Positions 1 to 64,000 of a DNA stretch of 64,000 bases are shown here, in pieces. The notes under the pieces were generated by a model. It was not told where the DNA came from and did not search any database. It saw only the letters and a program-made list of their open reading frames with translations. Every line of letters begins with the position of its first letter. Within the stretch, counting starts at the first letter, position 1. Made by a program: the position numbers and the translations under genes. The stretch comes from Vibrio aerogenes. GTDB lineage: Bacteria; Pseudomonadota; Gammaproteobacteria; Enterobacterales; Vibrionaceae. The stretch is from the NCBI RefSeq assembly GCF_024346755.1, contig NZ_AP024861.1, positions 1,674,001-1,738,000 of the forward strand, given 5' to 3'.

Positions 1-642
1 GAATATGAAGGGGAGACGGAAGGGGGAAAAAATGGCTTGCTTGAGGCATTAAAGCAGTGTCATTTATTGTGGACTGACCGTGCTTTTCTTCAGTTTGTTC
101 TGACCCGGACTTTGTTTCTTTGTACTGCGCTCAGCGCGCCTTACTATGTGTTGCTGGCTCAGAAAAACCATGGCAATGATATCTGGATGCTGGCCTTATT
201 TATGTTTGCCAGCGGGCTGGCTTCTTTGCTGGCCGGGCCTTTCTGGGGAAAATTTGCAGATAAATCCAGCAAAAAGGTGATGATGCTCGGGGCATCAATG
301 AGTGCGGTGACTGGGGGGATATTGTTTGTGATTGATACGGGTTTGCCGGGATTGACTCAGTCATACGGGTTATTTCCCGCCCTGTACTTTATGGTGTGTA
401 TTGCCCACGATGGTGTCCGGGTCGGACGAAAAACCTATCTGGTGGATTTGTCTGAGGGAAATCAAAGAACCCGCTATGTTGCGGTGTCGAATACAGTGAT
501 TGGTCTGATGTTGCTGCTGATGAGTAGTCTGGGGCTGCTGACACAGCTGATCTCATTGTCGCAGCTGGTGCTGGTATTTTCTGCGGTGACGATTGCCGGG
601 GTGCTGCTGGCGGCCCGTCTTCCGGATGTTTCCCGGACCTGA
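1..642 (+). CDS. MFS transporter, C-terminal part (5' end outside window)
   Basis: The reading frame is open from base 1 without a start, so the gene begins upstream of the window. What remains is about 213 codons with five or six hydrophobic segments. A short GKFADKSSKK loop follows the second of them, the kind of Gly/charged cytoplasmic loop seen between helices 2-3 or 8-9 of major facilitator proteins. The end is a natural TGA, followed by a strong hairpin at 679-701. The substrate cannot be told. The family assignment rests on helix pattern and loop motif only. Confidence 0.7.
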   Translation, partial: EYEGETEGGKNGLLEALKQCHLLWTDRAFLQFVLTRTLFLCTALSAPYYVLLAQKNHGNDIWMLALFMFASGLASLLAGPFWGKFADKSSKKVMMLGASMSAVTGGILFVIDTGLPGLTQSYGLFPALYFMVCIAHDGVRVGRKTYLVDLSEGNQRTRYVAVSNTVIGLMLLLMSSLGLLTQLISLSQLVLVFSAVTIAGVLLAARLPDVSRT

Positions 643-678
643 GATGGCCTGAGTGAGCAATGCGCTGAAAATAAAGGA

Positions 679-701
679 AAAGCGCCGGTAAACGGCGCTT
701 T
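679..701. terminator. Bidirectional terminator hairpin
   Basis: A 9-bp perfect stem (AAAGCGCCG / CGGCGCTTT) with a 5-nt loop lies between two convergent genes. The A-run on one side and T-run on the other suit termination in both directions. Confidence 0.7.
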
Positions 702-730
702 GATGAAGTTGCTTTGACGCATTTTTCTGT

Positions 731-1744
731 TTACCAGCACAGCGATAAACCGTCACCGGATGACTTGGATGCAATACCGGAGACCGGTGCGTCAGTAATT
801 AACTCAACGCCGGTGTTGAGGAAATCCAGCCCTTCAGTATTCTGCGGTTTTTTGCCGGTTTGAATGAACGTATTGATTGCCTCAACGCCCATGGCGGCCA
901 TTCGTAGCGGGAACTGCATGGATGTGGCACCAATGACACCGGATTTCACATTTTCAACCCCTTCACAGCCGCCGTCGACAGAGACGATGAGCGCATCTTT
1001 TTTGCCAAAAGCAGCTAATGCTTCATAAGCCCCGATGGCTGCAGGTTCATTAATTGTATAGACGACGTTAATGCCGGTATCTTTCTGGAGCAGGGTTTCA
1101 ATCGCTTTGCGTCCGCCTTCCACAGAACCTTGTGTGACTTCATTACCCACAATCCGCGCATCTGTCTCGTCACCAATATCCTGAGCGTTGTTTAAATCAA
1201 TGCCGAATCCTTTCAGAAAGCCCTGATCCCTGGCGACATCCACACTGATTTCATTGGCATTGAGATCCAGCAGTGCAATTTTAGCAGAACCTGCTTTATC
1301 ACCGAGTTTGGCTTTTGCCCACTGGCCAATCAGCTCACCGGCTTTAAAATTATCTGTGGCAAATGTTGCATCAGCAGCACTGGCCGGGTCCAGTGGCGTA
1401 TCGAGGGCAATCACCAACACGCCTGCCGAGCGGGCCATTTCAACCACAGGGACAATCGCGGCCGGGTCACTGGGGGTAATTAAAATCCCCTTGGCCCCTG
1501 AGACCACTAAGTTCTCAATGGCCTGTGCCTGTGATTGATTATCACCATCGAACTGGCCAGCAAAAGTTTGTAGTTCAAGCCCCAGTTCATCTGCTTTTTT
1601 CTGAGCCCCTTCCTTCATTTTTACAAAAAACGGATTGTTATCAGTTTTTGTTATCAGGCCAACAATAGGTTTCTCTGCTGCTGCCACACCACCACTGAGC
1701 GCCAGACATAAGGTATAACTCAGAACTTTAATCAGTTTATTCAT
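731..1744 (-). CDS. FrcB-like periplasmic sugar-binding protein (orphan)
   Basis: This 337-residue protein has a clear Sec signal peptide (cleavage after about residue 23, ending GGVAAA). The body is a type I periplasmic-binding fold (Peripla_BP_4): [13 protein letters not shown] at the start, an LITPSDP loop, ALDTPLD in the middle and VSVDGG later. The [13 protein letters not shown]-like pattern is closest to fructose/ribose binding proteins of the FrcB type. The SD GGAG sits 10 nt before the ATG. No ATPase or permease gene lies next to it, so it either serves a distant transporter or presents sugar to a chemoreceptor. The next gene, divergent, is a chemoreceptor. The sugar specificity is inference. 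Confidence 0.8.
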
Positions 1745-2153
1745 ATGACGATTTCTCCGGTACCTTTGTGTTTCACGTTTTTAAATATAGTGTATGCCTA
1801 TCATTTTTGTTGATTACATAGATTTTAAATATGTATCTGTGTCGGGATATCTGGTTGAAACCGTGATGAATCACGGTTTCAGGAGACTTGAGCTGTGGAT
1901 TTATCGACATTTATGATCTATCAGCTAAGGTTATTTATAGGTAATTAAATATCACACAAAGTAATTGGATCGTGTTTCTCTTTCACAGCCTGACCTGTCG
2001 TCGCCTGAAAATTGCTCAATCAAGGCCAAGGCGCGAAAAGAGTGGTTGAGTGATGCTATGCAAGCGATGTTCTTGCATGTTTACGGTTGTCGGCCGGACC
2101 CGCTTATTTGGGTCATCAGTTTGCTGAAATGTCGATCAGGAGCTTAGTCAACG
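1745..2153. promoter_or_regulatory. Divergent intergenic region, sugar-binding protein / chemoreceptor
   Basis: This 409-bp AT-rich region must hold both divergent promoters. The only clear structure is a perfect 11-bp hairpin at 1856-1881 (TGAAACCGTGA, loop TGAA). There is no T-run after it, so it is more likely an operator or mRNA leader hairpin than a terminator. A 60-codon frame at 1965-2147 shows no SD and no family resemblance and is not called. Confidence 0.45.
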
Positions 2154-4478
2154 ATGAATATTGGTTCAAAATTTATTCTCAGTATCGTCTCTATTGCCAC
2201 CCTGGCCGTTGCCAGTACTGCCATTGTGCTGGCAACACTTTCTTCAGATAAAACAGAAGAGATTTTGCTGGATGCACGGCGTGACCAGATGATCTCGTTA
2301 CGCAATGTTGCCACCGAAATTCTTCATCAATATTTTGGTTCGCTGGAAAATCAGATTCTGAGTATTTCACAGCAACAATCTGTGATTGATGCGACCCGGA
2401 ATCTTTCCTCTTCCTATAAGCCATTTGCATTTTTTGTCGGCCGGACTGATCGTCCGGGTCAACGAGAAAAGCTGCGTCAGTATTATCAGGATAACATTGC
2501 GGCTCAATATTCACGTTTTAATCCCGGACAGCGCTTTGATACCAATGCGGTGATTGACGCGATGAGCGATCCGACCATTGCTCTGCAAACTCAGTATATT
2601 GCGGCGAACCCTAATACGCTGGACAGCAAAGACAATATGCTGTTTTCCTCTGATAAAACGTCTTACACCACCAACCATAAAAAATATCATCCTTACTTTC
2701 AGGATTCATTAAAGCGGTTTCACCTGCAGGATATTCTCTTACTGGATACCAACGGAAATGTGGTTTATTCGGTAAAAAAATACATCGATTTTGCTGCTTC
2801 AGTGTCTTCGGCGGCTTTTGCCGGCTCCGGACTGGCAGAGGCGTATAACCGGGCCAGCCAGCTGGAGAGTTCCGGTTATGCGTTTGTTGATTACGCCCCT
2901 TATCCGGGTGCATCCGGATTACCGACCGGCTTTATTTCTGCGCCTGTTTTTGAGAAAAACAAGCGGGTGGGTGTGGTGGTTTTGGCGCTCTCTTCTGTGA
3001 AACTGACCGAGCTGATGACCTATGGATACAACTGGGAGGCATCCGGATTGGGTCAAACCGGTGAAACCTACCTGATCGGGGCCGATCAGACGCCGCGCAG
3101 TGCCAGCCGCCTGTTGCTGGAACAACCCGAGGCCTATGCCGCGCAGGTGAAAGCGTTAAATTACCCACAACAAGAGATTGATAAAATTCTGGCAACGAAA
3201 ACCAACGTGGCATTTCAACAGATCAAATCGCACGCGATTGATGAGGCGTTTAACGGAAATGCCGGGACAACCATTGACAGTAATTATCTGAATCACCAGG
3301 TCCTGACGGCTTTTGCTCCGCTGAATATCATGGGGCAAAAATGGGTGCTGCTGAATGAAATAGAAATGGCGGAAGTGACCTCGAAGCTGGGAGCGATTCA
3401 AAAGTCATTTTTGGTTTATGCGGCCATGACAGCGATTGTGGTGATTATTCTGGGTGGTGTTGCCGGTGCGGTCATTACACAAACAATCGTGCGTCCTATT
3501 CGTGAAACCAGTCACTCACTGATTGATATTGCAGAAGGTGAGGGCGACTTAACCAGCCGGTTAAACGCAGCGCGGAAAGATGAGCTTGGGGAGCTGGCGA
3601 CCGGATTCAATCAGTTTGTAGCAAAAATTCATCAGCTGGTGCTCGGGATTAAAGGGTCGATGGAGGGGCTGAGCCGCACAGTTGATAACATGAATACCGT
3701 CGCTGAAGAGGGAAGTGAGTCGGCCAATACGCAACAAAAAGAGACAGAAATGGTGGTGGCGGCAATTAATCAGATGGCTGCTTCTGCACAGGAAATTGCA
3801 GGTAATGCGATGAATGCTGCCGATGTTGCCAACAGTGCAGACACAGAAGGAAAGCATGTTCAGTCGGTCGTGGATAATGCGATTTCCTCGATAGAAGGTT
3901 TATCTGAGGAAATTGATCAGGCGTCTGTGGTGATTACAGAGCTGGAAGGTAATGTTGGCAATATTGTGGCGATTCTTGATACGATCCGGGGCATTGCTGA
4001 TCAGACGAATCTTCTGGCACTGAACGCTGCGATTGAGTCTGCACGGGCCGGAGAGCATGGACGGGGCTTTGCGGTGGTGGCCGATGAAGTCAGGGCGCTG
4101 GCGAAAAAAACACAAGACAGTACAGAAGAGATTCAGGAAATGATTGAGCGGCTGCAAAAAGACTCGATCCATGCCGTCAATGTGATGGCTTCCAGTAAAG
4201 CCAACGGTGAAAAGAGTGCCGATATTGCCCGGACAGTTGGGACTTCACTGATTAAAATTGCAGATTTTATTTCAACGATCAGTGATATGAATGCGCAGAT
4301 CGCCGGCGCGTCAGATGAGCAAAAAACCGCGATAGAAGAAATTAACCGCAGTATGGTTGAAATATCCAACAGCGGCCAGCAAACCTTATCGGGAGTGAAT
4401 TCGATTACCCAAAACAGTGCCGATTTAAGGGCGCTGTCGCACAGTCTGGAGGAGCAGATTCAGCAGTTTAGGGTTTAA
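2154..4478 (+). CDS. Methyl-accepting chemotaxis protein, dCache type
   Basis: 774 residues. An N-terminal membrane helix is followed by a long periplasmic sensor of about 370 residues of dCache type, a second membrane helix near residues 420-445, a HAMP segment, and the signalling coiled coil. The hairpin tip is unmistakable: [20 protein letters not shown] then [15 protein letters not shown], around residues 617-650. The SD AGGAG precedes the ATG by 11 nt. It senses a small ligand in the periplasm and controls CheA. The neighbour is a divergent sugar-binding protein, so sugar sensing is possible, but dCache receptors usually bind amino or organic acids directly. The next gene is convergent after 24 bp. 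Confidence 0.95.
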
Positions 4479-4502
4479 TTTACTGATATGGTTTGATGAT
4501 CC

Positions 4503-5885
4503 TTATTTGCCACAATGCTGGTATATCACAGAGCGGTTTCTGCCATCATTTTTAGCCTGGTAAAGCATTCGGTCGGCGAGTTTGATTGAACTGCTGATAT
4601 CCGGCCGGGAGGCCGGAATTGTTGTCCCGCCAATGGAAACCGTCTGGCGATAAGGCTGACCGCACAGGATACCGAAATCTTTCGACTCCAGAGCCATCCG
4701 TAACCTTTCTGCAGTTGTTTTTGCTTCTTGCTCCGGGGTGTTGGGTAAAAGAACCAGAAATTCTTCACCCCCATAGCGACTGACAATATCATGCTTTCTG
4801 ACTTCGGACTTGAAGACTGCGGCTGCCGTTTTTAAGAATAAATCGCCGGTATCATGTCCAAAATTATCATTGACGGATTTGAAGTGATCTAAATCCAGAA
4901 TCAGAATGGAAATGTCTCCGCCATATCTGGACTGGGCATTCAGCGCTTTCTGGATCTCATACTCCAGCCCGCGCCGGTTATATAAACCGGTCAGCGGGTC
5001 TGTGACCAGCAGTCGCTGCATCTCTTTTTCCGCCAGCCTCTTTTTTTGTTCCGATTTGCCCAAAATAATCGTGCTGATATAAATCAGTACCGACATAAAA
5101 ATGGCGGCCAGGGTTACAAATAATTCGTAGGCTGATAACAGGTCCATTTGGTCAGACAGGTGTGGCAGGGCGATACCGACAATCAAACAAAATGAGAGGG
5201 AAAACAGAAACTGCATTCTCGCAACTGTCCCGACCAGATTGGGCGTCATGAATAATTTGATCGCGCCTTTGTTGGCAGTCATTCCCAGCCCTGAAAGCGC
5301 GACCATAAAGCAGATGATCACGGTCGATACTGACATCTGAAAATACAGTTGTTGCGCATCAAAAAAATACCCGAGGCTGGCAGTAAAAGGTATTGCCAGT
5401 CCGGTCAGGGTGAAAAACTGGAATGCATAATACTTTTGGCGCAGCCGGAGCATCACCGCGACGATATAGAACATACAGGTCAGAATCATGTTATTGCCGA
5501 TGGCATCAAACTGACCATCGGCCATTTGACTGAGCAGGAAGCCGGTCAGGGTAATGACTTTATCGTGAAAGAAAAAATTAAAGCCAAAATCAAAAAAACT
5601 GATTAATCCGGCCAGCAACACTACGGACAGGAGGAAAATGGGTTGGTGGAACTTGACCTGATAAAACAGGTGGCTCATACAAAGCATCAAGGCGATAACA
5701 ATCGCCACCGGATTGGTCGCTGCCAGCGACGGATGTATTTGTGAGAAAAGAGAGCTGCCGGTGATATCGACGGTCAACAGTGCAATACCGAGCAGGATAG
5801 TGATGGTATTGAGGTACTTACCTGCGGTCATTGCCAACAGCATCAGAGAATACTTTCTTGCCGTAATTTTCTTCCCTGTTGTCAT
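4503..5885 (-). CDS. Membrane diguanylate cyclase (GGDEF)
   Basis: 460 residues. The first 280 or so are hydrophobic, with about eight membrane segments. A short linker (KKRLAEKEMQRLLVTD) leads into a GGDEF domain beginning DPLTGLYNRRG. The active-site loop is GGEEF at residues 372-376, so catalysis (2 GTP to cyclic di-GMP) should be intact. An RxxD inhibitory site is present five residues upstream (R363-D366), so product feedback is expected. DLDHFKSVNDNFGHDTGD supplies the metal-binding Asp. No EAL domain is present. The membrane part is not one of the named MASE domains I can confirm, so the input signal is unknown. Confidence 0.93.
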   Translation of the reverse strand: MTTGKKITARKYSLMLLAMTAGKYLNTITILLGIALLTVDITGSSLFSQIHPSLAATNPVAIVIALMLCMSHLFYQVKFHQPIFLLSVVLLAGLISFFDFGFNFFFHDKVITLTGFLLSQMADGQFDAIGNNMILTCMFYIVAVMLRLRQKYYAFQFFTLTGLAIPFTASLGYFFDAQQLYFQMSVSTVIICFMVALSGLGMTANKGAIKLFMTPNLVGTVARMQFLFSLSFCLIVGIALPHLSDQMDLLSAYELFVTLAAIFMSVLIYISTIILGKSEQKKRLAEKEMQRLLVTDPLTGLYNRRGLEYEIQKALNAQSRYGGDISILILDLDHFKSVNDNFGHDTGDLFLKTAAAVFKSEVRKHDIVSRYGGEEFLVLLPNTPEQEAKTTAERLRMALESKDFGILCGQPYRQTVSIGGTTIPASRPDISSSIKLADRMLYQAKNDGRNRSVIYQHCGK

Positions 5886-6046
5886 CTTCTCTCACCTTGT
5901 CATGCGCTGTTACTTATAAGATTAGACGCATCAGGTCATGATTGCTTTCGCCTGAGAAAGATTAATGGATGTTGAGTCAGCATGTTACCCGGTGATGATG
6001 GCTGTTGGTTCTGTTGAACCGCACGAGACACCGCAGATGAGTCAGG

Positions 6047-6235
6047 TTAACTTAACGATGCCTGATATTGTTCAATCACGTCAAGCGGTGCGCTGATGAT
6101 GGCGGTTTCAATCAGATCACCGATTTGCTCTTTCTCTTCGCCGCTTGCCTGTTCGGACAGTGTTTCCAGATCATTCAGTGTTTGCAGTGTCACTGGTCCT
6201 TCCAGCAACGCTTGTGCCTGTTCCAGTAAAGTCAT
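6047..6235 (-). CDS. Small acidic protein, unknown function
   Basis: A 62-residue protein, rich in Glu, Leu and Gln, predicted almost entirely helical (MTLLEQAQALLEGPVT at the start). It is accepted as real because a strong SD (AAAGGAGC) lies 7 nt before the ATG and the composition is protein-like. There are no Cys, signal peptide or membrane segments. It stands alone between two minus-strand genes. The function is not recognisable; a small helical adaptor or regulator is a guess. Confidence 0.6.
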   Translation of the reverse strand: MTLLEQAQALLEGPVTLQTLNDLETLSEQASGEEKEQIGDLIETAIISAPLDVIEQYQASLS

Positions 6236-6424
6236 AACAAGCTCCTTTCATCGTATTGGTTTAAGTTTATACACAAATCCCGTGAAGGTGCATTTTTCAG
6301 GCAATATCCGGGACATCTTCAGTTCATTTCGGGGTCACTCCTCTAAAACCAAAGCGGCTGATCGCGGTCAAAGCTGTGAATCTGGCGTATTTTTCTGCTC
6401 ATTTTTGCTAACTGTTGCTCAAAT

Positions 6425-7381
6425 TTACAACAGTTGAGGCTGTCCGGTTGCATTTTCCGGGAAACCCGCCTGATCTTCATTCAGCCGGGCTGGCAGATAT
6501 TGCTGCAAAAATCCAAGAAAAACGGTGATTTTACCGGGGCGACGGAAGCGATCAGAAGACATCAGAGCGACGATATCAGCATCAGCCAGCCGGTAGCCGG
6601 GTATCAGTTCGGTCAGTGCGCCGGATTGAATTTCGGACCGGACATCCCATTCCGAACGCTGAATAATACCTTGTCCGGACAGACACCAGTTTTTGGTTAC
6701 CTGACCGACGTTGCTCGATAAAACCGGTGCTATCCGGACGCTGAGCGTTTGTAAATTTGTGCGATCAGTAAAGCGCCACATGGTGGCATCTTCATCATTT
6801 TCCCGCAGGGCAATACAGCGATGGTGTGCCAGATCGCGGGGATGATTCAGGTTCGGTGCCGACTGAATATAAGCGGGGGATGCCAGCAGTAAACGCCGGT
6901 TTTTCGCCAGGACAACTCTCTTGAGTGATGAATCTTCCAGATGACCGATATACAGCATGATATCCGGGCTGTGATGGGCAGACCATTTTGGTGCATCGGA
7001 TAAATTCAGTTCGACGTTGATGGCCGGATAACGGCGTTGAAATTCCGCAACCAGCGGGCCGATATGGGAGATACCGAGCCCCAGTGGTGAGACGATTTTA
7101 AGTGAGCCGGAAATCGCCTGTTTTGCATCAGAAACATCCTGCTGAAGATTTTCCAGCTCAGTCAGAATATGTTGTCCCTGCCGGGCCAGAAGCTCACCTT
7201 CGGCGGTAAGAGAAATCGAGCGGGCATTTCTTTCTGCCAGCACCACCCCCAGTTTTCGCTCAATTTGTTGCAGCCGCTGGGAAACACCCGGCGGAGTGAC
7301 ATTCATTTTTCTTGCGGCCGCTGCCAGAGAACGGCTGGCGGCAATCGTGATAAAAAATTCGATATCTTTTGATGTGAGCAT
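6425..7381 (-). CDS. LysR-family transcriptional regulator
   Basis: 318 residues from the chosen ATG (MLTSKDIEFF). The N-terminal winged HTH is typical: SLAAAARKMNVTPPGVSQRL, residues about 20-40, then LGVVLAERNARSISLTAEG. The effector domain follows (SGSLKIVSPLGLG at about residue 90). In-frame starts 19 and 29 codons upstream exist but add a non-conserved hydrophobic stretch. It is divergent from a TSUP transporter gene, which it probably controls, with the inducer likely the transported anion. Spacing between the two starts is 146 bp and contains three tandem 20-bp repeats. Confidence 0.9.
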   Translation of the reverse strand: MLTSKDIEFFITIAASRSLAAAARKMNVTPPGVSQRLQQIERKLGVVLAERNARSISLTAEGELLARQGQHILTELENLQQDVSDAKQAISGSLKIVSPLGLGISHIGPLVAEFQRRYPAINVELNLSDAPKWSAHHSPDIMLYIGHLEDSSLKRVVLAKNRRLLLASPAYIQSAPNLNHPRDLAHHRCIALRENDEDATMWRFTDRTNLQTLSVRIAPVLSSNVGQVTKNWCLSGQGIIQRSEWDVRSEIQSGALTELIPGYRLADADIVALMSSDRFRRPGKITVFLGFLQQYLPARLNEDQAGFPENATGQPQLL

Positions 7382-7443
7382 GAAGAAAAAATTAATGATG
7401 GAATAAGAATAGATTAATTTAACTACATGATCCGGCATGTTAC

Positions 7444-7503
7444 AACATTCGTCCTGGAGAAATAACATTCGTCACGGAGAAATAACATTCGTTGCGTAGA
7501 AAT
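7444..7503. repeat. Three tandem 20-bp repeats between lysR and TSUP genes
   Basis: The units are AACATTCGTCCTGGAGAAAT, AACATTCGTCACGGAGAAAT and AACATTCGTTGCGTAGAAAT. A fourth, degenerate unit starts at 7504 and runs into the SD of the transporter gene. They could be LysR binding repeats, or a slippage product carrying SD-like GGAGAA. Confidence 0.85.
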
Positions 7504-7527
7504 AACGACCGTGATAAAGGAGCATGC

Positions 7528-8322
7528 ATGGAATATTTATCGTTGTTGAATGCCGGAGACGGAATTTATCTGTTTTTGTTTGTGGTCTCGGTGATTGCCG
7601 GCATTGTGGATGCCATTGCTGGTGGCGGGGGATTAATGACTGTACCGGCACTGTTGCTGGCGGGGTTGCCGCCGATGGTTGTTCTTGGTACTAACCGGTT
7701 GCAGGCCGTGGTCGGAGAGCTGACGACTTCCGTGATTTTTCTTTCCAGCCAGCCGTTACCGCAGAAAGGTTTGATCACCGGGCTTGTTTGTGCCTCCGCC
7801 GGGGCGCTGGCCGGTTCTTTTGCGGTCAGCCTGATTGATAAAGAGGCACTGGAAGTGTTGTTGCCGGTGCTGATGTGTGCCATTACCCTGTATTCCGTGA
7901 TGTCGAAGCAGCTGAAGTCGGTCACTGAGGCCCCCGCGAAAATGTCTTCATCCCGCTTTATGGTGCTATGTGGCGTATCGATTGGCTTTTATAATGGCTT
8001 TTTTGGTCCGGGTACCGGTTCATTATGGATGATTGCTTTCGTGATTTTACTCGGTTATACCCTGCGTCAGGCCAGTATGATGACCAAGCCGCTGAATCTG
8101 GCCGGTAATGTGATTTCCCTGATTTTATTTATCGTCCTGGGCCATGTCGATTATACGCTGGGGATGGTCATGGGAATCGGACAAATCATTGGCTCACTGG
8201 CCGGAAGCCGGTTTGTGATTTCACATGGTCACCGGATCGTCAGGCCGGTATTTATTTCAGTCACAGTATTGATGACAGCAAAACTGATCTATGAACATCT
8301 CTGGCAGACAGCGCTGGTTTAA
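7528..8322 (+). CDS. TauE/SafE (TSUP) family anion permease
   Basis: 264 residues from the ATG preceded by AAAGGAG with 5-nt spacing. About eight membrane helices. It shows the paired TSUP signature: AGGGGLMTVPALL near the N terminus and GFYNGFFGPGTGSLWM in the second half. Family members export or import sulfonates, sulfite, sulfoacetate or other small organic anions across the inner membrane. The divergent LysR gene suggests substrate-induced expression. It ends 4 bp inside the convergent membrane-protein gene. Confidence 0.88.
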   Translation: MEYLSLLNAGDGIYLFLFVVSVIAGIVDAIAGGGGLMTVPALLLAGLPPMVVLGTNRLQAVVGELTTSVIFLSSQPLPQKGLITGLVCASAGALAGSFAVSLIDKEALEVLLPVLMCAITLYSVMSKQLKSVTEAPAKMSSSRFMVLCGVSIGFYNGFFGPGTGSLWMIAFVILLGYTLRQASMMTKPLNLAGNVISLILFIVLGHVDYTLGMVMGIGQIIGSLAGSRFVISHGHRIVRPVFISVTVLMTAKLIYEHLWQTALV

Positions 8323-8867
8323 CTGATCTGTGATTCTTTTGCTGCCTGATTCCGCATGTCCTGAAATGTTGCGAACAGAAAACCGGCCAGTGCCAGCAGG
8401 AGACACAGGGCTGAGCCGGTAAATTTCCCGGTGGCACAAAGATGGGCCATACGCGGCCAAAGTGTGTTTTGTGATCCGGTCAGAAGCTGTATCAGCGCGT
8501 AATTTTCCGTGAAATCACACAATGCCGTCAGTGGGCACAGAAATGAGAAGTACCGGATAAACCGGGCAACGTTCAATGAATAGCGGGCTGTCTTTTGTGT
8601 GATGAGCCGGAAACCGGACATACCCATAATGAGATAAAGAAAAATATACAGATAATCCAGTCCGATACTCAGCCCCGCAGCCATCTGGCCGGTTGCACCC
8701 CATGCAGTGAAAGCCTCATGTGCATGTTGTATTGTCCCGATCAGCTCAAAAGAGATGATTCCCTGTGGGGTGACATCATTTTTCATATAAGGATCGATTG
8801 AAAATACACCGATGTTACATACACAAAACAGGATAAAAGACAGAATAAAAATTTTTCTCAGGCTCAT
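8319..8867 (-). CDS. Four-helix membrane protein, unknown function
   Basis: 182 residues with about four hydrophobic helices (start MSLRKIFILSFILFCV; last helix ALCLLLALAGFLF). The first helix could be read as an uncleaved signal anchor. Its ATG overlaps the stop of the upstream marR gene by 4 bp, so the two are translationally coupled. It may be the membrane partner in a MarR-controlled stress response. I do not recognise the family. Confidence 0.7.
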   Translation of the reverse strand: MSLRKIFILSFILFCVCNIGVFSIDPYMKNDVTPQGIISFELIGTIQHAHEAFTAWGATGQMAAGLSIGLDYLYIFLYLIMGMSGFRLITQKTARYSLNVARFIRYFSFLCPLTALCDFTENYALIQLLTGSQNTLWPRMAHLCATGKFTGSALCLLLALAGFLFATFQDMRNQAAKESQIS

Positions 8868-9325
8868 CTCTGGTCTCTCCGGGGTTCAAGCATGCGGTAG
8901 AGCAATCTCTGAAGGTTTTGCTGTTCCGGTTCAGTGAGTTTTCCGGTCAGGGGAGTCAAAGCCTGTTGTACTTGTTGATACAGTGCCTGAACCAGAGTTG
9001 CCCCTTCATCCGTCAGCAGTACATCCGTTGCTCTGCCATCTTCCTCATTCGGCTTTCTCAGTACCAGCCCTCTTTTTTCTGCACGGGCGATTAACCCGGA
9101 CATGGTCTGTTTTTCCAGTCCGAGATACTCAGCCAGTTCAGCCATTCTCGGGCGCCGGTCTGCCAGTATGCCCAGTACCCGGAGCAGCGTCAGTGATACG
9201 TCGTTTTCTGCGGCAATCTTATTCAGGACGGCCATGGTTGAGAATGCGGCCGGTACGAGCGCATCAATCAGGCCTTCGCTGGCCGAATTGAATTGTCTGG
9301 GTGGATGTGGGTTATGTATTTTCAT
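8864..9325 (-). CDS. MarR-family transcriptional regulator
   Basis: 153 residues. The winged-helix core is clear: RRPRMAELAEYLGLEKQTMS (recognition helix region, residues about 54-73), then GLIARAEKRGLV and the wing DGRATDVLLTDEG. Flanking helices form the dimer interface. It is the first gene of a two-gene unit with the membrane protein and is divergent from a quinone-oxidoreductase-like gene. The shared 85-bp promoter carries two near-identical palindromes, so it very likely represses both transcripts and is released by a small aromatic or electrophilic ligand. The ligand is not shown by sequence. Confidence 0.92.
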   Translation of the reverse strand: MKIHNPHPPRQFNSASEGLIDALVPAAFSTMAVLNKIAAENDVSLTLLRVLGILADRRPRMAELAEYLGLEKQTMSGLIARAEKRGLVLRKPNEEDGRATDVLLTDEGATLVQALYQQVQQALTPLTGKLTEPEQQNLQRLLYRMLEPRRDQR

Positions 9326-9335
9326 GACGCTTATG

Positions 9336-9365
9336 TTGACATAGTTCGTATTACGAATCTATTAT
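9336..9365 (+). promoter_or_regulatory. Sigma-70 promoter for the oxidoreductase gene
   Basis: TTGACA at 9336-9341 and TATTAT at 9360-9365 are separated by 18 bp. A perfect TATAAT reads the other way at 9361-9366, so the two divergent -10 elements overlap. Confidence 0.75.
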
Positions 9366-9383
9366 AGTTCGTTATACGAACTA
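9342..9383. promoter_or_regulatory. Paired MarR operators
   Basis: Two 19-bp palindromes lie 23 bp apart start to start, so on about the same face of the helix. They are TAGTTCGT-ATT-ACGAATCT (9342-9360) and the perfect TAGTTCGT-TAT-ACGAACTA (9365-9383). The first covers the promoter spacer and the second sits just downstream of the -10 element. Binding there would block both divergent promoters. Confidence 0.8.
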
Positions 9384-9410
9384 AATTTTAATCCAACCGG
9401 AGAAAGGGTT

Positions 9411-10349
9411 ATGAAAGCAGCTGTTATTACCTCGTTTAATCATCCCCCACAATATGCTGATATTGCCGAACCTGTTCCGAAACATATTCAGGAAATGCAG
9501 GTTGATGTTCTGGCGGCGGGCTTACACCATCTCACCCGCGGCAGAGCAAGTGGCGCACATTATTCATCAGATGCTGTGCTGCCTTTTGTTCCCGGCGTTG
9601 ATGGGGTTGGCCGCGGAGCGGACGGCACTTTGCGTTATTTTGTTCAGGCACCGGGACAACCGGGGTCGATGGCGGAAAAAACCGTGATTATGCCCGAGTA
9701 CAGTCTCAGGCTGCCTGAAGTTTGTGATCCGATCCGGGTCGCAGCCGCGATGAATCCTGCGATGGCATCATGGCTGGCGCTGCGTTGTCGTACCGGATTT
9801 TTGCCGGGCCAGAAAGTGTTGATTTTGGGAGCCACCGGCAGCTCGGGTCAGATGGCTGTTCAGGTTGCGCTCTATCAGGGGGCGGCTGGGATTATCGCGG
9901 CGGGACGAAATCAACAGAAACTGGCGGCACTTGCTGATTTGGGAGCGACCGATACCGTCACTTTGACTGATCCGAAACTCGGGCAGCTGGCCAGCGAGGT
10001 GGATGTGGTTCTCGATTTTATCTGGGGGGAAAACACCGGCAAGCTGATGATGTCGTTGCTCAAATACCGGAAAGATCGTACCCAGCAGCTGACGTGGATA
10101 CACGTGGGGTCAATGGCGGGAGAAGAAGCACCTATTCCGGGAGCGCTGCTGCGATCAGCCGATGTTCAGATCATTGGCAGCGGGCTGGGGGCAGTTGACG
10201 CACAGGAGATTCTCACCGAACTACCGTTACTGGTCAGTGAAATTGTATCCGGGCGGCTTTTCATTGATGTGAACGTTGTTCCGCTGTCTGAGGTCAGCTG
10301 CGTCTGGAACATGGTGAACAGCAGTGAACGGATTGTACTGACACCTTAA
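9411..10349 (+). CDS. MDR-type quinone oxidoreductase-like dehydrogenase
   Basis: 312 residues with the medium-chain dehydrogenase fold. A GroES-like N-terminal domain carries PFVPGVDGVGRG near residues 61-72. A Rossmann domain follows with KVLILGATGSSGQMAVQVA around residues 138-156. No structural or catalytic Zn ligands stand out, which fits the zinc-free NADPH:quinone reductase branch. The start is preceded by GGAGAAAGG. It is divergent from, and probably repressed by, the MarR protein. A role in reducing quinones or reactive carbonyls is inferred from family and regulator. A DUF4405 gene follows after 20 bp, probably in the same operon. Confidence 0.85.
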   Translation: MKAAVITSFNHPPQYADIAEPVPKHIQEMQVDVLAAGLHHLTRGRASGAHYSSDAVLPFVPGVDGVGRGADGTLRYFVQAPGQPGSMAEKTVIMPEYSLRLPEVCDPIRVAAAMNPAMASWLALRCRTGFLPGQKVLILGATGSSGQMAVQVALYQGAAGIIAAGRNQQKLAALADLGATDTVTLTDPKLGQLASEVDVVLDFIWGENTGKLMMSLLKYRKDRTQQLTWIHVGSMAGEEAPIPGALLRSADVQIIGSGLGAVDAQEILTELPLLVSEIVSGRLFIDVNVVPLSEVSCVWNMVNSSERIVLTP

Positions 10350-10369
10350 CGGCACCTGCGGAGGATAGC

Positions 10370-10876
10370 ATGATGAAAATGAATGAAAAACTTCGTGTGA
10401 GAATCTGGTCGACACCTCTCACTATTGGCTCTTTTATTCTGATGAGCCTGAGCGGCATTCTGATGTTCTTTGATATTGTGCCGGGATATATCAGCTTTGT
10501 GCATGAATGGTTTTCGTGGATATTTTTGCTGGCTGTGGCCGGTCATCTCACGATGCATTTCCGGCCGTTGAAAAATCATCTTCAATCTGTATGGGGCCGG
10601 ACGAATGTGGTGATATTTACCCTGATTCTGTTGATCTCTGGTTTTTCTTTCGGCCGGATCACCGCCCCTCAGCTGAAATGGCCGATTGCTGAAATATTAG
10701 TCAACGCGCCGTTATCTGCACTGGCCGATGCGAAACGGGTCCGACAGGAGACATTTATCCAGAATCTGGCGTCGCACGGCATTCTGGCTGAACCGGGTCA
10801 GACGATCAGGGAGTTGGCACACCGGTACGATACCGATGAATTCCATCTTTTGGGATTAATCATTCTTGACGAATAA
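10370..10876 (+). CDS. DUF4405 membrane protein
   Basis: 168 residues with three N-terminal membrane helices (residues about 15-35, 45-62 and 75-93) and a soluble C-terminal tail. The pattern SGILMFF, then HEWFSW, then GHLTMHFRPL matches DUF4405, a cytochrome-b-like fold in which paired His on helices could hold haem. The His in HEWF and in GHLTMH are retained. The start follows GGAGG. It is probably co-transcribed with the oxidoreductase upstream, so an electron-transfer partnership is possible but unproven. Confidence 0.78.
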   Translation: MMKMNEKLRVRIWSTPLTIGSFILMSLSGILMFFDIVPGYISFVHEWFSWIFLLAVAGHLTMHFRPLKNHLQSVWGRTNVVIFTLILLISGFSFGRITAPQLKWPIAEILVNAPLSALADAKRVRQETFIQNLASHGILAEPGQTIRELAHRYDTDEFHLLGLIILDE

Positions 10877-11025
10877 CCCGTGTGAGCCGTCCGTATCCCG
10901 CGCAGCAAGCCGTTTCAGAAAATTTTTGACACCAGCCCCTTGCGGGAAATGAGTGAATTTCTCTTGTCGATCCCCGGTGCAGCCTGCAGTATATGTGCTC
11001 TTGTATGAAAAATCCGGGGAATTCA

Positions 11026-11508
11026 ATGATGGAACACCGTATTCGTGCCGCAGGGATTCTTATCTCTGACGCATCTGTGCTATTGCTGAAAGTGAAAGAC
11101 TCAACCGGGGAATACTGGATTCCGCCCGGCGGTGGGTTTGAAGCAGGCGACCTCAGCACCAGAAAATGCCTGCAAAGAGAATTTCTGGAAGAAGCCGGAA
11201 TTGAGGTTGAAGTCGGAGCGTTAATTTGTGTCCGCGAATTTCTTGAAGCATCACCACAGCGTTACAACGCCGAGTTTTTTTACCATGTGACTCATTTTAC
11301 CGGTGAACCGCATATAAGGAATCTGAAGGGCCTGAATGACGAAGCGTTTATTCAGCAGGTTGAATGGGTACCGCTGGATCATTTGGCCGGAATCAGAACT
11401 TACCCGGCAGATATTGCACAGCTGGCCGGCATGATTGAAGCCAGGCAGTTTTCTGTGCATCTGGGAAGTTACCGGCAGGGGAATGATGAAGTGACAAATC
11501 ATCTTTAA
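11026..11508 (+). CDS. NUDIX hydrolase
   Basis: 160 residues. The Nudix box is present as GGGFEAGD followed by REFLEEAGI, residues about 37-63. The usual first Glu is Asp and the spacer to REFLEE is one residue longer than the textbook motif, a variant common in MutT-like proteins. The catalytic EE pair and metal-binding Arg-Glu are intact. Family members hydrolyse nucleoside diphosphates linked to another group; the substrate is unknown. The ATG chosen is the first of two adjacent Met codons after CCGGGGAA. A longer frame starts at 10993. Confidence 0.85.
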   Translation: MMEHRIRAAGILISDASVLLLKVKDSTGEYWIPPGGGFEAGDLSTRKCLQREFLEEAGIEVEVGALICVREFLEASPQRYNAEFFYHVTHFTGEPHIRNLKGLNDEAFIQQVEWVPLDHLAGIRTYPADIAQLAGMIEARQFSVHLGSYRQGNDEVTNHL

Positions 11509-11573
11509 CCCGTCTTGTCTTGATTGCGTTCGTCTGAATCGCAACGTCATGAAACGATCATTTATCTATAATA

Positions 11574-11593
11574 ATATGAATTTATATTCATAT
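11574..11593. promoter_or_regulatory. AT-rich palindrome upstream of the EEP gene
   Basis: ATATGAAT-TTAT-ATTCATAT is an 8-4-8 perfect inverted repeat 51 bp before the start. It lies in a strongly AT-rich stretch that probably also holds the promoter. It is a candidate operator only. Confidence 0.4.
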
Positions 11594-11644
11594 GGATTAT
11601 ATTCGTATTATTGATTATTCATGATGACAGATAAGGAAGAACAA

Positions 11645-12538
11645 ATGATAAAGCGGAACCACTTTTTCAGGCAGGGAATACTGGCAGGATTGATTGTCTG
11701 TACGACGATCGCAACTTCTTATGCAGCAACCACCGCCGGAACTTTTTCAACGTTAACATACAATGTTGCCGGACTCCCGCAGATTGTCTCCAGCGCTGAA
11801 TCCAGTCGTAAAGAAGCAACCGGTCTGATCAGCTGCTATGTCAACGAGTTCGATATCGTTAATGTGCAAGAAGATTTTAACTATCATGCGGCGCTTTATG
11901 ATACCTGTAATAACCATCCATACCGTTCGTCTACCTCGGGTCCGGCCGGATTTGGCAGCGGGCTGAATACCATGAGTCGTTTTCCGTTCAGCAATATGCG
12001 CCGCGAGTCGTGGGATGACTGCAATGGTGTTGATTGTCTGACCCCCAAAGGTTTTACGGTTGCAAGAGTATCTCTGGCACCGGATGTGATTGTCGATGTG
12101 TATAACCTGCATGCGCAGGCGCAGACGGGTGAAGAAGATTTAATCGTCCGGCGCAAAAACCTGCAGCAGTTACTCACATTTATCTCGTGGTTTTCTGCCG
12201 GCCAGCCTGTGATTGTGATGGGGGATACCAATACCCGCTATACGCGTTCAGGAGACAATATCCGTATTTTCTCTGAGGCTGGTTTTCAGGATGCCTGGCT
12301 CACGTTGCTGCGTGATCATCAACCGCCTGCAGCAGGTGCTGACGCGTTGGTTTGCATACCAGCCACAACCTCTGCAACCTGTGAGATCGTCGATAAAATT
12401 CTGTATCGCAATTCGGACAAAGTTCAGCTGAATCTGGTCGACTATATGGTCAGAGAAGATGATAAGAATGATCAGGGACAGCCGTTGTCTGATCATCCCC
12501 CGGTTGCCGCCTGGTGGCGATATACAGTGACCCCCTGA
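11645..12538 (+). CDS. Secreted endonuclease/exonuclease/phosphatase-fold enzyme
   Basis: 297 residues from the ATG behind AAGGAAG. A Sec signal peptide ends at about residue 28 (TIATSYAA). The EEP core is readable in order: TLTYNVAGLP (active-site Asn), NVQED (metal Glu position), VYNLHAQA (His), MGDTNTRY (Asp and Asn) and LSDHPPV (catalytic Asp-His). All key residues are therefore present. The fold covers extracellular DNases, sphingomyelinases and phosphodiesterases; the GLP after the first Asn is frequent in sphingomyelinase-like members. Cysteines such as DDCNGVDC suggest disulfides, fitting export. The exact substrate is not settled. Confidence 0.85.
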   Translation: MIKRNHFFRQGILAGLIVCTTIATSYAATTAGTFSTLTYNVAGLPQIVSSAESSRKEATGLISCYVNEFDIVNVQEDFNYHAALYDTCNNHPYRSSTSGPAGFGSGLNTMSRFPFSNMRRESWDDCNGVDCLTPKGFTVARVSLAPDVIVDVYNLHAQAQTGEEDLIVRRKNLQQLLTFISWFSAGQPVIVMGDTNTRYTRSGDNIRIFSEAGFQDAWLTLLRDHQPPAAGADALVCIPATTSATCEIVDKILYRNSDKVQLNLVDYMVREDDKNDQGQPLSDHPPVAAWWRYTVTP

Positions 12539-12547
12539 ATCACGCAT

Positions 12548-12613
12548 CCTGTCGTCACTGCGAGGTTTTCCTGTCGTCATTTTGATGTTTTTCGGTCGTC
12601 ATTCAGAGGTTTA
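12548..12613. repeat. Three tandem 22-bp repeats
   Basis: Diverged units with a common core KGTCGTCA lie at 12548-12569, 12570-12591 and 12592-12613. The first two share CCTGTCGTCA and end in TTTT. They sit directly after the EEP stop. The role is unknown. Confidence 0.7.
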
Positions 12614-12679
12614 TTTGTGGCACCGGAAATTGAAACGACATACGCTCCGGGTTTATAGTAAGCAACGATTATCAGATGG

Positions 12680-12702
12680 AGGCACATCTGACTGATGTGC
12701 CT
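12680..12702 (+). promoter_or_regulatory. Leader hairpin before the PilZ/PNPOx-like gene
   Basis: A perfect 9-bp stem AGGCACATC / GATGTGCCT with a 5-nt loop lies 47 bp before the start codon. The surrounding 210-bp gap otherwise holds only the 22-bp repeats. Confidence 0.4.
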
Positions 12703-12748
12703 GATCGGATAATATACCCAGAGCGTGCTCTAAGGAGAAGAAGAAAAT

Positions 12749-13582
12749 ATGACATCCGGAAATCAACTTGAAGCGTTACTTGGTACACATTTGTTAGGCG
12801 TGATGGGAACCTATCCTGAGCAGGGAATGGATGTTTACATCTGTGGTGTGCATCTCTTATCCGATACCCGACTGAGGCTGATTTTTCCCAAGGGGCATCA
12901 GCTCAGGCCGGATCAGCGGGTGACCCTGCATCTGGATAACCGGACCGGTGTCTCTGAATATGATGCGGAATTAAAAGTTTACCGGTTATCTTTTAAGGGC
13001 GTGGTTACGGAGATTTCTGAGTGGGAAGCCATCATTGAGGCTGTGGAATATCAGGTATTTTATGGTCTGTCAGCTGTGATGGAATACAAAGCGGCAGGTT
13101 ATGATTTCCCGGAGGATGCCAGACAGCCATCTCCTTTACCAGTGACTCCCTTAGAAATATTGCCTGCAATCGATGATGCTGAACACGACAATAAAATCGG
13201 CGTTCTGTTGACCTATGCTGAGCAACAGCCGCATACCACAGTCATGGCTTTTTTATCGACCAAAGAAGATGATATTTTTTTCATCACCTTTCCCAGCACA
13301 TTTAAATCCAAACTGCTGAGACGTAAAAACCGGTGTTATTTTGCTATCGACAGCCGGGCGACATTTACCTTCGAACACGCGATTGAGTGGAATTACAGCA
13401 TCATCGAAGGGGAAGTGTTTCAGGTGCCGGCAACCCACCCGGTATTTGCACAGATACAAGAACTTTTCATTATGAAGAATCCCTGGGAGATGGGTTTTTT
13501 CAGTCATCCTGAAGTTGAGATGTATCACCTGAAAGCGGCTCATGTTGTGTGTCCGAAAAAAGCCGGCTTTTCCCCTGTTTAA
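12749..13582 (+). CDS. PilZ-like / split-barrel flavin-like protein, uncertain function
   Basis: 277 residues, no signal peptide or membrane segment. The N-terminal 100 residues are beta-rich with VTLHLDNRTG and a following strand pattern reminiscent of PilZ, though the RxxxR and D/NxSxxG cyclic-di-GMP motifs are not convincingly present. The C-terminal 140 residues resemble the pyridoxamine-phosphate-oxidase-like split barrel (ATFTFEHAIEWNYSIIEGEV, residues about 205-224). The SD AAGGAG is strong. It stands as a single gene. The domain calls are by eye and could be wrong; no enzyme activity is proposed. Confidence 0.5.
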   Translation: MTSGNQLEALLGTHLLGVMGTYPEQGMDVYICGVHLLSDTRLRLIFPKGHQLRPDQRVTLHLDNRTGVSEYDAELKVYRLSFKGVVTEISEWEAIIEAVEYQVFYGLSAVMEYKAAGYDFPEDARQPSPLPVTPLEILPAIDDAEHDNKIGVLLTYAEQQPHTTVMAFLSTKEDDIFFITFPSTFKSKLLRRKNRCYFAIDSRATFTFEHAIEWNYSIIEGEVFQVPATHPVFAQIQELFIMKNPWEMGFFSHPEVEMYHLKAAHVVCPKKAGFSPV

Positions 13583-13686
13583 GCGTACAGGATGTCTTGA
13601 GCGGTTTTCGGAACCAGATTCATTCTGATCAAAAAATAAGCGGAACTGGTATTACTGATGAAAATATTATCTTTAAAATGGTCATT

Positions 13687-13707
13687 TTTTGAAAAAAAGA
13701 TTCAAAA
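13687..13707. promoter_or_regulatory. Candidate operator upstream of the PTS operon
   Basis: TTTTGAA-(7 nt)-TTCAAAA is a perfect 7-bp inverted repeat about 210 bp before the IIBC start. RpiR-family regulators often use such TGAA/TTCA palindromes, and the operon encodes one. The rest of the 333-bp gap is AT-rich with no other clear structure. Confidence 0.4.
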
Positions 13708-13915
13708 TAATATCTATTGTGACCGGTATTAAACTTTAAAATGAAAGTTTTTTGCTAAACCGCCAGACAGGAGTATGGTGAAAACTATCACCTGACCGTG
13801 GCAAAAAAATTGTCAGATGGAAAAAACAGTCGGGCCCAAAGGCCAGACCATAAAAAAAGAGTCAGTGTGATGACCTGTTTTTAATCCCTACATTGATGCT
13901 GACAAGGCGGTAATC

Positions 13916-15400
13916 ATGATGAAAGTAGTAGCAATAACCTCCTGTGCTGCGGGTATCTCGCACACATTTATGGCAGAGGAAGCCCTGATAGAGGCGGGTA
14001 AACAGAATGGTTATGATATCCGGGTGGAAACTCAGGGTAACATTGGCACACAAACTCCGCTGACCGAATCTGAGATTGCAGCGGCTGATTTGGTGATTAT
14101 TGCCAGTGATGTCACGATTCCTTTAGCGCGTTTTGCCGGTAAACGGGTCTATCAGGTTTCGACCAATGATGCCATTGCAGATGCCGCGCAAGTCATCGAA
14201 GCGGCCAAAACCAAAGCCGAAACCGTATCCGATGTGATTCAAAGTGCCAAAGGCACTCAGGTTGGGGGCGGGGTGACCATTGGAACCTCCAGCCACAATG
14301 CTTTTTTCCGACATACCATGAGTGGTGTCGGCTACATGATTCCGATGGCGACTTGCGGGTTGTTGCTGGCACTGGCGAATATTTTTGCATTTAACAGTGA
14401 TGCACAGGGACACCTGGTGAACTGGGGATTCGATGAAACCACAGCGCTGGGCTATTTCATGTCGCACCTGTTCACCGTTGGTAAAGTCGGTTTTACCCTG
14501 ATGATCCCTTTGTTTGCCGGATTTGTCGCGAACTCTATCGCTGATCGTCCGGCGATTGCACCGGCCATGATTGGTGCCTATATTGCCAATGATCCGACAT
14601 TTCTTGGCACCAAAACCGGCGGGAGTTTTCTGGCTGCGCTGCTGATTGCATTTATTGTCGGTTACTTTGTGCTGTACCTCAAACGGGTGCCGTGGCCGAA
14701 AATTCTTCGTCCGGCTGTGCCGATTATGATTATTCCGGTGATCTCTACCTTCTTTATCTTCATTTTTGTCCTTTATGGCATCGGAAAACCTATTTCTCTG
14801 GCGATGGATACCATGTATCACGGATTAAATGTGCTGATTACCGAGTATAAAAGTTCCTCTTTCCTGATTGGGGCGGTGATCGGTGGCATGATCGGCTTTG
14901 ATTTTGGGGGACCAATCAACAAAACCGCTTATGTCTTCAGTACGGCTGTGTTTGTCGACACGCTCGGACAGTATGGTGTGGAAGGGGCTAATCTGCTGCC
15001 GTTTACTGCGGTTCAGGCCGCGATTTCTATTGCGCCGCTGGGGGTGTTTGTCGCTTCGCGGCTGTTTAAGAATAAATTCAATGCTGAAGAAAAGAATACG
15101 GCGAATGCGGCATGTGCAATGGGACTGGTCGGGGTATCCGAAGGTGCAATACCGTTTGCTGCGGCGCATCCGTTGCAGGTCATTGTTGCCAGTGTGTGTG
15201 GCTCGGCGCTGGCTGGCGGTTTGGTTGGCCTGTGGGGGATTAAAAACTATGGCGGTTTGGGGTCACCGCTGGGGACCGTTATCGGGTATATCGAACAGCC
15301 GGTGCCGGTTGTGTCCTGGCTGCTCTGTACCGGTGCCGGTATTTTACTGACAGCAGTGATCATTGGCTTCTGGCGTCCGAAAATCGCTCAGGCTGAATAA
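13916..15400 (+). CDS. PTS fructose/mannosylglycerate-type EIIBC
   Basis: 494 residues. The N-terminal IIB domain has the phosphocysteine loop ITSCAAGISHT (Cys10). A linker at about residues 100-130 leads to a IIC domain with eight to ten membrane helices and the conserved substrate loop DFGGPINKTAYVF near residues 329-341. It takes up and phosphorylates a sugar of the fructose PTS family. Because IIA is encoded next and a GH38 mannosyl-glycerate hydrolase after it, the substrate is probably 2-O-mannosylglycerate, as for E. coli MngA. In E. coli IIA, IIB and IIC are one chain; here IIA is separate. Confidence 0.88.
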   Translation: MMKVVAITSCAAGISHTFMAEEALIEAGKQNGYDIRVETQGNIGTQTPLTESEIAAADLVIIASDVTIPLARFAGKRVYQVSTNDAIADAAQVIEAAKTKAETVSDVIQSAKGTQVGGGVTIGTSSHNAFFRHTMSGVGYMIPMATCGLLLALANIFAFNSDAQGHLVNWGFDETTALGYFMSHLFTVGKVGFTLMIPLFAGFVANSIADRPAIAPAMIGAYIANDPTFLGTKTGGSFLAALLIAFIVGYFVLYLKRVPWPKILRPAVPIMIIPVISTFFIFIFVLYGIGKPISLAMDTMYHGLNVLITEYKSSSFLIGAVIGGMIGFDFGGPINKTAYVFSTAVFVDTLGQYGVEGANLLPFTAVQAAISIAPLGVFVASRLFKNKFNAEEKNTANAACAMGLVGVSEGAIPFAAAHPLQVIVASVCGSALAGGLVGLWGIKNYGGLGSPLGTVIGYIEQPVPVVSWLLCTGAGILLTAVIIGFWRPKIAQAE

Positions 15401-15484
15401 TAACTCAGGCTAAGTTAAGTAATGACATAGAAATCATGACTTGGTCAGAAGAGCGGGTCTGGCAGAATAAATTGAGGAAAGCAT

Positions 15485-15976
15485 ATGTTGAGCAAATGGT
15501 TTAAAAAATCGTCCGGGGAAGTTCGCCCCTCATTTCAGGCGGATCACGTGATCCGTGACCCCAACTCCACCAGCCGGGATCAGGCGCTGAAGTTTATTGC
15601 GCAGCAGATGTATCAGGCCGGTTATGTGGGCTCTGCGGACACTTTGTTCTCTGCATTAGTTGAACGGGAAACCAAAGATACGACAGGTTTCAAGAATGGG
15701 ATCGCCACACCACATGCCAAAAGCAAGCAAGTGAAACATGCCGGGATCTGGGTGGTGCATTTTGACCATGATATTGTCTGGGAAACCATGGATGACAGCC
15801 CGGTGAAAACCGCGGTGGCGTTTGCGATTCCGGTCAAAGGGGATGAAACGGCGATGGCGCCTCTGATTGCGATTTCGCGTGCCAACATGAAGCAGGAATT
15901 TCGTGATGTGCTTAACCATGGCGATAAAGCAGCGATTACCGAGGCAATTGAAGGTGTCACCGGAGGCAAAATATGA
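15485..15976 (+). CDS. PTS fructose-family EIIA
   Basis: 163 residues. The phosphohistidine lies in NGIATPHAKS (His77), the classic IIA-Fru/Mtl active site. It receives phosphate from HPr and passes it to the IIB cysteine of the preceding gene. An N-terminal extension of about 20 residues (MLSKWFKKSSGE) precedes the domain. The SD GAGGAAAG is well placed. The stop overlaps the start of the mannosidase gene by 4 bp, implying coupled translation. Confidence 0.9.
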   Translation: MLSKWFKKSSGEVRPSFQADHVIRDPNSTSRDQALKFIAQQMYQAGYVGSADTLFSALVERETKDTTGFKNGIATPHAKSKQVKHAGIWVVHFDHDIVWETMDDSPVKTAVAFAIPVKGDETAMAPLIAISRANMKQEFRDVLNHGDKAAITEAIEGVTGGKI

Positions 15977-18678
15977 GTGAAAAGACAGTTCATGTGATAC
16001 CGCATACCCACTGGGATTTTGAATGGTATTTCACCCATCCGGAATCTTCGGTACAGCTGGTTTATCATATGGATGATCTGCTTCAGGCCCTGAGATCAGG
16101 ACAACTGAATCAATATATTCTTGATGGTCAGATGAGCATTGTGGAGGACTATCTTGAACTGGTGCCGGAAAACCGGCAAGAATTGCAGCGACTGGTAAAA
16201 CATGGTCATTTAAAAACCGGTCCCTGGTATACGCAGTGCGATCAGTTGATTGTGAGTGGTGAATCCATTGTCCGGAATCTGTTGTTGGGTATCCGGGCGG
16301 CGGAAGCACTGGGAAAATGCTGGATGATGGGGTACGCGCCTGATGCATTCGGCCAGAGCATTGATATGCCGAAAATTTATGCCGGATTTGGTATTCAGCA
16401 CAGTGTGTTCTGGCGGGGATTATCCAGTGATACCTGCCCGTGGCGTGAATTTAACTGGCGGAGTGAAGATGGCAGCGAAGTCAGCTGTTATCAGATTCGC
16501 AACGGTTACTATCTGGCAGAACCACAGATTGCCGGTATGGCGCCGGATGATATTGTTGCGATGGTGTCTCAGGGCAGTCGCAGCACACATGTGCCGTTTC
16601 CTTTTGGCGCTGACCAGATCAAAACCGATACCGGGCTGAAAGATCGCCTTACCCATTACAATCAGCATACGCATGCCGGACATCAGTTTGTTGAAAGCAG
16701 TTATGAGGCTTTATTTGCCGGAATTCAGGCTCAGGTGAGCGAACCGTTTATCGTGGAAGGAGAGATGATTGATGCTCAGTTCTCTAAAATTCACCGCTCT
16801 ATCTATTCTACCCGTTATGATCATAAGCAGCTTAATGATCAGGTGGAAACCCGCCTGACACATGTTCTTGAGCCTCTGATGGTGCTGGCGGATCATTTGG
16901 GCATTCCGTATAAGTCATCGATGGTGAACAGTATCTGGAAACAGCTGTTACGCTGTCACGCACATGACAGCGCCGGCGGTTGTAACAGTGACCGGACAAA
17001 CCAGCAGATTTTGCAACGTCTGGTGCATGCCGATCAAATGTCTGCCGCGGGTGTTGACTTTTTGCTGCGTAAATTATCGGAATCTGTGGGTTGCAGTGAT
17101 GTACCGGACAAAGTCGTATTTTATAACACGCTGCCATATGCCCGTTGTGATCGGGTGATTGCCGGCATGGATACAGAGCAGCCGCATTTCACCTTACATG
17201 ATGAAACCGGTGCATGGGTTGACTTCACTGTGCTGAAGTCAGAGCGTTGCTATCGGGGTTCTGTCCGGCGCAGTGAAAATGAGCATGATCCATCCCTGTA
17301 TTACTATCAGCATCAGATTGAAGTGATGCTGGCACTGCCCGCGCTCGGTTTGCGTTGCCTGCATGTCAGGGAAAACTCACCGCAGTCAGGGCAATCACAG
17401 CAAATGGCATGGCCGGAATTAAAACATTCGCAGTCACCGCTGCAAATGGCTCACAGCCAGTGCACGATTACCTTTGCTGATGGCCGTCTGACACTGGATG
17501 ATCATCAGACCGGAGCTCACTGGCCGGACTTTCTCTTTGTCCGGGATATGGGGGACGACGGGGATAATTATGACTATTCTCCCCCGGAACAGGACTGGAT
17601 TCTCCGGCTGGACTTCAGCGACACTGACGTTCAGGTCAGGCATACGTCACTCAGCCAGACCATGATGATTGAAGGTTCCTGGTTGTTGCCGGCTAATCTG
17701 GCAGAACGTCAGCAACAAAAACGCTCCGTAAAAGTACCGTTTCGTCTGGAATTGACGCTGGCGGATGAACAGCCGCTGGATATCCGGCTGGAGATTGAGA
17801 ATCGGGCCTGTGATCACCGCATGCAACTGGTGTGCAGTACGGATGTGATGACCACTGACAGTGTGGCGGATACACCATTTGGTACCGTCAGCCGCCCCCA
17901 CTTACATCCGAGAATTGATGACTGGCGGGAGAAAAGCTGGAAGGAAGAGCCGTCCTGTATTTATCCGTTGTTGCACCATGTCTCTTTGTGCCATCCGGAA
18001 AAATCACTGACACTGCTCAGCTGCGGGATCAAAGAGTATGAAGTCATTCAGCCGCTGAAAGGAGACACCAGTGGCTCCGGGGAAAGTGGAGATCTGGCAC
18101 TGACACTGTTTCGTTCTGTGGGCTGGCTGGGTAAACCCGACCTGAAACGTCGTCCCGGTATCGCTTCGGGGCAACAGTTCAAATACATTCCGACGCCGGA
18201 CAGCCAGTTGCTGCAACGGATGTCGTTCCGGTCAGGACTGATCGTAAACCGACAGTTTAATCCGGCAGAGATCATGCAGCAGTGGCAACGATTCGCGGTG
18301 CCTGCCCTGAGTTATCAGCAGCAGGAGCTGAATCGCTTTACCAATACGATGAAGTATTTCGGTGTGAATCCGCTCGAACAGCCAGTACCCGCGTTACTGA
18401 GCCTGCTTCATGTGGATGCGCCGGGACTGGTATGCAGTGCCTTGAAACGGGCTGAACCGGATGGAGACGGAGAGGGCGTGGTGATTCGTCTGTATAATCC
18501 ATCGTCTTCTGCGCTGGACCATGCAGGAGAAATTCAGCTGCCGGCCGGCGTGACACAAGCCTTTGAAGTCAACCTCAATGAAGCTGTGTGCAGGGAATCA
18601 GCGATTGAAGCTGGCCGTGTCCGGCTGGGGGTGTTTGCACCGAAGCAGGTGAAAACCTTCAAATTTTTGTCAGTCTGA
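15973..18678 (+). CDS. mngB: GH38 alpha-mannosidase, mannosylglycerate hydrolase type
   Basis: 901 residues, the usual MngB length, cytoplasmic. The N terminus VHVIPHTHWDFEWYF carries the GH38 metal His and Asp. APDAFGQS contains the predicted nucleophile Asp124. RCHAHDSAGGCNSD near residues 331-344 supplies the second metal His and Asp. It should cleave 2-O-(6-phospho-mannosyl)-glycerate, made by the PTS, into mannose 6-phosphate and glycerate. Homology to E. coli MngB is recognisable along the N-terminal domain. It overlaps the IIA gene by 4 bp. Symbol by homology; activity on other mannosides is possible. Confidence 0.85.
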   Translation: MSEKTVHVIPHTHWDFEWYFTHPESSVQLVYHMDDLLQALRSGQLNQYILDGQMSIVEDYLELVPENRQELQRLVKHGHLKTGPWYTQCDQLIVSGESIVRNLLLGIRAAEALGKCWMMGYAPDAFGQSIDMPKIYAGFGIQHSVFWRGLSSDTCPWREFNWRSEDGSEVSCYQIRNGYYLAEPQIAGMAPDDIVAMVSQGSRSTHVPFPFGADQIKTDTGLKDRLTHYNQHTHAGHQFVESSYEALFAGIQAQVSEPFIVEGEMIDAQFSKIHRSIYSTRYDHKQLNDQVETRLTHVLEPLMVLADHLGIPYKSSMVNSIWKQLLRCHAHDSAGGCNSDRTNQQILQRLVHADQMSAAGVDFLLRKLSESVGCSDVPDKVVFYNTLPYARCDRVIAGMDTEQPHFTLHDETGAWVDFTVLKSERCYRGSVRRSENEHDPSLYYYQHQIEVMLALPALGLRCLHVRENSPQSGQSQQMAWPELKHSQSPLQMAHSQCTITFADGRLTLDDHQTGAHWPDFLFVRDMGDDGDNYDYSPPEQDWILRLDFSDTDVQVRHTSLSQTMMIEGSWLLPANLAERQQQKRSVKVPFRLELTLADEQPLDIRLEIENRACDHRMQLVCSTDVMTTDSVADTPFGTVSRPHLHPRIDDWREKSWKEEPSCIYPLLHHVSLCHPEKSLTLLSCGIKEYEVIQPLKGDTSGSGESGDLALTLFRSVGWLGKPDLKRRPGIASGQQFKYIPTPDSQLLQRMSFRSGLIVNRQFNPAEIMQQWQRFAVPALSYQQQELNRFTNTMKYFGVNPLEQPVPALLSLLHVDAPGLVCSALKRAEPDGDGEGVVIRLYNPSSSALDHAGEIQLPAGVTQAFEVNLNEAVCRESAIEAGRVRLGVFAPKQVKTFKFLSV

Positions 18679-18779
18679 TAAGACCAACCGAATCAGACGC
18701 GTTATGATAAGAACGGCTCCCTGCACATGCAGGGGGCGGGGAAACAGGGTTTCAGGCAGTCAGGATCCGGAAGAAGAGA

Positions 18780-19589
18780 ATGAATAACGATTTGCAAATG
18801 ACCATCGCTTATGCACGGGTCAGATTTACCCGTAAAGAGCATCAAATTGCTGATTATCTGTTGGCGAATCCGGTGCCGGATAAGATTGAGCAACTGGCAA
18901 AACAGATCAATGTCTCTGCTTCTTCGCTGACCCGGTTTACCAAAAAACTGGGGTTTTCTTCTTTCAAGGAGTTTTACTACCGCTATCAGCAGCAACTTAA
19001 TGAAAAAACGCCGGTCACGGCGGATGATCAGCACAGTGCGTTGCATCATGAGTATATCAATATTATTCACCGGGTTTATGAGCTGCTTGACGGGGAAACG
19101 GCAGAGAAACTAAGCCAGGCAATCCATGCCCGGCCCGGATTTCATGTGTATGGTGCCGGATTCAGTACGCTGGCAGCCCAGGATCTCAAGCTGCGTTTCC
19201 GGCGGCTGGGAAAGTTCGTTGATATCATTGCTGATGTCGATTCTATGGATATGTACGGCCCGTTGCTGCAGGCCGGTGATTTGCTGTTGGTGATTTCGCT
19301 GAACGGGCGGAATGAGCGGCTGGTGAAATATCTTCATACCCTGAAAGAGCGGGGCGTCATACTGGTGTGCATGACGTCTGACAAAAAATCACGTATGGCC
19401 GCACTGGCGGATTATGTTTTGCTGACCTCATCACTTCACGGGGAAGAATCAACAGGTATGATTTCGGCGCAGTTACCTTTACTGATGGCCATTGATTTTC
19501 TTTATTGTCATTACATTACCCAGTTTCGTGATTCGATCGATACCTGGATGGAAACTGAGAAAAGTTATCTGCTTCCGAAATCTCAATAA
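18780..19589 (+). CDS. RpiR/MurR-family transcriptional regulator
   Basis: 269 residues. An N-terminal HTH_6 domain (KIEQLAKQINVSASSLTRFT then KKLGFSSFKEF) is followed by a SIS sugar-phosphate domain (FHVYGAGFSTLAAQDLKLRF and LLVISLNGRNERL). It senses a phosphosugar, probably an intermediate of the upstream pathway. It lies 101 bp after mngB and 11 bp before the kinase, in the same direction. In E. coli the mng operon is controlled by a GntR-type protein, so the regulator class differs here. The start follows GGAAGAAGAGA. Confidence 0.9.
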   Translation: MNNDLQMTIAYARVRFTRKEHQIADYLLANPVPDKIEQLAKQINVSASSLTRFTKKLGFSSFKEFYYRYQQQLNEKTPVTADDQHSALHHEYINIIHRVYELLDGETAEKLSQAIHARPGFHVYGAGFSTLAAQDLKLRFRRLGKFVDIIADVDSMDMYGPLLQAGDLLLVISLNGRNERLVKYLHTLKERGVILVCMTSDKKSRMAALADYVLLTSSLHGEESTGMISAQLPLLMAIDFLYCHYITQFRDSIDTWMETEKSYLLPKSQ

Positions 19590-19600
19590 ACAGAGGATTT

Positions 19601-20497
19601 ATGTTAATAGGATTTGATATCGGCGGAACCAAAACGGAAGTGTGTGTGCTGGATCATTCAGGCCATACACAGTTCAGACACAGAACACCGACGCCGCAGA
19701 CTTACGATACGTTTGTAGCCACGGTTGCAGACCTGATTGTTCTGGCAGAAAAAGAGGCTGGCGAGTCGTGTCAGCAGGTTGGCATCGGTCTTCCGGGTGC
19801 TGTCAGTCCGGCGACCGGGCTGATTAAAAATGCCAACTGTACGTTTTTAAACGGTCATGATTTGCAGGCTGATTTAGCCAAAGCCAGCGGCAAGACGATT
19901 CATATCGCAAATGATGCCAACTGTTTTGCGCTGTCGGAAGCCGTTGATGGTGCCGGTAAAGACGGTGTTGTGGTCTTCGGGGCGATATTAGGGACTGGCT
20001 GCGGCGGCGGCCTGATTCTGAATCAGCAGGTGTGGGGGGGCCGGAATGCCATTGGCGGCGAATGGGGTCATAACCCGCTGCCGGGGTATACAGAAGAGAA
20101 AGATGGCCCGGTGCGTCCCTGTTATTGTGGCCGGGATAACTGTGTCGAACAGTTTATTTCCGGTACCGGGCTGGAAAAAAGCTACCGGATTAAAACGGAC
20201 AAGACACTTGCAGCTCAGGATATCATCGCACTGATGCAGCAGGGCGATGTGGTGGCCGGTGAATGTTATAAGCAGATGGTTGATCAGATGGGCAGATGTT
20301 TTGCCGCGCTGATTAACGTGCTTGATCCGGATGTGATTGTCCTGGGTGGTGGTTTGTCGAATGTGGATGAATTGTACCGGGACTTACCTCAGGCAACCAT
20401 GCCATATCTGTTTACAGATGTCGCAGAGTTATGTTTTAAGAAAGCAGAATATGGAGACAGCAGCGGAATTCGCGGCGCGGCGTGGCTGGGACGCTGA
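19601..20497 (+). CDS. ROK-family sugar kinase (Mak/NagK-like)
   Basis: 298 residues. GFDIGGTKTE at the N terminus is the ATP phosphate-binding loop. GAILGTGCGGG and GGEWGHNPLP follow, then the ROK zinc motif CYCGRDNC with CVEQFISG, and a C-terminal VIVLGGGLSN. All catalytic features are intact. Closest in look to fructokinase/mannokinase Mak and NagK. In this operon it may phosphorylate free mannose or fructose; that is inference. The SD is GAGGA, and the gene ends at a terminator hairpin. Confidence 0.88.
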   Translation: MLIGFDIGGTKTEVCVLDHSGHTQFRHRTPTPQTYDTFVATVADLIVLAEKEAGESCQQVGIGLPGAVSPATGLIKNANCTFLNGHDLQADLAKASGKTIHIANDANCFALSEAVDGAGKDGVVVFGAILGTGCGGGLILNQQVWGGRNAIGGEWGHNPLPGYTEEKDGPVRPCYCGRDNCVEQFISGTGLEKSYRIKTDKTLAAQDIIALMQQGDVVAGECYKQMVDQMGRCFAALINVLDPDVIVLGGGLSNVDELYRDLPQATMPYLFTDVAELCFKKAEYGDSSGIRGAAWLGR

Positions 20498-20515
20498 TTT
20501 GATGTTCATCCGGAA

Positions 20516-20543
20516 AAAGTACCAGCCTGAATGCTGGTACTTT
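20516..20543. terminator. Terminator hairpin after the mannosylglycerate operon
   Basis: An 11-bp perfect stem AAAGTACCAGC / GCTGGTACTTT with a 6-nt loop begins 18 bp after the ROK stop. The A-run and T-run at the ends allow either direction. Confidence 0.65.
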
Positions 20544-20635
20544 GTACGATCCTACCCAAACAGCCTGCATTTTGAAAAAGCAAAGAAAATCATGGCGATG
20601 GTTGAAACCGGAAATGAACCGGTATCATCACCCAA

Positions 20636-20663
20636 AAAGCCGGTGCAGACGCAAACCGGCTTT
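20636..20663. terminator. Second hairpin, before the convergent RRM gene end
   Basis: A perfect 9-bp stem AAAGCCGGT / ACCGGCTTT with a 10-nt loop lies 36 bp beyond the RRM stop. It is a plausible terminator for the minus-strand RRM gene. Nothing else is supported in 20544-20698. Confidence 0.55.
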
Positions 20664-20698
20664 ATCTGGTGTCAAAAGGTCTGGTATTAAAAGCAGCG

Positions 20699-20938
20699 TT
20701 ATTGCTGTGCTTGTTTGACCCGGATTTTGCTTTTGTCGACACGGGCCAGATTCAAATGAGTGATGGCTGCTTCCGCTTCATCCTTCTCCGGCATTTCAAC
20801 AAATGCGAAGCCCTTTGAATGACCCGTTTCCTGATCTAAAACCAGTGTACATCCGGATACTGTGCCGTGGGCAGAAAACAGCGCACGGATTTCGTGCTCC
20901 TGCATTGTTCGTGCGAGATTTCGAACTAAAAGTTTCAT
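20699..20938 (-). CDS. RRM-domain RNA-binding protein
   Basis: 79 residues, a single RNA-recognition motif. RNP2 is LLVRNL at residues 3-8, and RNP1 is KGFAFVEM around residues 42-49 with the aromatic pair that stacks on RNA. There are no additional domains and no RG-rich tail. Bacterial proteins of this size bind single-stranded RNA and are often cold-induced. It is a lone gene with an upstream gap of over 500 bp, which could include a long leader. Confidence 0.93.
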   Translation of the reverse strand: MKLLVRNLARTMQEHEIRALFSAHGTVSGCTLVLDQETGHSKGFAFVEMPEKDEAEAAITHLNLARVDKSKIRVKQAQQ

Positions 20939-21272
20939 AATAAACCGCTTACTTCATTAAATTCGCGGTGATTGTCTCAGGTTCAACGGGATAAACCAAG
21001 TGAATGATGATCATGATGTTGCCGGCAGGCTGGATGAATGATTGCCGGACATGCTGCCTGATGAGTAGCGTGGTTTACCGTTGTGCGTGTTGTTGCGCAT
21101 TGTGTGCACTGTCATGCATTTTGTAGCAATTGGATTTCAGAGTCTCATAAACAAACCATGAACAGTTCCGAATAACGGTATAAAAAACATTAATTTATCT
21201 TGAATTAATCCCCCGCAAGGAGAGATCCTTTTTCAGTCTGTTGACTCTGACCTGATGACACAGAAATGGTTT

Positions 21273-21409
21273 AGCCAGAATTGAGTGTCCCCCCTGAAAG
21301 CTGGCTCAATGATCATTTCCGGATGTTTTTTACTGAGCAACAGTCTTTCATACCCGTCTGGCTCAGATTGACCATGAACCAGATGGGTAAAGGGTGGTCA
21401 ATCACCACC
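21273..21409 (+). promoter_or_regulatory. Structured leader upstream of the GH57 amylase gene
   Basis: Several helices lie in the 551-bp gap. AGCCAG/CTGGCT pairs 21273-21278 with 21301-21306. An 11-bp stem pairs 21351-21361 with 21379-21389, with one G-U. ATTGACCA in that loop (21367-21374) pairs with TGGTCAAT (21395-21402), giving a pseudoknot topology. GGTGGT/ACCACC (21393-21409) competes with it. The rest of 20939-21489 shows no gene. Confidence 0.45.
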
Positions 21410-21489
21410 ATAAGGCAGTACAAAACAATAATAAGACTCTGACCGGACGTGCTGCACCATACAATATGATGACCCGAAAGGAATGACTC

Positions 21490-24400
21490 ATGAACAAATG
21501 GCTAACCGTCACGGCGATGGCTTTGGCAGGTTCTGCTCAGGCAGAAATTGCCGCGACTCATATTTACCACAATCATATGCCAAATTTCTGGCCCTACTAC
21601 GATGTCAGTCAGTACGATCAATTACCCACCGGCGCCCCGATACGTTATACCTACGACGGACAGGTGGTTAACTTAAAGAAAAATCCGCCACCAAATTATA
21701 CTTTTTATATTCCGGGAAGCGGGCTGCCGATGCCTCATGATGATCTGACATCTTACTATACGCATCATGCAAAAACCGGCGCGTACCTGTCGTGGCCGAT
21801 GGATACCGCGAAGGCAAATCATGCGGCGCATCCGCTGAGCCAGACTCAGGTGACGATGTCTGCGGCGGTGATTAATAATGTCCAGAGTTTCGCGGAACTG
21901 GGAAACATGGACGGTTACAATCAAGGCTGGGGGAATTACTGGAAGGACGTCCGCAACAGTGTCAAAACCAGCCATAACTTTCATGCGCTGGAGACGATTC
22001 ACTTTGCCGGCCATCACTCAATGGGGCCACTGGTCGGGGATGACTATTTCCTGAAAGACCTGATTTATCAGAATGTGACCTTAGCACAGGATTATTTTCT
22101 GGGTGATAGTTTTACATCATCAAAGGGCTTTTTCCCGACGGAACTCGGCTTCTCTGAGCGGATTATTCCGGTATTAAATAAACTGGGCATTGAGTGGTCA
22201 GTATTGGGAAATGTCCACTATTCCCGCACTTTGCGTGATTATCCGTATCTCAATGATCCGGGCGTTGACACGCTGGTTTCACCACCGAACCGGGCGGATA
22301 TGCAAAACACCAGCGACCAGGGAAGCTGGAAGTCTCTGCCCATGTTCAATGAACAGCAGGTGACACACAACAAATTTCCTTTCGCATCCATTCCTCACTG
22401 GGTGCAGTATGTTGACCCTGAAACAGCTGAAGTATACAAGGTTGCCGGTATACCGGTTGAGCAGGCCAGTTCATGGGAAGAAGGCTATCAGGGGAGTGTG
22501 ACCGCGGGTGTGTTGAAAGATTATGAGTCTGATGCTGCTGCACTGGGGCGCAAGCAATATTTTGTGATTGCCCATGATGGGGATAACTCTTCCGGCCGGG
22601 CCGGTGATGGCGGGACCTGGCTTAGTTCCGGAAATGTGACCTACGCTGATTCCGGTGTTGTGGGGATGGGCGTTGAGGAGTATCTGCTGGCCAATCCGAT
22701 TCCTGCCGGTGATGTGGTCCATGTGCAGGATGGCTCATGGATTGATACCCGTGATTCTTCCGCCGATCCGACCTGGTATCACTGGCATATTCCAATGGGG
22801 GTCTGGTCTGGCCAGATGAGCGATTTTAATACAGCCAACGGGACGAGCTATACCGCTTCGCGGCAGCATATGGTGTCATTTGAGCTGGGTTATCACTATC
22901 TGGAACGAAATTTTGCCCTGTTGCAGGCTGCGGAGAATTATGCGAAGACAGCAGAACAGATCTGGCTGGATGATAACCCGGATTACTGGCATCCGAGTAG
23001 TGATCGGGACCATCAGGTCACTTATGACGGCAACCAGCTTAACCCGTGGATGATGTCTTATCCGGTGAAAGGGGATGAAAATAATAACTATGCAGGTGGT
23101 GCGAATCCGGCAGAACTGGGTTGGTATTTTTTAATTGCATCGATGGATTCCGGTTTTGGTTATTATGATGAGAATGTGGATGATGGCGTTAAACCCACGA
23201 TTTCGTTTAATCAATCGCTGCACTTTACCACGCCATATGTAGAAAAAAATATCAGCAAGGACCGGACCGGACCATCGGTCTGGTGGCCACAGCGATATCC
23301 TTATAATCCTGGGAGTGTCAATAACAGTAAGGCGGAAGGCTGGGCAACCGTCTATGCGGATACACACTTTGCGGTCTACACGTATGCCTATGATGTGAGC
23401 GGGGTGAAAGATATCTCAGTCAAAATCCGTCCACACAAAGATAAATGGGCCAGTCCGACGGATAAAACTTATAAATTGTATTCCCCTGCATCCCACAGTA
23501 ATGATCCTCAGGTCGATCCATCCCGGGTTGGGGCGTGGCAAAGTTATCCGATGAAAATGCGTGACCTGAGTAAAGATATCAATGGTGTCAGCTGGCAGGC
23601 ATCCGGCAAGGCAACCTTTCAGGTGGTCCCTGCTGAAAAAATCGGGAATTTGTATTACACCTACTTCAATCAGTATCAGGATCAACTGCTGGATTACTAT
23701 ATTGAAGCAACAGACAGCAAAGGCAATGTCACCCGGTCTGATATTCAGCAGGTCTATGTGGGTGCCGGTCGCTATACGCAACAGGATAATAAAACCGTTG
23801 AGGATGTGAATGGCACTATTGCCGGGACGGATGTTTTCTTTACCGCTGATTATGTGCCTGAGAGTGAACGCCCGGTCGCAGTGATTACGCCAGAAGGCCA
23901 AAGCGTTGAAGAAGGTACAGTTGTCACCCTGAGTGCGGAACAATCCACTGATCCGGACGGTAAAATTGTCTCCTACCTCTGGAATACAGGTGAAACAACC
24001 GGCACGATCACGGTGACGGTAGACAAGCTGAGCACCTATTCGGTGACAGTGACGGACGATCAGGGGAATACTGATACGGCCAGTGTCACCTTCAGTGTGA
24101 TCGGTCAGGTGGTCGCCAGCACGATTTATTATCAGAATAGCCAGGGCTGGGATAAGGTCTGTCTGCACTACAGCGTTGATGGCGGCGCCACATGGACGAC
24201 CCCTCCGGGTGAAGAGATGACTCAGGTTCAGGATAACTGGTACAGCTTGAGCGTTGAATTACAGCCGGATCATGATTTGGAGTTTGATACCAGTGACTGC
24301 AACAGCAGCTGGGACAACAACGGAGGGTCAAACTATCAGGCCGGGCAGGGTGAATGGCAGCTGAGCAGTGGCACTCTGTCTTCAGGGAAACCGGATGAGC

Positions 24401-24960
24401 TGGCAAACCTGAAGCCTGTCGCTGTGATTACGGCGTCTGCGACTCAGACAGACATCGGTGGCAGCGTGGATTTTAGTGCCAAAGATTCAACTGACAGTGA
24501 CGGGACGATTCTCAGCTATGTCTGGAGTAATGGTGCAACCGGTGAAACCACCCGGATGACTTTTGATACGGCGGGTGTGTTTACCATTGAACTGACGGTG
24601 ACCGATGACGGCGGGAAATCAGCGACAACGACCCAAACGATTAAAGTGGTCGATCCTGATCAGCCTTTTACTGCAAATCTGAAGCAGCTTTATTTCCGGG
24701 GCACACCAAATAACTGGGAGACGACAGCAATGTCACTGGTCGCGGACAATACCTGGCAGGCCGAAATTAATTTTGATGGTCAGAGTGACCAGCGTTTCAA
24801 GTTTGATGTTGAAGGTGACTGGAGTCATAACTACGGTGATAATGGCGCTGATGGCACACTGGATCCATCCGGCAGTGATATTTACACCAGTGTCACAGGG
24901 CGTTATCTGGTGCAAATGAATGATGCAGACATGAACTATCAGCTGATCGCTGTTGAGTAG
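21490..24960 (+). CDS. Secreted multidomain GH57-type alpha-glucan hydrolase
   Basis: 1156 residues with a signal peptide ending GSAQA at residue 18. The catalytic region (about 20-480) shows GH57 motifs: HNHMP (His27, His29), FFPTELGFSE with likely nucleophile Glu218, and VIAHDGDN with Asp363. After it come a beta-rich region, a PKD domain (about 794-870), a CBM25-like module (about 872-950, ending in WDNNGGSNYQ), a second PKD domain (about 974-1053) and a C-terminal starch-binding-like module (about 1062-1156, LYFRGTPNNW). It should act outside the cell on starch, glycogen or pullulan. Cysteines in the CBM suggest a disulfide. A strong terminator follows. The family is called by motif, and exact bond specificity is open. 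Confidence 0.8.
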   Translation: MNKWLTVTAMALAGSAQAEIAATHIYHNHMPNFWPYYDVSQYDQLPTGAPIRYTYDGQVVNLKKNPPPNYTFYIPGSGLPMPHDDLTSYYTHHAKTGAYLSWPMDTAKANHAAHPLSQTQVTMSAAVINNVQSFAELGNMDGYNQGWGNYWKDVRNSVKTSHNFHALETIHFAGHHSMGPLVGDDYFLKDLIYQNVTLAQDYFLGDSFTSSKGFFPTELGFSERIIPVLNKLGIEWSVLGNVHYSRTLRDYPYLNDPGVDTLVSPPNRADMQNTSDQGSWKSLPMFNEQQVTHNKFPFASIPHWVQYVDPETAEVYKVAGIPVEQASSWEEGYQGSVTAGVLKDYESDAAALGRKQYFVIAHDGDNSSGRAGDGGTWLSSGNVTYADSGVVGMGVEEYLLANPIPAGDVVHVQDGSWIDTRDSSADPTWYHWHIPMGVWSGQMSDFNTANGTSYTASRQHMVSFELGYHYLERNFALLQAAENYAKTAEQIWLDDNPDYWHPSSDRDHQVTYDGNQLNPWMMSYPVKGDENNNYAGGANPAELGWYFLIASMDSGFGYYDENVDDGVKPTISFNQSLHFTTPYVEKNISKDRTGPSVWWPQRYPYNPGSVNNSKAEGWATVYADTHFAVYTYAYDVSGVKDISVKIRPHKDKWASPTDKTYKLYSPASHSNDPQVDPSRVGAWQSYPMKMRDLSKDINGVSWQASGKATFQVVPAEKIGNLYYTYFNQYQDQLLDYYIEATDSKGNVTRSDIQQVYVGAGRYTQQDNKTVEDVNGTIAGTDVFFTADYVPESERPVAVITPEGQSVEEGTVVTLSAEQSTDPDGKIVSYLWNTGETTGTITVTVDKLSTYSVTVTDDQGNTDTASVTFSVIGQVVASTIYYQNSQGWDKVCLHYSVDGGATWTTPPGEEMTQVQDNWYSLSVELQPDHDLEFDTSDCNSSWDNNGGSNYQAGQGEWQLSSGTLSSGKPDELANLKPVAVITASATQTDIGGSVDFSAKDSTDSDGTILSYVWSNGATGETTRMTFDTAGVFTIELTVTDDGGKSATTTQTIKVVDPDQPFTANLKQLYFRGTPNNWETTAMSLVADNTWQAEINFDGQSDQRFKFDVEGDWSHNYGDNGADGTLDPSGSDIYTSVTGRYLVQMNDADMNYQLIAVE

Positions 24961-24987
24961 CAAAACGCATGTGCCTGCGACGATAAA

Positions 24988-25016
24988 AAGCCGGAGCGTG
25001 ACTGATGCTCCGGCTT
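24988..25016. terminator. Terminator after the GH57 gene
   Basis: A 10-bp perfect stem AAGCCGGAGC / GCTCCGGCTT with a 9-nt loop, flanked by A-run and TTAAAG. It sits between convergent genes and probably works for both. Confidence 0.75.
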
Positions 25017-25041
25017 AAAGAGGCGCTTTTAAACAGAGCCT

Positions 25042-26580
25042 CTATTTAAAAGAGCGCCCCATGGAAGATAACCGGTCAGATTTCTCTCTGATATCTTTGG
25101 ATAACTCTGCAACCAGTGTTGCCCCTTTAAGGTTATTCTGAGAAGCATCACGTATCTTTGAAACGTTCACATTGATCTCTTTGGCGACCACAGATTGCTG
25201 TTCGGTTGCTGTTGAGATTTGCAGCGAAGCATCAGATATATTTCCGATAATCTCTCTCAGAGAAGCAATGGCCTGACTTGTCTGTTCTGCAGCTTCTATC
25301 GAACCTGCGGCGGACTGCCGGCTGCATTCCATGGATTTGACCAGCTCAGCCAGTGCACTTGTGACCTGCCCCATGGTTTCCTGAATACTTTCGGTGGTTT
25401 TGTGTGTACGTTGACTCAGGGAGCGGACTTCATCTGCCACAACAGCAAAGCCCCGGCCCTGTTCACCGGCTCTTGCTGCTTCAATGGCCGCATTTAATGC
25501 CAGAAGATTGGTTTGCTCAGCGATTCCCTGTATCTCAGCCATCAGGGAGTTAATTGAGTCGAGTTTTTCAGATAATGCTTGTGTGGAATGGGTTGACTCT
25601 TCCACATTATTGACCACAGAACTGATGACAGAGCTGACCTGAGTCACCTGTCCGACCGCTTGATGACACTGTTCCGAGGCGAGTTGGACCTGATCTGAAG
25701 AGGTGGCACTGCTGTTGGCCACTTCTTCGATTGATGCGACCATTTCTTCCAGCGAGCTTGAAACGCTCTCGAGTTCCATCGATTCCTGTTCAACGTTACT
25801 TTGGGAGGCGATGGCTTCATCACCCAGGGAGATCGCCTGCTGTTTCATGACCTGACAACTGTCTGTCACCCGGCCCAGAATGGTACGGACTTTTCCTTCA
25901 TACATTTTCAGCTGAAAATCAGCGATGTTGTCAGGATGCTCGCTATAAACATACCGGGACACACTGTCGTATTGCGCTTTCAGTTGATCTTCATACTTTG
26001 GCTGACGGAATAACTCAGGCCAGAATAAGCCAATGAAGACCAGCGGAATCAGGATATCTGCTATCAAACCGGCGACAGTCGACAAACCGATGATTGCGCC
26101 AATCAGCAGTAATGCGGCGAATGAACGAAACTGGATGGTTTTGACCATGGCCAGCGGTGCTGTTGGCTGACCGCGATTAAGCCGGGCGTACAGTTTCTCA
26201 GCCCGGTCCTTCACCTTTGCGTCGGGCAGCGTCCTGACCGACTGGTAACCGATACACTGATTATTTTCGTAGATTGGTGTGACAAAGGCATCCACCCAGT
26301 AATAACGGCCGTCTTTGCAGCGGTTTTTAACGGCGCCACGCCAGGGTTGCCCTGCCTGCAAATGTTCCCACATATCTTTAAAGGCTGCCTTTGGCATATC
26401 CGGGTGCCGGACAATGTTATGATTTTTCCGGTGCAGTTCTTCAAAAGAGTAGCCAGCAACCCGACAGAAAGCTTCATTCGCATAGGTAATGACGCCTCTC
26501 AGATCTGTGGTTGATACTAACTCTTCATCTTTGCCAAATGTCACTTCTTCATTCAGGATGGATTGATTTCGTTTTCGCAT
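25042..26580 (-). CDS. Aer-like PAS-containing chemoreceptor
   Basis: 512 residues. An N-terminal PAS domain without signal peptide ([20 protein letters not shown], residues about 24-43; [17 protein letters not shown] next) is of the FAD-binding Aer class. Membrane hairpin near residues 150-185, then the signalling coiled coil with [20 protein letters not shown] and [15 protein letters not shown]. There is no periplasmic sensor. It should report cell redox state or oxygen to CheA. The gene is alone, convergent with the amylase gene. Confidence 0.93.
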
Positions 26581-26894
26581 TCACATGACTCTCTGCTGAT
26601 TGTTCATCTGCTGATGAATCTTTTTTTGTATTGATCCGGCCGATACCTATTAGCATAGATAGAGCAAGCTGACTTTTTGTAATTAAGTTTAGAATTGTGT
26701 GATGAATAATATTTATTTTTTTATTAAATTCCTTACATATAAATTAATTGTGTAACATTATGTTTCATTTATGTGTTAATTTGAAGGCTTGCAAAATGCA
26801 TTGTTTACAAAGTTGTGAATTATTTATCAAAATAAAAACAAAAACTTAAAGGACGCTCATCTCAGATCATAGTGAATCAGCGGAGAAACCTGAC
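26581..26894. promoter_or_regulatory. AT-rich divergent intergenic region
   Basis: 314 bp, strongly AT-rich, between the Aer-like gene and a truncated HAD gene. It should hold the receptor promoter. No palindrome or reading frame stands out. Confidence 0.35.
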
Positions 26895-27086
26895 ATGAAA
26901 CACGTGATGCCGGATATCGATGGAACCCTGATTCAGTCGTATGAATTTGATGAAAAATATTCTCTGGACGCGGGCTGTGAAACGACAGGGATTGAACTGA
27001 TGAATGATTGGGAAATGTGTCCCAATGTGACGGATCGGAGAATTCTGCAAACCTTTATTCACCCAGAGCGTGTTTATCTTTCATAA
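26895..27086 (+). pseudogene. HAD-superfamily hydrolase, 5' fragment truncated at an inverted repeat
   Basis: 63 codons starting behind a GGAG SD. The beginning reads MKHVMPDIDGTLIQSYEFDE, which is motif I (DxDGT) of haloacid-dehalogenase-type phosphatases. Full members run to about 220 residues with three further motifs, all missing here. The last eight codons (HPERVYLS) are translated from the left arm of a 21-bp perfect inverted repeat, so the gene was probably cut by insertion of a small element followed by loss of the rest. The Pro after HVM, where family members have Phe, also suggests decay. No activity is expected. Confidence 0.75.
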
Positions 27087-27126
27087 CCTCCAGCAGGAAC
27101 GGCGATGAAAGATAAACACGCTCTGG
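27063..27126. mobile_element. Perfect 21-bp inverted repeat, MITE-like or IS scar
   Basis: The left arm at 27063-27083 (starting CCAGAGCGTG) and the right arm at 27106-27126 are exact complements around a 22-nt spacer. A 20-bp stretch at 59328-59347 matches the left arm with one mismatch, so the sequence is a dispersed element end. It may also act as a terminator. Confidence 0.65.
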
Positions 27127-27163
27127 TCTGTTGGCCCCATCCGTGGGTTTTGCCGGAAATGAT

Positions 27164-27937
27164 TCAGCAGTAAAAAAAATCAAACCCGGTAAAATCTTCC
27201 GGTAAAAACGGGTTATCCAGATAAATCACATGCCGGTGTTTTAAGCGGGCACGACGGATGTATTTCCCATAATGCCGGTAGACCAGCTGCGCCATTTCAC
27301 CGCTTTCGCAGCAATGTTGCGCTCTGGTATTCAATAACCGTTTCAAATCGGGTCGTAACGGGGAAACATAGAACACCAGTGGCAGCGGATAGTAGATTAA
27401 TGTGGTGGGCTCGATACACAGATCTTTTGCAATCTCCGGATGCTGGCTGAGAATTTCTTCAGCTTCATTGATACCCAGAGAGACATAATCACATTCCCCC
27501 TGCTGCAATGCATGAAGGATATCCCTGATGTTGCCTGCCTCACAGACCGGAAGGTGATTATGGCGGAATATGTCCGCGTCAGCCCATGTTGCAGGAATAC
27601 CGGCTGTTTTTTCCTGTAACAAATCCAGTGTGACGGACTGAAATAAGGGAATATCATTCCGGCGGATAATGAGCAACCGACAGCCGAGAATTCCTTCACA
27701 AACCGGGTGGGGGACAGAGAAAAACTGACGGTGTGAGAATTTCTGGTTGCCAGCCACGGTCACGAATAAATCGACACCACGAAAAAAGATGTTGGACTCG
27801 TCTTCTGCGTTTGGGTAGTCGGTCATATCGTTCTGAATCTCTGAAGGAGACTCAGAACCAGCAAGCAGATATTGCAACACATCCAGCTCATGATGTTGTC
27901 GTGCCGTTGATTTATTACCATTCCAGAAAATGACCAT
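27164..27937 (-). CDS. Solute-binding-protein-like protein without signal peptide
   Basis: 257 residues, starting MVIFWNGNKS with a very strong SD (AAGGAG, 6 nt away), so the lack of a signal peptide is real and not a missed start. The fold looks like a type II periplasmic-binding protein (ABC-type PhnD/SBP_bac_3 class): SVPHPVCEGILGC, IPATWADADIF and CDYVSLGINEAEE resemble hinge and binding strands. Two Cys pairs near the C terminus. A LacI-type palindrome (28034-28051) lies 97 bp upstream, so it probably belongs to the adjacent import regulon, perhaps as a cytoplasmic sensor. The function is not established. Confidence 0.55.
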   Translation of the reverse strand: MVIFWNGNKSTARQHHELDVLQYLLAGSESPSEIQNDMTDYPNAEDESNIFFRGVDLFVTVAGNQKFSHRQFFSVPHPVCEGILGCRLLIIRRNDIPLFQSVTLDLLQEKTAGIPATWADADIFRHNHLPVCEAGNIRDILHALQQGECDYVSLGINEAEEILSQHPEIAKDLCIEPTTLIYYPLPLVFYVSPLRPDLKRLLNTRAQHCCESGEMAQLVYRHYGKYIRRARLKHRHVIYLDNPFLPEDFTGFDFFYC

Positions 27938-28033
27938 TCTTTTCTCCTTGCCTTCATTGCCAGCAATTCGCTGTAAAAAACATCACCAAAGATCAACAGA
28001 CCCGGATTGGATCTTAGATCAAAATGACCATGA

Positions 28034-28051
28034 AAAGAAAGCGCTTTCTTT
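28034..28051. promoter_or_regulatory. LacI-type operator 1
   Basis: Perfect 18-bp palindrome AAAGAAAGCGCTTTCTTT in the divergent promoter region of the signal-less binding-protein gene and the ABC importer. The GCGC centre is typical of LacI/PurR-family sites. Confidence 0.85.
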
Positions 28052-28296
28052 GTGATATTGTGTTCAAATACGACAAAAAATAATGCAGCGCTGTTCTGTG
28101 AGGTTGTCAGGCGTATTATTCTGGCATTATTAAAAGTCATTGACTGATTGAGTATAAATATAACTTATTGTTAAATAATATTTTTTATTTTGTTCTTCTT
28201 TTCTTTGTTCAACTGTGGCAGATAACATTTATGTGATCACTGATTCGTTTTAACGAGATTTTATTTGAAGAATACTGAGAAAATGAACAGAATCAT

Positions 28297-28312
28297 AAGA
28301 AAGCGCTTTCTT
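28297..28312. promoter_or_regulatory. LacI-type operator 2
   Basis: Perfect 16-bp palindrome AAGAAAGCGCTTTCTT, 30 bp before the solute-binding protein ATG, where binding would block transcription or early elongation. Confidence 0.85.
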
Positions 28313-28342
28313 TTATGAATTTGCAATAAAAAGGATAATGTG

Positions 28343-29977
28343 ATGCAGAAGAAAACCCTGATTGCCTCTATTGCTGCTGGTTTCATATCTATCGCTGCTC
28401 ATGCCAGTCAAGAGATTAAACAAGGCGGAACACTGACCGTGCCGATTATTAATACGGGATTTGTGCAAAATTTTAATCCGTATACGACGAAAGATTTACT
28501 CAATGGCATCATGTTTGAGCCTTTACTGGTGTTCAATAATATGACCGGTAAAACGGATTTCCGCCTGGCAAAGTCTTATCAGTATTCCGGTGATTTAAAA
28601 ACGCTGACACTGACATTACGTGATCAACTGAAATGGTCTGATGGCAGCCCGCTAACCGCTGATGATGTGGTCTATAGCCTGACAATGACAAAAGCGTATC
28701 CGGCATTTGATCTGAAAGGGATCTGGTCCGGAAAGAATTTACAGTCAATTACAGCGAAAAATGCAACGACGGTTGTTTTTCAGCTCAAAGATGCTGACTC
28801 AACATTTGTCTGGAATCTGGAAAACTATCATATTTTGCCCAAACATATCTGGTCCAAAGCGTCAGACCTGAGCAAGTTTACTAACCCGAATCCGGTTGGC
28901 AGCGGACCAATGACCACGGTGAAATATGTCAAACCACAGCAGATGAAGTTGTGCCGTAATCCAGCATATTATCTTGAAAACCGTCCGTATCTGGATTGTG
29001 TGGTGTACCGCTCATATAACGATAACTCTCAGATTCAGCCTGCGCTGATTAAAGGAGAGATTGACTGGGGGTCGAACTTTATCGCAGATGTTGAGTCCAC
29101 ATTCGTGGCCAAAGACAAGGCCAATAACCATTTTTGGTATCCACCAAATGATGCGATTCATCTGTATATGAATACCAGGAAAAAGCCGTTTGATGACCTG
29201 CGGGTGCGTCAGGCGTTGTCGATGGCTTTGGACCGCAAGGCGATTGTCGATATTGCTGCTTATGGATACCCGACTCCCAACTTCAATGTGGGTGGCATCG
29301 GTGAGCTGTATAAAACTTATATTGATGCCAAAGTGAATCAAAAATACGGCTATCTGACCAGATATGATGTAAAAAAAGCCCGGTCTCTGCTGGATGAAGC
29401 CGGTATTGTTGACCGCGATGGTGATGGTTTCCGGGACAACAAAGACGGTTCGCCCATTGACCTGAAGATTGAAGTCGTCAACGGCTGGACGGACTGGATT
29501 CAGGTGGTGCAGATGGTCAGTGAATATTTTGCTGATGTCGGTGTGAAAGCCGGTGTCAAAATGGTGGACTGGGCGGTCTATGATAAAAACCTGAAAGACA
29601 GCAATTACACCATGGCTATTAACTGGTCACTGGTGGCAACGAACCCGATTCTGGCCTATCAGGATTATTTTTCCACCGCCCGTATTGGTAAAACATGGCA
29701 TGCTGGTCATGGCATTCATACTCCGGAAACCGACAAATTAATCGAGAGCTTCGGCAAGACAGCTGATGCGGGTCAACAACAAGAGATTCTTTCTCGCCTG
29801 CAGGCGTTTACTGCGCAGCAGATGCCATTTATTCCGTTATTTTCTAATCCGACCTGGTTCCAGTACAGCACGAAAAAGATTGTCGGCTGGCCGGATGCTG
29901 AGCATCCTTATGTGCAGCCCGTCTGGTATTACGGCGGTAAGCGCGTGATTATTTTAGATCATTTGCATCTGAAATAA
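28343..29977 (+). CDS. Opp-type ABC transporter substrate-binding protein (SBP_bac_5)
   Basis: 544 residues with a signal peptide ending IAAHA. The family 5 signature is clear: KSYQYSGDLKTLTLTLRDQL, KWSDGSPLTADDVVYSL, and RVRQALSMALDRKAI in the lobe. The start used is the ATG 6 nt after AAGGAT; a GTG one codon earlier is less likely. Such proteins bind oligopeptides or, in chitobiose- and cellobiose-type systems of Vibrio and Thermotoga, oligosaccharides. The LamB-type porin and LacI regulator of the same regulon favour a sugar. It is followed by a hairpin and four further ABC genes. Confidence 0.88.
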   Translation: MQKKTLIASIAAGFISIAAHASQEIKQGGTLTVPIINTGFVQNFNPYTTKDLLNGIMFEPLLVFNNMTGKTDFRLAKSYQYSGDLKTLTLTLRDQLKWSDGSPLTADDVVYSLTMTKAYPAFDLKGIWSGKNLQSITAKNATTVVFQLKDADSTFVWNLENYHILPKHIWSKASDLSKFTNPNPVGSGPMTTVKYVKPQQMKLCRNPAYYLENRPYLDCVVYRSYNDNSQIQPALIKGEIDWGSNFIADVESTFVAKDKANNHFWYPPNDAIHLYMNTRKKPFDDLRVRQALSMALDRKAIVDIAAYGYPTPNFNVGGIGELYKTYIDAKVNQKYGYLTRYDVKKARSLLDEAGIVDRDGDGFRDNKDGSPIDLKIEVVNGWTDWIQVVQMVSEYFADVGVKAGVKMVDWAVYDKNLKDSNYTMAINWSLVATNPILAYQDYFSTARIGKTWHAGHGIHTPETDKLIESFGKTADAGQQQEILSRLQAFTAQQMPFIPLFSNPTWFQYSTKKIVGWPDAEHPYVQPVWYYGGKRVIILDHLHLK

Positions 29978-30000
29978 CCGGTGTGTATTGAATAAGGCAG

Positions 30001-30030
30001 CGGAGCCGTGATGTCACAATGACGGCTCCG
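30001..30030 (+). terminator. Intercistronic hairpin between binding protein and permease
   Basis: A perfect 9-bp stem CGGAGCCGT / ACGGCTCCG with a 12-nt loop and no T-run. Such hairpins usually stabilise the upstream mRNA and lower expression of the permeases. Confidence 0.5.
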
Positions 30031-30047
30031 GTGTAAAAGGCTTGGGT

Positions 30048-31022
30048 ATGAGATTTTTATTTCGGCGCTTTAGTTTTTACTTTACAGCTTTTCTGATTGC
30101 GATTTCTTTCAACTTTATGTTGCCCCGTTTAATGCCGGGCGATCCGGTGGATGCCATGTTTGCGGCAGCACAGGGCAGAATGGAGCCATCACAAATGGAT
30201 GCGGTACGTGAGATGTATGGCTTTGCTGACGGTAATTTGTTTGAGCAGTATATATCGTATCTGAAGAGTGTTTTTACGCTCGACTTAGGGCCATCGGTGC
30301 TGATGTTTCCGGTCAGTGTTTCTGACGTCATTGCAATGGCGCTGCCGTGGACGATGTTTCTGGCGCTTGGATCCCTGATTGTGTCATTAATTATCGGTGT
30401 CAGTATCGGGACTTACGCCTCGTATCACCGGCAGGGATTCTTTGGTCAGGTGGTGCCGCCGGTGCTTGCGTTCATCAGTAATTTTCCTTACGTCGTAACC
30501 GCTTTGCTGCTGTTTTACTTTTTGGGTTTGAAACTGTCGCTGTTACCGCTGGCTTATACCTACGACCCGGCCATTGAACCCGGACTGACAACGGAATTCA
30601 TCGGCAGTGTTGCCAGACATGCTGTGTTGCCGGTGGGGTCAATGGTTGTGGTTGGCATTGCAACCTGGGTGTTTAACATGCGTAATGCGATGATCAATGT
30701 GCTGGGCGAAGATTATGTCACCATGGCTGAGGCAAAGGGCCTGAGTGGTTTCAGGGTGATGTACCGGTATGCCGGGCGCAATGCGATTCTGCCGGTGGCA
30801 ACTGCGATTGCGATGGCGATTGGTTTCTCATTTGCCGGTTCCGTGATGACGGAGGTGGTTTTTAACTATCAGGGATTGGGAAATATTCTGCTCAAAGGCA
30901 TTGTTGCCCGCGATTATCCGCTGATTCAGGCGATTCTGCTGATTCTGGTGACGGCAGTACTGACCGCGAATTTCATCGCCGATTTACTCTATGTCTGGCT
31001 TGATCCCCGGATTTCAAACTGA
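30048..31022 (+). CDS. Opp-type ABC transporter permease (OppB/DppB-like)
   Basis: 324 residues with six membrane helices. MLPRLMPGDPVDAM near the N terminus is the hallmark of the DppB class. The EAA loop for ATPase contact reads EDYVTMAEAKGLSGFRVMYR. The ATG at 30048 follows AAAGG. It is the first membrane subunit of the importer and is followed 8 bp later by its partner permease gene. Confidence 0.92.
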   Translation: MRFLFRRFSFYFTAFLIAISFNFMLPRLMPGDPVDAMFAAAQGRMEPSQMDAVREMYGFADGNLFEQYISYLKSVFTLDLGPSVLMFPVSVSDVIAMALPWTMFLALGSLIVSLIIGVSIGTYASYHRQGFFGQVVPPVLAFISNFPYVVTALLLFYFLGLKLSLLPLAYTYDPAIEPGLTTEFIGSVARHAVLPVGSMVVVGIATWVFNMRNAMINVLGEDYVTMAEAKGLSGFRVMYRYAGRNAILPVATAIAMAIGFSFAGSVMTEVVFNYQGLGNILLKGIVARDYPLIQAILLILVTAVLTANFIADLLYVWLDPRISN

Positions 31023-31030
31023 GGTGTCAT

Positions 31031-32021
31031 ATGGATAATTGCATGAATTCAGAACCATCATCCGGGCCGGAAAAAAGGACTGCTGAGCCACGTTTGTCCC
31101 GGAAAAAAATCACCAAAGTGTTTGCTAAAGTTTATGCATTTTTCTACGGCAATCCACCGGCTATTCTGGGCGGATTATTACTGACGATTATTCTGACAGC
31201 CGCTGTATTTGCGCCGGTTCTGGCCACGCATAATCCGGATAAGCGTGTTGCCCGGCCACATGTGGCACCGAATGCAGAATACATACTCGGGACAACCCGG
31301 AGCGGGCGGGATGTGTACAGTCAGGTCATTTATGGGGCAAGAAAGTCGCTCACAGTGGCGGTTTCTGCCGGCATTATTGCGATGTCACTCGCCGTCTTCA
31401 TCGGTGTTTCTTCGGGGTATCTGGGCGGGAAAACAGATGAGCGGCTGAACTTTTTAACCAATGTTTTTCTGGTATTTCCACAGTTGCCGCTGCTCATTGT
31501 GCTGGCTGCCTTTCTGGGGCAGGTCAGTTCGCTGGTCATTACCCTTTTGCTCGGGGTGACGTCATGGCCATGGGGCGCGCGGGTCATCCGTTCGCAGACG
31601 ATGGCGATTCGTCACAAAGAGTTCATTATTTCGGCTGAAGTCATGGGAGAGTCGAAAATTCGGATTATTCTGGCCGAAATATTACCGAATCTGACTTCGA
31701 TCGTGTTTGGTGGATTTTTAGGCACGGTGATTTATGCAATGGGAGCCGAAGCCGGGCTGGGGATTCTGGGACTCGGCGATGCAACAGAGGTGAGCTGGGG
31801 CTCGATGTTGTACTGGGCACAGACCTCTTCTTCTTTATATACCGGCGCATGGTGGGAAATGCTGGTACCTGCACTGGCGCTGGCCATGACGGGGGGGGGC
31901 TCTGGCGCTGATAAATATGTCGATTGATCAGGTCAGTAATCCGAAACTGAGAACCGGGCCACACATGAAACTGTGGCGCAAACTTAAAAAAGAAGCGGAT
32001 AAACGACGGGGGTTGAAATGA
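31031..32021 (+). CDS. Opp-type ABC transporter permease (DppC-like), frameshifted at a G9 run
   Basis: As read, the frame stops at 31927 after 298 codons, with an odd Gly-rich tail (TGGGSGADKYVD). Dropping one G from the run at 31891-31899 restores ALALINMSIDQVSNPKLR and a normal basic tail ending at a TGA at 32019-32021. That TGA overlaps the next ATG by 4 bp, the spacing seen in such operons. The intact form would be 329 residues. The body has a cytoplasmic N terminus, six helices, and the EAA loop SAEVMGESKIRIILAEILPN. The truncated form loses the end of the last membrane helix. The cause may be phase variation, ribosomal slippage, a recent mutation or a base-calling error. Confidence 0.88.
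31891..31899 (+). repeat. Homopolymer run of nine G in a permease gene
   Basis: The run is ACGGGGGGGGGC; eight G, not nine, gives the conserved downstream frame. It is long enough for slipped-strand change. Confidence 0.9.
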
Positions 32022-33007
32022 GTTATCTGTCCGGCAGGCCTTATTTGTCTGATGCTGCCCCGTTACTGGAAATTCGCAACTTGTGTGTGGATTATGTTTC
32101 TCCCAACGGTGTGGCCCGTGCTGTCAATCAGGTGAGTCTTTCACTGGCGCCGGGGGAAACACTGGGGATTGCCGGTGAGTCCGGCTGTGGAAAAAGTACG
32201 CTGGCTTTTGCGATCTCCCGGCTGCATAAAGCGCCGGCACTGATTTCAGAAGGTGAAATTCTTTATCAGGGGACGGATGTCCTTAAAATGAATGAGAGAC
32301 AGCTGAGAAATTTCCGCTGGAATGAAGTGTCTGTGGTGTTTCAAAGTGCGATGAATTCCCTCAACCCGGTGATTACCATTGGTGAACAGTTGACGGATGT
32401 GATTCGTGCTCATAAAAAAGTGACCGCCCGGCAGGCCAGAGAGCGTGCAGCCGAACTATTGAACATCGTTGGTATTCATGCTGACCGGCTGCAGAGTTTT
32501 CCACATCAGTTGAGCGGTGGCATGAGACAGCGGGTTGTCATTGCAGTCGCGCTGGCGCTGGAGCCTAAACTCATCATTATGGATGAGCCGACTACTGCGC
32601 TGGATGTGGTGGTTGAACGGGAAATTCTCAATGAGCTTTATGACCTGAAGCGTCAGTTTGGTTTCTCGATTCTGTTTATCAGCCACGATCTGAGCCTGAT
32701 GGGTGAAATTGCTGACCGTATTGGCGTGATGTATGCGGGGAATCTGATTGAAATGGGTGAGGCCCGCCATGTGTTCGGTGATCCACAACATCCTTATACC
32801 AAAGGTCTGATTTCATCCTTTCCGACCATCCACGGCCCGAAGGAGCGATTATTTGGTATTCCGGGCCATCCCGTCAGCCTGCTCAATCTTCCGCCCGGAT
32901 GTAACTTCCGCGAAAGATGTCATGTTTGTGATGCCACTTGCGGGAAAAAAGAACCCGTACTCAGACAGGTTGCCAATGGCAGTCTTGTTTCTTGCCATTT
33001 ACTGTAG
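32018..33007 (+). CDS. Opp-type ABC transporter ATPase (DppD-like)
   Basis: 329 residues. Walker A GESGCGKST, signature LSGGMRQR, Walker B LIIMDEPTTALD and the switch His (FISHDLSL) are all present. The C-terminal oligopeptide-transporter extension has the Cys cluster (PPGCNFRERCHVCDATC), which in this class can hold an iron-sulfur cluster. The start overlaps the restored end of the permease frame by 4 bp. It hydrolyses ATP for import together with the next gene product. Confidence 0.93.
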   Translation: MSYLSGRPYLSDAAPLLEIRNLCVDYVSPNGVARAVNQVSLSLAPGETLGIAGESGCGKSTLAFAISRLHKAPALISEGEILYQGTDVLKMNERQLRNFRWNEVSVVFQSAMNSLNPVITIGEQLTDVIRAHKKVTARQARERAAELLNIVGIHADRLQSFPHQLSGGMRQRVVIAVALALEPKLIIMDEPTTALDVVVEREILNELYDLKRQFGFSILFISHDLSLMGEIADRIGVMYAGNLIEMGEARHVFGDPQHPYTKGLISSFPTIHGPKERLFGIPGHPVSLLNLPPGCNFRERCHVCDATCGKKEPVLRQVANGSLVSCHLL

Positions 33008-33020
33008 ACAGGAGAAAATC

Positions 33021-34001
33021 ATGGACACAGCGAATCAACCGGAAGTGATCTTATCTGTCAGTCATCTGGTCAAAGATTTTCCTGTCGGCCAGTCTCTCAA
33101 GGCTGAGCTGATGCGGGCCGTCAATGATGTCTCTTTTGACTTATGCAGAGGAGAAGCTTTAGCGATTGTCGGAGAATCCGGTTCAGGAAAGAGTACCGGC
33201 GCAAGAATTCTGACCCGGATTGATGATGAAACGGCAGGTGAGATACATTTCAAAGGCCAGCCGCTGGCAGAGTTTATCCGGCAGAACGGGGCGCTGGAAT
33301 ATGCCCGGCAGGTCCAGATGATTTTTCAGGATCCCTTTGGTTCTCTCAATCCGGTTCATACAATTTTTCACCATATCGCCAGACCATTACTGATTCATCA
33401 CCGGGCGAACAAGCGGACTGTCCATGCGCGGGTATATGAATTACTGGAACTGGTCGGCTTATCTCCGGCAAAAGAGACGGCTGAAAAGTATCCCCATGAG
33501 CTGAGTGGCGGACAGCGTCAGCGGGTCGCGATTGCCCGCGCGATAGCGGTTGACCCGGAAGTCATTCTGGCTGATGAACCGATTTCGATGCTGGATGTGT
33601 CCGTTCGTCTGGGGATTCTGAACCTGATGTCCGATTTGAAGGACAACTATGGTATTTCATTTATGTATATTACGCACGATATAGCAACGGCCCGTTACTT
33701 TGCAGAAAAGACCGCGGTGATGTACGTCGGACATATGGTTGAGTGGGGAGATAGTGACAGTGTCACTCAAAATCCGCAACACCCATATTCACAGCTGCTT
33801 CTGTCGGCGGTGCCTGAAGCAGGCAGGACCGGAAAGAGAGCGTTGTCAGCAAAAAAAGGAGAAATTCCGCTATGGAAGCCGGATAGTGTGGGGTGTCCGT
33901 TTACATCACGGTGTCTGAAAGCCAGCGAAGTCTGTGCACAATCCCTTCCCGGGCCAACGAGGGTGAGTGAGGGGCATTATGCGCGTTGTCATCATCTCTG
34001 A
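33021..34001 (+). CDS. Opp-type ABC transporter ATPase (DppF-like)
   Basis: 326 residues from the ATG after AGGAGA. Walker A GESGSGKST, Q-loop MIFQDPFGSLNP, signature LSGGQRQR, Walker B VILADEPISMLD and switch region YITHDIAT are intact. The tail carries the Cys cluster GCPFTSRCLKASEVC. It completes a five-part importer (binding protein, two permeases, two ATPases). The unknown large enzyme gene follows after 115 bp with its own operator. Confidence 0.93.
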   Translation: MDTANQPEVILSVSHLVKDFPVGQSLKAELMRAVNDVSFDLCRGEALAIVGESGSGKSTGARILTRIDDETAGEIHFKGQPLAEFIRQNGALEYARQVQMIFQDPFGSLNPVHTIFHHIARPLLIHHRANKRTVHARVYELLELVGLSPAKETAEKYPHELSGGQRQRVAIARAIAVDPEVILADEPISMLDVSVRLGILNLMSDLKDNYGISFMYITHDIATARYFAEKTAVMYVGHMVEWGDSDSVTQNPQHPYSQLLLSAVPEAGRTGKRALSAKKGEIPLWKPDSVGCPFTSRCLKASEVCAQSLPGPTRVSEGHYARCHHL

Positions 34002-34050
34002 AAGGCGGATGACAGGAACAATTTTAAATACAGTCTATTTTTTATAGCTT

Positions 34051-34068
34051 AAAGAAAGCGCTTTCTTT
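34051..34068. promoter_or_regulatory. LacI-type operator 3
   Basis: Perfect 18-bp palindrome AAAGAAAGCGCTTTCTTT, 48 bp before the ATG of the large unknown enzyme, indicating that this gene has its own regulated promoter. Confidence 0.85.
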
Positions 34069-34116
34069 GTGGGTCCTGTAAGCAGAAACAGGCTTTCTTT
34101 AGCCGGGAATGAAATT

Positions 34117-37100
34117 ATGAATCTTGAGCATCAAATGAATTCAAAAACAGAAGGAAAGTTCGTTGAACTAAAGGGGGAACGCTATTATCAGATTGAAAAT
34201 GTCGATCAGATGGCACCTTTTTTCATCAGTGTGGTTTCTTCAGGCGATCACTGGCTGTTTATTTCATCAGCAGGTAGTTTATCCGCGGGCCGTATCCGGC
34301 CTGAGAATGCACTTTTCCCTTATAAATCGGTGGATCATATTCACGAAAGTGCCGGGAACACCGGGCCGAAAACGATTATCTGGGTGAGAGACAAAGACAA
34401 ATGGTGTATGTGGGAGCCGTTTAACTCACATCACGATCATCTGTATATCGTGACACGTAATCTGTATAAAAGCGCTCTGGGCGATAAGATTCTGTTTGAG
34501 GAAATGAACCATTCACTTGGCATGCGATTCCGCTATAGCTGGAATACCAGTGAACGTTTTGGTTTTGTTCGCCAGAGTGAACTGACGGATTTGTCTGGTT
34601 TGGATCGGGAAACGGAAGTACTGGATGGTATTCAGAATATTCTGCCATCCGGCGCACCACTGGCGGCACTGCAGACCCGGAGCGCTTTGGTTGATGCGTA
34701 TAAGTGGAATGAAAAACTGCCGGAGAGTTCACTGGCTCTGTATAGCATGTACGCCAAACTGAGCGACCGTGCGGAACCGGCGGAGTCTTTAAGAGCGACC
34801 ACGGTGTTTAGTGTGGATGAGGAAAGCCGCTGTATTTTGCTCTCCAGTCAACAACTGAATGACTTTCGTCACCGGCGGCCGTTGACCGGGGAGGATTTAA
34901 CCCGCGGCGTCCGGGGAAGCTACTTTATCTGTAAAACCGGCTTGCTGCAGGCTTCTCAGAGCAAATCATGGATGATTGTCGCCGATATTGATAAGAGCCA
35001 CAGCGATATTTCCCGGTTGAGGGCGGTGATGTCGGATTCATCCTGCCTTGCCAGCGTGATCGAAGACAGTGTTGCGTTAAACCAGAAAGAGCTGATTGAC
35101 CTGATGTCCGGCGGGGATGCCTGGCAAATGACGGCAGATGAAAATACGCACGTCCATCATTATGCCAATGTGCTGTTTAATTCGATGCGGGGTGGTATTT
35201 TTGAGAATAACTATGAAATTAATAAGCAGGATCTGATCGCTACCATCGGCAGAACCAACCGGTTGATCGCAGATAAATATGCCGATTTCTTTGATTTGAT
35301 GCCAGATGCCTTCACTCATGCAGATTTGATGAGTGAATTGACTGAGTCCGGTGATCCGCAGCTGATTCGTCTGGGGTATGAATATCTGCCGCTGACCTTT
35401 GGCCGCAGACATGGTGACCCGAGTCGTCCCTGGAATCATTATGAGATTAAGCTCAAAGATGAGCATGGTGAGAGATTACTGTCTTATCAGGGAAACTGGC
35501 GGGACATTTTCCAGAACTGGGAAGCGCTGGCGCTCAGTTATCCGGGGTTCATTTTTTCTTTTCTGGCTAAATTTGTGAATGCTTCCACGATCGATGGCTA
35601 TAACCCGTACCGGATAACCAAAGAAGGTGTGGACTGGGAGATACTTGACCCGCAAGACCCGTGGAGCAATATCGGTTACTGGGGAGATCATCAGATCATT
35701 TATCTGCTTAAGTTTTTCGAATTAGCTGATAAGTATCAATATGACGGATTGGTGAAGCTGATGGCTCAGGACATTTTCAGTTATGCCAATGTGCCGTATG
35801 AACTCTGTTCGGTTGAAAAACTGTTTGAAAATCCGAAAGACACCGTGTCATTCAATCATGCGCTGCAACACCGGATTGAAGCACGGGTACAGCAGATGGG
35901 GAGTGATGGCCGGTTAATCGCAGACCGCAATGGTGAGGTTTATCTGGTCAACCTGACTGAGAAAATGTTGGTACCACTGCTGGCGAAACTCAGTAATCTG
36001 GTTTTGGATGGCGGTATCTGGCTCAATACACAGCGCCCTGAGTGGAATGATGCAAATAATGCGATTGTCGGCAATGGTCTGTCGATGGTGACGCTGTACT
36101 ATCTTCGTCGCTACGTGAGTTTTATGCAGAAGCTGATAAAGGATATACCATCAGCCGTTGCTGTCTCGAAAGAAGTCCTGGAATGGGCATTGAATATTAC
36201 CCGGATTTTACAGGATGCAACACAGGCGATTCATCAGGGAACGGTGAACCGGCAGACAAGGAAATCGATTCTGACACGGCTGGAAAAAGCGGCAGATGAT
36301 TACAGACAGCGGGTCTATCACCTGAATGGCTTTTCCGGGAAAACTGTTGTTGAAACTGCTGTCTTGAGAGAGTTGCTGACATTGAGTGAGGCCGTACTGG
36401 ATGCTTCCATCGCGGGTAACCGCCGCCAGGATGGTCTGTACAATGCTTATAATATTGTGACTTACAGCCGTGAAAGTTTAACGATTGACACGCTTTATCC
36501 AATGCTGGAGGGCCAGGTCGCTGTGTTGAGTTCTGGTGTTCTGACACCGGCGCAGGCTGTTGAATTGCTTGATCATCTGTTTACCAGCGAGATGTACCGT
36601 GAAGATCAACACAGTTTTATGCTGTATCCGGACAGAGATTTGAGTTCATTCCTTGAGAAAAACCTGATTCCGGCTGAATGCGTCCGGCAGAATCCGCTTC
36701 TTGTCAGCATGACAGAAAAAAATGATCGGCGGATTGTGCAGACGGATGATGCCGGAGCATCTCATTTTCATCCTGAGTTTGAAAATGCGGCTTTACTGCG
36801 TGAAGCGATTGACCGTGTCCGGAGTGACTATCCTGAACAACCCGAATGTGCCTGGCAGCAACTTGAGCAATTGTATGAAACGGTCTTTCACCATAAAGCC
36901 TTTACCGGTCGCTCCGGTACGATGTTTGGCTATGAAGGGCTGGGTTGTATCTACTGGCATATGGTTTCCAAGTTACTGCTGGCAGTACAGGAAAATTATC
37001 TGGCTGCCTGGAGACAGAATCCTGCAAGTGAGGAAACGGGCCGTCTGGCCAGTTATTACTATCTGGTTCGCGAGGGGATTGGTTTCAATAAAACGCCGGA

Positions 37101-37563
37101 TGAGTATGGTGCATTTCCGACCGATCCCTATTCCCATACGCCGAAGCATGCGGGCGCTCAGCAACCTGGCATGACAGGGCAGGTGAAAGAAGAGATCCTG
37201 ACCCGTTTTGGCGAACTGGGCCTGATGGTGAATTCCGGGCGTATTTCTGTGTCGCCAACCCTGTTGAAAGCCAGTGAGTTTCTCAGTCATTCATCTTTAT
37301 TTACCTGCCTGAATTTATCCGGGGAACAGCAAAGCTACGTTTTGCAAGCCGGTCAGCTGGCCTTTACATTCTGTCAGGTGCCTTTTATTTATCAGCTGAC
37401 AACAGAGCTGAGCGGGACGGTGACACTGACACTCAAAGATGAAACAACGGTGCTTTACGACTCTCTGACGCTTTCGACTGATATGAGCGCCAGTATTTTT
37501 GAACGTAAAGGTGAGATCAGCAAGGTGTTGGTCACGGTACCTGAATCGATCATGATGAAATAG
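34117..37563 (+). CDS. Large uncharacterised protein, probable carbohydrate-active enzyme
   Basis: 1148 residues, no signal peptide, so cytoplasmic. I cannot assign a family. The first 300 residues are beta-rich with many aromatic residues, as in the N-terminal sandwich of GH94-like phosphorylases. The rest is mostly helical with repeated acidic-aromatic motifs (NPYRITKEGVDWE, SNIGYWGDHQIIYLLKFFE, GNRRQDGLYNAYN, GYEGLGCIYWHM), the look of an (alpha/alpha)6 barrel. It sits after an oligosaccharide-type importer, before a LacI gene, and has its own operator. It is a good candidate for the enzyme that degrades the imported saccharide. Starts at 34135 or 34069 are possible. Followed by a terminator. 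Confidence 0.6.
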   Translation: MNLEHQMNSKTEGKFVELKGERYYQIENVDQMAPFFISVVSSGDHWLFISSAGSLSAGRIRPENALFPYKSVDHIHESAGNTGPKTIIWVRDKDKWCMWEPFNSHHDHLYIVTRNLYKSALGDKILFEEMNHSLGMRFRYSWNTSERFGFVRQSELTDLSGLDRETEVLDGIQNILPSGAPLAALQTRSALVDAYKWNEKLPESSLALYSMYAKLSDRAEPAESLRATTVFSVDEESRCILLSSQQLNDFRHRRPLTGEDLTRGVRGSYFICKTGLLQASQSKSWMIVADIDKSHSDISRLRAVMSDSSCLASVIEDSVALNQKELIDLMSGGDAWQMTADENTHVHHYANVLFNSMRGGIFENNYEINKQDLIATIGRTNRLIADKYADFFDLMPDAFTHADLMSELTESGDPQLIRLGYEYLPLTFGRRHGDPSRPWNHYEIKLKDEHGERLLSYQGNWRDIFQNWEALALSYPGFIFSFLAKFVNASTIDGYNPYRITKEGVDWEILDPQDPWSNIGYWGDHQIIYLLKFFELADKYQYDGLVKLMAQDIFSYANVPYELCSVEKLFENPKDTVSFNHALQHRIEARVQQMGSDGRLIADRNGEVYLVNLTEKMLVPLLAKLSNLVLDGGIWLNTQRPEWNDANNAIVGNGLSMVTLYYLRRYVSFMQKLIKDIPSAVAVSKEVLEWALNITRILQDATQAIHQGTVNRQTRKSILTRLEKAADDYRQRVYHLNGFSGKTVVETAVLRELLTLSEAVLDASIAGNRRQDGLYNAYNIVTYSRESLTIDTLYPMLEGQVAVLSSGVLTPAQAVELLDHLFTSEMYREDQHSFMLYPDRDLSSFLEKNLIPAECVRQNPLLVSMTEKNDRRIVQTDDAGASHFHPEFENAALLREAIDRVRSDYPEQPECAWQQLEQLYETVFHHKAFTGRSGTMFGYEGLGCIYWHMVSKLLLAVQENYLAAWRQNPASEETGRLASYYYLVREGIGFNKTPDEYGAFPTDPYSHTPKHAGAQQPGMTGQVKEEILTRFGELGLMVNSGRISVSPTLLKASEFLSHSSLFTCLNLSGEQQSYVLQAGQLAFTFCQVPFIYQLTTELSGTVTLTLKDETTVLYDSLTLSTDMSASIFERKGEISKVLVTVPESIMMK

Positions 37564-37709
37564 CGGTATTTGTCTGACTGTTTTTTATGGTGATATTTTT
37601 GGGGAACATGTGCTGATAGATCATGTTTTTCATGACGATGCTTATCAATCACAATGACGTTTTATCATCCTGACTCCTTCGGAACAAACAATTCGTCATC
37701 ATTACCCCG

Positions 37710-37733
37710 GCCCCACATGAGTGGGGCTTTTTT
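37710..37733 (+). terminator. Rho-independent terminator
   Basis: Stem GCCCCAC / GTGGGGC with an ATGA loop followed by six T. It ends the import/enzyme transcription unit on the plus strand. Confidence 0.85.
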
Positions 37734-37782
37734 CTTATGATGGTCGACTGGCCTGATGAAGTTTGATCGGTCGGCTGAGGGA

Positions 37783-38784
37783 TTATGAGGTGAGATTTTT
37801 GACAGACTCTCTGATGACCAGCTCAGGGATCAGTTTATGTGTAAAGGATGCTTCCCGCTTATTGACCAGCGCCAGAACCCCTTTGGCTGCTTCAACTCCC
37901 ATTTCATCCACAGGGAAATTGATAGTCGTCAGTTTTGGCCGGATGTGCTGACTGTGCGTGTCGTTATCAAAGCCAACCACAGAAATATCTTCTCCGATTG
38001 ATAAGCCGCGCTCTGCGGCAACGTCATACACGGCGAGGGCTATATTATCATTTTGACAAAAGATGGCGGTGATCTCCGGGTCTCTGTCGAGTAACCGGCG
38101 GGCGACTTCATGATTGCCCTGATGGTCAAAACGCCCCTCAACAATCAAATTGGCATCAAACGCAATACCGGATTCACTGAGTGCATTACGATAACCCTGC
38201 AAACGATCCCGGCTGTCACATTTGCTCAGCTGACCCGAGATACAGGCAACTTTATGATGACCATTTTCCAGTAAATACCGGGTTGCAAGATAACCACCCA
38301 GTTCATTATCAATGTAGATGCAGTGTGCTGCGATTTCAGGAATATACCGGTTCAGCAAAATGGTGGTTTCCTGTTGCCTGACGACTTCTATCAGTTCATC
38401 GTCAGAAAGGGTATCGGAATGAATAATTAATCCATCGACCTGTTTTGACTGTAAAAAATTAATTGAGTCCACTTCTTTGGTATGAGATTCCTGACCACTG
38501 GTCACAATCAGGTGAATATTATTCCGGCGAACGGTGTCTTCAGCGTGATGCATGAGAGGCCCGTAGAATGGGCCGTCCAGAGAACCAACCAGCATGCTGA
38601 TGCTGTTTGACCGGCTGGAAGCGAGTGCCTGTGCAAAGGCATTTGGTTTATAACCCAGTTGCTCAATCGCATCGAACACTTTTTTCCGGTTGGCTTCCTT
38701 GACGGTCGGATGTCCGTTCAGTGCTCTGGATACGGTGGACTGAGATACTTTTGCCAGTTCCGATACTTCTTTAATTGTTATCAA
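37783..38784 (-). CDS. LacI-family transcriptional repressor
   Basis: 333 residues. I chose a TTG start (reading MITIKEVSELAKVSQSTVSR) because GGAGG lies 7 nt upstream and because LacI proteins begin right at this HTH; a longer frame adds 35 unrelated residues. HTH then hinge (LGYKPNAFAQALASSRS) and the sugar-binding core with HIRPKLTTINFPVDEMG follow. It is flanked by genes carrying the GAAAGCGCTTTC palindrome and is very likely the regulator that reads it. The effector is probably a sugar released from, or identical to, the imported oligosaccharide. Confidence 0.92.
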   Translation of the reverse strand: MITIKEVSELAKVSQSTVSRALNGHPTVKEANRKKVFDAIEQLGYKPNAFAQALASSRSNSISMLVGSLDGPFYGPLMHHAEDTVRRNNIHLIVTSGQESHTKEVDSINFLQSKQVDGLIIHSDTLSDDELIEVVRQQETTILLNRYIPEIAAHCIYIDNELGGYLATRYLLENGHHKVACISGQLSKCDSRDRLQGYRNALSESGIAFDANLIVEGRFDHQGNHEVARRLLDRDPEITAIFCQNDNIALAVYDVAAERGLSIGEDISVVGFDNDTHSQHIRPKLTTINFPVDEMGVEAAKGVLALVNKREASFTHKLIPELVIRESVKNLTS

Positions 38785-38816
38785 TGAAACGCCCTCCCGA
38801 TGATGTTTCAAAGAGA

Positions 38817-38856
38817 TATACCCAAGTAACCTCCATCCTGAGGTCACTTGGGTATA
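38817..38856. repeat. 17-bp imperfect palindrome in lacI leader
   Basis: TATACCCAAGTAACCTC and GAGGTCACTTGGGTATA pair with one mismatch around a 6-nt loop. A related degenerate stretch follows (ACTCAAACAACCTGAAGATG at 38880). It looks like a dispersed Vibrio palindromic repeat, from memory only. Confidence 0.55.
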
Positions 38857-38997
38857 AGTTGCTGAAAATACTATTTTATACTCAAACAACCTGAAGATGC
38901 ATTATTCAGCGAGTTTCCTTTACCGCCGGGTTGTTGAGGTTGTGTGTGATGCATCCGATTTTTCCGTTTCAGTCCGGCATTATGTAAATCAACCATG

Positions 38998-39013
38998 AAG
39001 AAAGCGCTTGCAA
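38998..39013. promoter_or_regulatory. Weak LacI-type half-conserved site
   Basis: AAGAAAGCGCTTGCAA keeps the left half and centre of the operator; the right half is degenerate. It may be a low-affinity or decayed site. Confidence 0.4.
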
Positions 39014-39214
39014 GAAAGCACTGCATCCACAGGTCCATTTCTGTGTCACATCACTTCGAAAGGCGGGTGCATTCCTTCAGTTTTTTCCTTGAACTGGACC
39101 TGTTTTTGATGACGCTCTGGCGCCCATCTGGATATATCTTAGCACGGGATTGAATGACTCATCAGAAGAATCATTGTCATCAGTTTGATTCGGAATGTAA
39201 ATCATCTTATTGAT

Positions 39215-39234
39215 AAAAGAAAGCGCTTTCTTTT
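39215..39234. promoter_or_regulatory. LacI-type operator 4
   Basis: Perfect 20-bp palindrome AAAAGAAAGCGCTTTCTTTT, the longest match in the window, 195 bp before the porin start. Confidence 0.85.
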
Positions 39235-39377
39235 CTGGTATTGATCACGGTTTTGATGTGTTAGATTGTTTTATAGTCATTTTTTGTCTCAGGCAGGTCG
39301 TTTTATTCTGTTATTAAGGGTAAATCGTGCTTTTTTGTTATTCCCTGGGGGGAACTGCCTGATTTTTTATAACTATA

Positions 39378-39395
39378 AAAGAAAGCGCTTTCTTT
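39378..39395. promoter_or_regulatory. LacI-type operator 5
   Basis: Perfect 18-bp palindrome AAAGAAAGCGCTTTCTTT, 34 bp before the porin ATG. Together with operator 4 (163 bp centre to centre) it could allow looping. Confidence 0.85.
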
Positions 39396-39429
39396 GTCGG
39401 GGCGTAAAAATGTGAAACATGGAGTGAAT

Positions 39430-40713
39430 ATGAAACTTTCTAATCTTACGATGGCGTGCCTGGTTGCTACGGCCAGTTTATCGGCAGTGCCTGCGGCTTA
39501 TGCTGAAAAATCTGATGGGTTTGAATTTCACGGTTATTTTCGTGCCCTTGGACTTTACAGTAAAAATGACGATTTCAAACGTTCTAAATTTCCGGCCTCA
39601 AAAGAGCGTCTGGGTCGTTTGGGAATTGAATCTGACAGCCATTTTGAACTGGCTCTGCAGAAAAATTTTGAAAACGATACCGGGCAGAAAATCCGGATTA
39701 AAACTCGTGCTGGTGCGGATAATGCCAAATCCGCCGGGGTGAATCAGCTGGGTGAAAATGCGGATGCAGCAAACAGTGATATCGGCATGGTCGAAACTTT
39801 TGTTGAATTTGATGGCGTGACAGAGACCGGGACACTCTGGGGCGGCACCCGGTTTTACGGTAAAGATAACTACATTTTCATGACCGATTTTTTCTATACC
39901 GATATGTCTGGTACTGGTGTGGGGATCGAGGGCATTGAGCTGGGTGGCTATCAATGGGATTTTGCTTATGTCGCCAGTGATGATGCTGAAGGCGATTTTT
40001 GGGCAACCAATGCCAATAACCCGATGCATGCATTGCATGTTGGGGTCGATTTGGGTGGCGTTGAACTCCATGCCATGGGGAAATACCTGCCTGACAATGA
40101 TGTTGACGGCACTCAATATGCAGATAACGGGCTGGAGATGACGGCTATCGTGCATACAGATCAGTTCTTTGGCCTGTCAGACAAAGGGTTTACCAAATAC
40201 ATTGGCCAGATAGGTAAAGGTCTGGGGTCCGGGCAACTGCTGGGCGGGACATTGACAACATATAATGCATGGAAACCAGGCAATGGTGCGCTTGAAGGTC
40301 CATCGCAAATGAAGAAAGTTGAAAGTGGTGATATTTCAGCCCGCGCTTTAATCTGGGGCGGCTACTTCTTTGAGAGCGGTGTCAGTGTTTTTCACTCAAT
40401 TCAGGGGCAGTATAACGATTTGGATAACGGTGGCAAAGACAGCTGGTTGTCGGCAATGGTCAGACCAACATTTCCGGTTTCGCAAAATTTTTCTATCGTG
40501 ACTGAAGCTGGTTATCAGTATAACCGCTGGGAAGATGCCAGTGGTTCAGGGGATCACGCGACCAACTATAAACTTACGGTTGCCCCGACAATTGTGGTCC
40601 CAACCGGCTTTGGTCCCGCACCTGAAATCCGCTTTTTAGCTACATATCTGGATGGGTCGATGCGGGATAAAGCCGATTTACTGGTCGGTATTCAGGCGGA
40701 TATGTGGTGGTGA
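39430..40713 (+). CDS. LamB-like maltoporin-family outer-membrane porin
   Basis: 427 residues from the ATG after GGAGTGAAT. The signal peptide ends AAYA. The mature start GFEFHGYFRALGLYS is the first LamB strand, and WGGTRFYGKDNYIFMTDFFY is the hallmark strand pair of maltoporins. The last residues DMWW end in an aromatic, as needed for Bam-dependent assembly. It should let oligosaccharides diffuse into the periplasm. It is divergent from the LacI gene and preceded by two perfect operators, so it belongs to the same regulon as the ABC importer. Confidence 0.9.
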   Translation: MKLSNLTMACLVATASLSAVPAAYAEKSDGFEFHGYFRALGLYSKNDDFKRSKFPASKERLGRLGIESDSHFELALQKNFENDTGQKIRIKTRAGADNAKSAGVNQLGENADAANSDIGMVETFVEFDGVTETGTLWGGTRFYGKDNYIFMTDFFYTDMSGTGVGIEGIELGGYQWDFAYVASDDAEGDFWATNANNPMHALHVGVDLGGVELHAMGKYLPDNDVDGTQYADNGLEMTAIVHTDQFFGLSDKGFTKYIGQIGKGLGSGQLLGGTLTTYNAWKPGNGALEGPSQMKKVESGDISARALIWGGYFFESGVSVFHSIQGQYNDLDNGGKDSWLSAMVRPTFPVSQNFSIVTEAGYQYNRWEDASGSGDHATNYKLTVAPTIVVPTGFGPAPEIRFLATYLDGSMRDKADLLVGIQADMWW

Positions 40714-40862
40714 TTTCTCTGGTCTGAGTCTCCGGTTCTGATTGAATGAATCGTTTTACACTGGGTCACAGAGGGGTGCAGTGTAACGTTCATCCGGGTC
40801 AACAGACTCTGGGGAAAACTGATATTGAGGACTAAATACCAGTTCCTGATTGTAGGTCACTC

Positions 40863-40955
40863 AGGCAGATATCGAACACAGACACGCATAAACCCATCCT
40901 TGGGGCTCTGCCGCGCCTTCCCTGGCGCGGAAGGTCTGCTTATCGATATCTGCCT
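40863..40955. repeat. Palindromic element with nested hairpins
   Basis: Outer 13-bp perfect arms AGGCAGATATCGA (40863-40875) and TCGATATCTGCCT (40943-40955) enclose a GC-rich inner stem CCGCGCC / GGCGCGG (40911-40930 region). It resembles a MITE or a stable hairpin in the porin 3' region. The rest of the 335-bp gap holds the tandem repeats below. Confidence 0.6.
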
Positions 40956-40996
40956 CGTTACCAAAAGTGGAGCATATTTAGGAACAGGTATTTAGC

Positions 40997-41047
40997 TTTT
41001 ATTGAGGAGAAGCTTTGATTGAGGAGAAACTTTTATTGAGGAGAAGC
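40997..41047 (+). repeat. Three tandem 17-bp repeats, each with a Shine-Dalgarno
   Basis: TTTTATTGAGGAGAAGC, TTTGATTGAGGAGAAAC and TTTTATTGAGGAGAAGC end one base before the MATE start codon. Each unit has GAGGAG; only the last is at working distance. Confidence 0.9.
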
Positions 41048-41048
41048 A

Positions 41049-42389
41049 ATGGGAACGGCTCAGGCACTTAACAAACGTATGTCTATTGTTGCCCTGACAT
41101 GGCCGATATTCGCAGAAGTGCTGCTCCGGACGGCGTTGGGGACGAGTGATGTCTTTATGTTGAGCAGTTATTCCGATAAGGCGGTGTCTGCGGTTGGCGT
41201 GATTACCCAGCTCACCTTCTTTCTGATCATTATCTCAGCATTTGTCAGCAGTGGCACCGGCATTCTTATCTCTCAATATAATGGCGCCGGGCGATCAGAA
41301 GAATCTTCTCAGGTTGGCGTGGCAAGCGTCATGTTATCGCTTGTGATCGGTGTGTTGCTGAGTCTGCTTGCGGTGGCCGGAACAATCTGGTGCTTACCTT
41401 ATTATGGTATGGAAGCACAGGTCGAACAGTATGCCGCAGCGTATCTGTTGATTACCGGCGCGATGACTTTCAATCTGACGATCAGTATTGTACTGACAAC
41501 GATTTTGCGCAGTTATGGCTATTCCCGTTCGCCGATGGTGGTTAATTTGATCAGCGGTATCTGCAATGTCATTGGAAATTATATTGCCCTGTTTCAGCCC
41601 TTTGGACTTCCGGTCTATGGTGTAGAAGGGGTCGCAGTGGCAACGGTGTGCAGTCAGGTGATCGCAACACTGATGCTCTGCTATATCCTTGCCCGCAGTG
41701 ATATCCGGTTACCTTTATCCGGCTTCCGGGTCATTCCGAAGGCGATATATACCCGGATTCTCAGTATTGGCGGGATGAATGCCGGTGAGATTCTCTCTTA
41801 TAATCTGGCACAGATCTGTATTACTTATTTTGTGGTGCAGATGGGGACGTCATCACTGGCTGCGTTTACTTACGCTCAGAATATTTCCCGTTTTTCTTTT
41901 GCTTTTTCCCTGGCTCTGGGACAGGCTGCACAGATACAAACCGGCTATTATGTCGGTCAGGGACGCTCCGGAGTCATTCTGAAAAAAGTGCAACGCTATT
42001 TTGTCGCCGGATTTCTGGTTTCAATGATTGTAACAGGGTCGGTTTATCTTAGCCGGGATCATTTGCTGCCACTTTTTACTCAGGATGCCGATATTTTACA
42101 TCTGACCGGCAGCTTATTATTGATTTCTGTGTTTCTTGAAGCCGGCCGGGTATTTAACCTGATTTTTATCTCTGGTCTGAAAGGTGCCGGTGATATCAAA
42201 TTCCCGGTCCAAATCGGCATTGTCAGCATGTGGGGAAATGGTGCTTTTCTCTCCTGGCTGCTGGGGATCTTTTGGGGGCTGGGTGTGCCCGGCGCCTGGA
42301 TTGCGATGTCGGCGGATGAAATTATCCGGGGATGGATGATGATGCTTCGCTGGCGTTCAAAGGTGTGGATGAAAAGTGCCCGGTTTTAG
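41049..42389 (+). CDS. MATE-family efflux transporter
   Basis: 446 residues, twelve membrane helices in two halves. The start (LTWPIFAEVLLRTALGTSDVF) is typical of bacterial NorM/DinF-like MATE proteins, and GVEGVAVATVCSQVIATL marks the end of the first half. It exchanges cationic compounds for Na+ or H+ across the inner membrane; the substrate is unknown. The initiation region is unusual: three tandem copies of a 17-bp unit, each containing GAGGAG, stand directly before the ATG. Confidence 0.9.
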   Translation: MGTAQALNKRMSIVALTWPIFAEVLLRTALGTSDVFMLSSYSDKAVSAVGVITQLTFFLIIISAFVSSGTGILISQYNGAGRSEESSQVGVASVMLSLVIGVLLSLLAVAGTIWCLPYYGMEAQVEQYAAAYLLITGAMTFNLTISIVLTTILRSYGYSRSPMVVNLISGICNVIGNYIALFQPFGLPVYGVEGVAVATVCSQVIATLMLCYILARSDIRLPLSGFRVIPKAIYTRILSIGGMNAGEILSYNLAQICITYFVVQMGTSSLAAFTYAQNISRFSFAFSLALGQAAQIQTGYYVGQGRSGVILKKVQRYFVAGFLVSMIVTGSVYLSRDHLLPLFTQDADILHLTGSLLLISVFLEAGRVFNLIFISGLKGAGDIKFPVQIGIVSMWGNGAFLSWLLGIFWGLGVPGAWIAMSADEIIRGWMMMLRWRSKVWMKSARF

Positions 42390-42432
42390 CCGGCTTGTAT
42401 GCCGGGCATGGTGCCCGGCAGTCTGAGGATTC

Positions 42433-43239
42433 CTAAAATCCTGCAATTGCGTCCGGCACCTGATAAATGCCCTGACGATATCTGAGAATGTGGGTGAGTT
42501 TCTGTTCGGGTTGATTAGACTGGATACATTCTCCCTGAACCATCGTCGTGGTATAACTCTGGCGGGTTGTTTTGACGATGAGCGGTGCAAAATGATCGTG
42601 CTGTTTGTTCTTGCCCATCATAATGACACTTTTGTCTGAACTGAAATCCCCGTCACAACGGCCATCATATTCGCCCCCATCACTGCTTACTTTCAGATAA
42701 CTCATGACCCGGCTGACTTGCTGATGGTCATAAAAATAAAGGCTGAGTAATTCCATGCTGAAAGGATTGACGGATGATGAACCGCTTTTCAGTATTCTGA
42801 CACCAAATGCTGTGGTGTTCTCATTCAGCTTATACCGGGCAGTATCCAGTTTGATCTGAGAGACGTAGATTGCATCTGAAGAGAGCGTGCCTCTTTCTGT
42901 ATAGTGGCTGAGAATCTTGTTCTGTTTGACGGAGACAATAAACAGCTCCAGATCGGCATCAATGGCTTCTCTTGATTCTTCCTCATTGAATGCGGTATCG
43001 GCTTTCACTGCGATAATCGCCAGTTCCGGCCGGGCCGGCCAGATTTTGCACTGGGTGACGGTGTCATACAGCGAAACAATCCGTTGCCGTTTATCATGCA
43101 AATGTAGCCGTTCTCCGTAGTCGCCCATTTCTGCGTGTGGGTAGGCTTTCATCAGCGTATTAAGCACACCGTGGTCACAAAATCCTGCCGCGTGTGAGGC
43201 AGCGGAAAAAAGCAGAAGAAGAAAAGGAGAAAATTTCAT
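42433..43239 (-). CDS. Exported protein of unknown function
   Basis: 268 residues from the ATG that opens a clear signal peptide (MKFSPFLLLLFSAASHAA). An in-frame start 19 codons upstream would bury the signal and is not used. The mature part has at least four Cys (GFCDHG, TQCKIW, GRCDGD, GECIQS) that could form two disulfides in the periplasm. The strand-rich pattern is not one I recognise. It is convergent with the MATE gene, 43 bp apart. Confidence 0.7.
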   Translation of the reverse strand: MKFSPFLLLLFSAASHAAGFCDHGVLNTLMKAYPHAEMGDYGERLHLHDKRQRIVSLYDTVTQCKIWPARPELAIIAVKADTAFNEEESREAIDADLELFIVSVKQNKILSHYTERGTLSSDAIYVSQIKLDTARYKLNENTTAFGVRILKSGSSSVNPFSMELLSLYFYDHQQVSRVMSYLKVSSDGGEYDGRCDGDFSSDKSVIMMGKNKQHDHFAPLIVKTTRQSYTTTMVQGECIQSNQPEQKLTHILRYRQGIYQVPDAIAGF

Positions 43240-43441
43240 TTGTCGTCCTGTCATGATATAAGCAAGTGGATTGACGGCAACCGGCACCCGGTTCACCCGT
43301 TTTTATCTGTTGGGTTATCACACCGGACAATAAAGGATGCTGCGATTAAAAACAACATTTTTTATTCCGGAAAAAAGGGTCAGGGCCAGTGAACCCGGCA
43401 GGGGTGGAGTGGATGAGAAAATAAACAGAAGGAAGTCCATC

Positions 43442-43915
43442 GTGAAAGCTGAATTTAAACCGGTTAATCCTGACAAAGATTTCTCATTTTGCGTGGCAGC
43501 CCGCAGGGATGCTTATCTTTGCAGTTTTGGCAGTGAGAAAGGATTTGAGACATTTCTGTCAGGCTATCAGGCGCGCATGTGTGAAAGGCTGACGCAGCCA
43601 GAGTGGCACTATTATCATGTCTGGGTGGATGGGGAGATCGCCGGACAACTGGAATTTCGCAATGTTTCCCCGCAACCGGAAACGGGTTATGTGAATCTGA
43701 TTTATCTGCGTCCGGCATTCCGGGGCGCCGGGCTGGCTGATGAATTGCAGCAGTTTATCTGCCGGACGCTGTCTCAGGCCGGATGTAAACAGATGATGCT
43801 ATCTGTCAGCCGGACCAATCAGCGGGCGCTCAGTTTTTATAAGAAATCAGGCTGGAAATATTTACGCCCGAATCCGAAACATCCGTTGACTGACTTCCTG
43901 TTGTATGTGCTTTAA
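43442..43915 (+). CDS. GNAT-family N-acetyltransferase
   Basis: 157 residues from a GTG start behind AGAAGGAAG; a longer frame from 43337 adds a non-conserved basic stretch. Motif A for acetyl-CoA reads LRPAFRGAGLADELQQF (residues about 86-102), and NQRALSFYKKSGWKYL is the usual C-terminal motif B. The acceptor substrate is unknown. It is a single gene ahead of the FMN riboswitch. Confidence 0.85.
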   Translation: MKAEFKPVNPDKDFSFCVAARRDAYLCSFGSEKGFETFLSGYQARMCERLTQPEWHYYHVWVDGEIAGQLEFRNVSPQPETGYVNLIYLRPAFRGAGLADELQQFICRTLSQAGCKQMMLSVSRTNQRALSFYKKSGWKYLRPNPKHPLTDFLLYVL

Positions 43916-44030
43916 AAATTAACCAGTCCTGCAAGCAATCTTGTCAAGTATGAGATTGATCCTTGCCTGCCTGTCTCAATTGTATTAATTTGCTCTGGTA
44001 ATTGATACAAAGACATATTGAATTAAAATT

Positions 44031-44177
44031 CTCAGGGCGGGGTGTAATTCCCCACCGGCGGTATGTTCCCGGCACAGATTTTTAACCGGGAATGAGCCCG
44101 CGAGCGCCCGGTTATCCGGGGTCAGCAGATCTGGTGAAAAGCCAGAGCCGACGGTAATAGTCCGGATGAGAGAGAAT
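44031..44177 (+). ncRNA. FMN riboswitch (RFN element)
   Basis: All conserved blocks are readable: AGGGCGGGGTG, CCCCACCGGCGGTA, GAGCCCGCGAGCG, GGTCAGCAGATCTGGTG, AGCCGACGGTAATAGTCCGG and ATGAGAGAG. It lies 107 bp before ribB. An inverted repeat after it (CTACAC ... GTGTAG, 44188-44219) with CCGGTACCGG inside probably forms the expression platform. Confidence 0.97.
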
Positions 44178-44283
44178 TAAAGCACGCTACACACTGGCCG
44201 GTACCGGTTCGGGTGTAGTGCATGTTTGTTTTATCCCTCAAGATCTGCCCTGATTCTGGTCATAAAAATAACTGGAGTAAACC

Positions 44284-44940
44284 ATGAATCAGATTTCTCT
44301 TCTCGCCGGTTTCGGCGATCCGCTTACCCGTGTTGAAAATGCCTTGTCTGCTTTGCGGGCTGGTCAGGGTGTTTTATTGCTTGATGATGAAGACCGGGAA
44401 AATGAAGGCGATATTATTTATTCAGCCCAGCATATCACCGCACAACAAATGGCGCTGATGATCCGTGAATGTACGGGGATTGTCTGTCTGTGTCTGACAG
44501 AAGCGCATGCAAATCAGCTTGAATTACCACCGATGGTAGAAAAAAATAACAGTGCGAATCAAACCGCTTTCACAGTCACGATTGAAGCGAAGCGTGGTGT
44601 GACAACAGGTGTGTCTGCTCAGGATCGTGTGACGACAGTCAAAACGGCGATTCATCCACAGGCGAAGCCATCAGACCTGGCCCGTCCCGGCCATGTTTTC
44701 CCGCTCCGGGCGAAAGCCGGTGGTGTCATGACCCGCAGAGGGCATACTGAAGGGACGATTGATTTGATGAAGCTGGCCGGGCTGCAACCCGCAGGGCTTT
44801 TATGTGAGCTGACGAATCCGGATGGTACGATGGCGAAAACGCCGGAGATCGTTAAGTTTGCTCAGTCACATCAAATGCCGGTTCTGACCATTGAGGATAT
44901 TGTGTTATATCTGACACAAATGAATCAGAAATCCGCCTGA
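44284..44940 (+). CDS. ribB: 3,4-dihydroxy-2-butanone 4-phosphate synthase
   Basis: 218 residues, the length of stand-alone RibB. Active-site motifs are intact: [12 protein letters not shown] (metal and acid residues), [10 protein letters not shown] and [11 protein letters not shown]. It converts ribulose 5-phosphate into the four-carbon precursor of riboflavin plus formate. There is no fused GTP cyclohydrolase domain. Control by the FMN riboswitch just upstream is expected to shut it off when flavin is plentiful. A strong terminator follows. Confidence 0.97.
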
Positions 44941-44964
44941 TCAAAGGGATTTTCATTGCAGGTA

Positions 44965-44994
44965 AAAAAACAGCGCTTTTGGGCGCTGTTTTTT
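44965..44994 (+). terminator. Rho-independent terminator after ribB
   Basis: Twelve-bp stem AAAAAACAGCGC / GCGCTGTTTTTT with a 6-nt loop and terminal T-run. Confidence 0.9.
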
Positions 44995-45086
44995 ATGGCT
45001 GAGAATCAACAAATCCGGCAGAAAGGGTATGTTGCCGGGAATCATATGCTTTTCGGCAACGTTGGCCTGCCCGCAACAGCCGTTGT

Positions 45087-46991
45087 TTATATTTTAAACT
45101 GATTGACGATAGACACCAGAGACTGATTGATTTTTGTCACTTCTTCAGCGTCTTGCAGCACTTGTTTACCATTGCTGTCTAACTGGACGACAATGTCGCT
45201 GATGGCGGTCATATTCTGACTGAGTTCCTGAGTCACGCTACTCTGTTCTCTCGCGGCTGTTGCGATTTGAGAACTAAGCTCGCTGATTTCATCGACATAG
45301 TTTGTCATGGTTTCGAGGCTCTCTGCGACTTGCCCTGAGCTGTCAGCAGTTTCCTGACACCGGCCTTTGGTATTGTCCATCGAGCTGACCACAAACTTCG
45401 TTCCTTTTAACAGGTTTTCGAGTGCCGTTTCAATTTCCTCTGTGCTGCTTTTGGTTCTGCTGGCCAGGTTTCTGACTTCATCGGCAACAACAGCAAAGCC
45501 ACGGCCTTGCTCTCCGGCACGGGCTGCTTCAATGGCTGCGTTAAGCGCCAGCAAATTGGTCTGTTCAGCAATATCACCAATCACCTTGAGAATAGAATTA
45601 ATGTTTTGTGTTTCATCATTCATTGTCTGAACATCGTCGACTGACTTATTCACATCGGTAATTAATGCCGACACCGTCTCCTGAGATTGTGTCACTATCT
45701 TGCGGGACTCGATACTGGTTTCATTTGCTTGCTGGGTCAGATTTGCTGTATTTGCTGCATCGGTTGCCATTGCATTGGCAGTGGCGTTCATTTCTTCGAT
45801 CGCAGCGGCAATCTGTTCCGTTTCTGACACGTGGTTTTGGATAATGTCGCTGTTTTCCCGGGAGCGATTCCGCATTTGTTCCGCATTGCCCTGCAAAGAA
45901 GTGGTGGCGCGGGTAATCTCAAGCATCATATTTTGCAGATTCTCGATGAACTTGTTCACTCCCTGAGAGATTTGACCAAGTTCATCATCGGTGTCAACTT
46001 TCAGTCGCTGAGTCAGGTCTGCATCGCCACTGGAGAGGCTTAAAACCGTTTCTTTCAGGGAAAGTACAGGCCGGTATATCATCTGGATGAGTGCGTAAGC
46101 TGCAAGTACACTGATAATCACAGCAATCGTTGTCACAAGAATCGCACTGTTTCTGGATTGTGCGAGTTCGGAAAATGCGACGGATTCACTCAGCCCGATG
46201 GCAAAATACCAGTTTTTATCTCCGGCCTGAATCCGGTGCGAGAAGAGAATTTTGTCTTCTCCGTCGAGTGTGTAGTTGATTGTGGCACTTTGCTGGCTGA
46301 GTGCTTGTTGTGCAGCTTCTTTCAGCCATGGAAAGTCGGTCGCTTTTTCTCCGGTTTTGACAGCCTTGGATGAAGAGGCCAGTACCGTTGAATCCTGATT
46401 AAGAATTAATGCCACAGCCCCCGGCATATCATTCACACTTTTCACAATATCATCGAGAAAATCCAGCGTCATATCTGTCATGATTGCTCCGCCTTTCATT
46501 TTTTCAATGATCGTGATCCAGTAGCTGTCACCGGCACCGGAATAGGGTTCAGTGACGGTGACTCCGGGCGCATTACGCCCGTCCTGATACCATGATTTTG
46601 TGCGTACATCGACGGCTAACTTATGATTGGGCCAGGATTTGGCAGTCTGGTTCCAGTATGCATCTCCGGTTTCCAGTGCAATCACTGCACTGGGCAGGTT
46701 CATCGCATTGGCCAGAAATTTTGTCTGTTCTATCAGGGCCTCTTCTGTCCCCTGAAGTGGTTTATTCTTGTACTGTGTAGCGAGCTTATGAATACCGTTG
46801 ACTTTTTCGCTAATCATCGTTTCGATGACTGCGGCTTTTGAAGACGCGTATAACTGACTTTCACGCTTGATCGTGTTTGTCAGTATATCTTTTCCCTGTA
46901 AGTAGAGAACCATACTGGATAAAGACACAGAGAGTCCTACCAGCAGTATGACAAACAGAAGTAGTAATTTTTTCAGTCCAAGTCTTTTCAT
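45087..46991 (-). CDS. Methyl-accepting chemotaxis protein, Cache type
   Basis: 634 residues from MKRLGLKK, which opens the first membrane helix; an upstream ATG at 47024 would add 11 residues. The periplasmic part (about 35-285) has dCache features such as [19 protein letters not shown] and the late [21 protein letters not shown] second helix (about 290-315), HAMP and the signalling tip [20 protein letters not shown] follow. The WFYxDGR-type motif is found in amino-acid-sensing Cache domains, so amino acids are the likely ligands. No other chemotaxis gene is adjacent. Confidence 0.94.
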
Positions 46992-47417
46992 AAAAATTAA
47001 TTCCATTTCCATTTTTTCGTACAATCGTATGACATGTTTTTTTTCAATGGTTTATTGTAAAAAATCACTGGTGATATTAAGTCTGTTGCAAAAAATATAT
47101 GTTGAGCCTATTGATAATTATCATACTCATGTTGAAAAACATACAAATTTTGCAGTTCTGATTTTGTATCTTCAGGGAATTTGTTATTGAAGTAATCATA
47201 GTATATGTAGCTGCAGGGAACACAGGCACATTGTAAATGAGCTGGCGAAAGCCCGGTTATCCGGGGCTGACAGCGATGGTGGAAAGCCAGTGCTGAACGA
47301 TGATAAACCAATCAACACTGTTTTTGATGCAGCATCGCACGGTCTGTTAATCCGTACCTTGCGCAGAAACCAATCTATTCCGGGCCAGCAGCCTCTGGCT
47401 GGACAGGCATCTTGAGG
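46992..47417. promoter_or_regulatory. Intergenic region with riboswitch-like element
   Basis: 426 bp between two minus-strand genes. The AT-rich right flank of the chemoreceptor start should contain its promoter. The remainder holds the FMN-riboswitch-like element and, near 47385-47402, a small CCAGC/GCTGG hairpin. Confidence 0.4.
47210..47315 (+). ncRNA. Orphan, degenerate FMN-riboswitch-like element
   Basis: The stretch TGAGC-GGCGA-GCCCGGTTATCCGGGG at 47238-47266 and then GGTGGAAAGCCAGTGCTGA and GATGATA follow the order of the 3' half of the RFN element at 44091-44170, with 16 identical bases in the GCCCGGTTATCCGGGG stem. The 5' half (GGGCGGGGTG...CCCCACC) is not recognisable. No plus-strand gene follows. 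It is either a decayed copy or a different RNA sharing a stem. Confidence 0.45.
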
Positions 47418-49034
47418 TTATCCGGAGAGACACACATTGAGTGATTTTTTGTGTATTTCGATGATGAGATGATCTCCCTGAAAGGGTTCACCATCAACCA
47501 CATAGTCAAATACATGATCTGCCTGAATTTCAACCCGTTCAGCGGTTTGATAACGAAAGTGTTTTGGTGTGTCCTTAACACCTAATGCAGAGAGTGTGAT
47601 ATCGGATAGTGCTAAGATACGTCCGCTGACCGTATTTGATTCATCAAGATAAGTCATATGAAGCAACCCATCTTCAGGTGTCGGCTCACTGCCACCTTGT
47701 GCTAAAACGGTTGTAAAAGGAGCTGTATTTGCGATGACCAGACTTCTCACCGTCAGTTCTTTTTTGGGTTGGTCATCAATCTGATAGGTAAGCTCTGTTG
47801 CTTTATCTTCAATAATGGCATTGAAAAAACCACTCAGGTAGGCGATTTGACCTTTTGCATTTTTTTCTTCACGCTGGGAGTATTCGATCATTTGTTGCTC
47901 AAAACCGATACCTAGCACTAAAAGCATTAAAGAATCGTTGCAGTAGGCTGTGTCAATTTTTTTTGTCTGTCCGGACAGTATCGCTGCACATGGTTTACCA
48001 ACCGGGTTGGCTTTCGTTTCGATCCCGTACAAAACGTGACACAGTGCATTGGCAGTGCCAAACGGGATCATACCCATGCGCGTATCACTGCCGTTAAGCA
48101 CGCTTGCTACTTCCGATAAAGTCCCATCGCCGCCCGCTGCTATCACAAGCTGAACGTCATCAGAAATGGCTTCTTTGGCCAAATCATTTGCAGATAAACC
48201 GGGTTCAGTGCAGCGGATGATCAAGCGATATTTTTTGGTTAATTCGTGGATGAGTTGTCGTTGATATATTTTCCATTTGCCACCACCAGCGACGGGATTG
48301 GCGATTAACCATGCAGGAGAATCAAGTTTTAACAGGCCTTGTGACTTCATGCTTTTCAGGATGGATACCTGATAAGAGTTCAGCCGGGCCGTGCTTCTCA
48401 CATCGTTTAATTGTTTCAATACCTGTTCGACACTTAATGTTGTGTCTTTACTCAGGAGATAAGCTGCGACCACAAAGACAGAACGTCCTCTTCCCAGTGC
48501 ACAATGAACGACAACAGACTCGGACCGGGAAACATGTAAATCAATCCAGTTCAGAGCATGTCTTAATCTGTCAGATTTTGGAGCTTTGTGATCCAGAACG
48601 GGAATATTTAAATAATCAAACTGTTTATCAGATACAGCGCTCTCCAGACCGGCAAACTCAGCGGTTACATCAACAATAGACGTAATATCTCTGCTTGATA
48701 GTTCATCCAGCTCAGAGCGGAGTAAACGACGGGATACATATAAATGAGACGTGATTTTATGGATTGCCGGGACAGGGTCATGTGCTCTGGCCCAAAAATT
48801 GTAGGCCTTGACACCGAGTAAAAATGGTATGAATGCCCAGCGGATCCACCAGGTCAGTTTTCCATCTTCTGATTTTTTAAATATGGATGGAATATCGTAC
48901 AAATAGGCGACCACAACCAAAGCGAGTGAAGTGCCTGTCCATACTAAAGCAATACTGGTTGCTATATTGGGGGCAAATACCGCACCAATAAAACAAGAGA
49001 TTGCAATCAGCAGATAATATTTAACAATAAACAT
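47418..49034 (-). CDS. Membrane-anchored dual-specificity phosphatase / diacylglycerol-kinase fusion
   Basis: 538 residues from the ATG with GAGG 10 nt upstream. Two or three N-terminal helices (to about residue 80) are followed by a tyrosine/dual-specificity phosphatase domain with the P-loop HCALGRGRS (C-x5-R intact) near residues 178-186. A lipid-kinase catalytic domain of the DAGK/YegS/sphingosine-kinase class follows: NPVAGGGKW, AAGGDGTLSEV, IPFGTANAL. Both active sites look complete. The join suggests turnover of membrane lipids or phosphoinositide-like substrates on the inner leaflet. The substrate is unknown. Confidence 0.87.
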   Translation of the reverse strand: MFIVKYYLLIAISCFIGAVFAPNIATSIALVWTGTSLALVVVAYLYDIPSIFKKSEDGKLTWWIRWAFIPFLLGVKAYNFWARAHDPVPAIHKITSHLYVSRRLLRSELDELSSRDITSIVDVTAEFAGLESAVSDKQFDYLNIPVLDHKAPKSDRLRHALNWIDLHVSRSESVVVHCALGRGRSVFVVAAYLLSKDTTLSVEQVLKQLNDVRSTARLNSYQVSILKSMKSQGLLKLDSPAWLIANPVAGGGKWKIYQRQLIHELTKKYRLIIRCTEPGLSANDLAKEAISDDVQLVIAAGGDGTLSEVASVLNGSDTRMGMIPFGTANALCHVLYGIETKANPVGKPCAAILSGQTKKIDTAYCNDSLMLLVLGIGFEQQMIEYSQREEKNAKGQIAYLSGFFNAIIEDKATELTYQIDDQPKKELTVRSLVIANTAPFTTVLAQGGSEPTPEDGLLHMTYLDESNTVSGRILALSDITLSALGVKDTPKHFRYQTAERVEIQADHVFDYVVDGEPFQGDHLIIEIHKKSLNVCLSG

Positions 49035-49285
49035 ATTGTGATGCCTCACTTAACTGATCATTGTGTATCAATAAGAGAATTGAGTTTATATCGCTTCAGT
49101 ATTGATTATCAGACAACTGGTCGTTTCTGATTATGTAAGAACAGCTTAAGCAATTTCTTCCGGACAGTCACGATAAATCCCTTTCAATTCAATCTGCTGA
49201 CAATTTCTGACAATCCTTTCGGCTAATCTTGCTTTCGGCTAATTTTTCTTTTGGCTAACTTTGACGGACACACTGAAGAGGCACA

Positions 49286-49621
49286 ATGATGAATCAGACA
49301 ATATCCGCAATGAGCAGGGATAATGAACGGGAATGGTATGATACGCCATACGCAGGGGTACGTTTTAGCTGGTTGTCGGAACATACAGAACCGGGAAGAG
49401 CGGCGGTGCTCAGGTTCGAATGCGGTGGCAGGCTCCCGGTCCATTATCATCCGGGATGGGAACAGATTTTTATTCTGGAAGGACAATTTCAAATTAACGA
49501 TCAAATTTTCAGCCGGCACGATTTTGTTTTTCTGTCAGCCGGTACCCGGCACAGCGTAGAAGCACTCACGGCAGGATCCTATCTTACCCTCGCTGAAAAA
49601 GAAGGGGTGGACATCGGTTGA
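49286..49621 (+). CDS. Single-domain cupin protein (ChrR-like)
   Basis: 111 residues, one cupin barrel. Motif 1 is HYHPGWEQIFILEG (His, His, Glu metal ligands) and motif 2 contains AGTRHSVEAL with the last His. No signal peptide. Such small cupins bind metal and act as enzymes or as sensor domains in anti-sigma factors; no sigma factor is nearby. The SD is GAAGAGG. It ends ten bases before a MITE-like element. Confidence 0.8.
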   Translation: MMNQTISAMSRDNEREWYDTPYAGVRFSWLSEHTEPGRAAVLRFECGGRLPVHYHPGWEQIFILEGQFQINDQIFSRHDFVFLSAGTRHSVEALTAGSYLTLAEKEGVDIG

Positions 49622-49631
49622 ATGAAAGATA

Positions 49632-49792
49632 ATACCATTCTAAGTAACTTTCTGATCTGGATATATCTGGTTCCGCAAACCGCTCAAGCCATCCATGGGC
49701 GCTTCAACAAGGGCATCCATGCCCTTGTATGTTTGCTCCACCAGACACATCCAGATGATCAGTTTATTTTCCAGATTGGTATAAACACACTC
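49632..49792. mobile_element. 161-bp palindromic MITE-like element
   Basis: The ends ATACCATTCT and AGATTGGTAT are complementary with one mismatch. Much of the inside forms one long imperfect hairpin: TCTGGATATATCTGG against CCAGACACATCCAGA, centred near CATCCATG. A 48-bp copy lacking the middle lies at 55405-55452. No transposase is present. The remaining sequence to 50111 is AT-rich leader of the permease gene. Confidence 0.7.
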
Positions 49793-50111
49793 TGGGCTGC
49801 ATCTCCTGCTCAGATTGTGAAACCTGCCAGACTTTCCTTGCTTTTTCTCCACACAATCTTGTTGTGGATCATCTCTGAAAAATATTTTCTACAAATAATA
49901 TCTGTATAAGATTATTTTTCTTTAATTGCATTATCTTAGAGTAAATTATGTGATTTTTTTCTTCTTTTTCAGGCGTATGCTGATCGTCAATCAGTGAGTT
50001 CAGGCTGCATAAAAATAAGAATATCCCCAAACCATCTGAATCATGCATTCTCAGGTTGTTCGGGCTTATCTCCGGCATGAAATGCCGACCCTACAGTGCA
50101 AGGTTGTAATC

Positions 50112-51431
50112 ATGACAGAAAAACAAAAAAAATTTGGCCTTTGGTCGATTGTTCTCCTCGGTTTTAATTCAATTATTGGTTCCGGTATCTTTTTGCTTCC
50201 GGCATCACTTTACAAATTTGCTGGTGACTGGTCCGTTGCGATTGTATTTATCACTGGTGCTTTAGTGGCAACCATTGCTTTGTGTTTTGCTGAAGCGGCC
50301 GGCTATTTCAGTAAAAATGGTGCAGCTTATGTTTATACCAAAGAAGCCTTTGGCAAATTTGCCGGTTTTGAAGTTGGCTTCCTGAAATGGTTTATGCAGT
50401 GCATTGCCTGGGCGGTGATGGCGGTTGCTTTTAAAAATATTTTATCCGCTACCTTTGGTTTCTCCGGCAACTTACCGCTTTGTTATCTGATTGTGACCGG
50501 GACTGTCGTGTCGTTGACTGTGCTGAATCTCTCTGGGGTGAATGCGGCAAAAATAGTCAATAACCTCTCGACTATTGCCAAAATGTTGCCGCTGGTCTTC
50601 CTGATTGTGACTGGCATCTGGTTCATCCATCCGGAAAATATTATGCCCGGCAATGCATCACAGGCACATTATTCTCTGGGTTCTGAAACACTGACTTCTG
50701 CACTTGTACTTGCCTTCTATTCATTTACTGGTTTTGAAACATTTGGTACGGCTGCCGAAGATATGGAGAATCCCAGAAAAAATTTACCCCGCGCTATTTG
50801 CATTTCTCTGGGGATAGTCATGATGTTTTATGCGTTGGTCATGGCTGTGACTGTCGGGGTGTTGGGCGAATCTGTTGCTGAATCGAATACGCCTCTGGCT
50901 GATGCAGCGCAGGTAGTTGCAGGAGATTTTGGTTACTGGTTGATCACAATTGGCTCCATTATTTCAATCGGCGGGATTAATGTGGCGGCATCATTCCATA
51001 TTCCGCGGGCACTGCTGCCGCTGGCTGATGACCAGATGATCCCGACATTTTTTGGCAGAAAAAACCACAATGATGTTCCCGTGGTCGCTATTCTGGCTTC
51101 CTGCATTGTGACGGTACCGATTGCGCTGAGTGGGTCATTTGCCCAGTTAGCGATGTTGTCTGTGGTTGCCCGTTTTGTTCAGTACATTCCCACCTGCCTG
51201 AGTGTGCTGGTCTTCAGACATCGTTTTTCAGGGAACGCCGAAGCACAGTCTTCGTTTAAAGCGCCATGTGGCTGGCTGATGCCGGTGGTTGCGGTTGGTC
51301 TTTGTCTGTATCTGCTTGCAGACCAGCCACCAGTAAAGATTGTCGTTGGTTTAAGTTTTATGGCACTGATTTCTCCTTTCTTTTTGATGGCGCAGAAGAA
51401 AGCGAAGCAGATGAAAGAAGTCAACGCCTGA
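50112..51431 (+). CDS. APC-family amino acid permease
   Basis: 439 residues from the second in-frame Met; the longer frame adds a soluble stretch unlike the family. Twelve membrane helices. The APC signature in helix 1 is GFNSIIGSGIFLLPASLY, and AFYSFTGFETFGTAAEDMEN in helix 6 is the substrate-site segment. It imports an amino acid or derivative by H+ symport. It heads a co-directional group with an amidohydrolase, a phytochelatin-synthase-like protein, RidA and a cysteine desulfidase, so cysteine or a related compound is a reasonable substrate. Confidence 0.88.
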   Translation: MTEKQKKFGLWSIVLLGFNSIIGSGIFLLPASLYKFAGDWSVAIVFITGALVATIALCFAEAAGYFSKNGAAYVYTKEAFGKFAGFEVGFLKWFMQCIAWAVMAVAFKNILSATFGFSGNLPLCYLIVTGTVVSLTVLNLSGVNAAKIVNNLSTIAKMLPLVFLIVTGIWFIHPENIMPGNASQAHYSLGSETLTSALVLAFYSFTGFETFGTAAEDMENPRKNLPRAICISLGIVMMFYALVMAVTVGVLGESVAESNTPLADAAQVVAGDFGYWLITIGSIISIGGINVAASFHIPRALLPLADDQMIPTFFGRKNHNDVPVVAILASCIVTVPIALSGSFAQLAMLSVVARFVQYIPTCLSVLVFRHRFSGNAEAQSSFKAPCGWLMPVVAVGLCLYLLADQPPVKIVVGLSFMALISPFFLMAQKKAKQMKEVNA

Positions 51432-51450
51432 TTTCGGGAGAGGACTGGTT

Positions 51451-52635
51451 ATGATTACCTCAATCAAGCATGAAATAATTGATGAATCTCTGGCAGAAGA
51501 TGCTGTCAGGTGGCGCAGAGATTTACATCAGATACCTGAATTGCGGTTTGACTTATACCGCACGCAAAAATATCTGACGAATTTACTCGACACATGGGAC
51601 GTGACTTATGACACAGGCTATGGTGTAACAGGTTTGGTCGTGACCTTGTGTGGCACCAGACCCGGTAAAACAATCGCTTTTCGTTGTGATATGGACGCAC
51701 TGCCGATGCGTGATGAATCCGGTGCTGCGTGGGCATCCCGGATGGATGGTTGCTCTCATGCCTGTGGCCATGACGGACATATGGCCGTCATGCTGGCCGC
51801 CATTCGTCATTTATCGCTTCATCCTGATTACTGTGGTTGTGTCAAAGTGTTGTTCCAGCCTTGTGAGGAAACCGGGCAGGGGGCAAAGGCGATGATGAAA
51901 GACGGATTGTATGAAGCGCATCCGTATTCTGAATTGTATGGTTTTCATAATATGCCTCGTTTGCAGGATAAAACCGTGCAGTTGCGCTACGGAGCAATTA
52001 CCGGTGGCGGAGAGAGTTTTTCGCTGTCTGTCCACGGTAAAAGCGGCCATAGCTCGGTGCCACATCAGTGTATCAATCCGATTAGCGTGGTGTGTGAAAT
52101 CGTCAGTGGCTGGGACAAAATCACGCAGGCAATTCAACATGATATGGCAATTATCGCAACCTGTAAGATTGAAGGCGGAACCGCGGTGAATGGCATCCCG
52201 CAGCAAGCTTTTTCAGCTGGAACGATGCGTTATTTTGAGGCGCATATTGCCGATTACATGAAAGAACAGATGCACAGTATTGCTGAAAAAGTCTGCCGGA
52301 AATATGGCGCGACTTATGACTTACTGTTTGAAGTGTTGTGTCCGGCCACCATTAATACCATCGATCACAGTGATGTTGTGGCTGAGTGTGCGCGGCGAAT
52401 TTATGGTCAGGAACATGTGTTGACTGATGTTGCGGCTTCCCCCGGTGGCGAAGATATGCAATTCTTTGTTAATGATAAGGTTGAAGGTGTTTGCTGGTTT
52501 ATGGTCGGAACAAAAGGAACCAATCTTCACACGGCGACTTTTGATTTTGACGATACATCACTGCGTGACATCGCCAGTCTTATCGTGAATATTGCCCGGC
52601 ATCGTCTGGGCGGAAAAGACAAAGACAGGATTTAA
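51451..52635 (+). CDS. M20-family metallo-amidohydrolase
   Basis: 394 residues, no signal peptide. Metal ligands are in SHACGHDGHM and CEETGQGA, the arrangement of the M20D group (hippurate, IAA-amino acid and N-acyl amino acid hydrolases). A bacterial-exopeptidase dimerisation domain is inserted at about residues 180-290, and APGGEDMQFF-like ASPGGEDMQFF supplies the last metal Glu. It should release an amino acid from an N-acyl or peptide conjugate. The gene starts 19 bp after the permease stop. Confidence 0.9.
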   Translation: MITSIKHEIIDESLAEDAVRWRRDLHQIPELRFDLYRTQKYLTNLLDTWDVTYDTGYGVTGLVVTLCGTRPGKTIAFRCDMDALPMRDESGAAWASRMDGCSHACGHDGHMAVMLAAIRHLSLHPDYCGCVKVLFQPCEETGQGAKAMMKDGLYEAHPYSELYGFHNMPRLQDKTVQLRYGAITGGGESFSLSVHGKSGHSSVPHQCINPISVVCEIVSGWDKITQAIQHDMAIIATCKIEGGTAVNGIPQQAFSAGTMRYFEAHIADYMKEQMHSIAEKVCRKYGATYDLLFEVLCPATINTIDHSDVVAECARRIYGQEHVLTDVAASPGGEDMQFFVNDKVEGVCWFMVGTKGTNLHTATFDFDDTSLRDIASLIVNIARHRLGGKDKDRI

Positions 52636-52690
52636 GCAATCATGTTTATGGATGACATCAAAATTTATGGATAAAAAGAAGAGAGAACAT

Positions 52691-53467
52691 ATGAAATTAA
52701 CCATGAAAAACTCAGTATTGGCAATGACACTCCTGACCTGTATGAATGTATTTGCTGCACCGGTTTATTTTAATTCTGAAGAGGGCATGAATCGCTTGCT
52801 GCATGCGGATCACCGTTCAGATTTTCCCCGTCTGGCTAACTATTACGAAGCGCAGGAAAACAAAGTGTTCTGTGGCGTTGCCACGATTACCATTGTGCTG
52901 AATGCCTTGAAAGTGAAAGCGCTGGACCAGGCCACGGAGATTCCTTACGACACCACACTGGTCGGTTCTGATGAGAAAGGGTATTTTCCGTCCAAAAATA
53001 ACTGGCAGCCTTATTTCCACCGGTACACCCAGAGAACCGTGCTGACGCACTCACCCAAAAGTCGTCTGGAAATTATGGGTAAACCCACTGCTGAGTTTGA
53101 TTTTGTTGATTATGGTTTGCAACTGGCACAGTTTACCGACATGGTGAAATCAAATGGCGTGCATATCCGCACGGTTGAGCTGGCGAAGCTCGACAACCCG
53201 GCAGCGGTAAAAGCAGACATGATCCGGGCGCTGGATAAAAAAGATAACTATCTGGTTGCCAACTATAGCCGCAAGTCTGTTGAACAAAAAGGTGGCGGTC
53301 ATCTTTCTCCGGTCGCGGCTTATGACAGTCAATCGGATTCATTTCTGGTTCTGGATGTCAACAGTGCCAAATATCCGTGGGCATGGATTGATGCTGATAA
53401 ATTCATTCAGGCGATGCACACCAAAGATGTCAGTGCGTACCGGGGATATGCGGTGATTTCAAACTGA
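52691..53467 (+). CDS. Exported phytochelatin-synthase-like cysteine protease
   Basis: 258 residues from the ATG that opens a signal peptide (LAMTLLTCMNVFAAPV). The papain-like triad of the PCS family is complete: Cys61 in NKVFCGVATITIVLNAL, His204 in GGGHLSPVAAYD and Asp222 in LVLDVNSAKYP. Bacterial short PCS-like proteins cleave glutathione to gamma-glutamylcysteine and glycine and lack the C-terminal metal-sensing half of plant enzymes, as here. It would work in the periplasm. It lies 55 bp after the M20 gene. Confidence 0.9.
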   Translation: MKLTMKNSVLAMTLLTCMNVFAAPVYFNSEEGMNRLLHADHRSDFPRLANYYEAQENKVFCGVATITIVLNALKVKALDQATEIPYDTTLVGSDEKGYFPSKNNWQPYFHRYTQRTVLTHSPKSRLEIMGKPTAEFDFVDYGLQLAQFTDMVKSNGVHIRTVELAKLDNPAAVKADMIRALDKKDNYLVANYSRKSVEQKGGGHLSPVAAYDSQSDSFLVLDVNSAKYPWAWIDADKFIQAMHTKDVSAYRGYAVISN

Positions 53468-53686
53468 TTTCAGGCTTCTGATACGGCTTTTATGGCGGTC
53501 TGATCATACCCGACAGGCCGCTTCGCCCAACAATCAATTCTCGCTGAACAAGCATCCTGGGATCTCCCGGGTATAGATAAGCGACTCATCTGATGAGCAT
53601 CGCAGCGGGTTTTTATTGCCCGTATTTTGTAAAAAACGAAACACGTAAAAACAAAACACAAAGAACAGAGCAAAAGGAATGAAAGC

Positions 53687-54067
53687 ATGAAAAAAATCAT
53701 TGATTCACCAGCGGCTCCTGAAGCCATCGGTCCATATTCCCATGCAACAGGGTTTGACCAGCTGATTTTCACCTCGGGCCAGTTACCTGTCGACCGGGCA
53801 ACCGGCGCGGTGGCAGAAGGCGGGATTACCGGGCAGAGCATTCAGTCTCTTGAAAACCTGAAACATGTGATTGAAGCCGGAGGAGGCACTATCGACACGG
53901 TTTTAAAAACCACGTGTTATCTGGCTGATATCAATGATTTTGCGGCATTTAACGCCGTTTATGCGGATATTTTCCAGTCGGATTGTCCGGCAAGAAGCTG
54001 CTTTGCTGTGAAAGATCTGCCGCTGGGCGTTCTGGTTGAAGTGGAAGCCATTGCACACAAAGCATGA
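53687..54067 (+). CDS. RidA-family enamine/imine deaminase
   Basis: 126 residues, the standard RidA trimer subunit. FTSGQLPVDRATGAVAEGGI and the C-terminal PARSCFAVKDLPLGVLVEVE contain the conserved Gly, Arg and Glu of the active subgroup. It hydrolyses 2-aminoacrylate and similar enamines to keto acid and ammonia. It directly precedes a cysteine desulfidase gene whose product, after loss of sulfide, is 2-aminoacrylate, so the pairing makes metabolic sense. The 220-bp gap before it contains no clear structure. Confidence 0.92.
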   Translation: MKKIIDSPAAPEAIGPYSHATGFDQLIFTSGQLPVDRATGAVAEGGITGQSIQSLENLKHVIEAGGGTIDTVLKTTCYLADINDFAAFNAVYADIFQSDCPARSCFAVKDLPLGVLVEVEAIAHKA

Positions 54068-54090
54068 TCTGAGCAAGATCGGGAGACATT

Positions 54091-55371
54091 ATGAAAAACA
54101 CATCACATCAACAACTGATTGAACTGATCAGAAGAGCGGTGAAACCGGCACTGGGTTGTACGGAGCCTATTTCAGCGGCCTATGCGGCGGCGGTTGCGAT
54201 GCAGGCATTTGACAGCAGAACCCCGGACCGGCTGGACGTGTATGTGTCTGGTAACCTGTATAAGAATGCGATGGGTGTGTTTGTGCCGGGCACCGGAAGA
54301 ACCGGACTGCATATCGCTTCTGCAACCGGGGCGCTTGCCGGTAAAGCCGAAAAAGGGCTGGAAGTGCTGGCAGATATTACCGCCGGGGATGTGGAAAAAG
54401 CGCAGCGTCTTATTGATGAGGATCGGATCTTTGTGCATCAGGCACAGACGGATGAATTTATTTACTGTTCAGTCACCGCGACCTGCAACGATATAGAATC
54501 ATCGGTGACGATTTGTGGCAGCCACACCAATATTGTCAGTCAGTCTGTGAATGGGGTTGCGACCTTTATTGCTGAGAGCGATACGAAGGCAGAAAACAGT
54601 TTGAGTCCGGGAGATATCGGGATCGATATCAAGACTATCTATACCTTTGCAACGGCAGTTAATTATGACGATATCCGCTTTATCCTTGATGCGGCGACAC
54701 TCAATACGTCACTGGCTGAAGAAGGGATGAAGAATCATTATGGGTTAGCTGTTGGTAAAACGATTCAGGAGAACATTCAGTCCGGTATTTTGTCGGATGA
54801 TTTGAATAACCGGGTGCAAATGTATGCTGCTGCTGCATCAGATGCAAGAATGGGCGGTGCAACTTTACCGGCAATGAGTAACTATGGCAGCGGAAATCAG
54901 GGGATTGCCGCGACCATGCCGGTGACTGTCGTGGCACATCATTTCGGCGCGGATGATGAGCAACTGGCCCGTGCACTGGTCATGAGTCATCTCAGTGCGA
55001 TATATATCAAGTCACATTATCCGCCGTTATCCGCATTTTGCGGAAACACCGTGACCAGCGCTGCGGCAGCGATGGCAATGGTTTATCTCAGTGGCGGCAG
55101 TTTTGAACAATGCTGTTACGCCATCCAGAATGTGCTGAGTGACAGCTCCGGCATGGTGTGTGATGGGGCCAAATCTTCCTGTGCACTGAAGGTTTGTACC
55201 GCATCGGGTGTCGCCGTCAGGGCATTCCTGATGGCTATTCAGGATAAAGTTGTGACCGGGCAGGGTATTGTGGCGCATGATATTGAGCAGACGATCAGAA
55301 ATGTCGGGCAACTGGTCAGCCATGGTATGGCCGATACGGATGTGACCATTCTGGAAATTATGTCGGCCTGA
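54091..55371 (+). CDS. L-cysteine desulfidase family (UPF0597/CyuA-like)
   Basis: 426 residues, close to E. coli YhaM/CyuA in length. [17 protein letters not shown] at the start and [16 protein letters not shown] with [16 protein letters not shown] near the end contain the Cys residues thought to hold a [4Fe-4S] cluster. The reaction is cysteine to sulfide, pyruvate and ammonia, by way of 2-aminoacrylate. It is the last gene of the co-directional set and follows ridA by 23 bp. In E. coli cyuA pairs with a cysteine/serine permease; here the APC permease may play that role. Confidence 0.88.
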
Positions 55372-55404
55372 GAATCAAAAAAATTTTTAACCCCGGATCA
55401 TCTG

Positions 55405-55452
55405 ATACCATTCTAAGTCATTTTCTGATCTGTTTATTTTCCAGATTGGTAT
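55405..55452. mobile_element. 48-bp deleted copy of the MITE-like element
   Basis: It shares both ends with the 161-bp element (TACCATTCTAAGT at the left, TTTATTTTCCAGATTGGTAT at the right) but lacks the central 113 bp. The arms pair, so it may serve as a terminator for the cyuA-like gene. Confidence 0.65.
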
Positions 55453-55579
55453 GACAGTAAGTAAGCCGGGTCAGCTGGTCCGGTCTGACTATCAATATTA
55501 TAGATAAAACCAAACAGATTTCCTCCGAGCTTCACAGTAATTTAGTCATCATTCAATAATGAGATTCAGAGGATTTTTT

Positions 55580-57220
55580 ATGCGGCAAATATCGATAACC
55601 AACCTGGTCAGGCTGAATATGCTGATTGTTATTCTTGCGATTGCAGGTCTGAGTGTTTATCTCATTGCTTCGCTGAATCATGTCCAGCTTCAGTTTGGTA
55701 AGGTGGTTGACCGGAATGTAAATTTGCTGACAACCATTTCGGATATGCGTTATTACACGGTCACTTATCGCCGGTTTGCGCTGGACTACGGACTGACGAC
55801 CAGCACCAGTGAACATCATGAGATCATCAAAACGATTGAGTTTAACGATCAGGCCGTTGCTGTGGCTTTGCAACGGATGAAACAACTGGCCGATACGGGT
55901 GAAATTCAGCAAAATGTGGCCTCATTCGAGCGTCATATCCAACAATACAGGGCCATGCAGCAAGACTATATCCGTCTGATTGATTCAGGAAGAATCGAGG
56001 ATGCCCGGAGAAAAATGCTTGGTCCGATGCTGGCACCTTTCAATACCATTGTGGAAAATCTGACAGACTTTCAGTCAAGACTCCGGCAACAGGCGATTGA
56101 TATCCGCGATGAAAAACGCCGGGAAATTTCGACGGTTATTCTCCGCTCGGTTTCAGCCGCAGCTGTGGCTATTATTGTTTTGCTGATTTCAAATTACATT
56201 ATTGCCCATCGCCGGGTGATTGTGCCGCTCAATACACTGAAAACCCATATGTCAGTGCTTGGACAGGGGGATTTACACACCGCATTTCCACTGTCTGAAT
56301 TTAATGAAGATGAGCTGGGTCAGGCTGCACAGGCTTTTCAGGAGATGAAACAAAATCTGACGCAATTAATCGTTGCTGTGAAAAGCAGTGTTGATAATCT
56401 GGAGCAAACTTCCGGGATGCTGGAAGAGAAAGTGAATTTTACGCATCAAAGCGTTGAAGTCCAGCAAGCTGAAATCAGCCAGATTGTTTCTGACGCGCAA
56501 AATCTGTCACTCAACACCCAAATGATTAATGAAGTCAGCGAACAAGCGCTGCAAAACAGTGAATTAACGAAAGAACAGGCTCAGCAGGGTGAAAAAAGTA
56601 TTCTGGCTTCGGTTTCTGCGACCGATGAGATGTCACAACTGATTACGCAAACCAGCGCAGTGATTCACACTTTGTATAACCACAGCTCAGATATCGGCGT
56701 TATTTCTGATGTGATCAGTGATGTGACAAGGCAGACAAACCTGCTGGCGCTCAACGCTGCGATCGAAGCGGCCAGGGCCGGAGAAGCGGGGCGTGGTTTT
56801 GCTGTTGTTGCAGAGCAGGTTCGGGAACTTGCTCAGAAAACCCAGAGTTCAATTGAAGAAATTGGTGAGATTATTGATGGGTTACAATCGCAGGTGGCGG
56901 ATGCCCAGACAATGATGTCTGACTGTCAAAATCACATTGAGACCAATCTGGTGCAGGTGACAAAAGCCGGGGAATCTTATCATCATATTGTCGATGCCTC
57001 AGAGTCTGTTGCTGAAATGGACGGAAAGATTGCAGCGCTGGTTCATGAACAAAACGGTTTATCGGTGCATGTGTCACAAAGTACCGCACGTATTTCTTCA
57101 TCCTCAGTTCAGATTGAGCAGATTGCCGGTGAAACGGCACAGGCTTACCAGTCTTTGCGGGCTCAGACTGATGTGCTGAAAGACTATATCAATACATTTC
57201 ATATTGCGCCTACAGCCTGA
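55580..57220 (+). CDS. Methyl-accepting chemotaxis protein, four-helix-bundle sensor
   Basis: 546 residues from the ATG after AGAGGA. First helix at residues 10-32, a mostly helical periplasmic part of about 155 residues (4HB_MCP class, not Cache), a second helix near 195-212, HAMP (PLNTLKTHMSVLGQGDL), and the signalling tip [20 protein letters not shown] followed by [15 protein letters not shown]. There is no C-terminal CheR-docking pentapeptide. The ligand is unknown. It ends at a strong terminator. Confidence 0.94.
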   Translation: MRQISITNLVRLNMLIVILAIAGLSVYLIASLNHVQLQFGKVVDRNVNLLTTISDMRYYTVTYRRFALDYGLTTSTSEHHEIIKTIEFNDQAVAVALQRMKQLADTGEIQQNVASFERHIQQYRAMQQDYIRLIDSGRIEDARRKMLGPMLAPFNTIVENLTDFQSRLRQQAIDIRDEKRREISTVILRSVSAAAVAIIVLLISNYIIAHRRVIVPLNTLKTHMSVLGQGDLHTAFPLSEFNEDELGQAAQAFQEMKQNLTQLIVAVKSSVDNLEQTSGMLEEKVNFTHQSVEVQQAEISQIVSDAQNLSLNTQMINEVSEQALQNSELTKEQAQQGEKSILASVSATDEMSQLITQTSAVIHTLYNHSSDIGVISDVISDVTRQTNLLALNAAIEAARAGEAGRGFAVVAEQVRELAQKTQSSIEEIGEIIDGLQSQVADAQTMMSDCQNHIETNLVQVTKAGESYHHIVDASESVAEMDGKIAALVHEQNGLSVHVSQSTARISSSSVQIEQIAGETAQAYQSLRAQTDVLKDYINTFHIAPTA

Positions 57221-57263
57221 CAGAAAACCGACCGGATTTGATGACCGGTAAACAGGATGAGTA

Positions 57264-57289
57264 CCTCCCGTTCGCCGGGAGGTTTTTTT
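57264..57289 (+). terminator. Rho-independent terminator after chemoreceptor
   Basis: Stem CCTCCCG / CGGGAGG with a TTCGC loop and seven T. Confidence 0.9.
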
Positions 57290-57397
57290 CGTCTGGCCAG
57301 CGGTGAATTCTGTATGATTGGCTATCATTATAAAATAAATGATAATTATGTTATTTTCTGCGGCGCAGCACCGACCACAAACATATAGCGAATCCGA

Positions 57398-58234
57398 ATG
57401 TCTCGAAAGTTGACTCTTCCTGTTGCCATTGGATGGCTTTTAGCCAGTCGTATGGTTGTAGCCAGCAGCGAAACTATACCCAATCAGCGGGCTGCAACCG
57501 GACAGGCTGAAGCTCCGAAACCGTTTGTCATGGCAGCAACCCAGCCAGATCATACCCGGCAGGGGAAACTGATGAGCCTGATTTATCATGACCTGTTTCA
57601 CCGGATAGGGGTTCCGCTCCGGCTGGTTCATTTACCACTGAAAAGGGCTTCACAAGAGGCAAATCAGGGTAAAATTGACGGTGAAGTTGGCCGGATTTAT
57701 GAGTACAGCCAGATATACACGAATATGAGGCGGGTTGAATTTCCTGTCGTGCAGGTCTCTGCGGGGGCCTTTGCCCGGCGGATGGATAAAATCAAGCTCA
57801 ATGATGGATGGGACAGCTTATATGGTACACCCTACAGTATTGGCTATCAGCGGGGCATTGTGTCCAGTGAAGTGAATCTGAAGAAGCGGGTTCCACCGGG
57901 GCGGTTAAGCCCGGCAACCAGTGTTCAGCAGGGGATTTTAAAACTGAAATACGGACGAACGGACCTGTTTGTTCACTCGCATGGCATTGTCGCCGATAAC
58001 TATCTGACTCAGGAGGAGTTTAAAGATATTGAAGTGATTGCGATTATGCAGGTGGTTCCGATATACCCTTATGTCTATAAGAAACATCAGGCAATGGCTG
58101 CGGTGATGGCTGATACGCTGCAACAGATGAAACGTGAGGGGGTTTTATATCAGTTTTGTATGCAGGCATACGCTGAGTTGGCGGCCAATCATTGTTATCA
58201 GGAAGGCGGAAAATATTCTCAGCTCCAGTGGTGA
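57398..58234 (+). CDS. Periplasmic solute-binding-protein-like (SBP_bac_3 type)
   Basis: 278 residues. A signal peptide ends MVVAS at residue 23. The fold pattern matches family 3 amino-acid-type binding proteins (PLRLVHLPLKRASQEANQGK, DGEVGRIYEYS, YSIGYQRGIVSSE), but the Asp/Arg pair that holds an amino acid carboxyl group is not evident. There is no transporter nearby. Vibrios carry many such orphan proteins, some of which feed two-component sensors or GGDEF proteins. Two Cys in the C-terminal 30 residues may form a disulfide. Confidence 0.72.
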   Translation: MSRKLTLPVAIGWLLASRMVVASSETIPNQRAATGQAEAPKPFVMAATQPDHTRQGKLMSLIYHDLFHRIGVPLRLVHLPLKRASQEANQGKIDGEVGRIYEYSQIYTNMRRVEFPVVQVSAGAFARRMDKIKLNDGWDSLYGTPYSIGYQRGIVSSEVNLKKRVPPGRLSPATSVQQGILKLKYGRTDLFVHSHGIVADNYLTQEEFKDIEVIAIMQVVPIYPYVYKKHQAMAAVMADTLQQMKREGVLYQFCMQAYAELAANHCYQEGGKYSQLQW

Positions 58235-58431
58235 TCTGTTTTGTGATCCCTTTGGGTGTCAGCCGGAGAGCACTGCCTTCAGACTTAATCACTGAAATAG
58301 TCCGGATATTTTTGTGAAAACAATCAATTTTTTGCATGTGATATTGGTGTTGTATGTAAACCTGAAGTAACTTTATTGATATTAAGGTTAATTTTTTGTT
58401 GAGCAGAAAACAGTTCAGGTCGAGGGTGCGT

Positions 58432-58833
58432 ATGGATATAAGCAGTATAGAACAACTGATTGGAAGACAGCCTTCGGATATAAAACCTCAGACAGCAGGA
58501 CAAAGCAGCCGGATTTCTCCGGAGCGTGCGACCCCCCGTTCAGACTCCCGTAAGGAAGCACCGGCGGAATTACAGCCAGAGACGCATCCATCATTTCTGA
58601 CGGAATGGGACCCGGCTGATCCCTCCGTACAAAAATCGACCCTGGAGATTGTCGATTCATTACTCAAATATCACAATATTGGTTTGCAGGCATCCCTGCA
58701 CCACCGGGGACAGGAAGCTTATATCGCCCTGCATGATACGGAGAGCGGTCTTGAAATTAAGCGGATGAAAATTGAGGAAGTCCTGCGGGTCCTGGCCCGG
58801 ACAAATCATCATATAGTGGATGATTCTGTATGA
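58432..58833 (+). CDS. Small protein with FlaG-like C-terminal region
   Basis: 133 residues from the ATG after GAGGG. The first 60 residues are polar and disordered-looking. The rest (LEIVDSLLKYHNIGLQASLH then GQEAYIALHDTESGLEIKRM) follows the beta-strand plus helix pattern of FlaG, in which a D..TGEVIR-like core is common. No flagellar genes are near. The similarity is weak and by eye; it may be an unrelated small protein. Confidence 0.45.
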   Translation: MDISSIEQLIGRQPSDIKPQTAGQSSRISPERATPRSDSRKEAPAELQPETHPSFLTEWDPADPSVQKSTLEIVDSLLKYHNIGLQASLHHRGQEAYIALHDTESGLEIKRMKIEEVLRVLARTNHHIVDDSV

Positions 58834-58851
58834 TTTACAGCCGGAAATACC

Positions 58852-59322
58852 ATGATTGAAATTCTCCCGAACTGGCATCCGATGCTGATACATTTTGCAA
58901 TTTCGCTACTGTTTTTTACCGGTGCGGCACAGATTTTTATATGTATCCGTTCCCCCGGAGAACAACATCCGATCCATTTTGTGATGAAATGGCTTGTGGT
59001 GGGAGGTGCCATTTCAGTAATTGCAGCTGTGGGTTCCGGATTTCATGCCTATGAGAGCCTGTCGCTCGATGGGCCGGCACAGGCAGAAATGATGATGCAC
59101 CGGAATTATGCACTCGGTACGACATGTGTTTTTCTGGCAGGTGCCATCATCTATCTGTTTTTCTCCTCATCTTTACGTTCTCTGGCCTGTCTTTGTTTTA
59201 TTCTGGCATTGCTGCTGGTCACGATTACAGGGTTTCATGGCGGGGAACTGGTCTTCCGTCATGGTTTAGGCGTGATGCCACAAACAGACCTTTTACCGGA
59301 AAGTGATGCCGTAAAGTGGTGA
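58852..59322 (+). CDS. DUF2231 membrane protein
   Basis: 156 residues, four membrane helices. LPNWHPMLIHFAISLLFF near the N terminus and GFHGGELVFRHGLGVMPQ near the C terminus are the two conserved motifs of DUF2231; His residues in these could bind haem or metal. It may form a unit with the gene 18 bp upstream. Immediately after the stop lies a 20-bp match to the HAD-truncating repeat. The function is not known. Confidence 0.85.
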   Translation: MIEILPNWHPMLIHFAISLLFFTGAAQIFICIRSPGEQHPIHFVMKWLVVGGAISVIAAVGSGFHAYESLSLDGPAQAEMMMHRNYALGTTCVFLAGAIIYLFFSSSLRSLACLCFILALLLVTITGFHGGELVFRHGLGVMPQTDLLPESDAVKW

Positions 59323-59327
59323 GACAT

Positions 59328-59347
59328 CAGCGCGTGTTTATCTTTCA
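59328..59347. repeat. Solo copy of the 20-bp element end
   Basis: CAGCGCGTGTTTATCTTTCA differs by one base from positions 27064-27083. It lacks a partner arm here. Confidence 0.6.
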
Positions 59348-59368
59348 CCGCAAAGGTTATCTGTTTGA

Positions 59369-59935
59369 TTATACCTGACAGTTTTCATTCAGACGCCTGA
59401 GCAATTTGGCTGGTGTTCCGCCATATAAACAATCGGGTGGCACATCATCATTGACCACGGAGCCGGCGGCAATCACGGATCGGGCGCCAATGGTCACCCC
59501 CTGATTGATCACTACATTGCCGCCAATCCAGACATCATCTTCGACCACGATCGGTTTACAAAGCGTTTCCCAGCCCCGGCGCTGACGATAATCCAGCGAG
59601 TGTCCGGCAGTATAAAACTGTGCACTGGGCCCAATCAGGACATCATTGCCAATGGTAATCGGTGCGCCATCCAGCATGACGGCATTGATGTTGATGAAAC
59701 TATGGCTGCCAAGGGAAATAGTTTGGCCAAATTCACAGAAGAAAGGAGAGCGAATCATACTGTCCTGGCCTATCTCTTTGAGTAAATCCCTGAGAATGGT
59801 GATGCGTGTCGGGTCATCTGTTGTCTGATTCAGCTGGCCTAATACGGCAGTCACGCCGCTGCGGAGTTGTCTGAGATGAATGTCGTTGCCATCGAATCTC
59901 TGGCCAGACATCATTTTTTCAATTTCTGTCATCAT
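59369..59935 (-). CDS. Mac-type sugar O-acetyltransferase (left-handed beta helix)
   Basis: 188 residues from the ATG after GAGGA. The short N-terminal Mac domain (MMTEIEKMMSGQRFDGND) is followed by hexapeptide repeats (PITIGNDVLIGPSAQFYTAG, then VEDDVWIGGNVVINQGVTIG and GARSVIAAGSVVNDD). It transfers acetyl from acetyl-CoA to maltose, galactosides or similar sugars, possibly as detoxification of surplus sugar. The catalytic His is in FYTAGHSLDYRQR. It is a lone gene, divergent from a GNAT gene. Confidence 0.9.
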   Translation of the reverse strand: MMTEIEKMMSGQRFDGNDIHLRQLRSGVTAVLGQLNQTTDDPTRITILRDLLKEIGQDSMIRSPFFCEFGQTISLGSHSFININAVMLDGAPITIGNDVLIGPSAQFYTAGHSLDYRQRRGWETLCKPIVVEDDVWIGGNVVINQGVTIGARSVIAAGSVVNDDVPPDCLYGGTPAKLLRRLNENCQV

Positions 59936-60092
59936 ATTTTCCTCAAAATCACGGTTTACATTGATCTGAAAAAGGGATATTTGTACCAAAGCATACCTTG
60001 CTGCCCAACCTGAAATAATGAGATCTATCGCATATTTTATTCGTGTTGTCTGCAACAGGTTAATCACGACAGCAATATACAGGAGCTGAACA

Positions 60093-60524
60093 ATGATCTT
60101 CAGAGAAATGGTGATTGCGGATTACCCGCAGGTGATGACGTTATGGTCAGCCACCGAGTCGATGTCACTGCGTGATGCCGATTCCAGAGAAAATATCGGT
60201 GCTTATTTATCCCGTAATCCGGGGCTGAGTTTTGTTGCCTGCCAGGGCTCTAAAATTGTCGGTGCAGTCCTGACCGGAACAGATGGTCGCCGGGGGTATC
60301 TGCAGCATCTGGCTGTTGATCAAACGCTGCGTGGCCAGGGTGTCGGTAAACAGCTGGTGAGATGCTGCGTTTCTGCGCTTGAACAGCAGGGGATTGCAAA
60401 AACACATTTGTTTGTTGCAAATGAAAATCTTTGTGCGCAGACGTTTTATGAACGATTGGGCTGGTACCCGCGGGATGAGGTCCGGATGTATTCGTTTAAT
60501 GCATCGGAGCATCAGAATGTTTAA
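60093..60524 (+). CDS. GNAT-family N-acetyltransferase (YjgM/AaaT-like)
   Basis: 143 residues. Motif A reads LAVDQTLRGQGVGKQLVRCC (residues about 71-90) with the Gln/Arg-x-x-Gly-x-Gly acetyl-CoA loop, and ENLCAQTFYERLGWYPRDEV is motif B. The start follows AGGAG. The target is unknown. The next gene is a helicase after 144 bp. Confidence 0.88.
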   Translation: MIFREMVIADYPQVMTLWSATESMSLRDADSRENIGAYLSRNPGLSFVACQGSKIVGAVLTGTDGRRGYLQHLAVDQTLRGQGVGKQLVRCCVSALEQQGIAKTHLFVANENLCAQTFYERLGWYPRDEVRMYSFNASEHQNV

Positions 60525-60577
60525 CCGCATCACAAGCATACTCAGTGGCAAAGATAACGTGCTATACTCCGCTGCTG

Positions 60578-60611
60578 TTATCCCCGGCGCCTTCAGGTGA
60601 TTTGGGGATAA
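60578..60611 (+). promoter_or_regulatory. Leader hairpin before the DEAD-box helicase gene
   Basis: TTATCCCC / GGGGATAA pair with an 18-nt loop, 57 bp before the start. Cold-inducible helicase genes often have structured leaders; that link is inference. Confidence 0.35.
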
Positions 60612-60668
60612 ATTATTTATCGTCAGTTTGATTGATATTGAGCTTTTCACTCACTAACCGGGGCCAAC

Positions 60669-61841
60669 ATGCCATTTTCCAGACTCGGGCTTTGCCAGCC
60701 AATTGTTCAGGCATTATCTGCATTGAATTACACCAAACCAACCACGATTCAGAGTAAAGCGATTCCAGTCATTCTGGAAGGGCGGGATTTAATTGCAGCG
60801 GCACAGACCGGCACCGGTAAAACAGCTGGGTTTATGCTGCCAATACTGGAGAAGCTTCGTCATGCTCAGGCACAGAAGAAAAAGCGGGTACGGGCTTTGG
60901 TATTGGTGCCTACCCGTGAGCTGGCGATTCAGGTTGCGGAAAATACGGCTGCATTTGCAAAAAATCTGCCACTCACTTGCCTTGCCATGTATGGCGGTGT
61001 TGATGAGCAAACCCAGAAAAACGCGTTGATTGAAGGTGTCGATATTTTGATTGCGACGCCGGGGCGTTTGCTGGATATGTACCGCCAGCGCGCTGTTTAC
61101 TTCGAAGAGATTGAAGTTCTGGTCCTGGATGAAGCGGACCGGATGCTGGACATGGGATTCATTGACGACATTAATCAGGTATTTGACCGGTTGCCCGGAG
61201 ACATCCAGCATGTATTATTTTCTGCAACCTTATCTCACCGGGTCCGTGATTTGGCAAAAACCGTGATTCAGGATCCGGATGAAATCAGTATTGCAGCCAG
61301 ACAAGCTTCCAAGAAAAATATCGAACAGTGGCTGATCACTGTCGACAAAGATAAAAAATCAGCCTTACTCAGTCATCTGATTCTGGAAAATCACTGGGAT
61401 CAGACACTGATTTTTATTGAGACTAAACATGGTGCGGCCAAACTGGTCTCTCAGCTGGAAAAAAGAGGCATTGCCGCCGAAGCATTTCATAGTGGCCGAA
61501 GTCAGGCCGTGCGGGCCAAACTGTTAGCAGATTTCAAATCAGGGGCTGTGAAATATCTCGTTTCGACCGGTGTTGCTGCCCGCGGGATTGACATTGAAGC
61601 GCTGCCAAGAGTGGTGAATTATGATTTGCCATTCCCGGCCGATGAATATGTTCACCGGATTGGCCGGACCGGGCGGGCAGGGGTTGCCGGAGAAGCGATT
61701 TCTCTGGTTTCAAAAGACAACTTTAAAAACCTTTGTATGATCGAAAGTCGTTTGGGACATTTGATTGAGCGGCGGGTGATTGAAGGCTTTGAACCGAAAA
61801 AGCCGGTGCCCCTGAATAAAAGACTGAATCCGTCCTCCTGA
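60669..61841 (+). CDS. DEAD-box RNA helicase (RhlE-like)
   Basis: 390 residues, just the two RecA domains with a short tail. Motifs in order: F/Q region FSRLGLCQPIVQALSAL, AQTGTGKTAG, PTRELA, TPGRLLDM, DEAD in VLDEADRMLDMG, FSATLS, and HRIGRTGRAG. All are intact. It unwinds short RNA duplexes in ribosome assembly or decay, and the short basic tail resembles RhlE. No long low-complexity C terminus is present. Confidence 0.93.
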   Translation: MPFSRLGLCQPIVQALSALNYTKPTTIQSKAIPVILEGRDLIAAAQTGTGKTAGFMLPILEKLRHAQAQKKKRVRALVLVPTRELAIQVAENTAAFAKNLPLTCLAMYGGVDEQTQKNALIEGVDILIATPGRLLDMYRQRAVYFEEIEVLVLDEADRMLDMGFIDDINQVFDRLPGDIQHVLFSATLSHRVRDLAKTVIQDPDEISIAARQASKKNIEQWLITVDKDKKSALLSHLILENHWDQTLIFIETKHGAAKLVSQLEKRGIAAEAFHSGRSQAVRAKLLADFKSGAVKYLVSTGVAARGIDIEALPRVVNYDLPFPADEYVHRIGRTGRAGVAGEAISLVSKDNFKNLCMIESRLGHLIERRVIEGFEPKKPVPLNKRLNPSS

Positions 61842-62376
61842 GCCTTTTTGGGCGGGTCACAGGGGACCGTTGAGACTCAGCGGTCCCGCATGCCGATGGT
61901 TCAATACCGGATAATCTGAACAAAAGCGAAATATTCGTTTCATTTACTCTTGATTATCCTTGTTTTGTGCCCGGCTCAGACCCCATTATAACATTCCCCG
62001 TTTTTTACTTTTTTCCTCAGATGATACCTGAATGATGCGCTCTTCCTTCCTTTCAAAGCAAGGGATAGCTCTGTTTTTACGCTTTGAATGCTGTGTATAT
62101 CCGGATATTCAGAAAAGTGTGATGCGTCACAAAATAAACTCAATAATTCGTTTTAAATTGATTATGAAATATTTATTTCGTATAAAGAGTTTATCCGTTT
62201 CAGCATAATAACCGGAGTGTTAAGCAGGTGTGCTGCCGGGCGGCTCTTGTAAGACTGACGGTGAAACATTTACCGTCTCAGTTAAAGAGAGAATGATCAC
62301 AACCTGATCCGCGGGTGTTGCTGCTACCCCGGGAATTGGTTTGATTCACACAATATAACAAATAAGGATGAGAGAA
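61842..62376. promoter_or_regulatory. Intergenic region upstream of mmsA
   Basis: 535 bp without a gene. A 7-bp hairpin GGGACCG/CGGTCCC (61863-61887) may end helicase transcription, though no T-run follows. TGTGA-TGCG-TCACA at 62118-62131 is a perfect short palindrome. A CTGACGGT/ACCGTCTCAG hairpin (about 62257-62282) lies near the gene. Confidence 0.4.
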
Positions 62377-63888
62377 ATGAAAGTGCTTCAGAATTTTATC
62401 AATGGTCAGATTTCTGAGAGCCAGAGTCATCGCTTTGGTGCCATTTATAATCCGGCTAATGGTGAGCAGATTCGTCAGGTTGTGTTGAGCTCTGCCAAAG
62501 AAACAGAAGCTGCAGTGGCAGCGGCTGAGCAGGCTTTTCCTGCCTGGTCCAAAACATCGCCGCTGAAACGGGCGCGTGTCATGTTTCGTTTTAAAGCATT
62601 GCTGGAACAGAATATGGATCGTCTGGCAAAAACTATCTCTGAAGAACACGGCAAGGTGTATTCAGATGCTGTGGGAGAAATTACCCGTGGCCTGGAAGTG
62701 GTTGAATTTGCCTGTGGTATTCCACACCTGCAGAAGGGAGAGCATTCTGCGAATGTCGGGACGGGTGTTGACAGCCATTCTCTGATGCAGCCTTTGGGCG
62801 TTTGTGCCGGAATTACGCCATTTAATTTCCCGGCAATGGTGCCGATGTGGATGTTCCCGATCTCGCTTGCAACAGGCAATACTTTTGTTTTGAAACCTTC
62901 CGAAAAAGATCCCAGCCTTGGATTAATTATGGCTGAGCTGTTGAAAGAAGCTGGTTTGCCTGACGGCGTTTTTAACGTGGTAAACGGTGATAAAGAAGCG
63001 GTCGATGTGTTATTAACTGATCCGCGGGTCCAGGCTGTGAGCTTTGTTGGCTCGACACCCATCGCCGAATATATTTACAGTACAGCTTCAGCCCATGGCA
63101 AGCGTTGTCAGGCACTTGGCGGCGCTAAAAATCATTGTATCCTGATGCCGGATGCTGACATGGATATGGCTGCAAATGCGATTATGGGGGCAGGTTTTGG
63201 TGCGGCCGGTGAGCGTTGTATGGCATTGTCTGTGGTGGTTGCTGTCGGTGATGATACGGCGGATACCCTGATTGCCAAACTGGAAGAGAAAATTGCGCAG
63301 ATGCGGGTTGGACCCGGTTTAACCGACGGACCAGAAAACGACATGGGCCCGGTGATTTCAGCTCAGCATCAGGAAAAAATTTGCGGATATATCGATTCCG
63401 GTGAAGCGCAGGGTGCGAAAATTGTTGTGGATGGACGTGGTTATCAGGTGCCGGGACATGAAGCCGGTTATTTTGTCGGGCCGACTCTGATTGATCAGGT
63501 ATCGCCTGAGATGACTATCTATAAAGAAGAAATCTTTGGCCCGGTACTTTCAGTGGTCCGGGTGAGCGATTATGAGACTGGATTAGCCTTGGTCAATCAC
63601 CATGAATACGGTAACGGTACGGCTATTTTTACCCGTGATGGCGAAACGGCGCGCCAGTTTAGTGAAGATGTGATTGCAGGAATGGTTGGCGTGAATGTGC
63701 CGATTCCTGTCCCTATGGCATTTCATAGCTTTGGCGGATGGAAACGTTCCATTTTCGGGCCACTGAATGTACACGGTAATGATGGTGTTCGTTTTTATAC
63801 CCGTATGAAGACCGTCACCAGTCGCTGGCCGGCCAGTGTGCGTCTGGAAAAACACACCAGCGCATTTGTGATGCCGACCATGGATTAA
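62377..63888 (+). CDS. mmsA: CoA-acylating methylmalonate-semialdehyde dehydrogenase
   Basis: 503 residues from the ATG 8 nt after AAGGA; an ATG three codons earlier is too close to it. The aldehyde dehydrogenase motifs are present: GITPFNFPAMVPMWMFPI, SFVGSTPIAEYIY for NAD, and GAAGERCMALS with the catalytic Cys. RCMALS and the missing general-base Glu (QALGGAKNH instead of ELGG) are typical of the CoA-dependent MmsA/IolA branch. It converts methylmalonate semialdehyde to propionyl-CoA in valine, thymine or inositol breakdown. Other mms genes may lie beyond the window. A terminator follows. Confidence 0.93.
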   Translation: MKVLQNFINGQISESQSHRFGAIYNPANGEQIRQVVLSSAKETEAAVAAAEQAFPAWSKTSPLKRARVMFRFKALLEQNMDRLAKTISEEHGKVYSDAVGEITRGLEVVEFACGIPHLQKGEHSANVGTGVDSHSLMQPLGVCAGITPFNFPAMVPMWMFPISLATGNTFVLKPSEKDPSLGLIMAELLKEAGLPDGVFNVVNGDKEAVDVLLTDPRVQAVSFVGSTPIAEYIYSTASAHGKRCQALGGAKNHCILMPDADMDMAANAIMGAGFGAAGERCMALSVVVAVGDDTADTLIAKLEEKIAQMRVGPGLTDGPENDMGPVISAQHQEKICGYIDSGEAQGAKIVVDGRGYQVPGHEAGYFVGPTLIDQVSPEMTIYKEEIFGPVLSVVRVSDYETGLALVNHHEYGNGTAIFTRDGETARQFSEDVIAGMVGVNVPIPVPMAFHSFGGWKRSIFGPLNVHGNDGVRFYTRMKTVTSRWPASVRLEKHTSAFVMPTMD

Positions 63889-63940
63889 GAGCGTGGAATA
63901 AACGCTTTACTGATTTCCAGAGATCAATTTTTCAGACGTC

Positions 63941-63965
63941 AATGCCCGGATAAGCTCCGGGCATT
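63941..63965 (+). terminator. Terminator after mmsA
   Basis: Perfect 10-bp stem AATGCCCGGA / TCCGGGCATT with a 5-nt loop and a short T-run. Confidence 0.75.
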
Positions 63966-64000
63966 GTTTCAAATCATTATTTCAGCTAAGCGCTTATTGT

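Follow-up and report, generated by a model that had tools for sequence, protein, structure and literature searches.

A gene cluster for beta-1,3-glucan sugars in Vibrio aerogenes, centred on a GH149 enzyme and carrying a predicted LacI-type operator set

A 64,000-nucleotide stretch of the Vibrio aerogenes genome (assembly GCF_024346755.1, contig NZ_AP024861.1, positions 1,674,001 to 1,738,000), referred to below as the window, carries a compact gene set for the uptake and splitting of beta-1,3-glucan sugars, apparently governed by one repressor at five identical sites. Laminarin, an algal storage sugar, is a beta-1,3-glucan. The initial annotation had listed, in this order, a short signal-less binding protein on the minus strand (here SBPshort), a second binding protein, two permeases, two ATPases and an enzyme of 1148 residues on the plus strand, a LacI-type gene on the minus strand and a LamB-like porin on the plus strand. 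Open reading frames and profile matches bear out this order, and the features are located in the window as follows.

27164..27937, minus strand, SBPshort, type-2 periplasmic-binding fold and no signal peptide, transcribed divergently to the importer operon
28035..28050, no strand, putative operator, perfect, 98 bp upstream of SBPshort
28297..28312, no strand, putative operator, perfect, 31 bp upstream of the SBP gene
28343..29977, plus strand, oligosaccharide-binding protein SBP_bac_5 (PF00496, 247.6 bits), N terminus signal-like by eye
30042..31022, plus strand, ABC permease of DppB/OppB type, from profile matches
31031..31927, plus strand, ABC permease of DppC/OppC type, departing from the conserved frame at a G9 tract (31891-31899)
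32018..33007, plus strand, ABC ATPase of OppD type, from profile matches
33021..34001, plus strand, ABC ATPase of OppF/DppF type, from profile matches, ATG start picked within the open reading frame 32853-34001
34052..34067, no strand, putative operator, perfect, 50 bp upstream of the GH149 gene
34117..37563, plus strand, GH149 beta-1,3-glucan phosphorylase of 1148 residues (activity predicted), NCBIfam equivalog, active-site residues matching Pro_7066
37709..37728, plus strand, terminator-like hairpin 3' of GH149 (consensus scan, 4 found against a shuffle mean of 2.3)
37783..38784, minus strand, predicted LacI-family repressor (PF00356 and Peripla_BP), TTG start by inspection
38998..39013, no strand, putative weak operator with 3 mismatches, upstream of the LacI gene
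39217..39232, no strand, putative operator, perfect, distal member of the pair upstream of the porin
39379..39394, no strand, putative operator, perfect, 36 bp upstream of the porin
39430..40713, plus strand, LamB-type outer-membrane porin (PF02264, 225.6 bits)

The central enzyme had been described as unknown and its saccharide as one that could not be named from it. It scores 1730.7 bits against the NCBIfam equivalog NF058639 (cut-off 1150; profile positions 3-1133 of 1134) and 1089 bits against the solved GH149 member 6hq6 over residues 15-1144, two matches that rule out the former label and correct it to GH149, a characterised family. In an alignment read with an offset of 19, W643-N644-D645, R462-D463 and H948 correspond to W651-D653, R470-D471 and H959 of Pro_7066; the WND catalytic motif, the RD motif and the phosphate-site histidine are thus all kept. 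By family the protein is a GH149 beta-1,3-glucan phosphorylase, the activity of this particular copy being predicted from its sequence, and because it belongs to that family the sugar can be named.

The SBP_bac_5 protein reaches 316.6 bits with 1zty, a solved 'Chitin Oligosaccharide Binding Protein' that is among its best solved chains, and 128.9 bits with 4jsd. The porin matches the solved maltoporin 1mpr at only 44.5 bits. Since the closest solved relatives of the binding protein are chitin-oligosaccharide-binding proteins, we infer its ligand, laminari-oligosaccharides, from the enzyme. The view of the locus as a complete pathway of uptake and breakdown holds insofar as porin, binding protein, importer, cytoplasmic enzyme and repressor are joined; it goes too far in that no endo-glucanase gene is seen inside the cluster.

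Five perfect AAGAAAGCGCTTTCTT palindromes lie at 28035, 28297, 34052, 39217 and 39379, each within 2 bases of the positions first assigned to them (28034, 28297, 34051, 39215 and 39378), and the weak copy reported at 38998 is likewise present, differing at 3 positions. When up to 3 mismatches are allowed, the window holds seven matches, the seventh at 20939; 100 dinucleotide shuffles gave 0.27 on average and at most 3. A random scattering of the motif, which would speak against a regulon, can be set aside because a scan of the whole 5.37-Mb genome with up to 2 mismatches finds five perfect copies, all of them inside this cluster, no 1-mismatch copy, and just two copies with 2 mismatches, which lie on contig C2. 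The sites are even palindromes with a central CG upstream of the cluster genes, a feature of local LacI-family regulons. Promoter-like matches near the operators did not clearly exceed their number in shuffled sequence (1, shuffle mean 2.2; 5, shuffle mean 3.4, sd 1.5). The GH16 (L085) and GH81 (L233) genes of this genome, located away from the cluster, were rejected as regulon members, with no site of up to 3 mismatches in the surrounding 3.6 and 4.0 kb. A GH17 search of the genome gave no match, its control being likewise silent, and the GH3 beta-glucosidase of relatives finds only matches of 25-46% here, at other places.

The missing operators around GH16 and GH81 bear on the most serious alternative, that the cluster no longer functions in this strain because the second permease is frameshifted and no endo-glucanase stands under the operator. 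In this assembly the permease does leave its conserved frame inside the run of nine G, and the GH16 and GH81 genes lack operators; against this, the damage is confined to the C-terminal tail of the permease, the five operators are perfect and the remaining frames of the cluster are open. Slippage and assembly errors are common at homopolymer runs, and we regard loss of function as improbable. A working LacI-type regulon is the better reading, and it gains from comparison with other genomes.

In a sample of 150 genomes of the host's family (Vibrionaceae), a GH149 match was found in 38, of which 36 exceed the cut-off; in the other two, G016 and G084, the frame is split or interrupted. The 35 genomes with a perfect site all belong to these 38, while none of the 112 genomes without GH149 has one (Fisher values of 4e-31, which overstate independence, since the genomes share ancestry and the sample partly repeats records used as named loci). 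Across 14 named loci (318,962 bases; L009, which lacks both an ABC cluster and a LacI at 54% and has only a 3-mismatch site, was excluded), 35 perfect sites and 63 with up to 2 mismatches were counted, compared with 0 and 0-1 in five shuffles. Together with the shuffles and the genome-wide scan above, these counts rule out chance occurrence. Spacing is conserved as well: the nearest site lies 27-35 bp upstream of the SBP gene in seven of the 14 loci, the distance in the remaining seven being 56-142 bp; sites with up to 2 mismatches precede GH149 by 12-50 bp in 14 of 16 cases, L007 having none upstream and L009 one with 3 mismatches; and in the six loci measured the LamB gene has one site at 27-45 bp and a second at 198-220 bp. 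Beyond the 15 Vibrio-type loci, 65 GH149 loci were named and 29 scanned for the site; among the 29, the only site with 2 mismatches or fewer is a 2-mismatch one in L030.

The site also extends past the immediate cluster. At least 32 such loci were found, from 13 genomes of two genera, the matches listed covering 20 of the 35 site genomes. Among the matches listed, 30 of the 32 loci have perfect sites next to genes for GH16, GH17, GH81, LamB or a sugar transporter: a GH17 pair (12), GH81 (8), LamB with GH16 (7) and an MFS_2 transporter (3). The remaining two are an outer-membrane-like gene without visible glucan role (L158) and a locus cut by a contig end (L240). A GH16 gene lies near the cluster itself in L005, L006, L008, L013 and L057. 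GH17 and GH81 are beta-1,3-glucanase families. This distribution weighs on a second alternative, in which the cluster would serve a different or wider set of beta-glucans (mixed-linkage glucan, cello- or chito-oligosaccharides) and GH149 would be just one outlet among several. The resemblance of the binding protein to 1zty, far above that to 4jsd, points that way; the family of the enzyme and the GH16, GH17 and GH81 genes beside the outlying sites point to beta-1,3-glucan instead, and make a different or broader substrate range unlikely.

The LacI protein has both a helix-turn-helix (PF00356, 61.9 bits) and a periplasmic-binding-type ligand domain (PF00532, 124.2 bits). With E-value limits chosen by the analyst (1e-85 here, 1e-20 for SBPshort), relatives at 54% identity or more were found in 36 of the 150 genomes. 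GH149 is present without LacI at 54% in G118 and G011. In G136 the 19 kb examined around GH149 include perfect sites but lack this LacI; the LacI of that genome (63%) adjoins a LamB gene with two perfect sites on another contig, and the GH149 contig also bears a 44% LacI paralog beyond those 19 kb. As to a possible autoregulation, the only site upstream of the LacI gene here is the weak one with 3 mismatches, which counts against the model; several relatives have sites with 0-1 mismatches upstream of this LacI. Two recognition-helix positions set specificity in the LacI family. That some other LacI-family protein binds the palindromes, the local one acting elsewhere or on itself alone, is very improbable: the genome has 14 LacI-family genes, G146 (85% complete) has sites with no LacI found at the threshold used, and G132 and G110 have LacI with only 1- to 3-mismatch sites, but site and LacI occur together in 34 of 35 site genomes, LacI in G110, a genome without GH149, still adjoins LamB, GH16 and a 1-mismatch site, and Q-S at the two recognition positions is unique to this LacI among the 14. 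The local regulon proposed from the window is therefore tied by cross-genome comparison to this LacI and this pathway, binding itself being predicted.

We accordingly favour, with a probability of about 90%, a LacI-controlled system for laminari-oligosaccharide uptake and GH149 phosphorolysis. The sequence data establish the genes and the sites, the restriction of perfect sites to this cluster within the genome, and the co-occurrence of the sites with GH149, with this LacI and with further genes of beta-1,3-glucan use. Without sugar, LacI would occupy the 16-18 bp AAAGAAAGCGCTTTCTTT palindromes, 31-98 bp upstream of starts in the window, and repress the importer operon, the GH149 gene, the porin gene and the divergent SBPshort gene. 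Laminari-oligosaccharides generated extracellularly would enter through the LamB-type porin, be bound by the SBP_bac_5 protein and be imported by the Opp-type ABC importer. GH149 would then release glucose 1-phosphate by phosphorolysis, one unit per step, and finally glucose, and an oligosaccharide or a breakdown product would release the repressor. Binding and repression by LacI, the nature of the inducer, the specificity of transport and the activity of this GH149 copy are the predicted elements of this model.

The suggestion that the pathway might be undescribed does not stand, as clusters with ABC transporter, GH149 and LacI were described in 2018 and GH149 was noted in many Vibrio species (PMC5827456). 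The Type I cluster of Proteobacteria in that paper, as far as its available text goes, consists of GH149, a binding protein, two permeases, two ATPases and a LacI or AraC regulator, all found here. Its description, which is not a strict definition, emphasizes that the cluster has neither an extracellular laminarinase nor an outer-membrane transporter; here, by contrast, a LamB porin has two putative operators, and in relatives the same putative operator also serves GH16, GH17 and GH81 genes. The same text gives no operator, regulon or SBPshort. The Type II cluster of Alteromonadales (PMC5827456) shares GH149 with GH16, GH17 and an MFS_2 transporter, a set also found in L026 and L028, but is described with a TonB-dependent receptor and a histidine kinase/response regulator in place of LamB, ABC importer and this LacI; L026, L028 and L029 have no site with up to 3 mismatches. 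The BglR regulon of Thermotoga maritima offers a likeness in the sugar-responsive control of laminarinase, beta-glucosidase and cellobiose- or laminaribiose-specific ABC importers; BglR, however, is a ROK-family protein, and the available text mentions no GH149 or porin (PMC3750489). Local LacI-family regulons such as CelR and AscG share the even palindrome with central CG, mostly 30-140 bp upstream of the start codon, while the main text of that survey names no laminarin or glucan regulon ('laminari' and 'glucan', 0 occurrences; PMC4052901). The chitin-oligosaccharide ABC system of 1zty likewise uses an SBP_bac_5 protein, here accompanied by GH149 and LacI.

SBPshort stands apart from these comparisons. 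The claim of a binding protein without signal is sound on both counts: an amino-acid-binding-protein fold is confidently recognized, and no export signal is found, the N terminus reading MVIFWNGNK and the open frame extending only 15 codons upstream. No Pfam family matches at E <= 0.1, and the protein is not classed as a member of SBP_bac_3. A misplaced start codon was rejected as the cause because the N-terminal W-x-G-N motif is present in 119 of 120 listed homologs (178 found), starting within the first 25 residues in 108 and later in 11, some behind a signal-like N terminus. Relatives at 40-50% identity occur in Psychromonas, Salinivibrio, Glaciecola and others. A few relatives have a signal-like N terminus; three paralogs in the same genome have, by eye, a hydrophobic, signal-like one. 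In the 150-genome draw SBPshort occurs 15 times, always in a genome with GH149 and no more than about 10 kb from that gene. Given the missing signal peptide, the confident fold, the gene's own operator and this 15/15 association, we tentatively propose that SBPshort might be a cytoplasmic sensor or buffer of a sugar or signal molecule for the regulon, for example as an additional regulator or by partnering the repressor or the phosphorylase.

The enzyme family and the Vibrio GH149 clusters were known already; the switch sites and SBPshort are new, the main texts of the open-licence PMC literature having yielded no account of how Vibrio GH149 clusters are controlled. Lying almost exclusively beside beta-1,3-glucan genes, the 16-bp site can serve directly as a marker of the laminarin regulon in Vibrio-type genomes, and its distribution suggests that porin, GH16, GH17, GH81 and sugar transporter can share one circuit. 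It also draws attention to one conserved protein, SBPshort, which, if the proposal is correct, would represent an intracellular use of an otherwise exported fold and a fixed part of the beta-1,3-glucan clusters of Vibrio.

The 1148-residue enzyme of the cluster had been taken as unknown in the initial annotation, and its saccharide as impossible to name. Neither view is borne out, since the enzyme scores 1730.7 bits against the NCBIfam equivalog GH149_beta_1_3, whose cut-off is 1150, and aligns over almost its full length with the solved beta-1,3-oligosaccharide phosphorylase 6hq6 (1089 bits). Alignment to 6hq6 places the WND motif at W643-N644-D645, the RD motif at R462-D463 and the phosphate-site histidine at H948, the counterparts of residues named in the available text of PMC6771811. 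A Pfam search of the enzyme gave no match, which may be why it was considered unknown. Characterised GH149 enzymes use beta-1,3-gluco-oligosaccharides of at least two units and yield glucose 1-phosphate (available text of PMC5827456 and PMC6484121). From this specificity the predicted substrate class can be named, by family membership, as beta-1,3-gluco-oligosaccharides.

The gene set of the window, which spans bases 1674001-1738000 on contig C1, is as follows:
27164-27937, minus strand: short divergent protein (SBPshort), signal-less and binding-protein-like
further cluster genes: SBP_bac_5 binding protein (SBP), two permeases, two ATPases, the 1148-residue enzyme, a LacI-family regulator (minus strand) and a LamB porin

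Scanning the window confirmed five perfect copies of the operator palindrome AAGAAAGCGCTTTCTT at the cluster (28035, 28297, 34052, 39217 and 39379); a weak copy lies at 38998. Across the whole 5.37-Mb, three-contig genome, scanned with mismatches allowed, perfect copies are confined to these five and not scattered; there is no one-mismatch copy, and two two-mismatch copies both lie on contig C2.

A first comparison covered 80 named GH149 loci, of which 15 (L005-L018 and L057) belong to Vibrio-type bacteria or their close relatives. Operators with at most two mismatches occur in 14 of these 15; the 14 loci (318,962 bases, the fifteenth, L009, being excluded) hold 35 perfect copies, 54 with at most one mismatch and 63 with at most two, against 0, 0 and 0-1 in five shuffled controls. 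A scan of 29 of the 65 non-Vibrio-type loci found no operator with zero or one mismatch and one with two.

The second comparison drew 150 genomes of the family. GH149 is matched in 38 (36 above cut-off; in the other two, G016 and G084, the frames are split or interrupted), the perfect operator is found in 35, 36 carry a LacI ortholog of at least 54% identity, and SBPshort occurs in 15. GH149 is present in 35/35 perfect-operator genomes and the perfect operator in 0/112 genomes without GH149, counts whose Fisher values are not true probabilities, as the genomes are related and the draw overlaps the named loci. Three genomes (G118, G132 and G011) have GH149 without a perfect operator; G146, 85% complete, has the operator and no LacI found at 54% identity or more.

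A third comparison concerned perfect sites at least 6.6 kb from GH149 or on another contig, 32 loci among the matches listed (20/35 genomes), whose neighbours were identified by Pfam on representatives and then by tblastn to these. Among the matches listed, 30 of the 32 loci adjoin a GH17 pair (12), GH81 (8), LamB with GH16 (7) or an MFS_2 transporter (3); judged from sequence, this association makes the palindrome, also at a distance from GH149, a marker for beta-1,3-glucan genes. Locus L240, truncated at a contig end, has the same neighbours as the GH81 loci. Only at L158:4915-4930 is no glucan gene in view: the perfect operator there, 6.6 kb from GH149, precedes a small outer-membrane-like gene. 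The V. aerogenes genome also carries GH16 (L085, C1:2024718-2025281) and GH81 (L233, C1:2204190-2205182), both lacking the operator, even at up to three mismatches, in the surrounding 3.6 and 4.0 kb respectively; their products are likely beta-1,3-glucanases. In relatives, a GH30 gene follows a three-mismatch site adjoining the GH149 cluster of Psychromonas ossibalaenae (L012:2475-3854), and a MalM-like periplasmic protein gene lies next to GH16 and LamB, near the LacI ortholog (L013:15182-16159, L220:7840-8808).

Among the 14 LacI-family genes of the genome, only that of the cluster encodes Gln-Ser at two recognition-helix positions, which we take to determine specificity. In G136 the GH149 region has perfect sites and no copy of the cluster LacI within the 19 kb examined; its ortholog, at 63% identity, lies on another contig, next to LamB and two perfect sites 175 bp apart, and a 44% paralog elsewhere on the GH149 contig. 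In G110, which has neither GH149 nor a perfect operator, LacI adjoins LamB, GH16 and a one-mismatch site. The cluster LacI is thus a strong candidate for binding the palindromes, a link that we infer.

The nearest operator lies 27-35 bp upstream of the SBP start in 7/14 loci and 56-142 bp upstream in the other seven, and 12-50 bp upstream of the GH149 start in 14/16 (at most two mismatches counted), the exceptions being L007, with no upstream operator, and L009, with a three-mismatch one. Operators so close to the starts would fit repression by transcription block. The pairs found 27-45 and 198-220 bp upstream of LamB in the six loci measured may allow DNA looping. Gene content, the operators, their uniqueness in the genome and their co-occurrence with GH149 are seen in the sequences. 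In the proposed mechanism LacI would bind and repress until an inducer, a laminari-oligosaccharide or product, releases it; the importer would take up laminari-oligosaccharides and the GH149 enzyme would phosphorolyse them.

The second permease gene changes frame within a nine-G run (31891-31899), its conserved C-terminal tail resuming in another frame; the gene is in a single frame in relatives L005, L006, L016 and L057, and the change may be an assembly error, slippage or true loss. A 17-bp inverted repeat (TATACCCAAGT...) at 38817-38856 directly precedes the LacI start; its end, TATACCCAAGTNACCT, has 22 exact copies in the genome, including four pairs that face each other at a distance of 249 bp, an arrangement resembling that of a small mobile repeat. 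Upstream of the cluster, 21490-24960 encodes, without an operator, a protein of 1156 residues that has PKD domains, CBM25 and a weak match to GH57. Consecutive PTS components, a large GH38-like glycosidase, an RpiR-like regulator and a ROK-type kinase, recognised by eye in translations at 13916-20497, probably form another sugar operon.

The available text of PMC5827456 records GH149 in many Vibrio species and already describes, in Proteobacteria, Type I GH149 clusters in which the same type of importer accompanies a LacI or AraC regulator; a description of this operator was not found in searches of the open-licence literature, and 'laminari' and 'glucan' are absent from the available main text of a large LacI survey (PMC4052901). 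That the regulon is real, of a fairly ordinary kind and with a nameable substrate class is well supported; what is new here is the operator, together with the extended regulon and the unusual companion protein SBPshort. Type I clusters, for which PMC5827456, in its available text, reports no laminarinase or outer-membrane transporter, were read as scavenging small oligosaccharides. In contrast, the window adds an operator-linked porin and its relatives add GH16, GH17, GH81 and a transporter, so that a more complete laminarin pathway probably operates in several of these bacteria under a predicted LacI switch.
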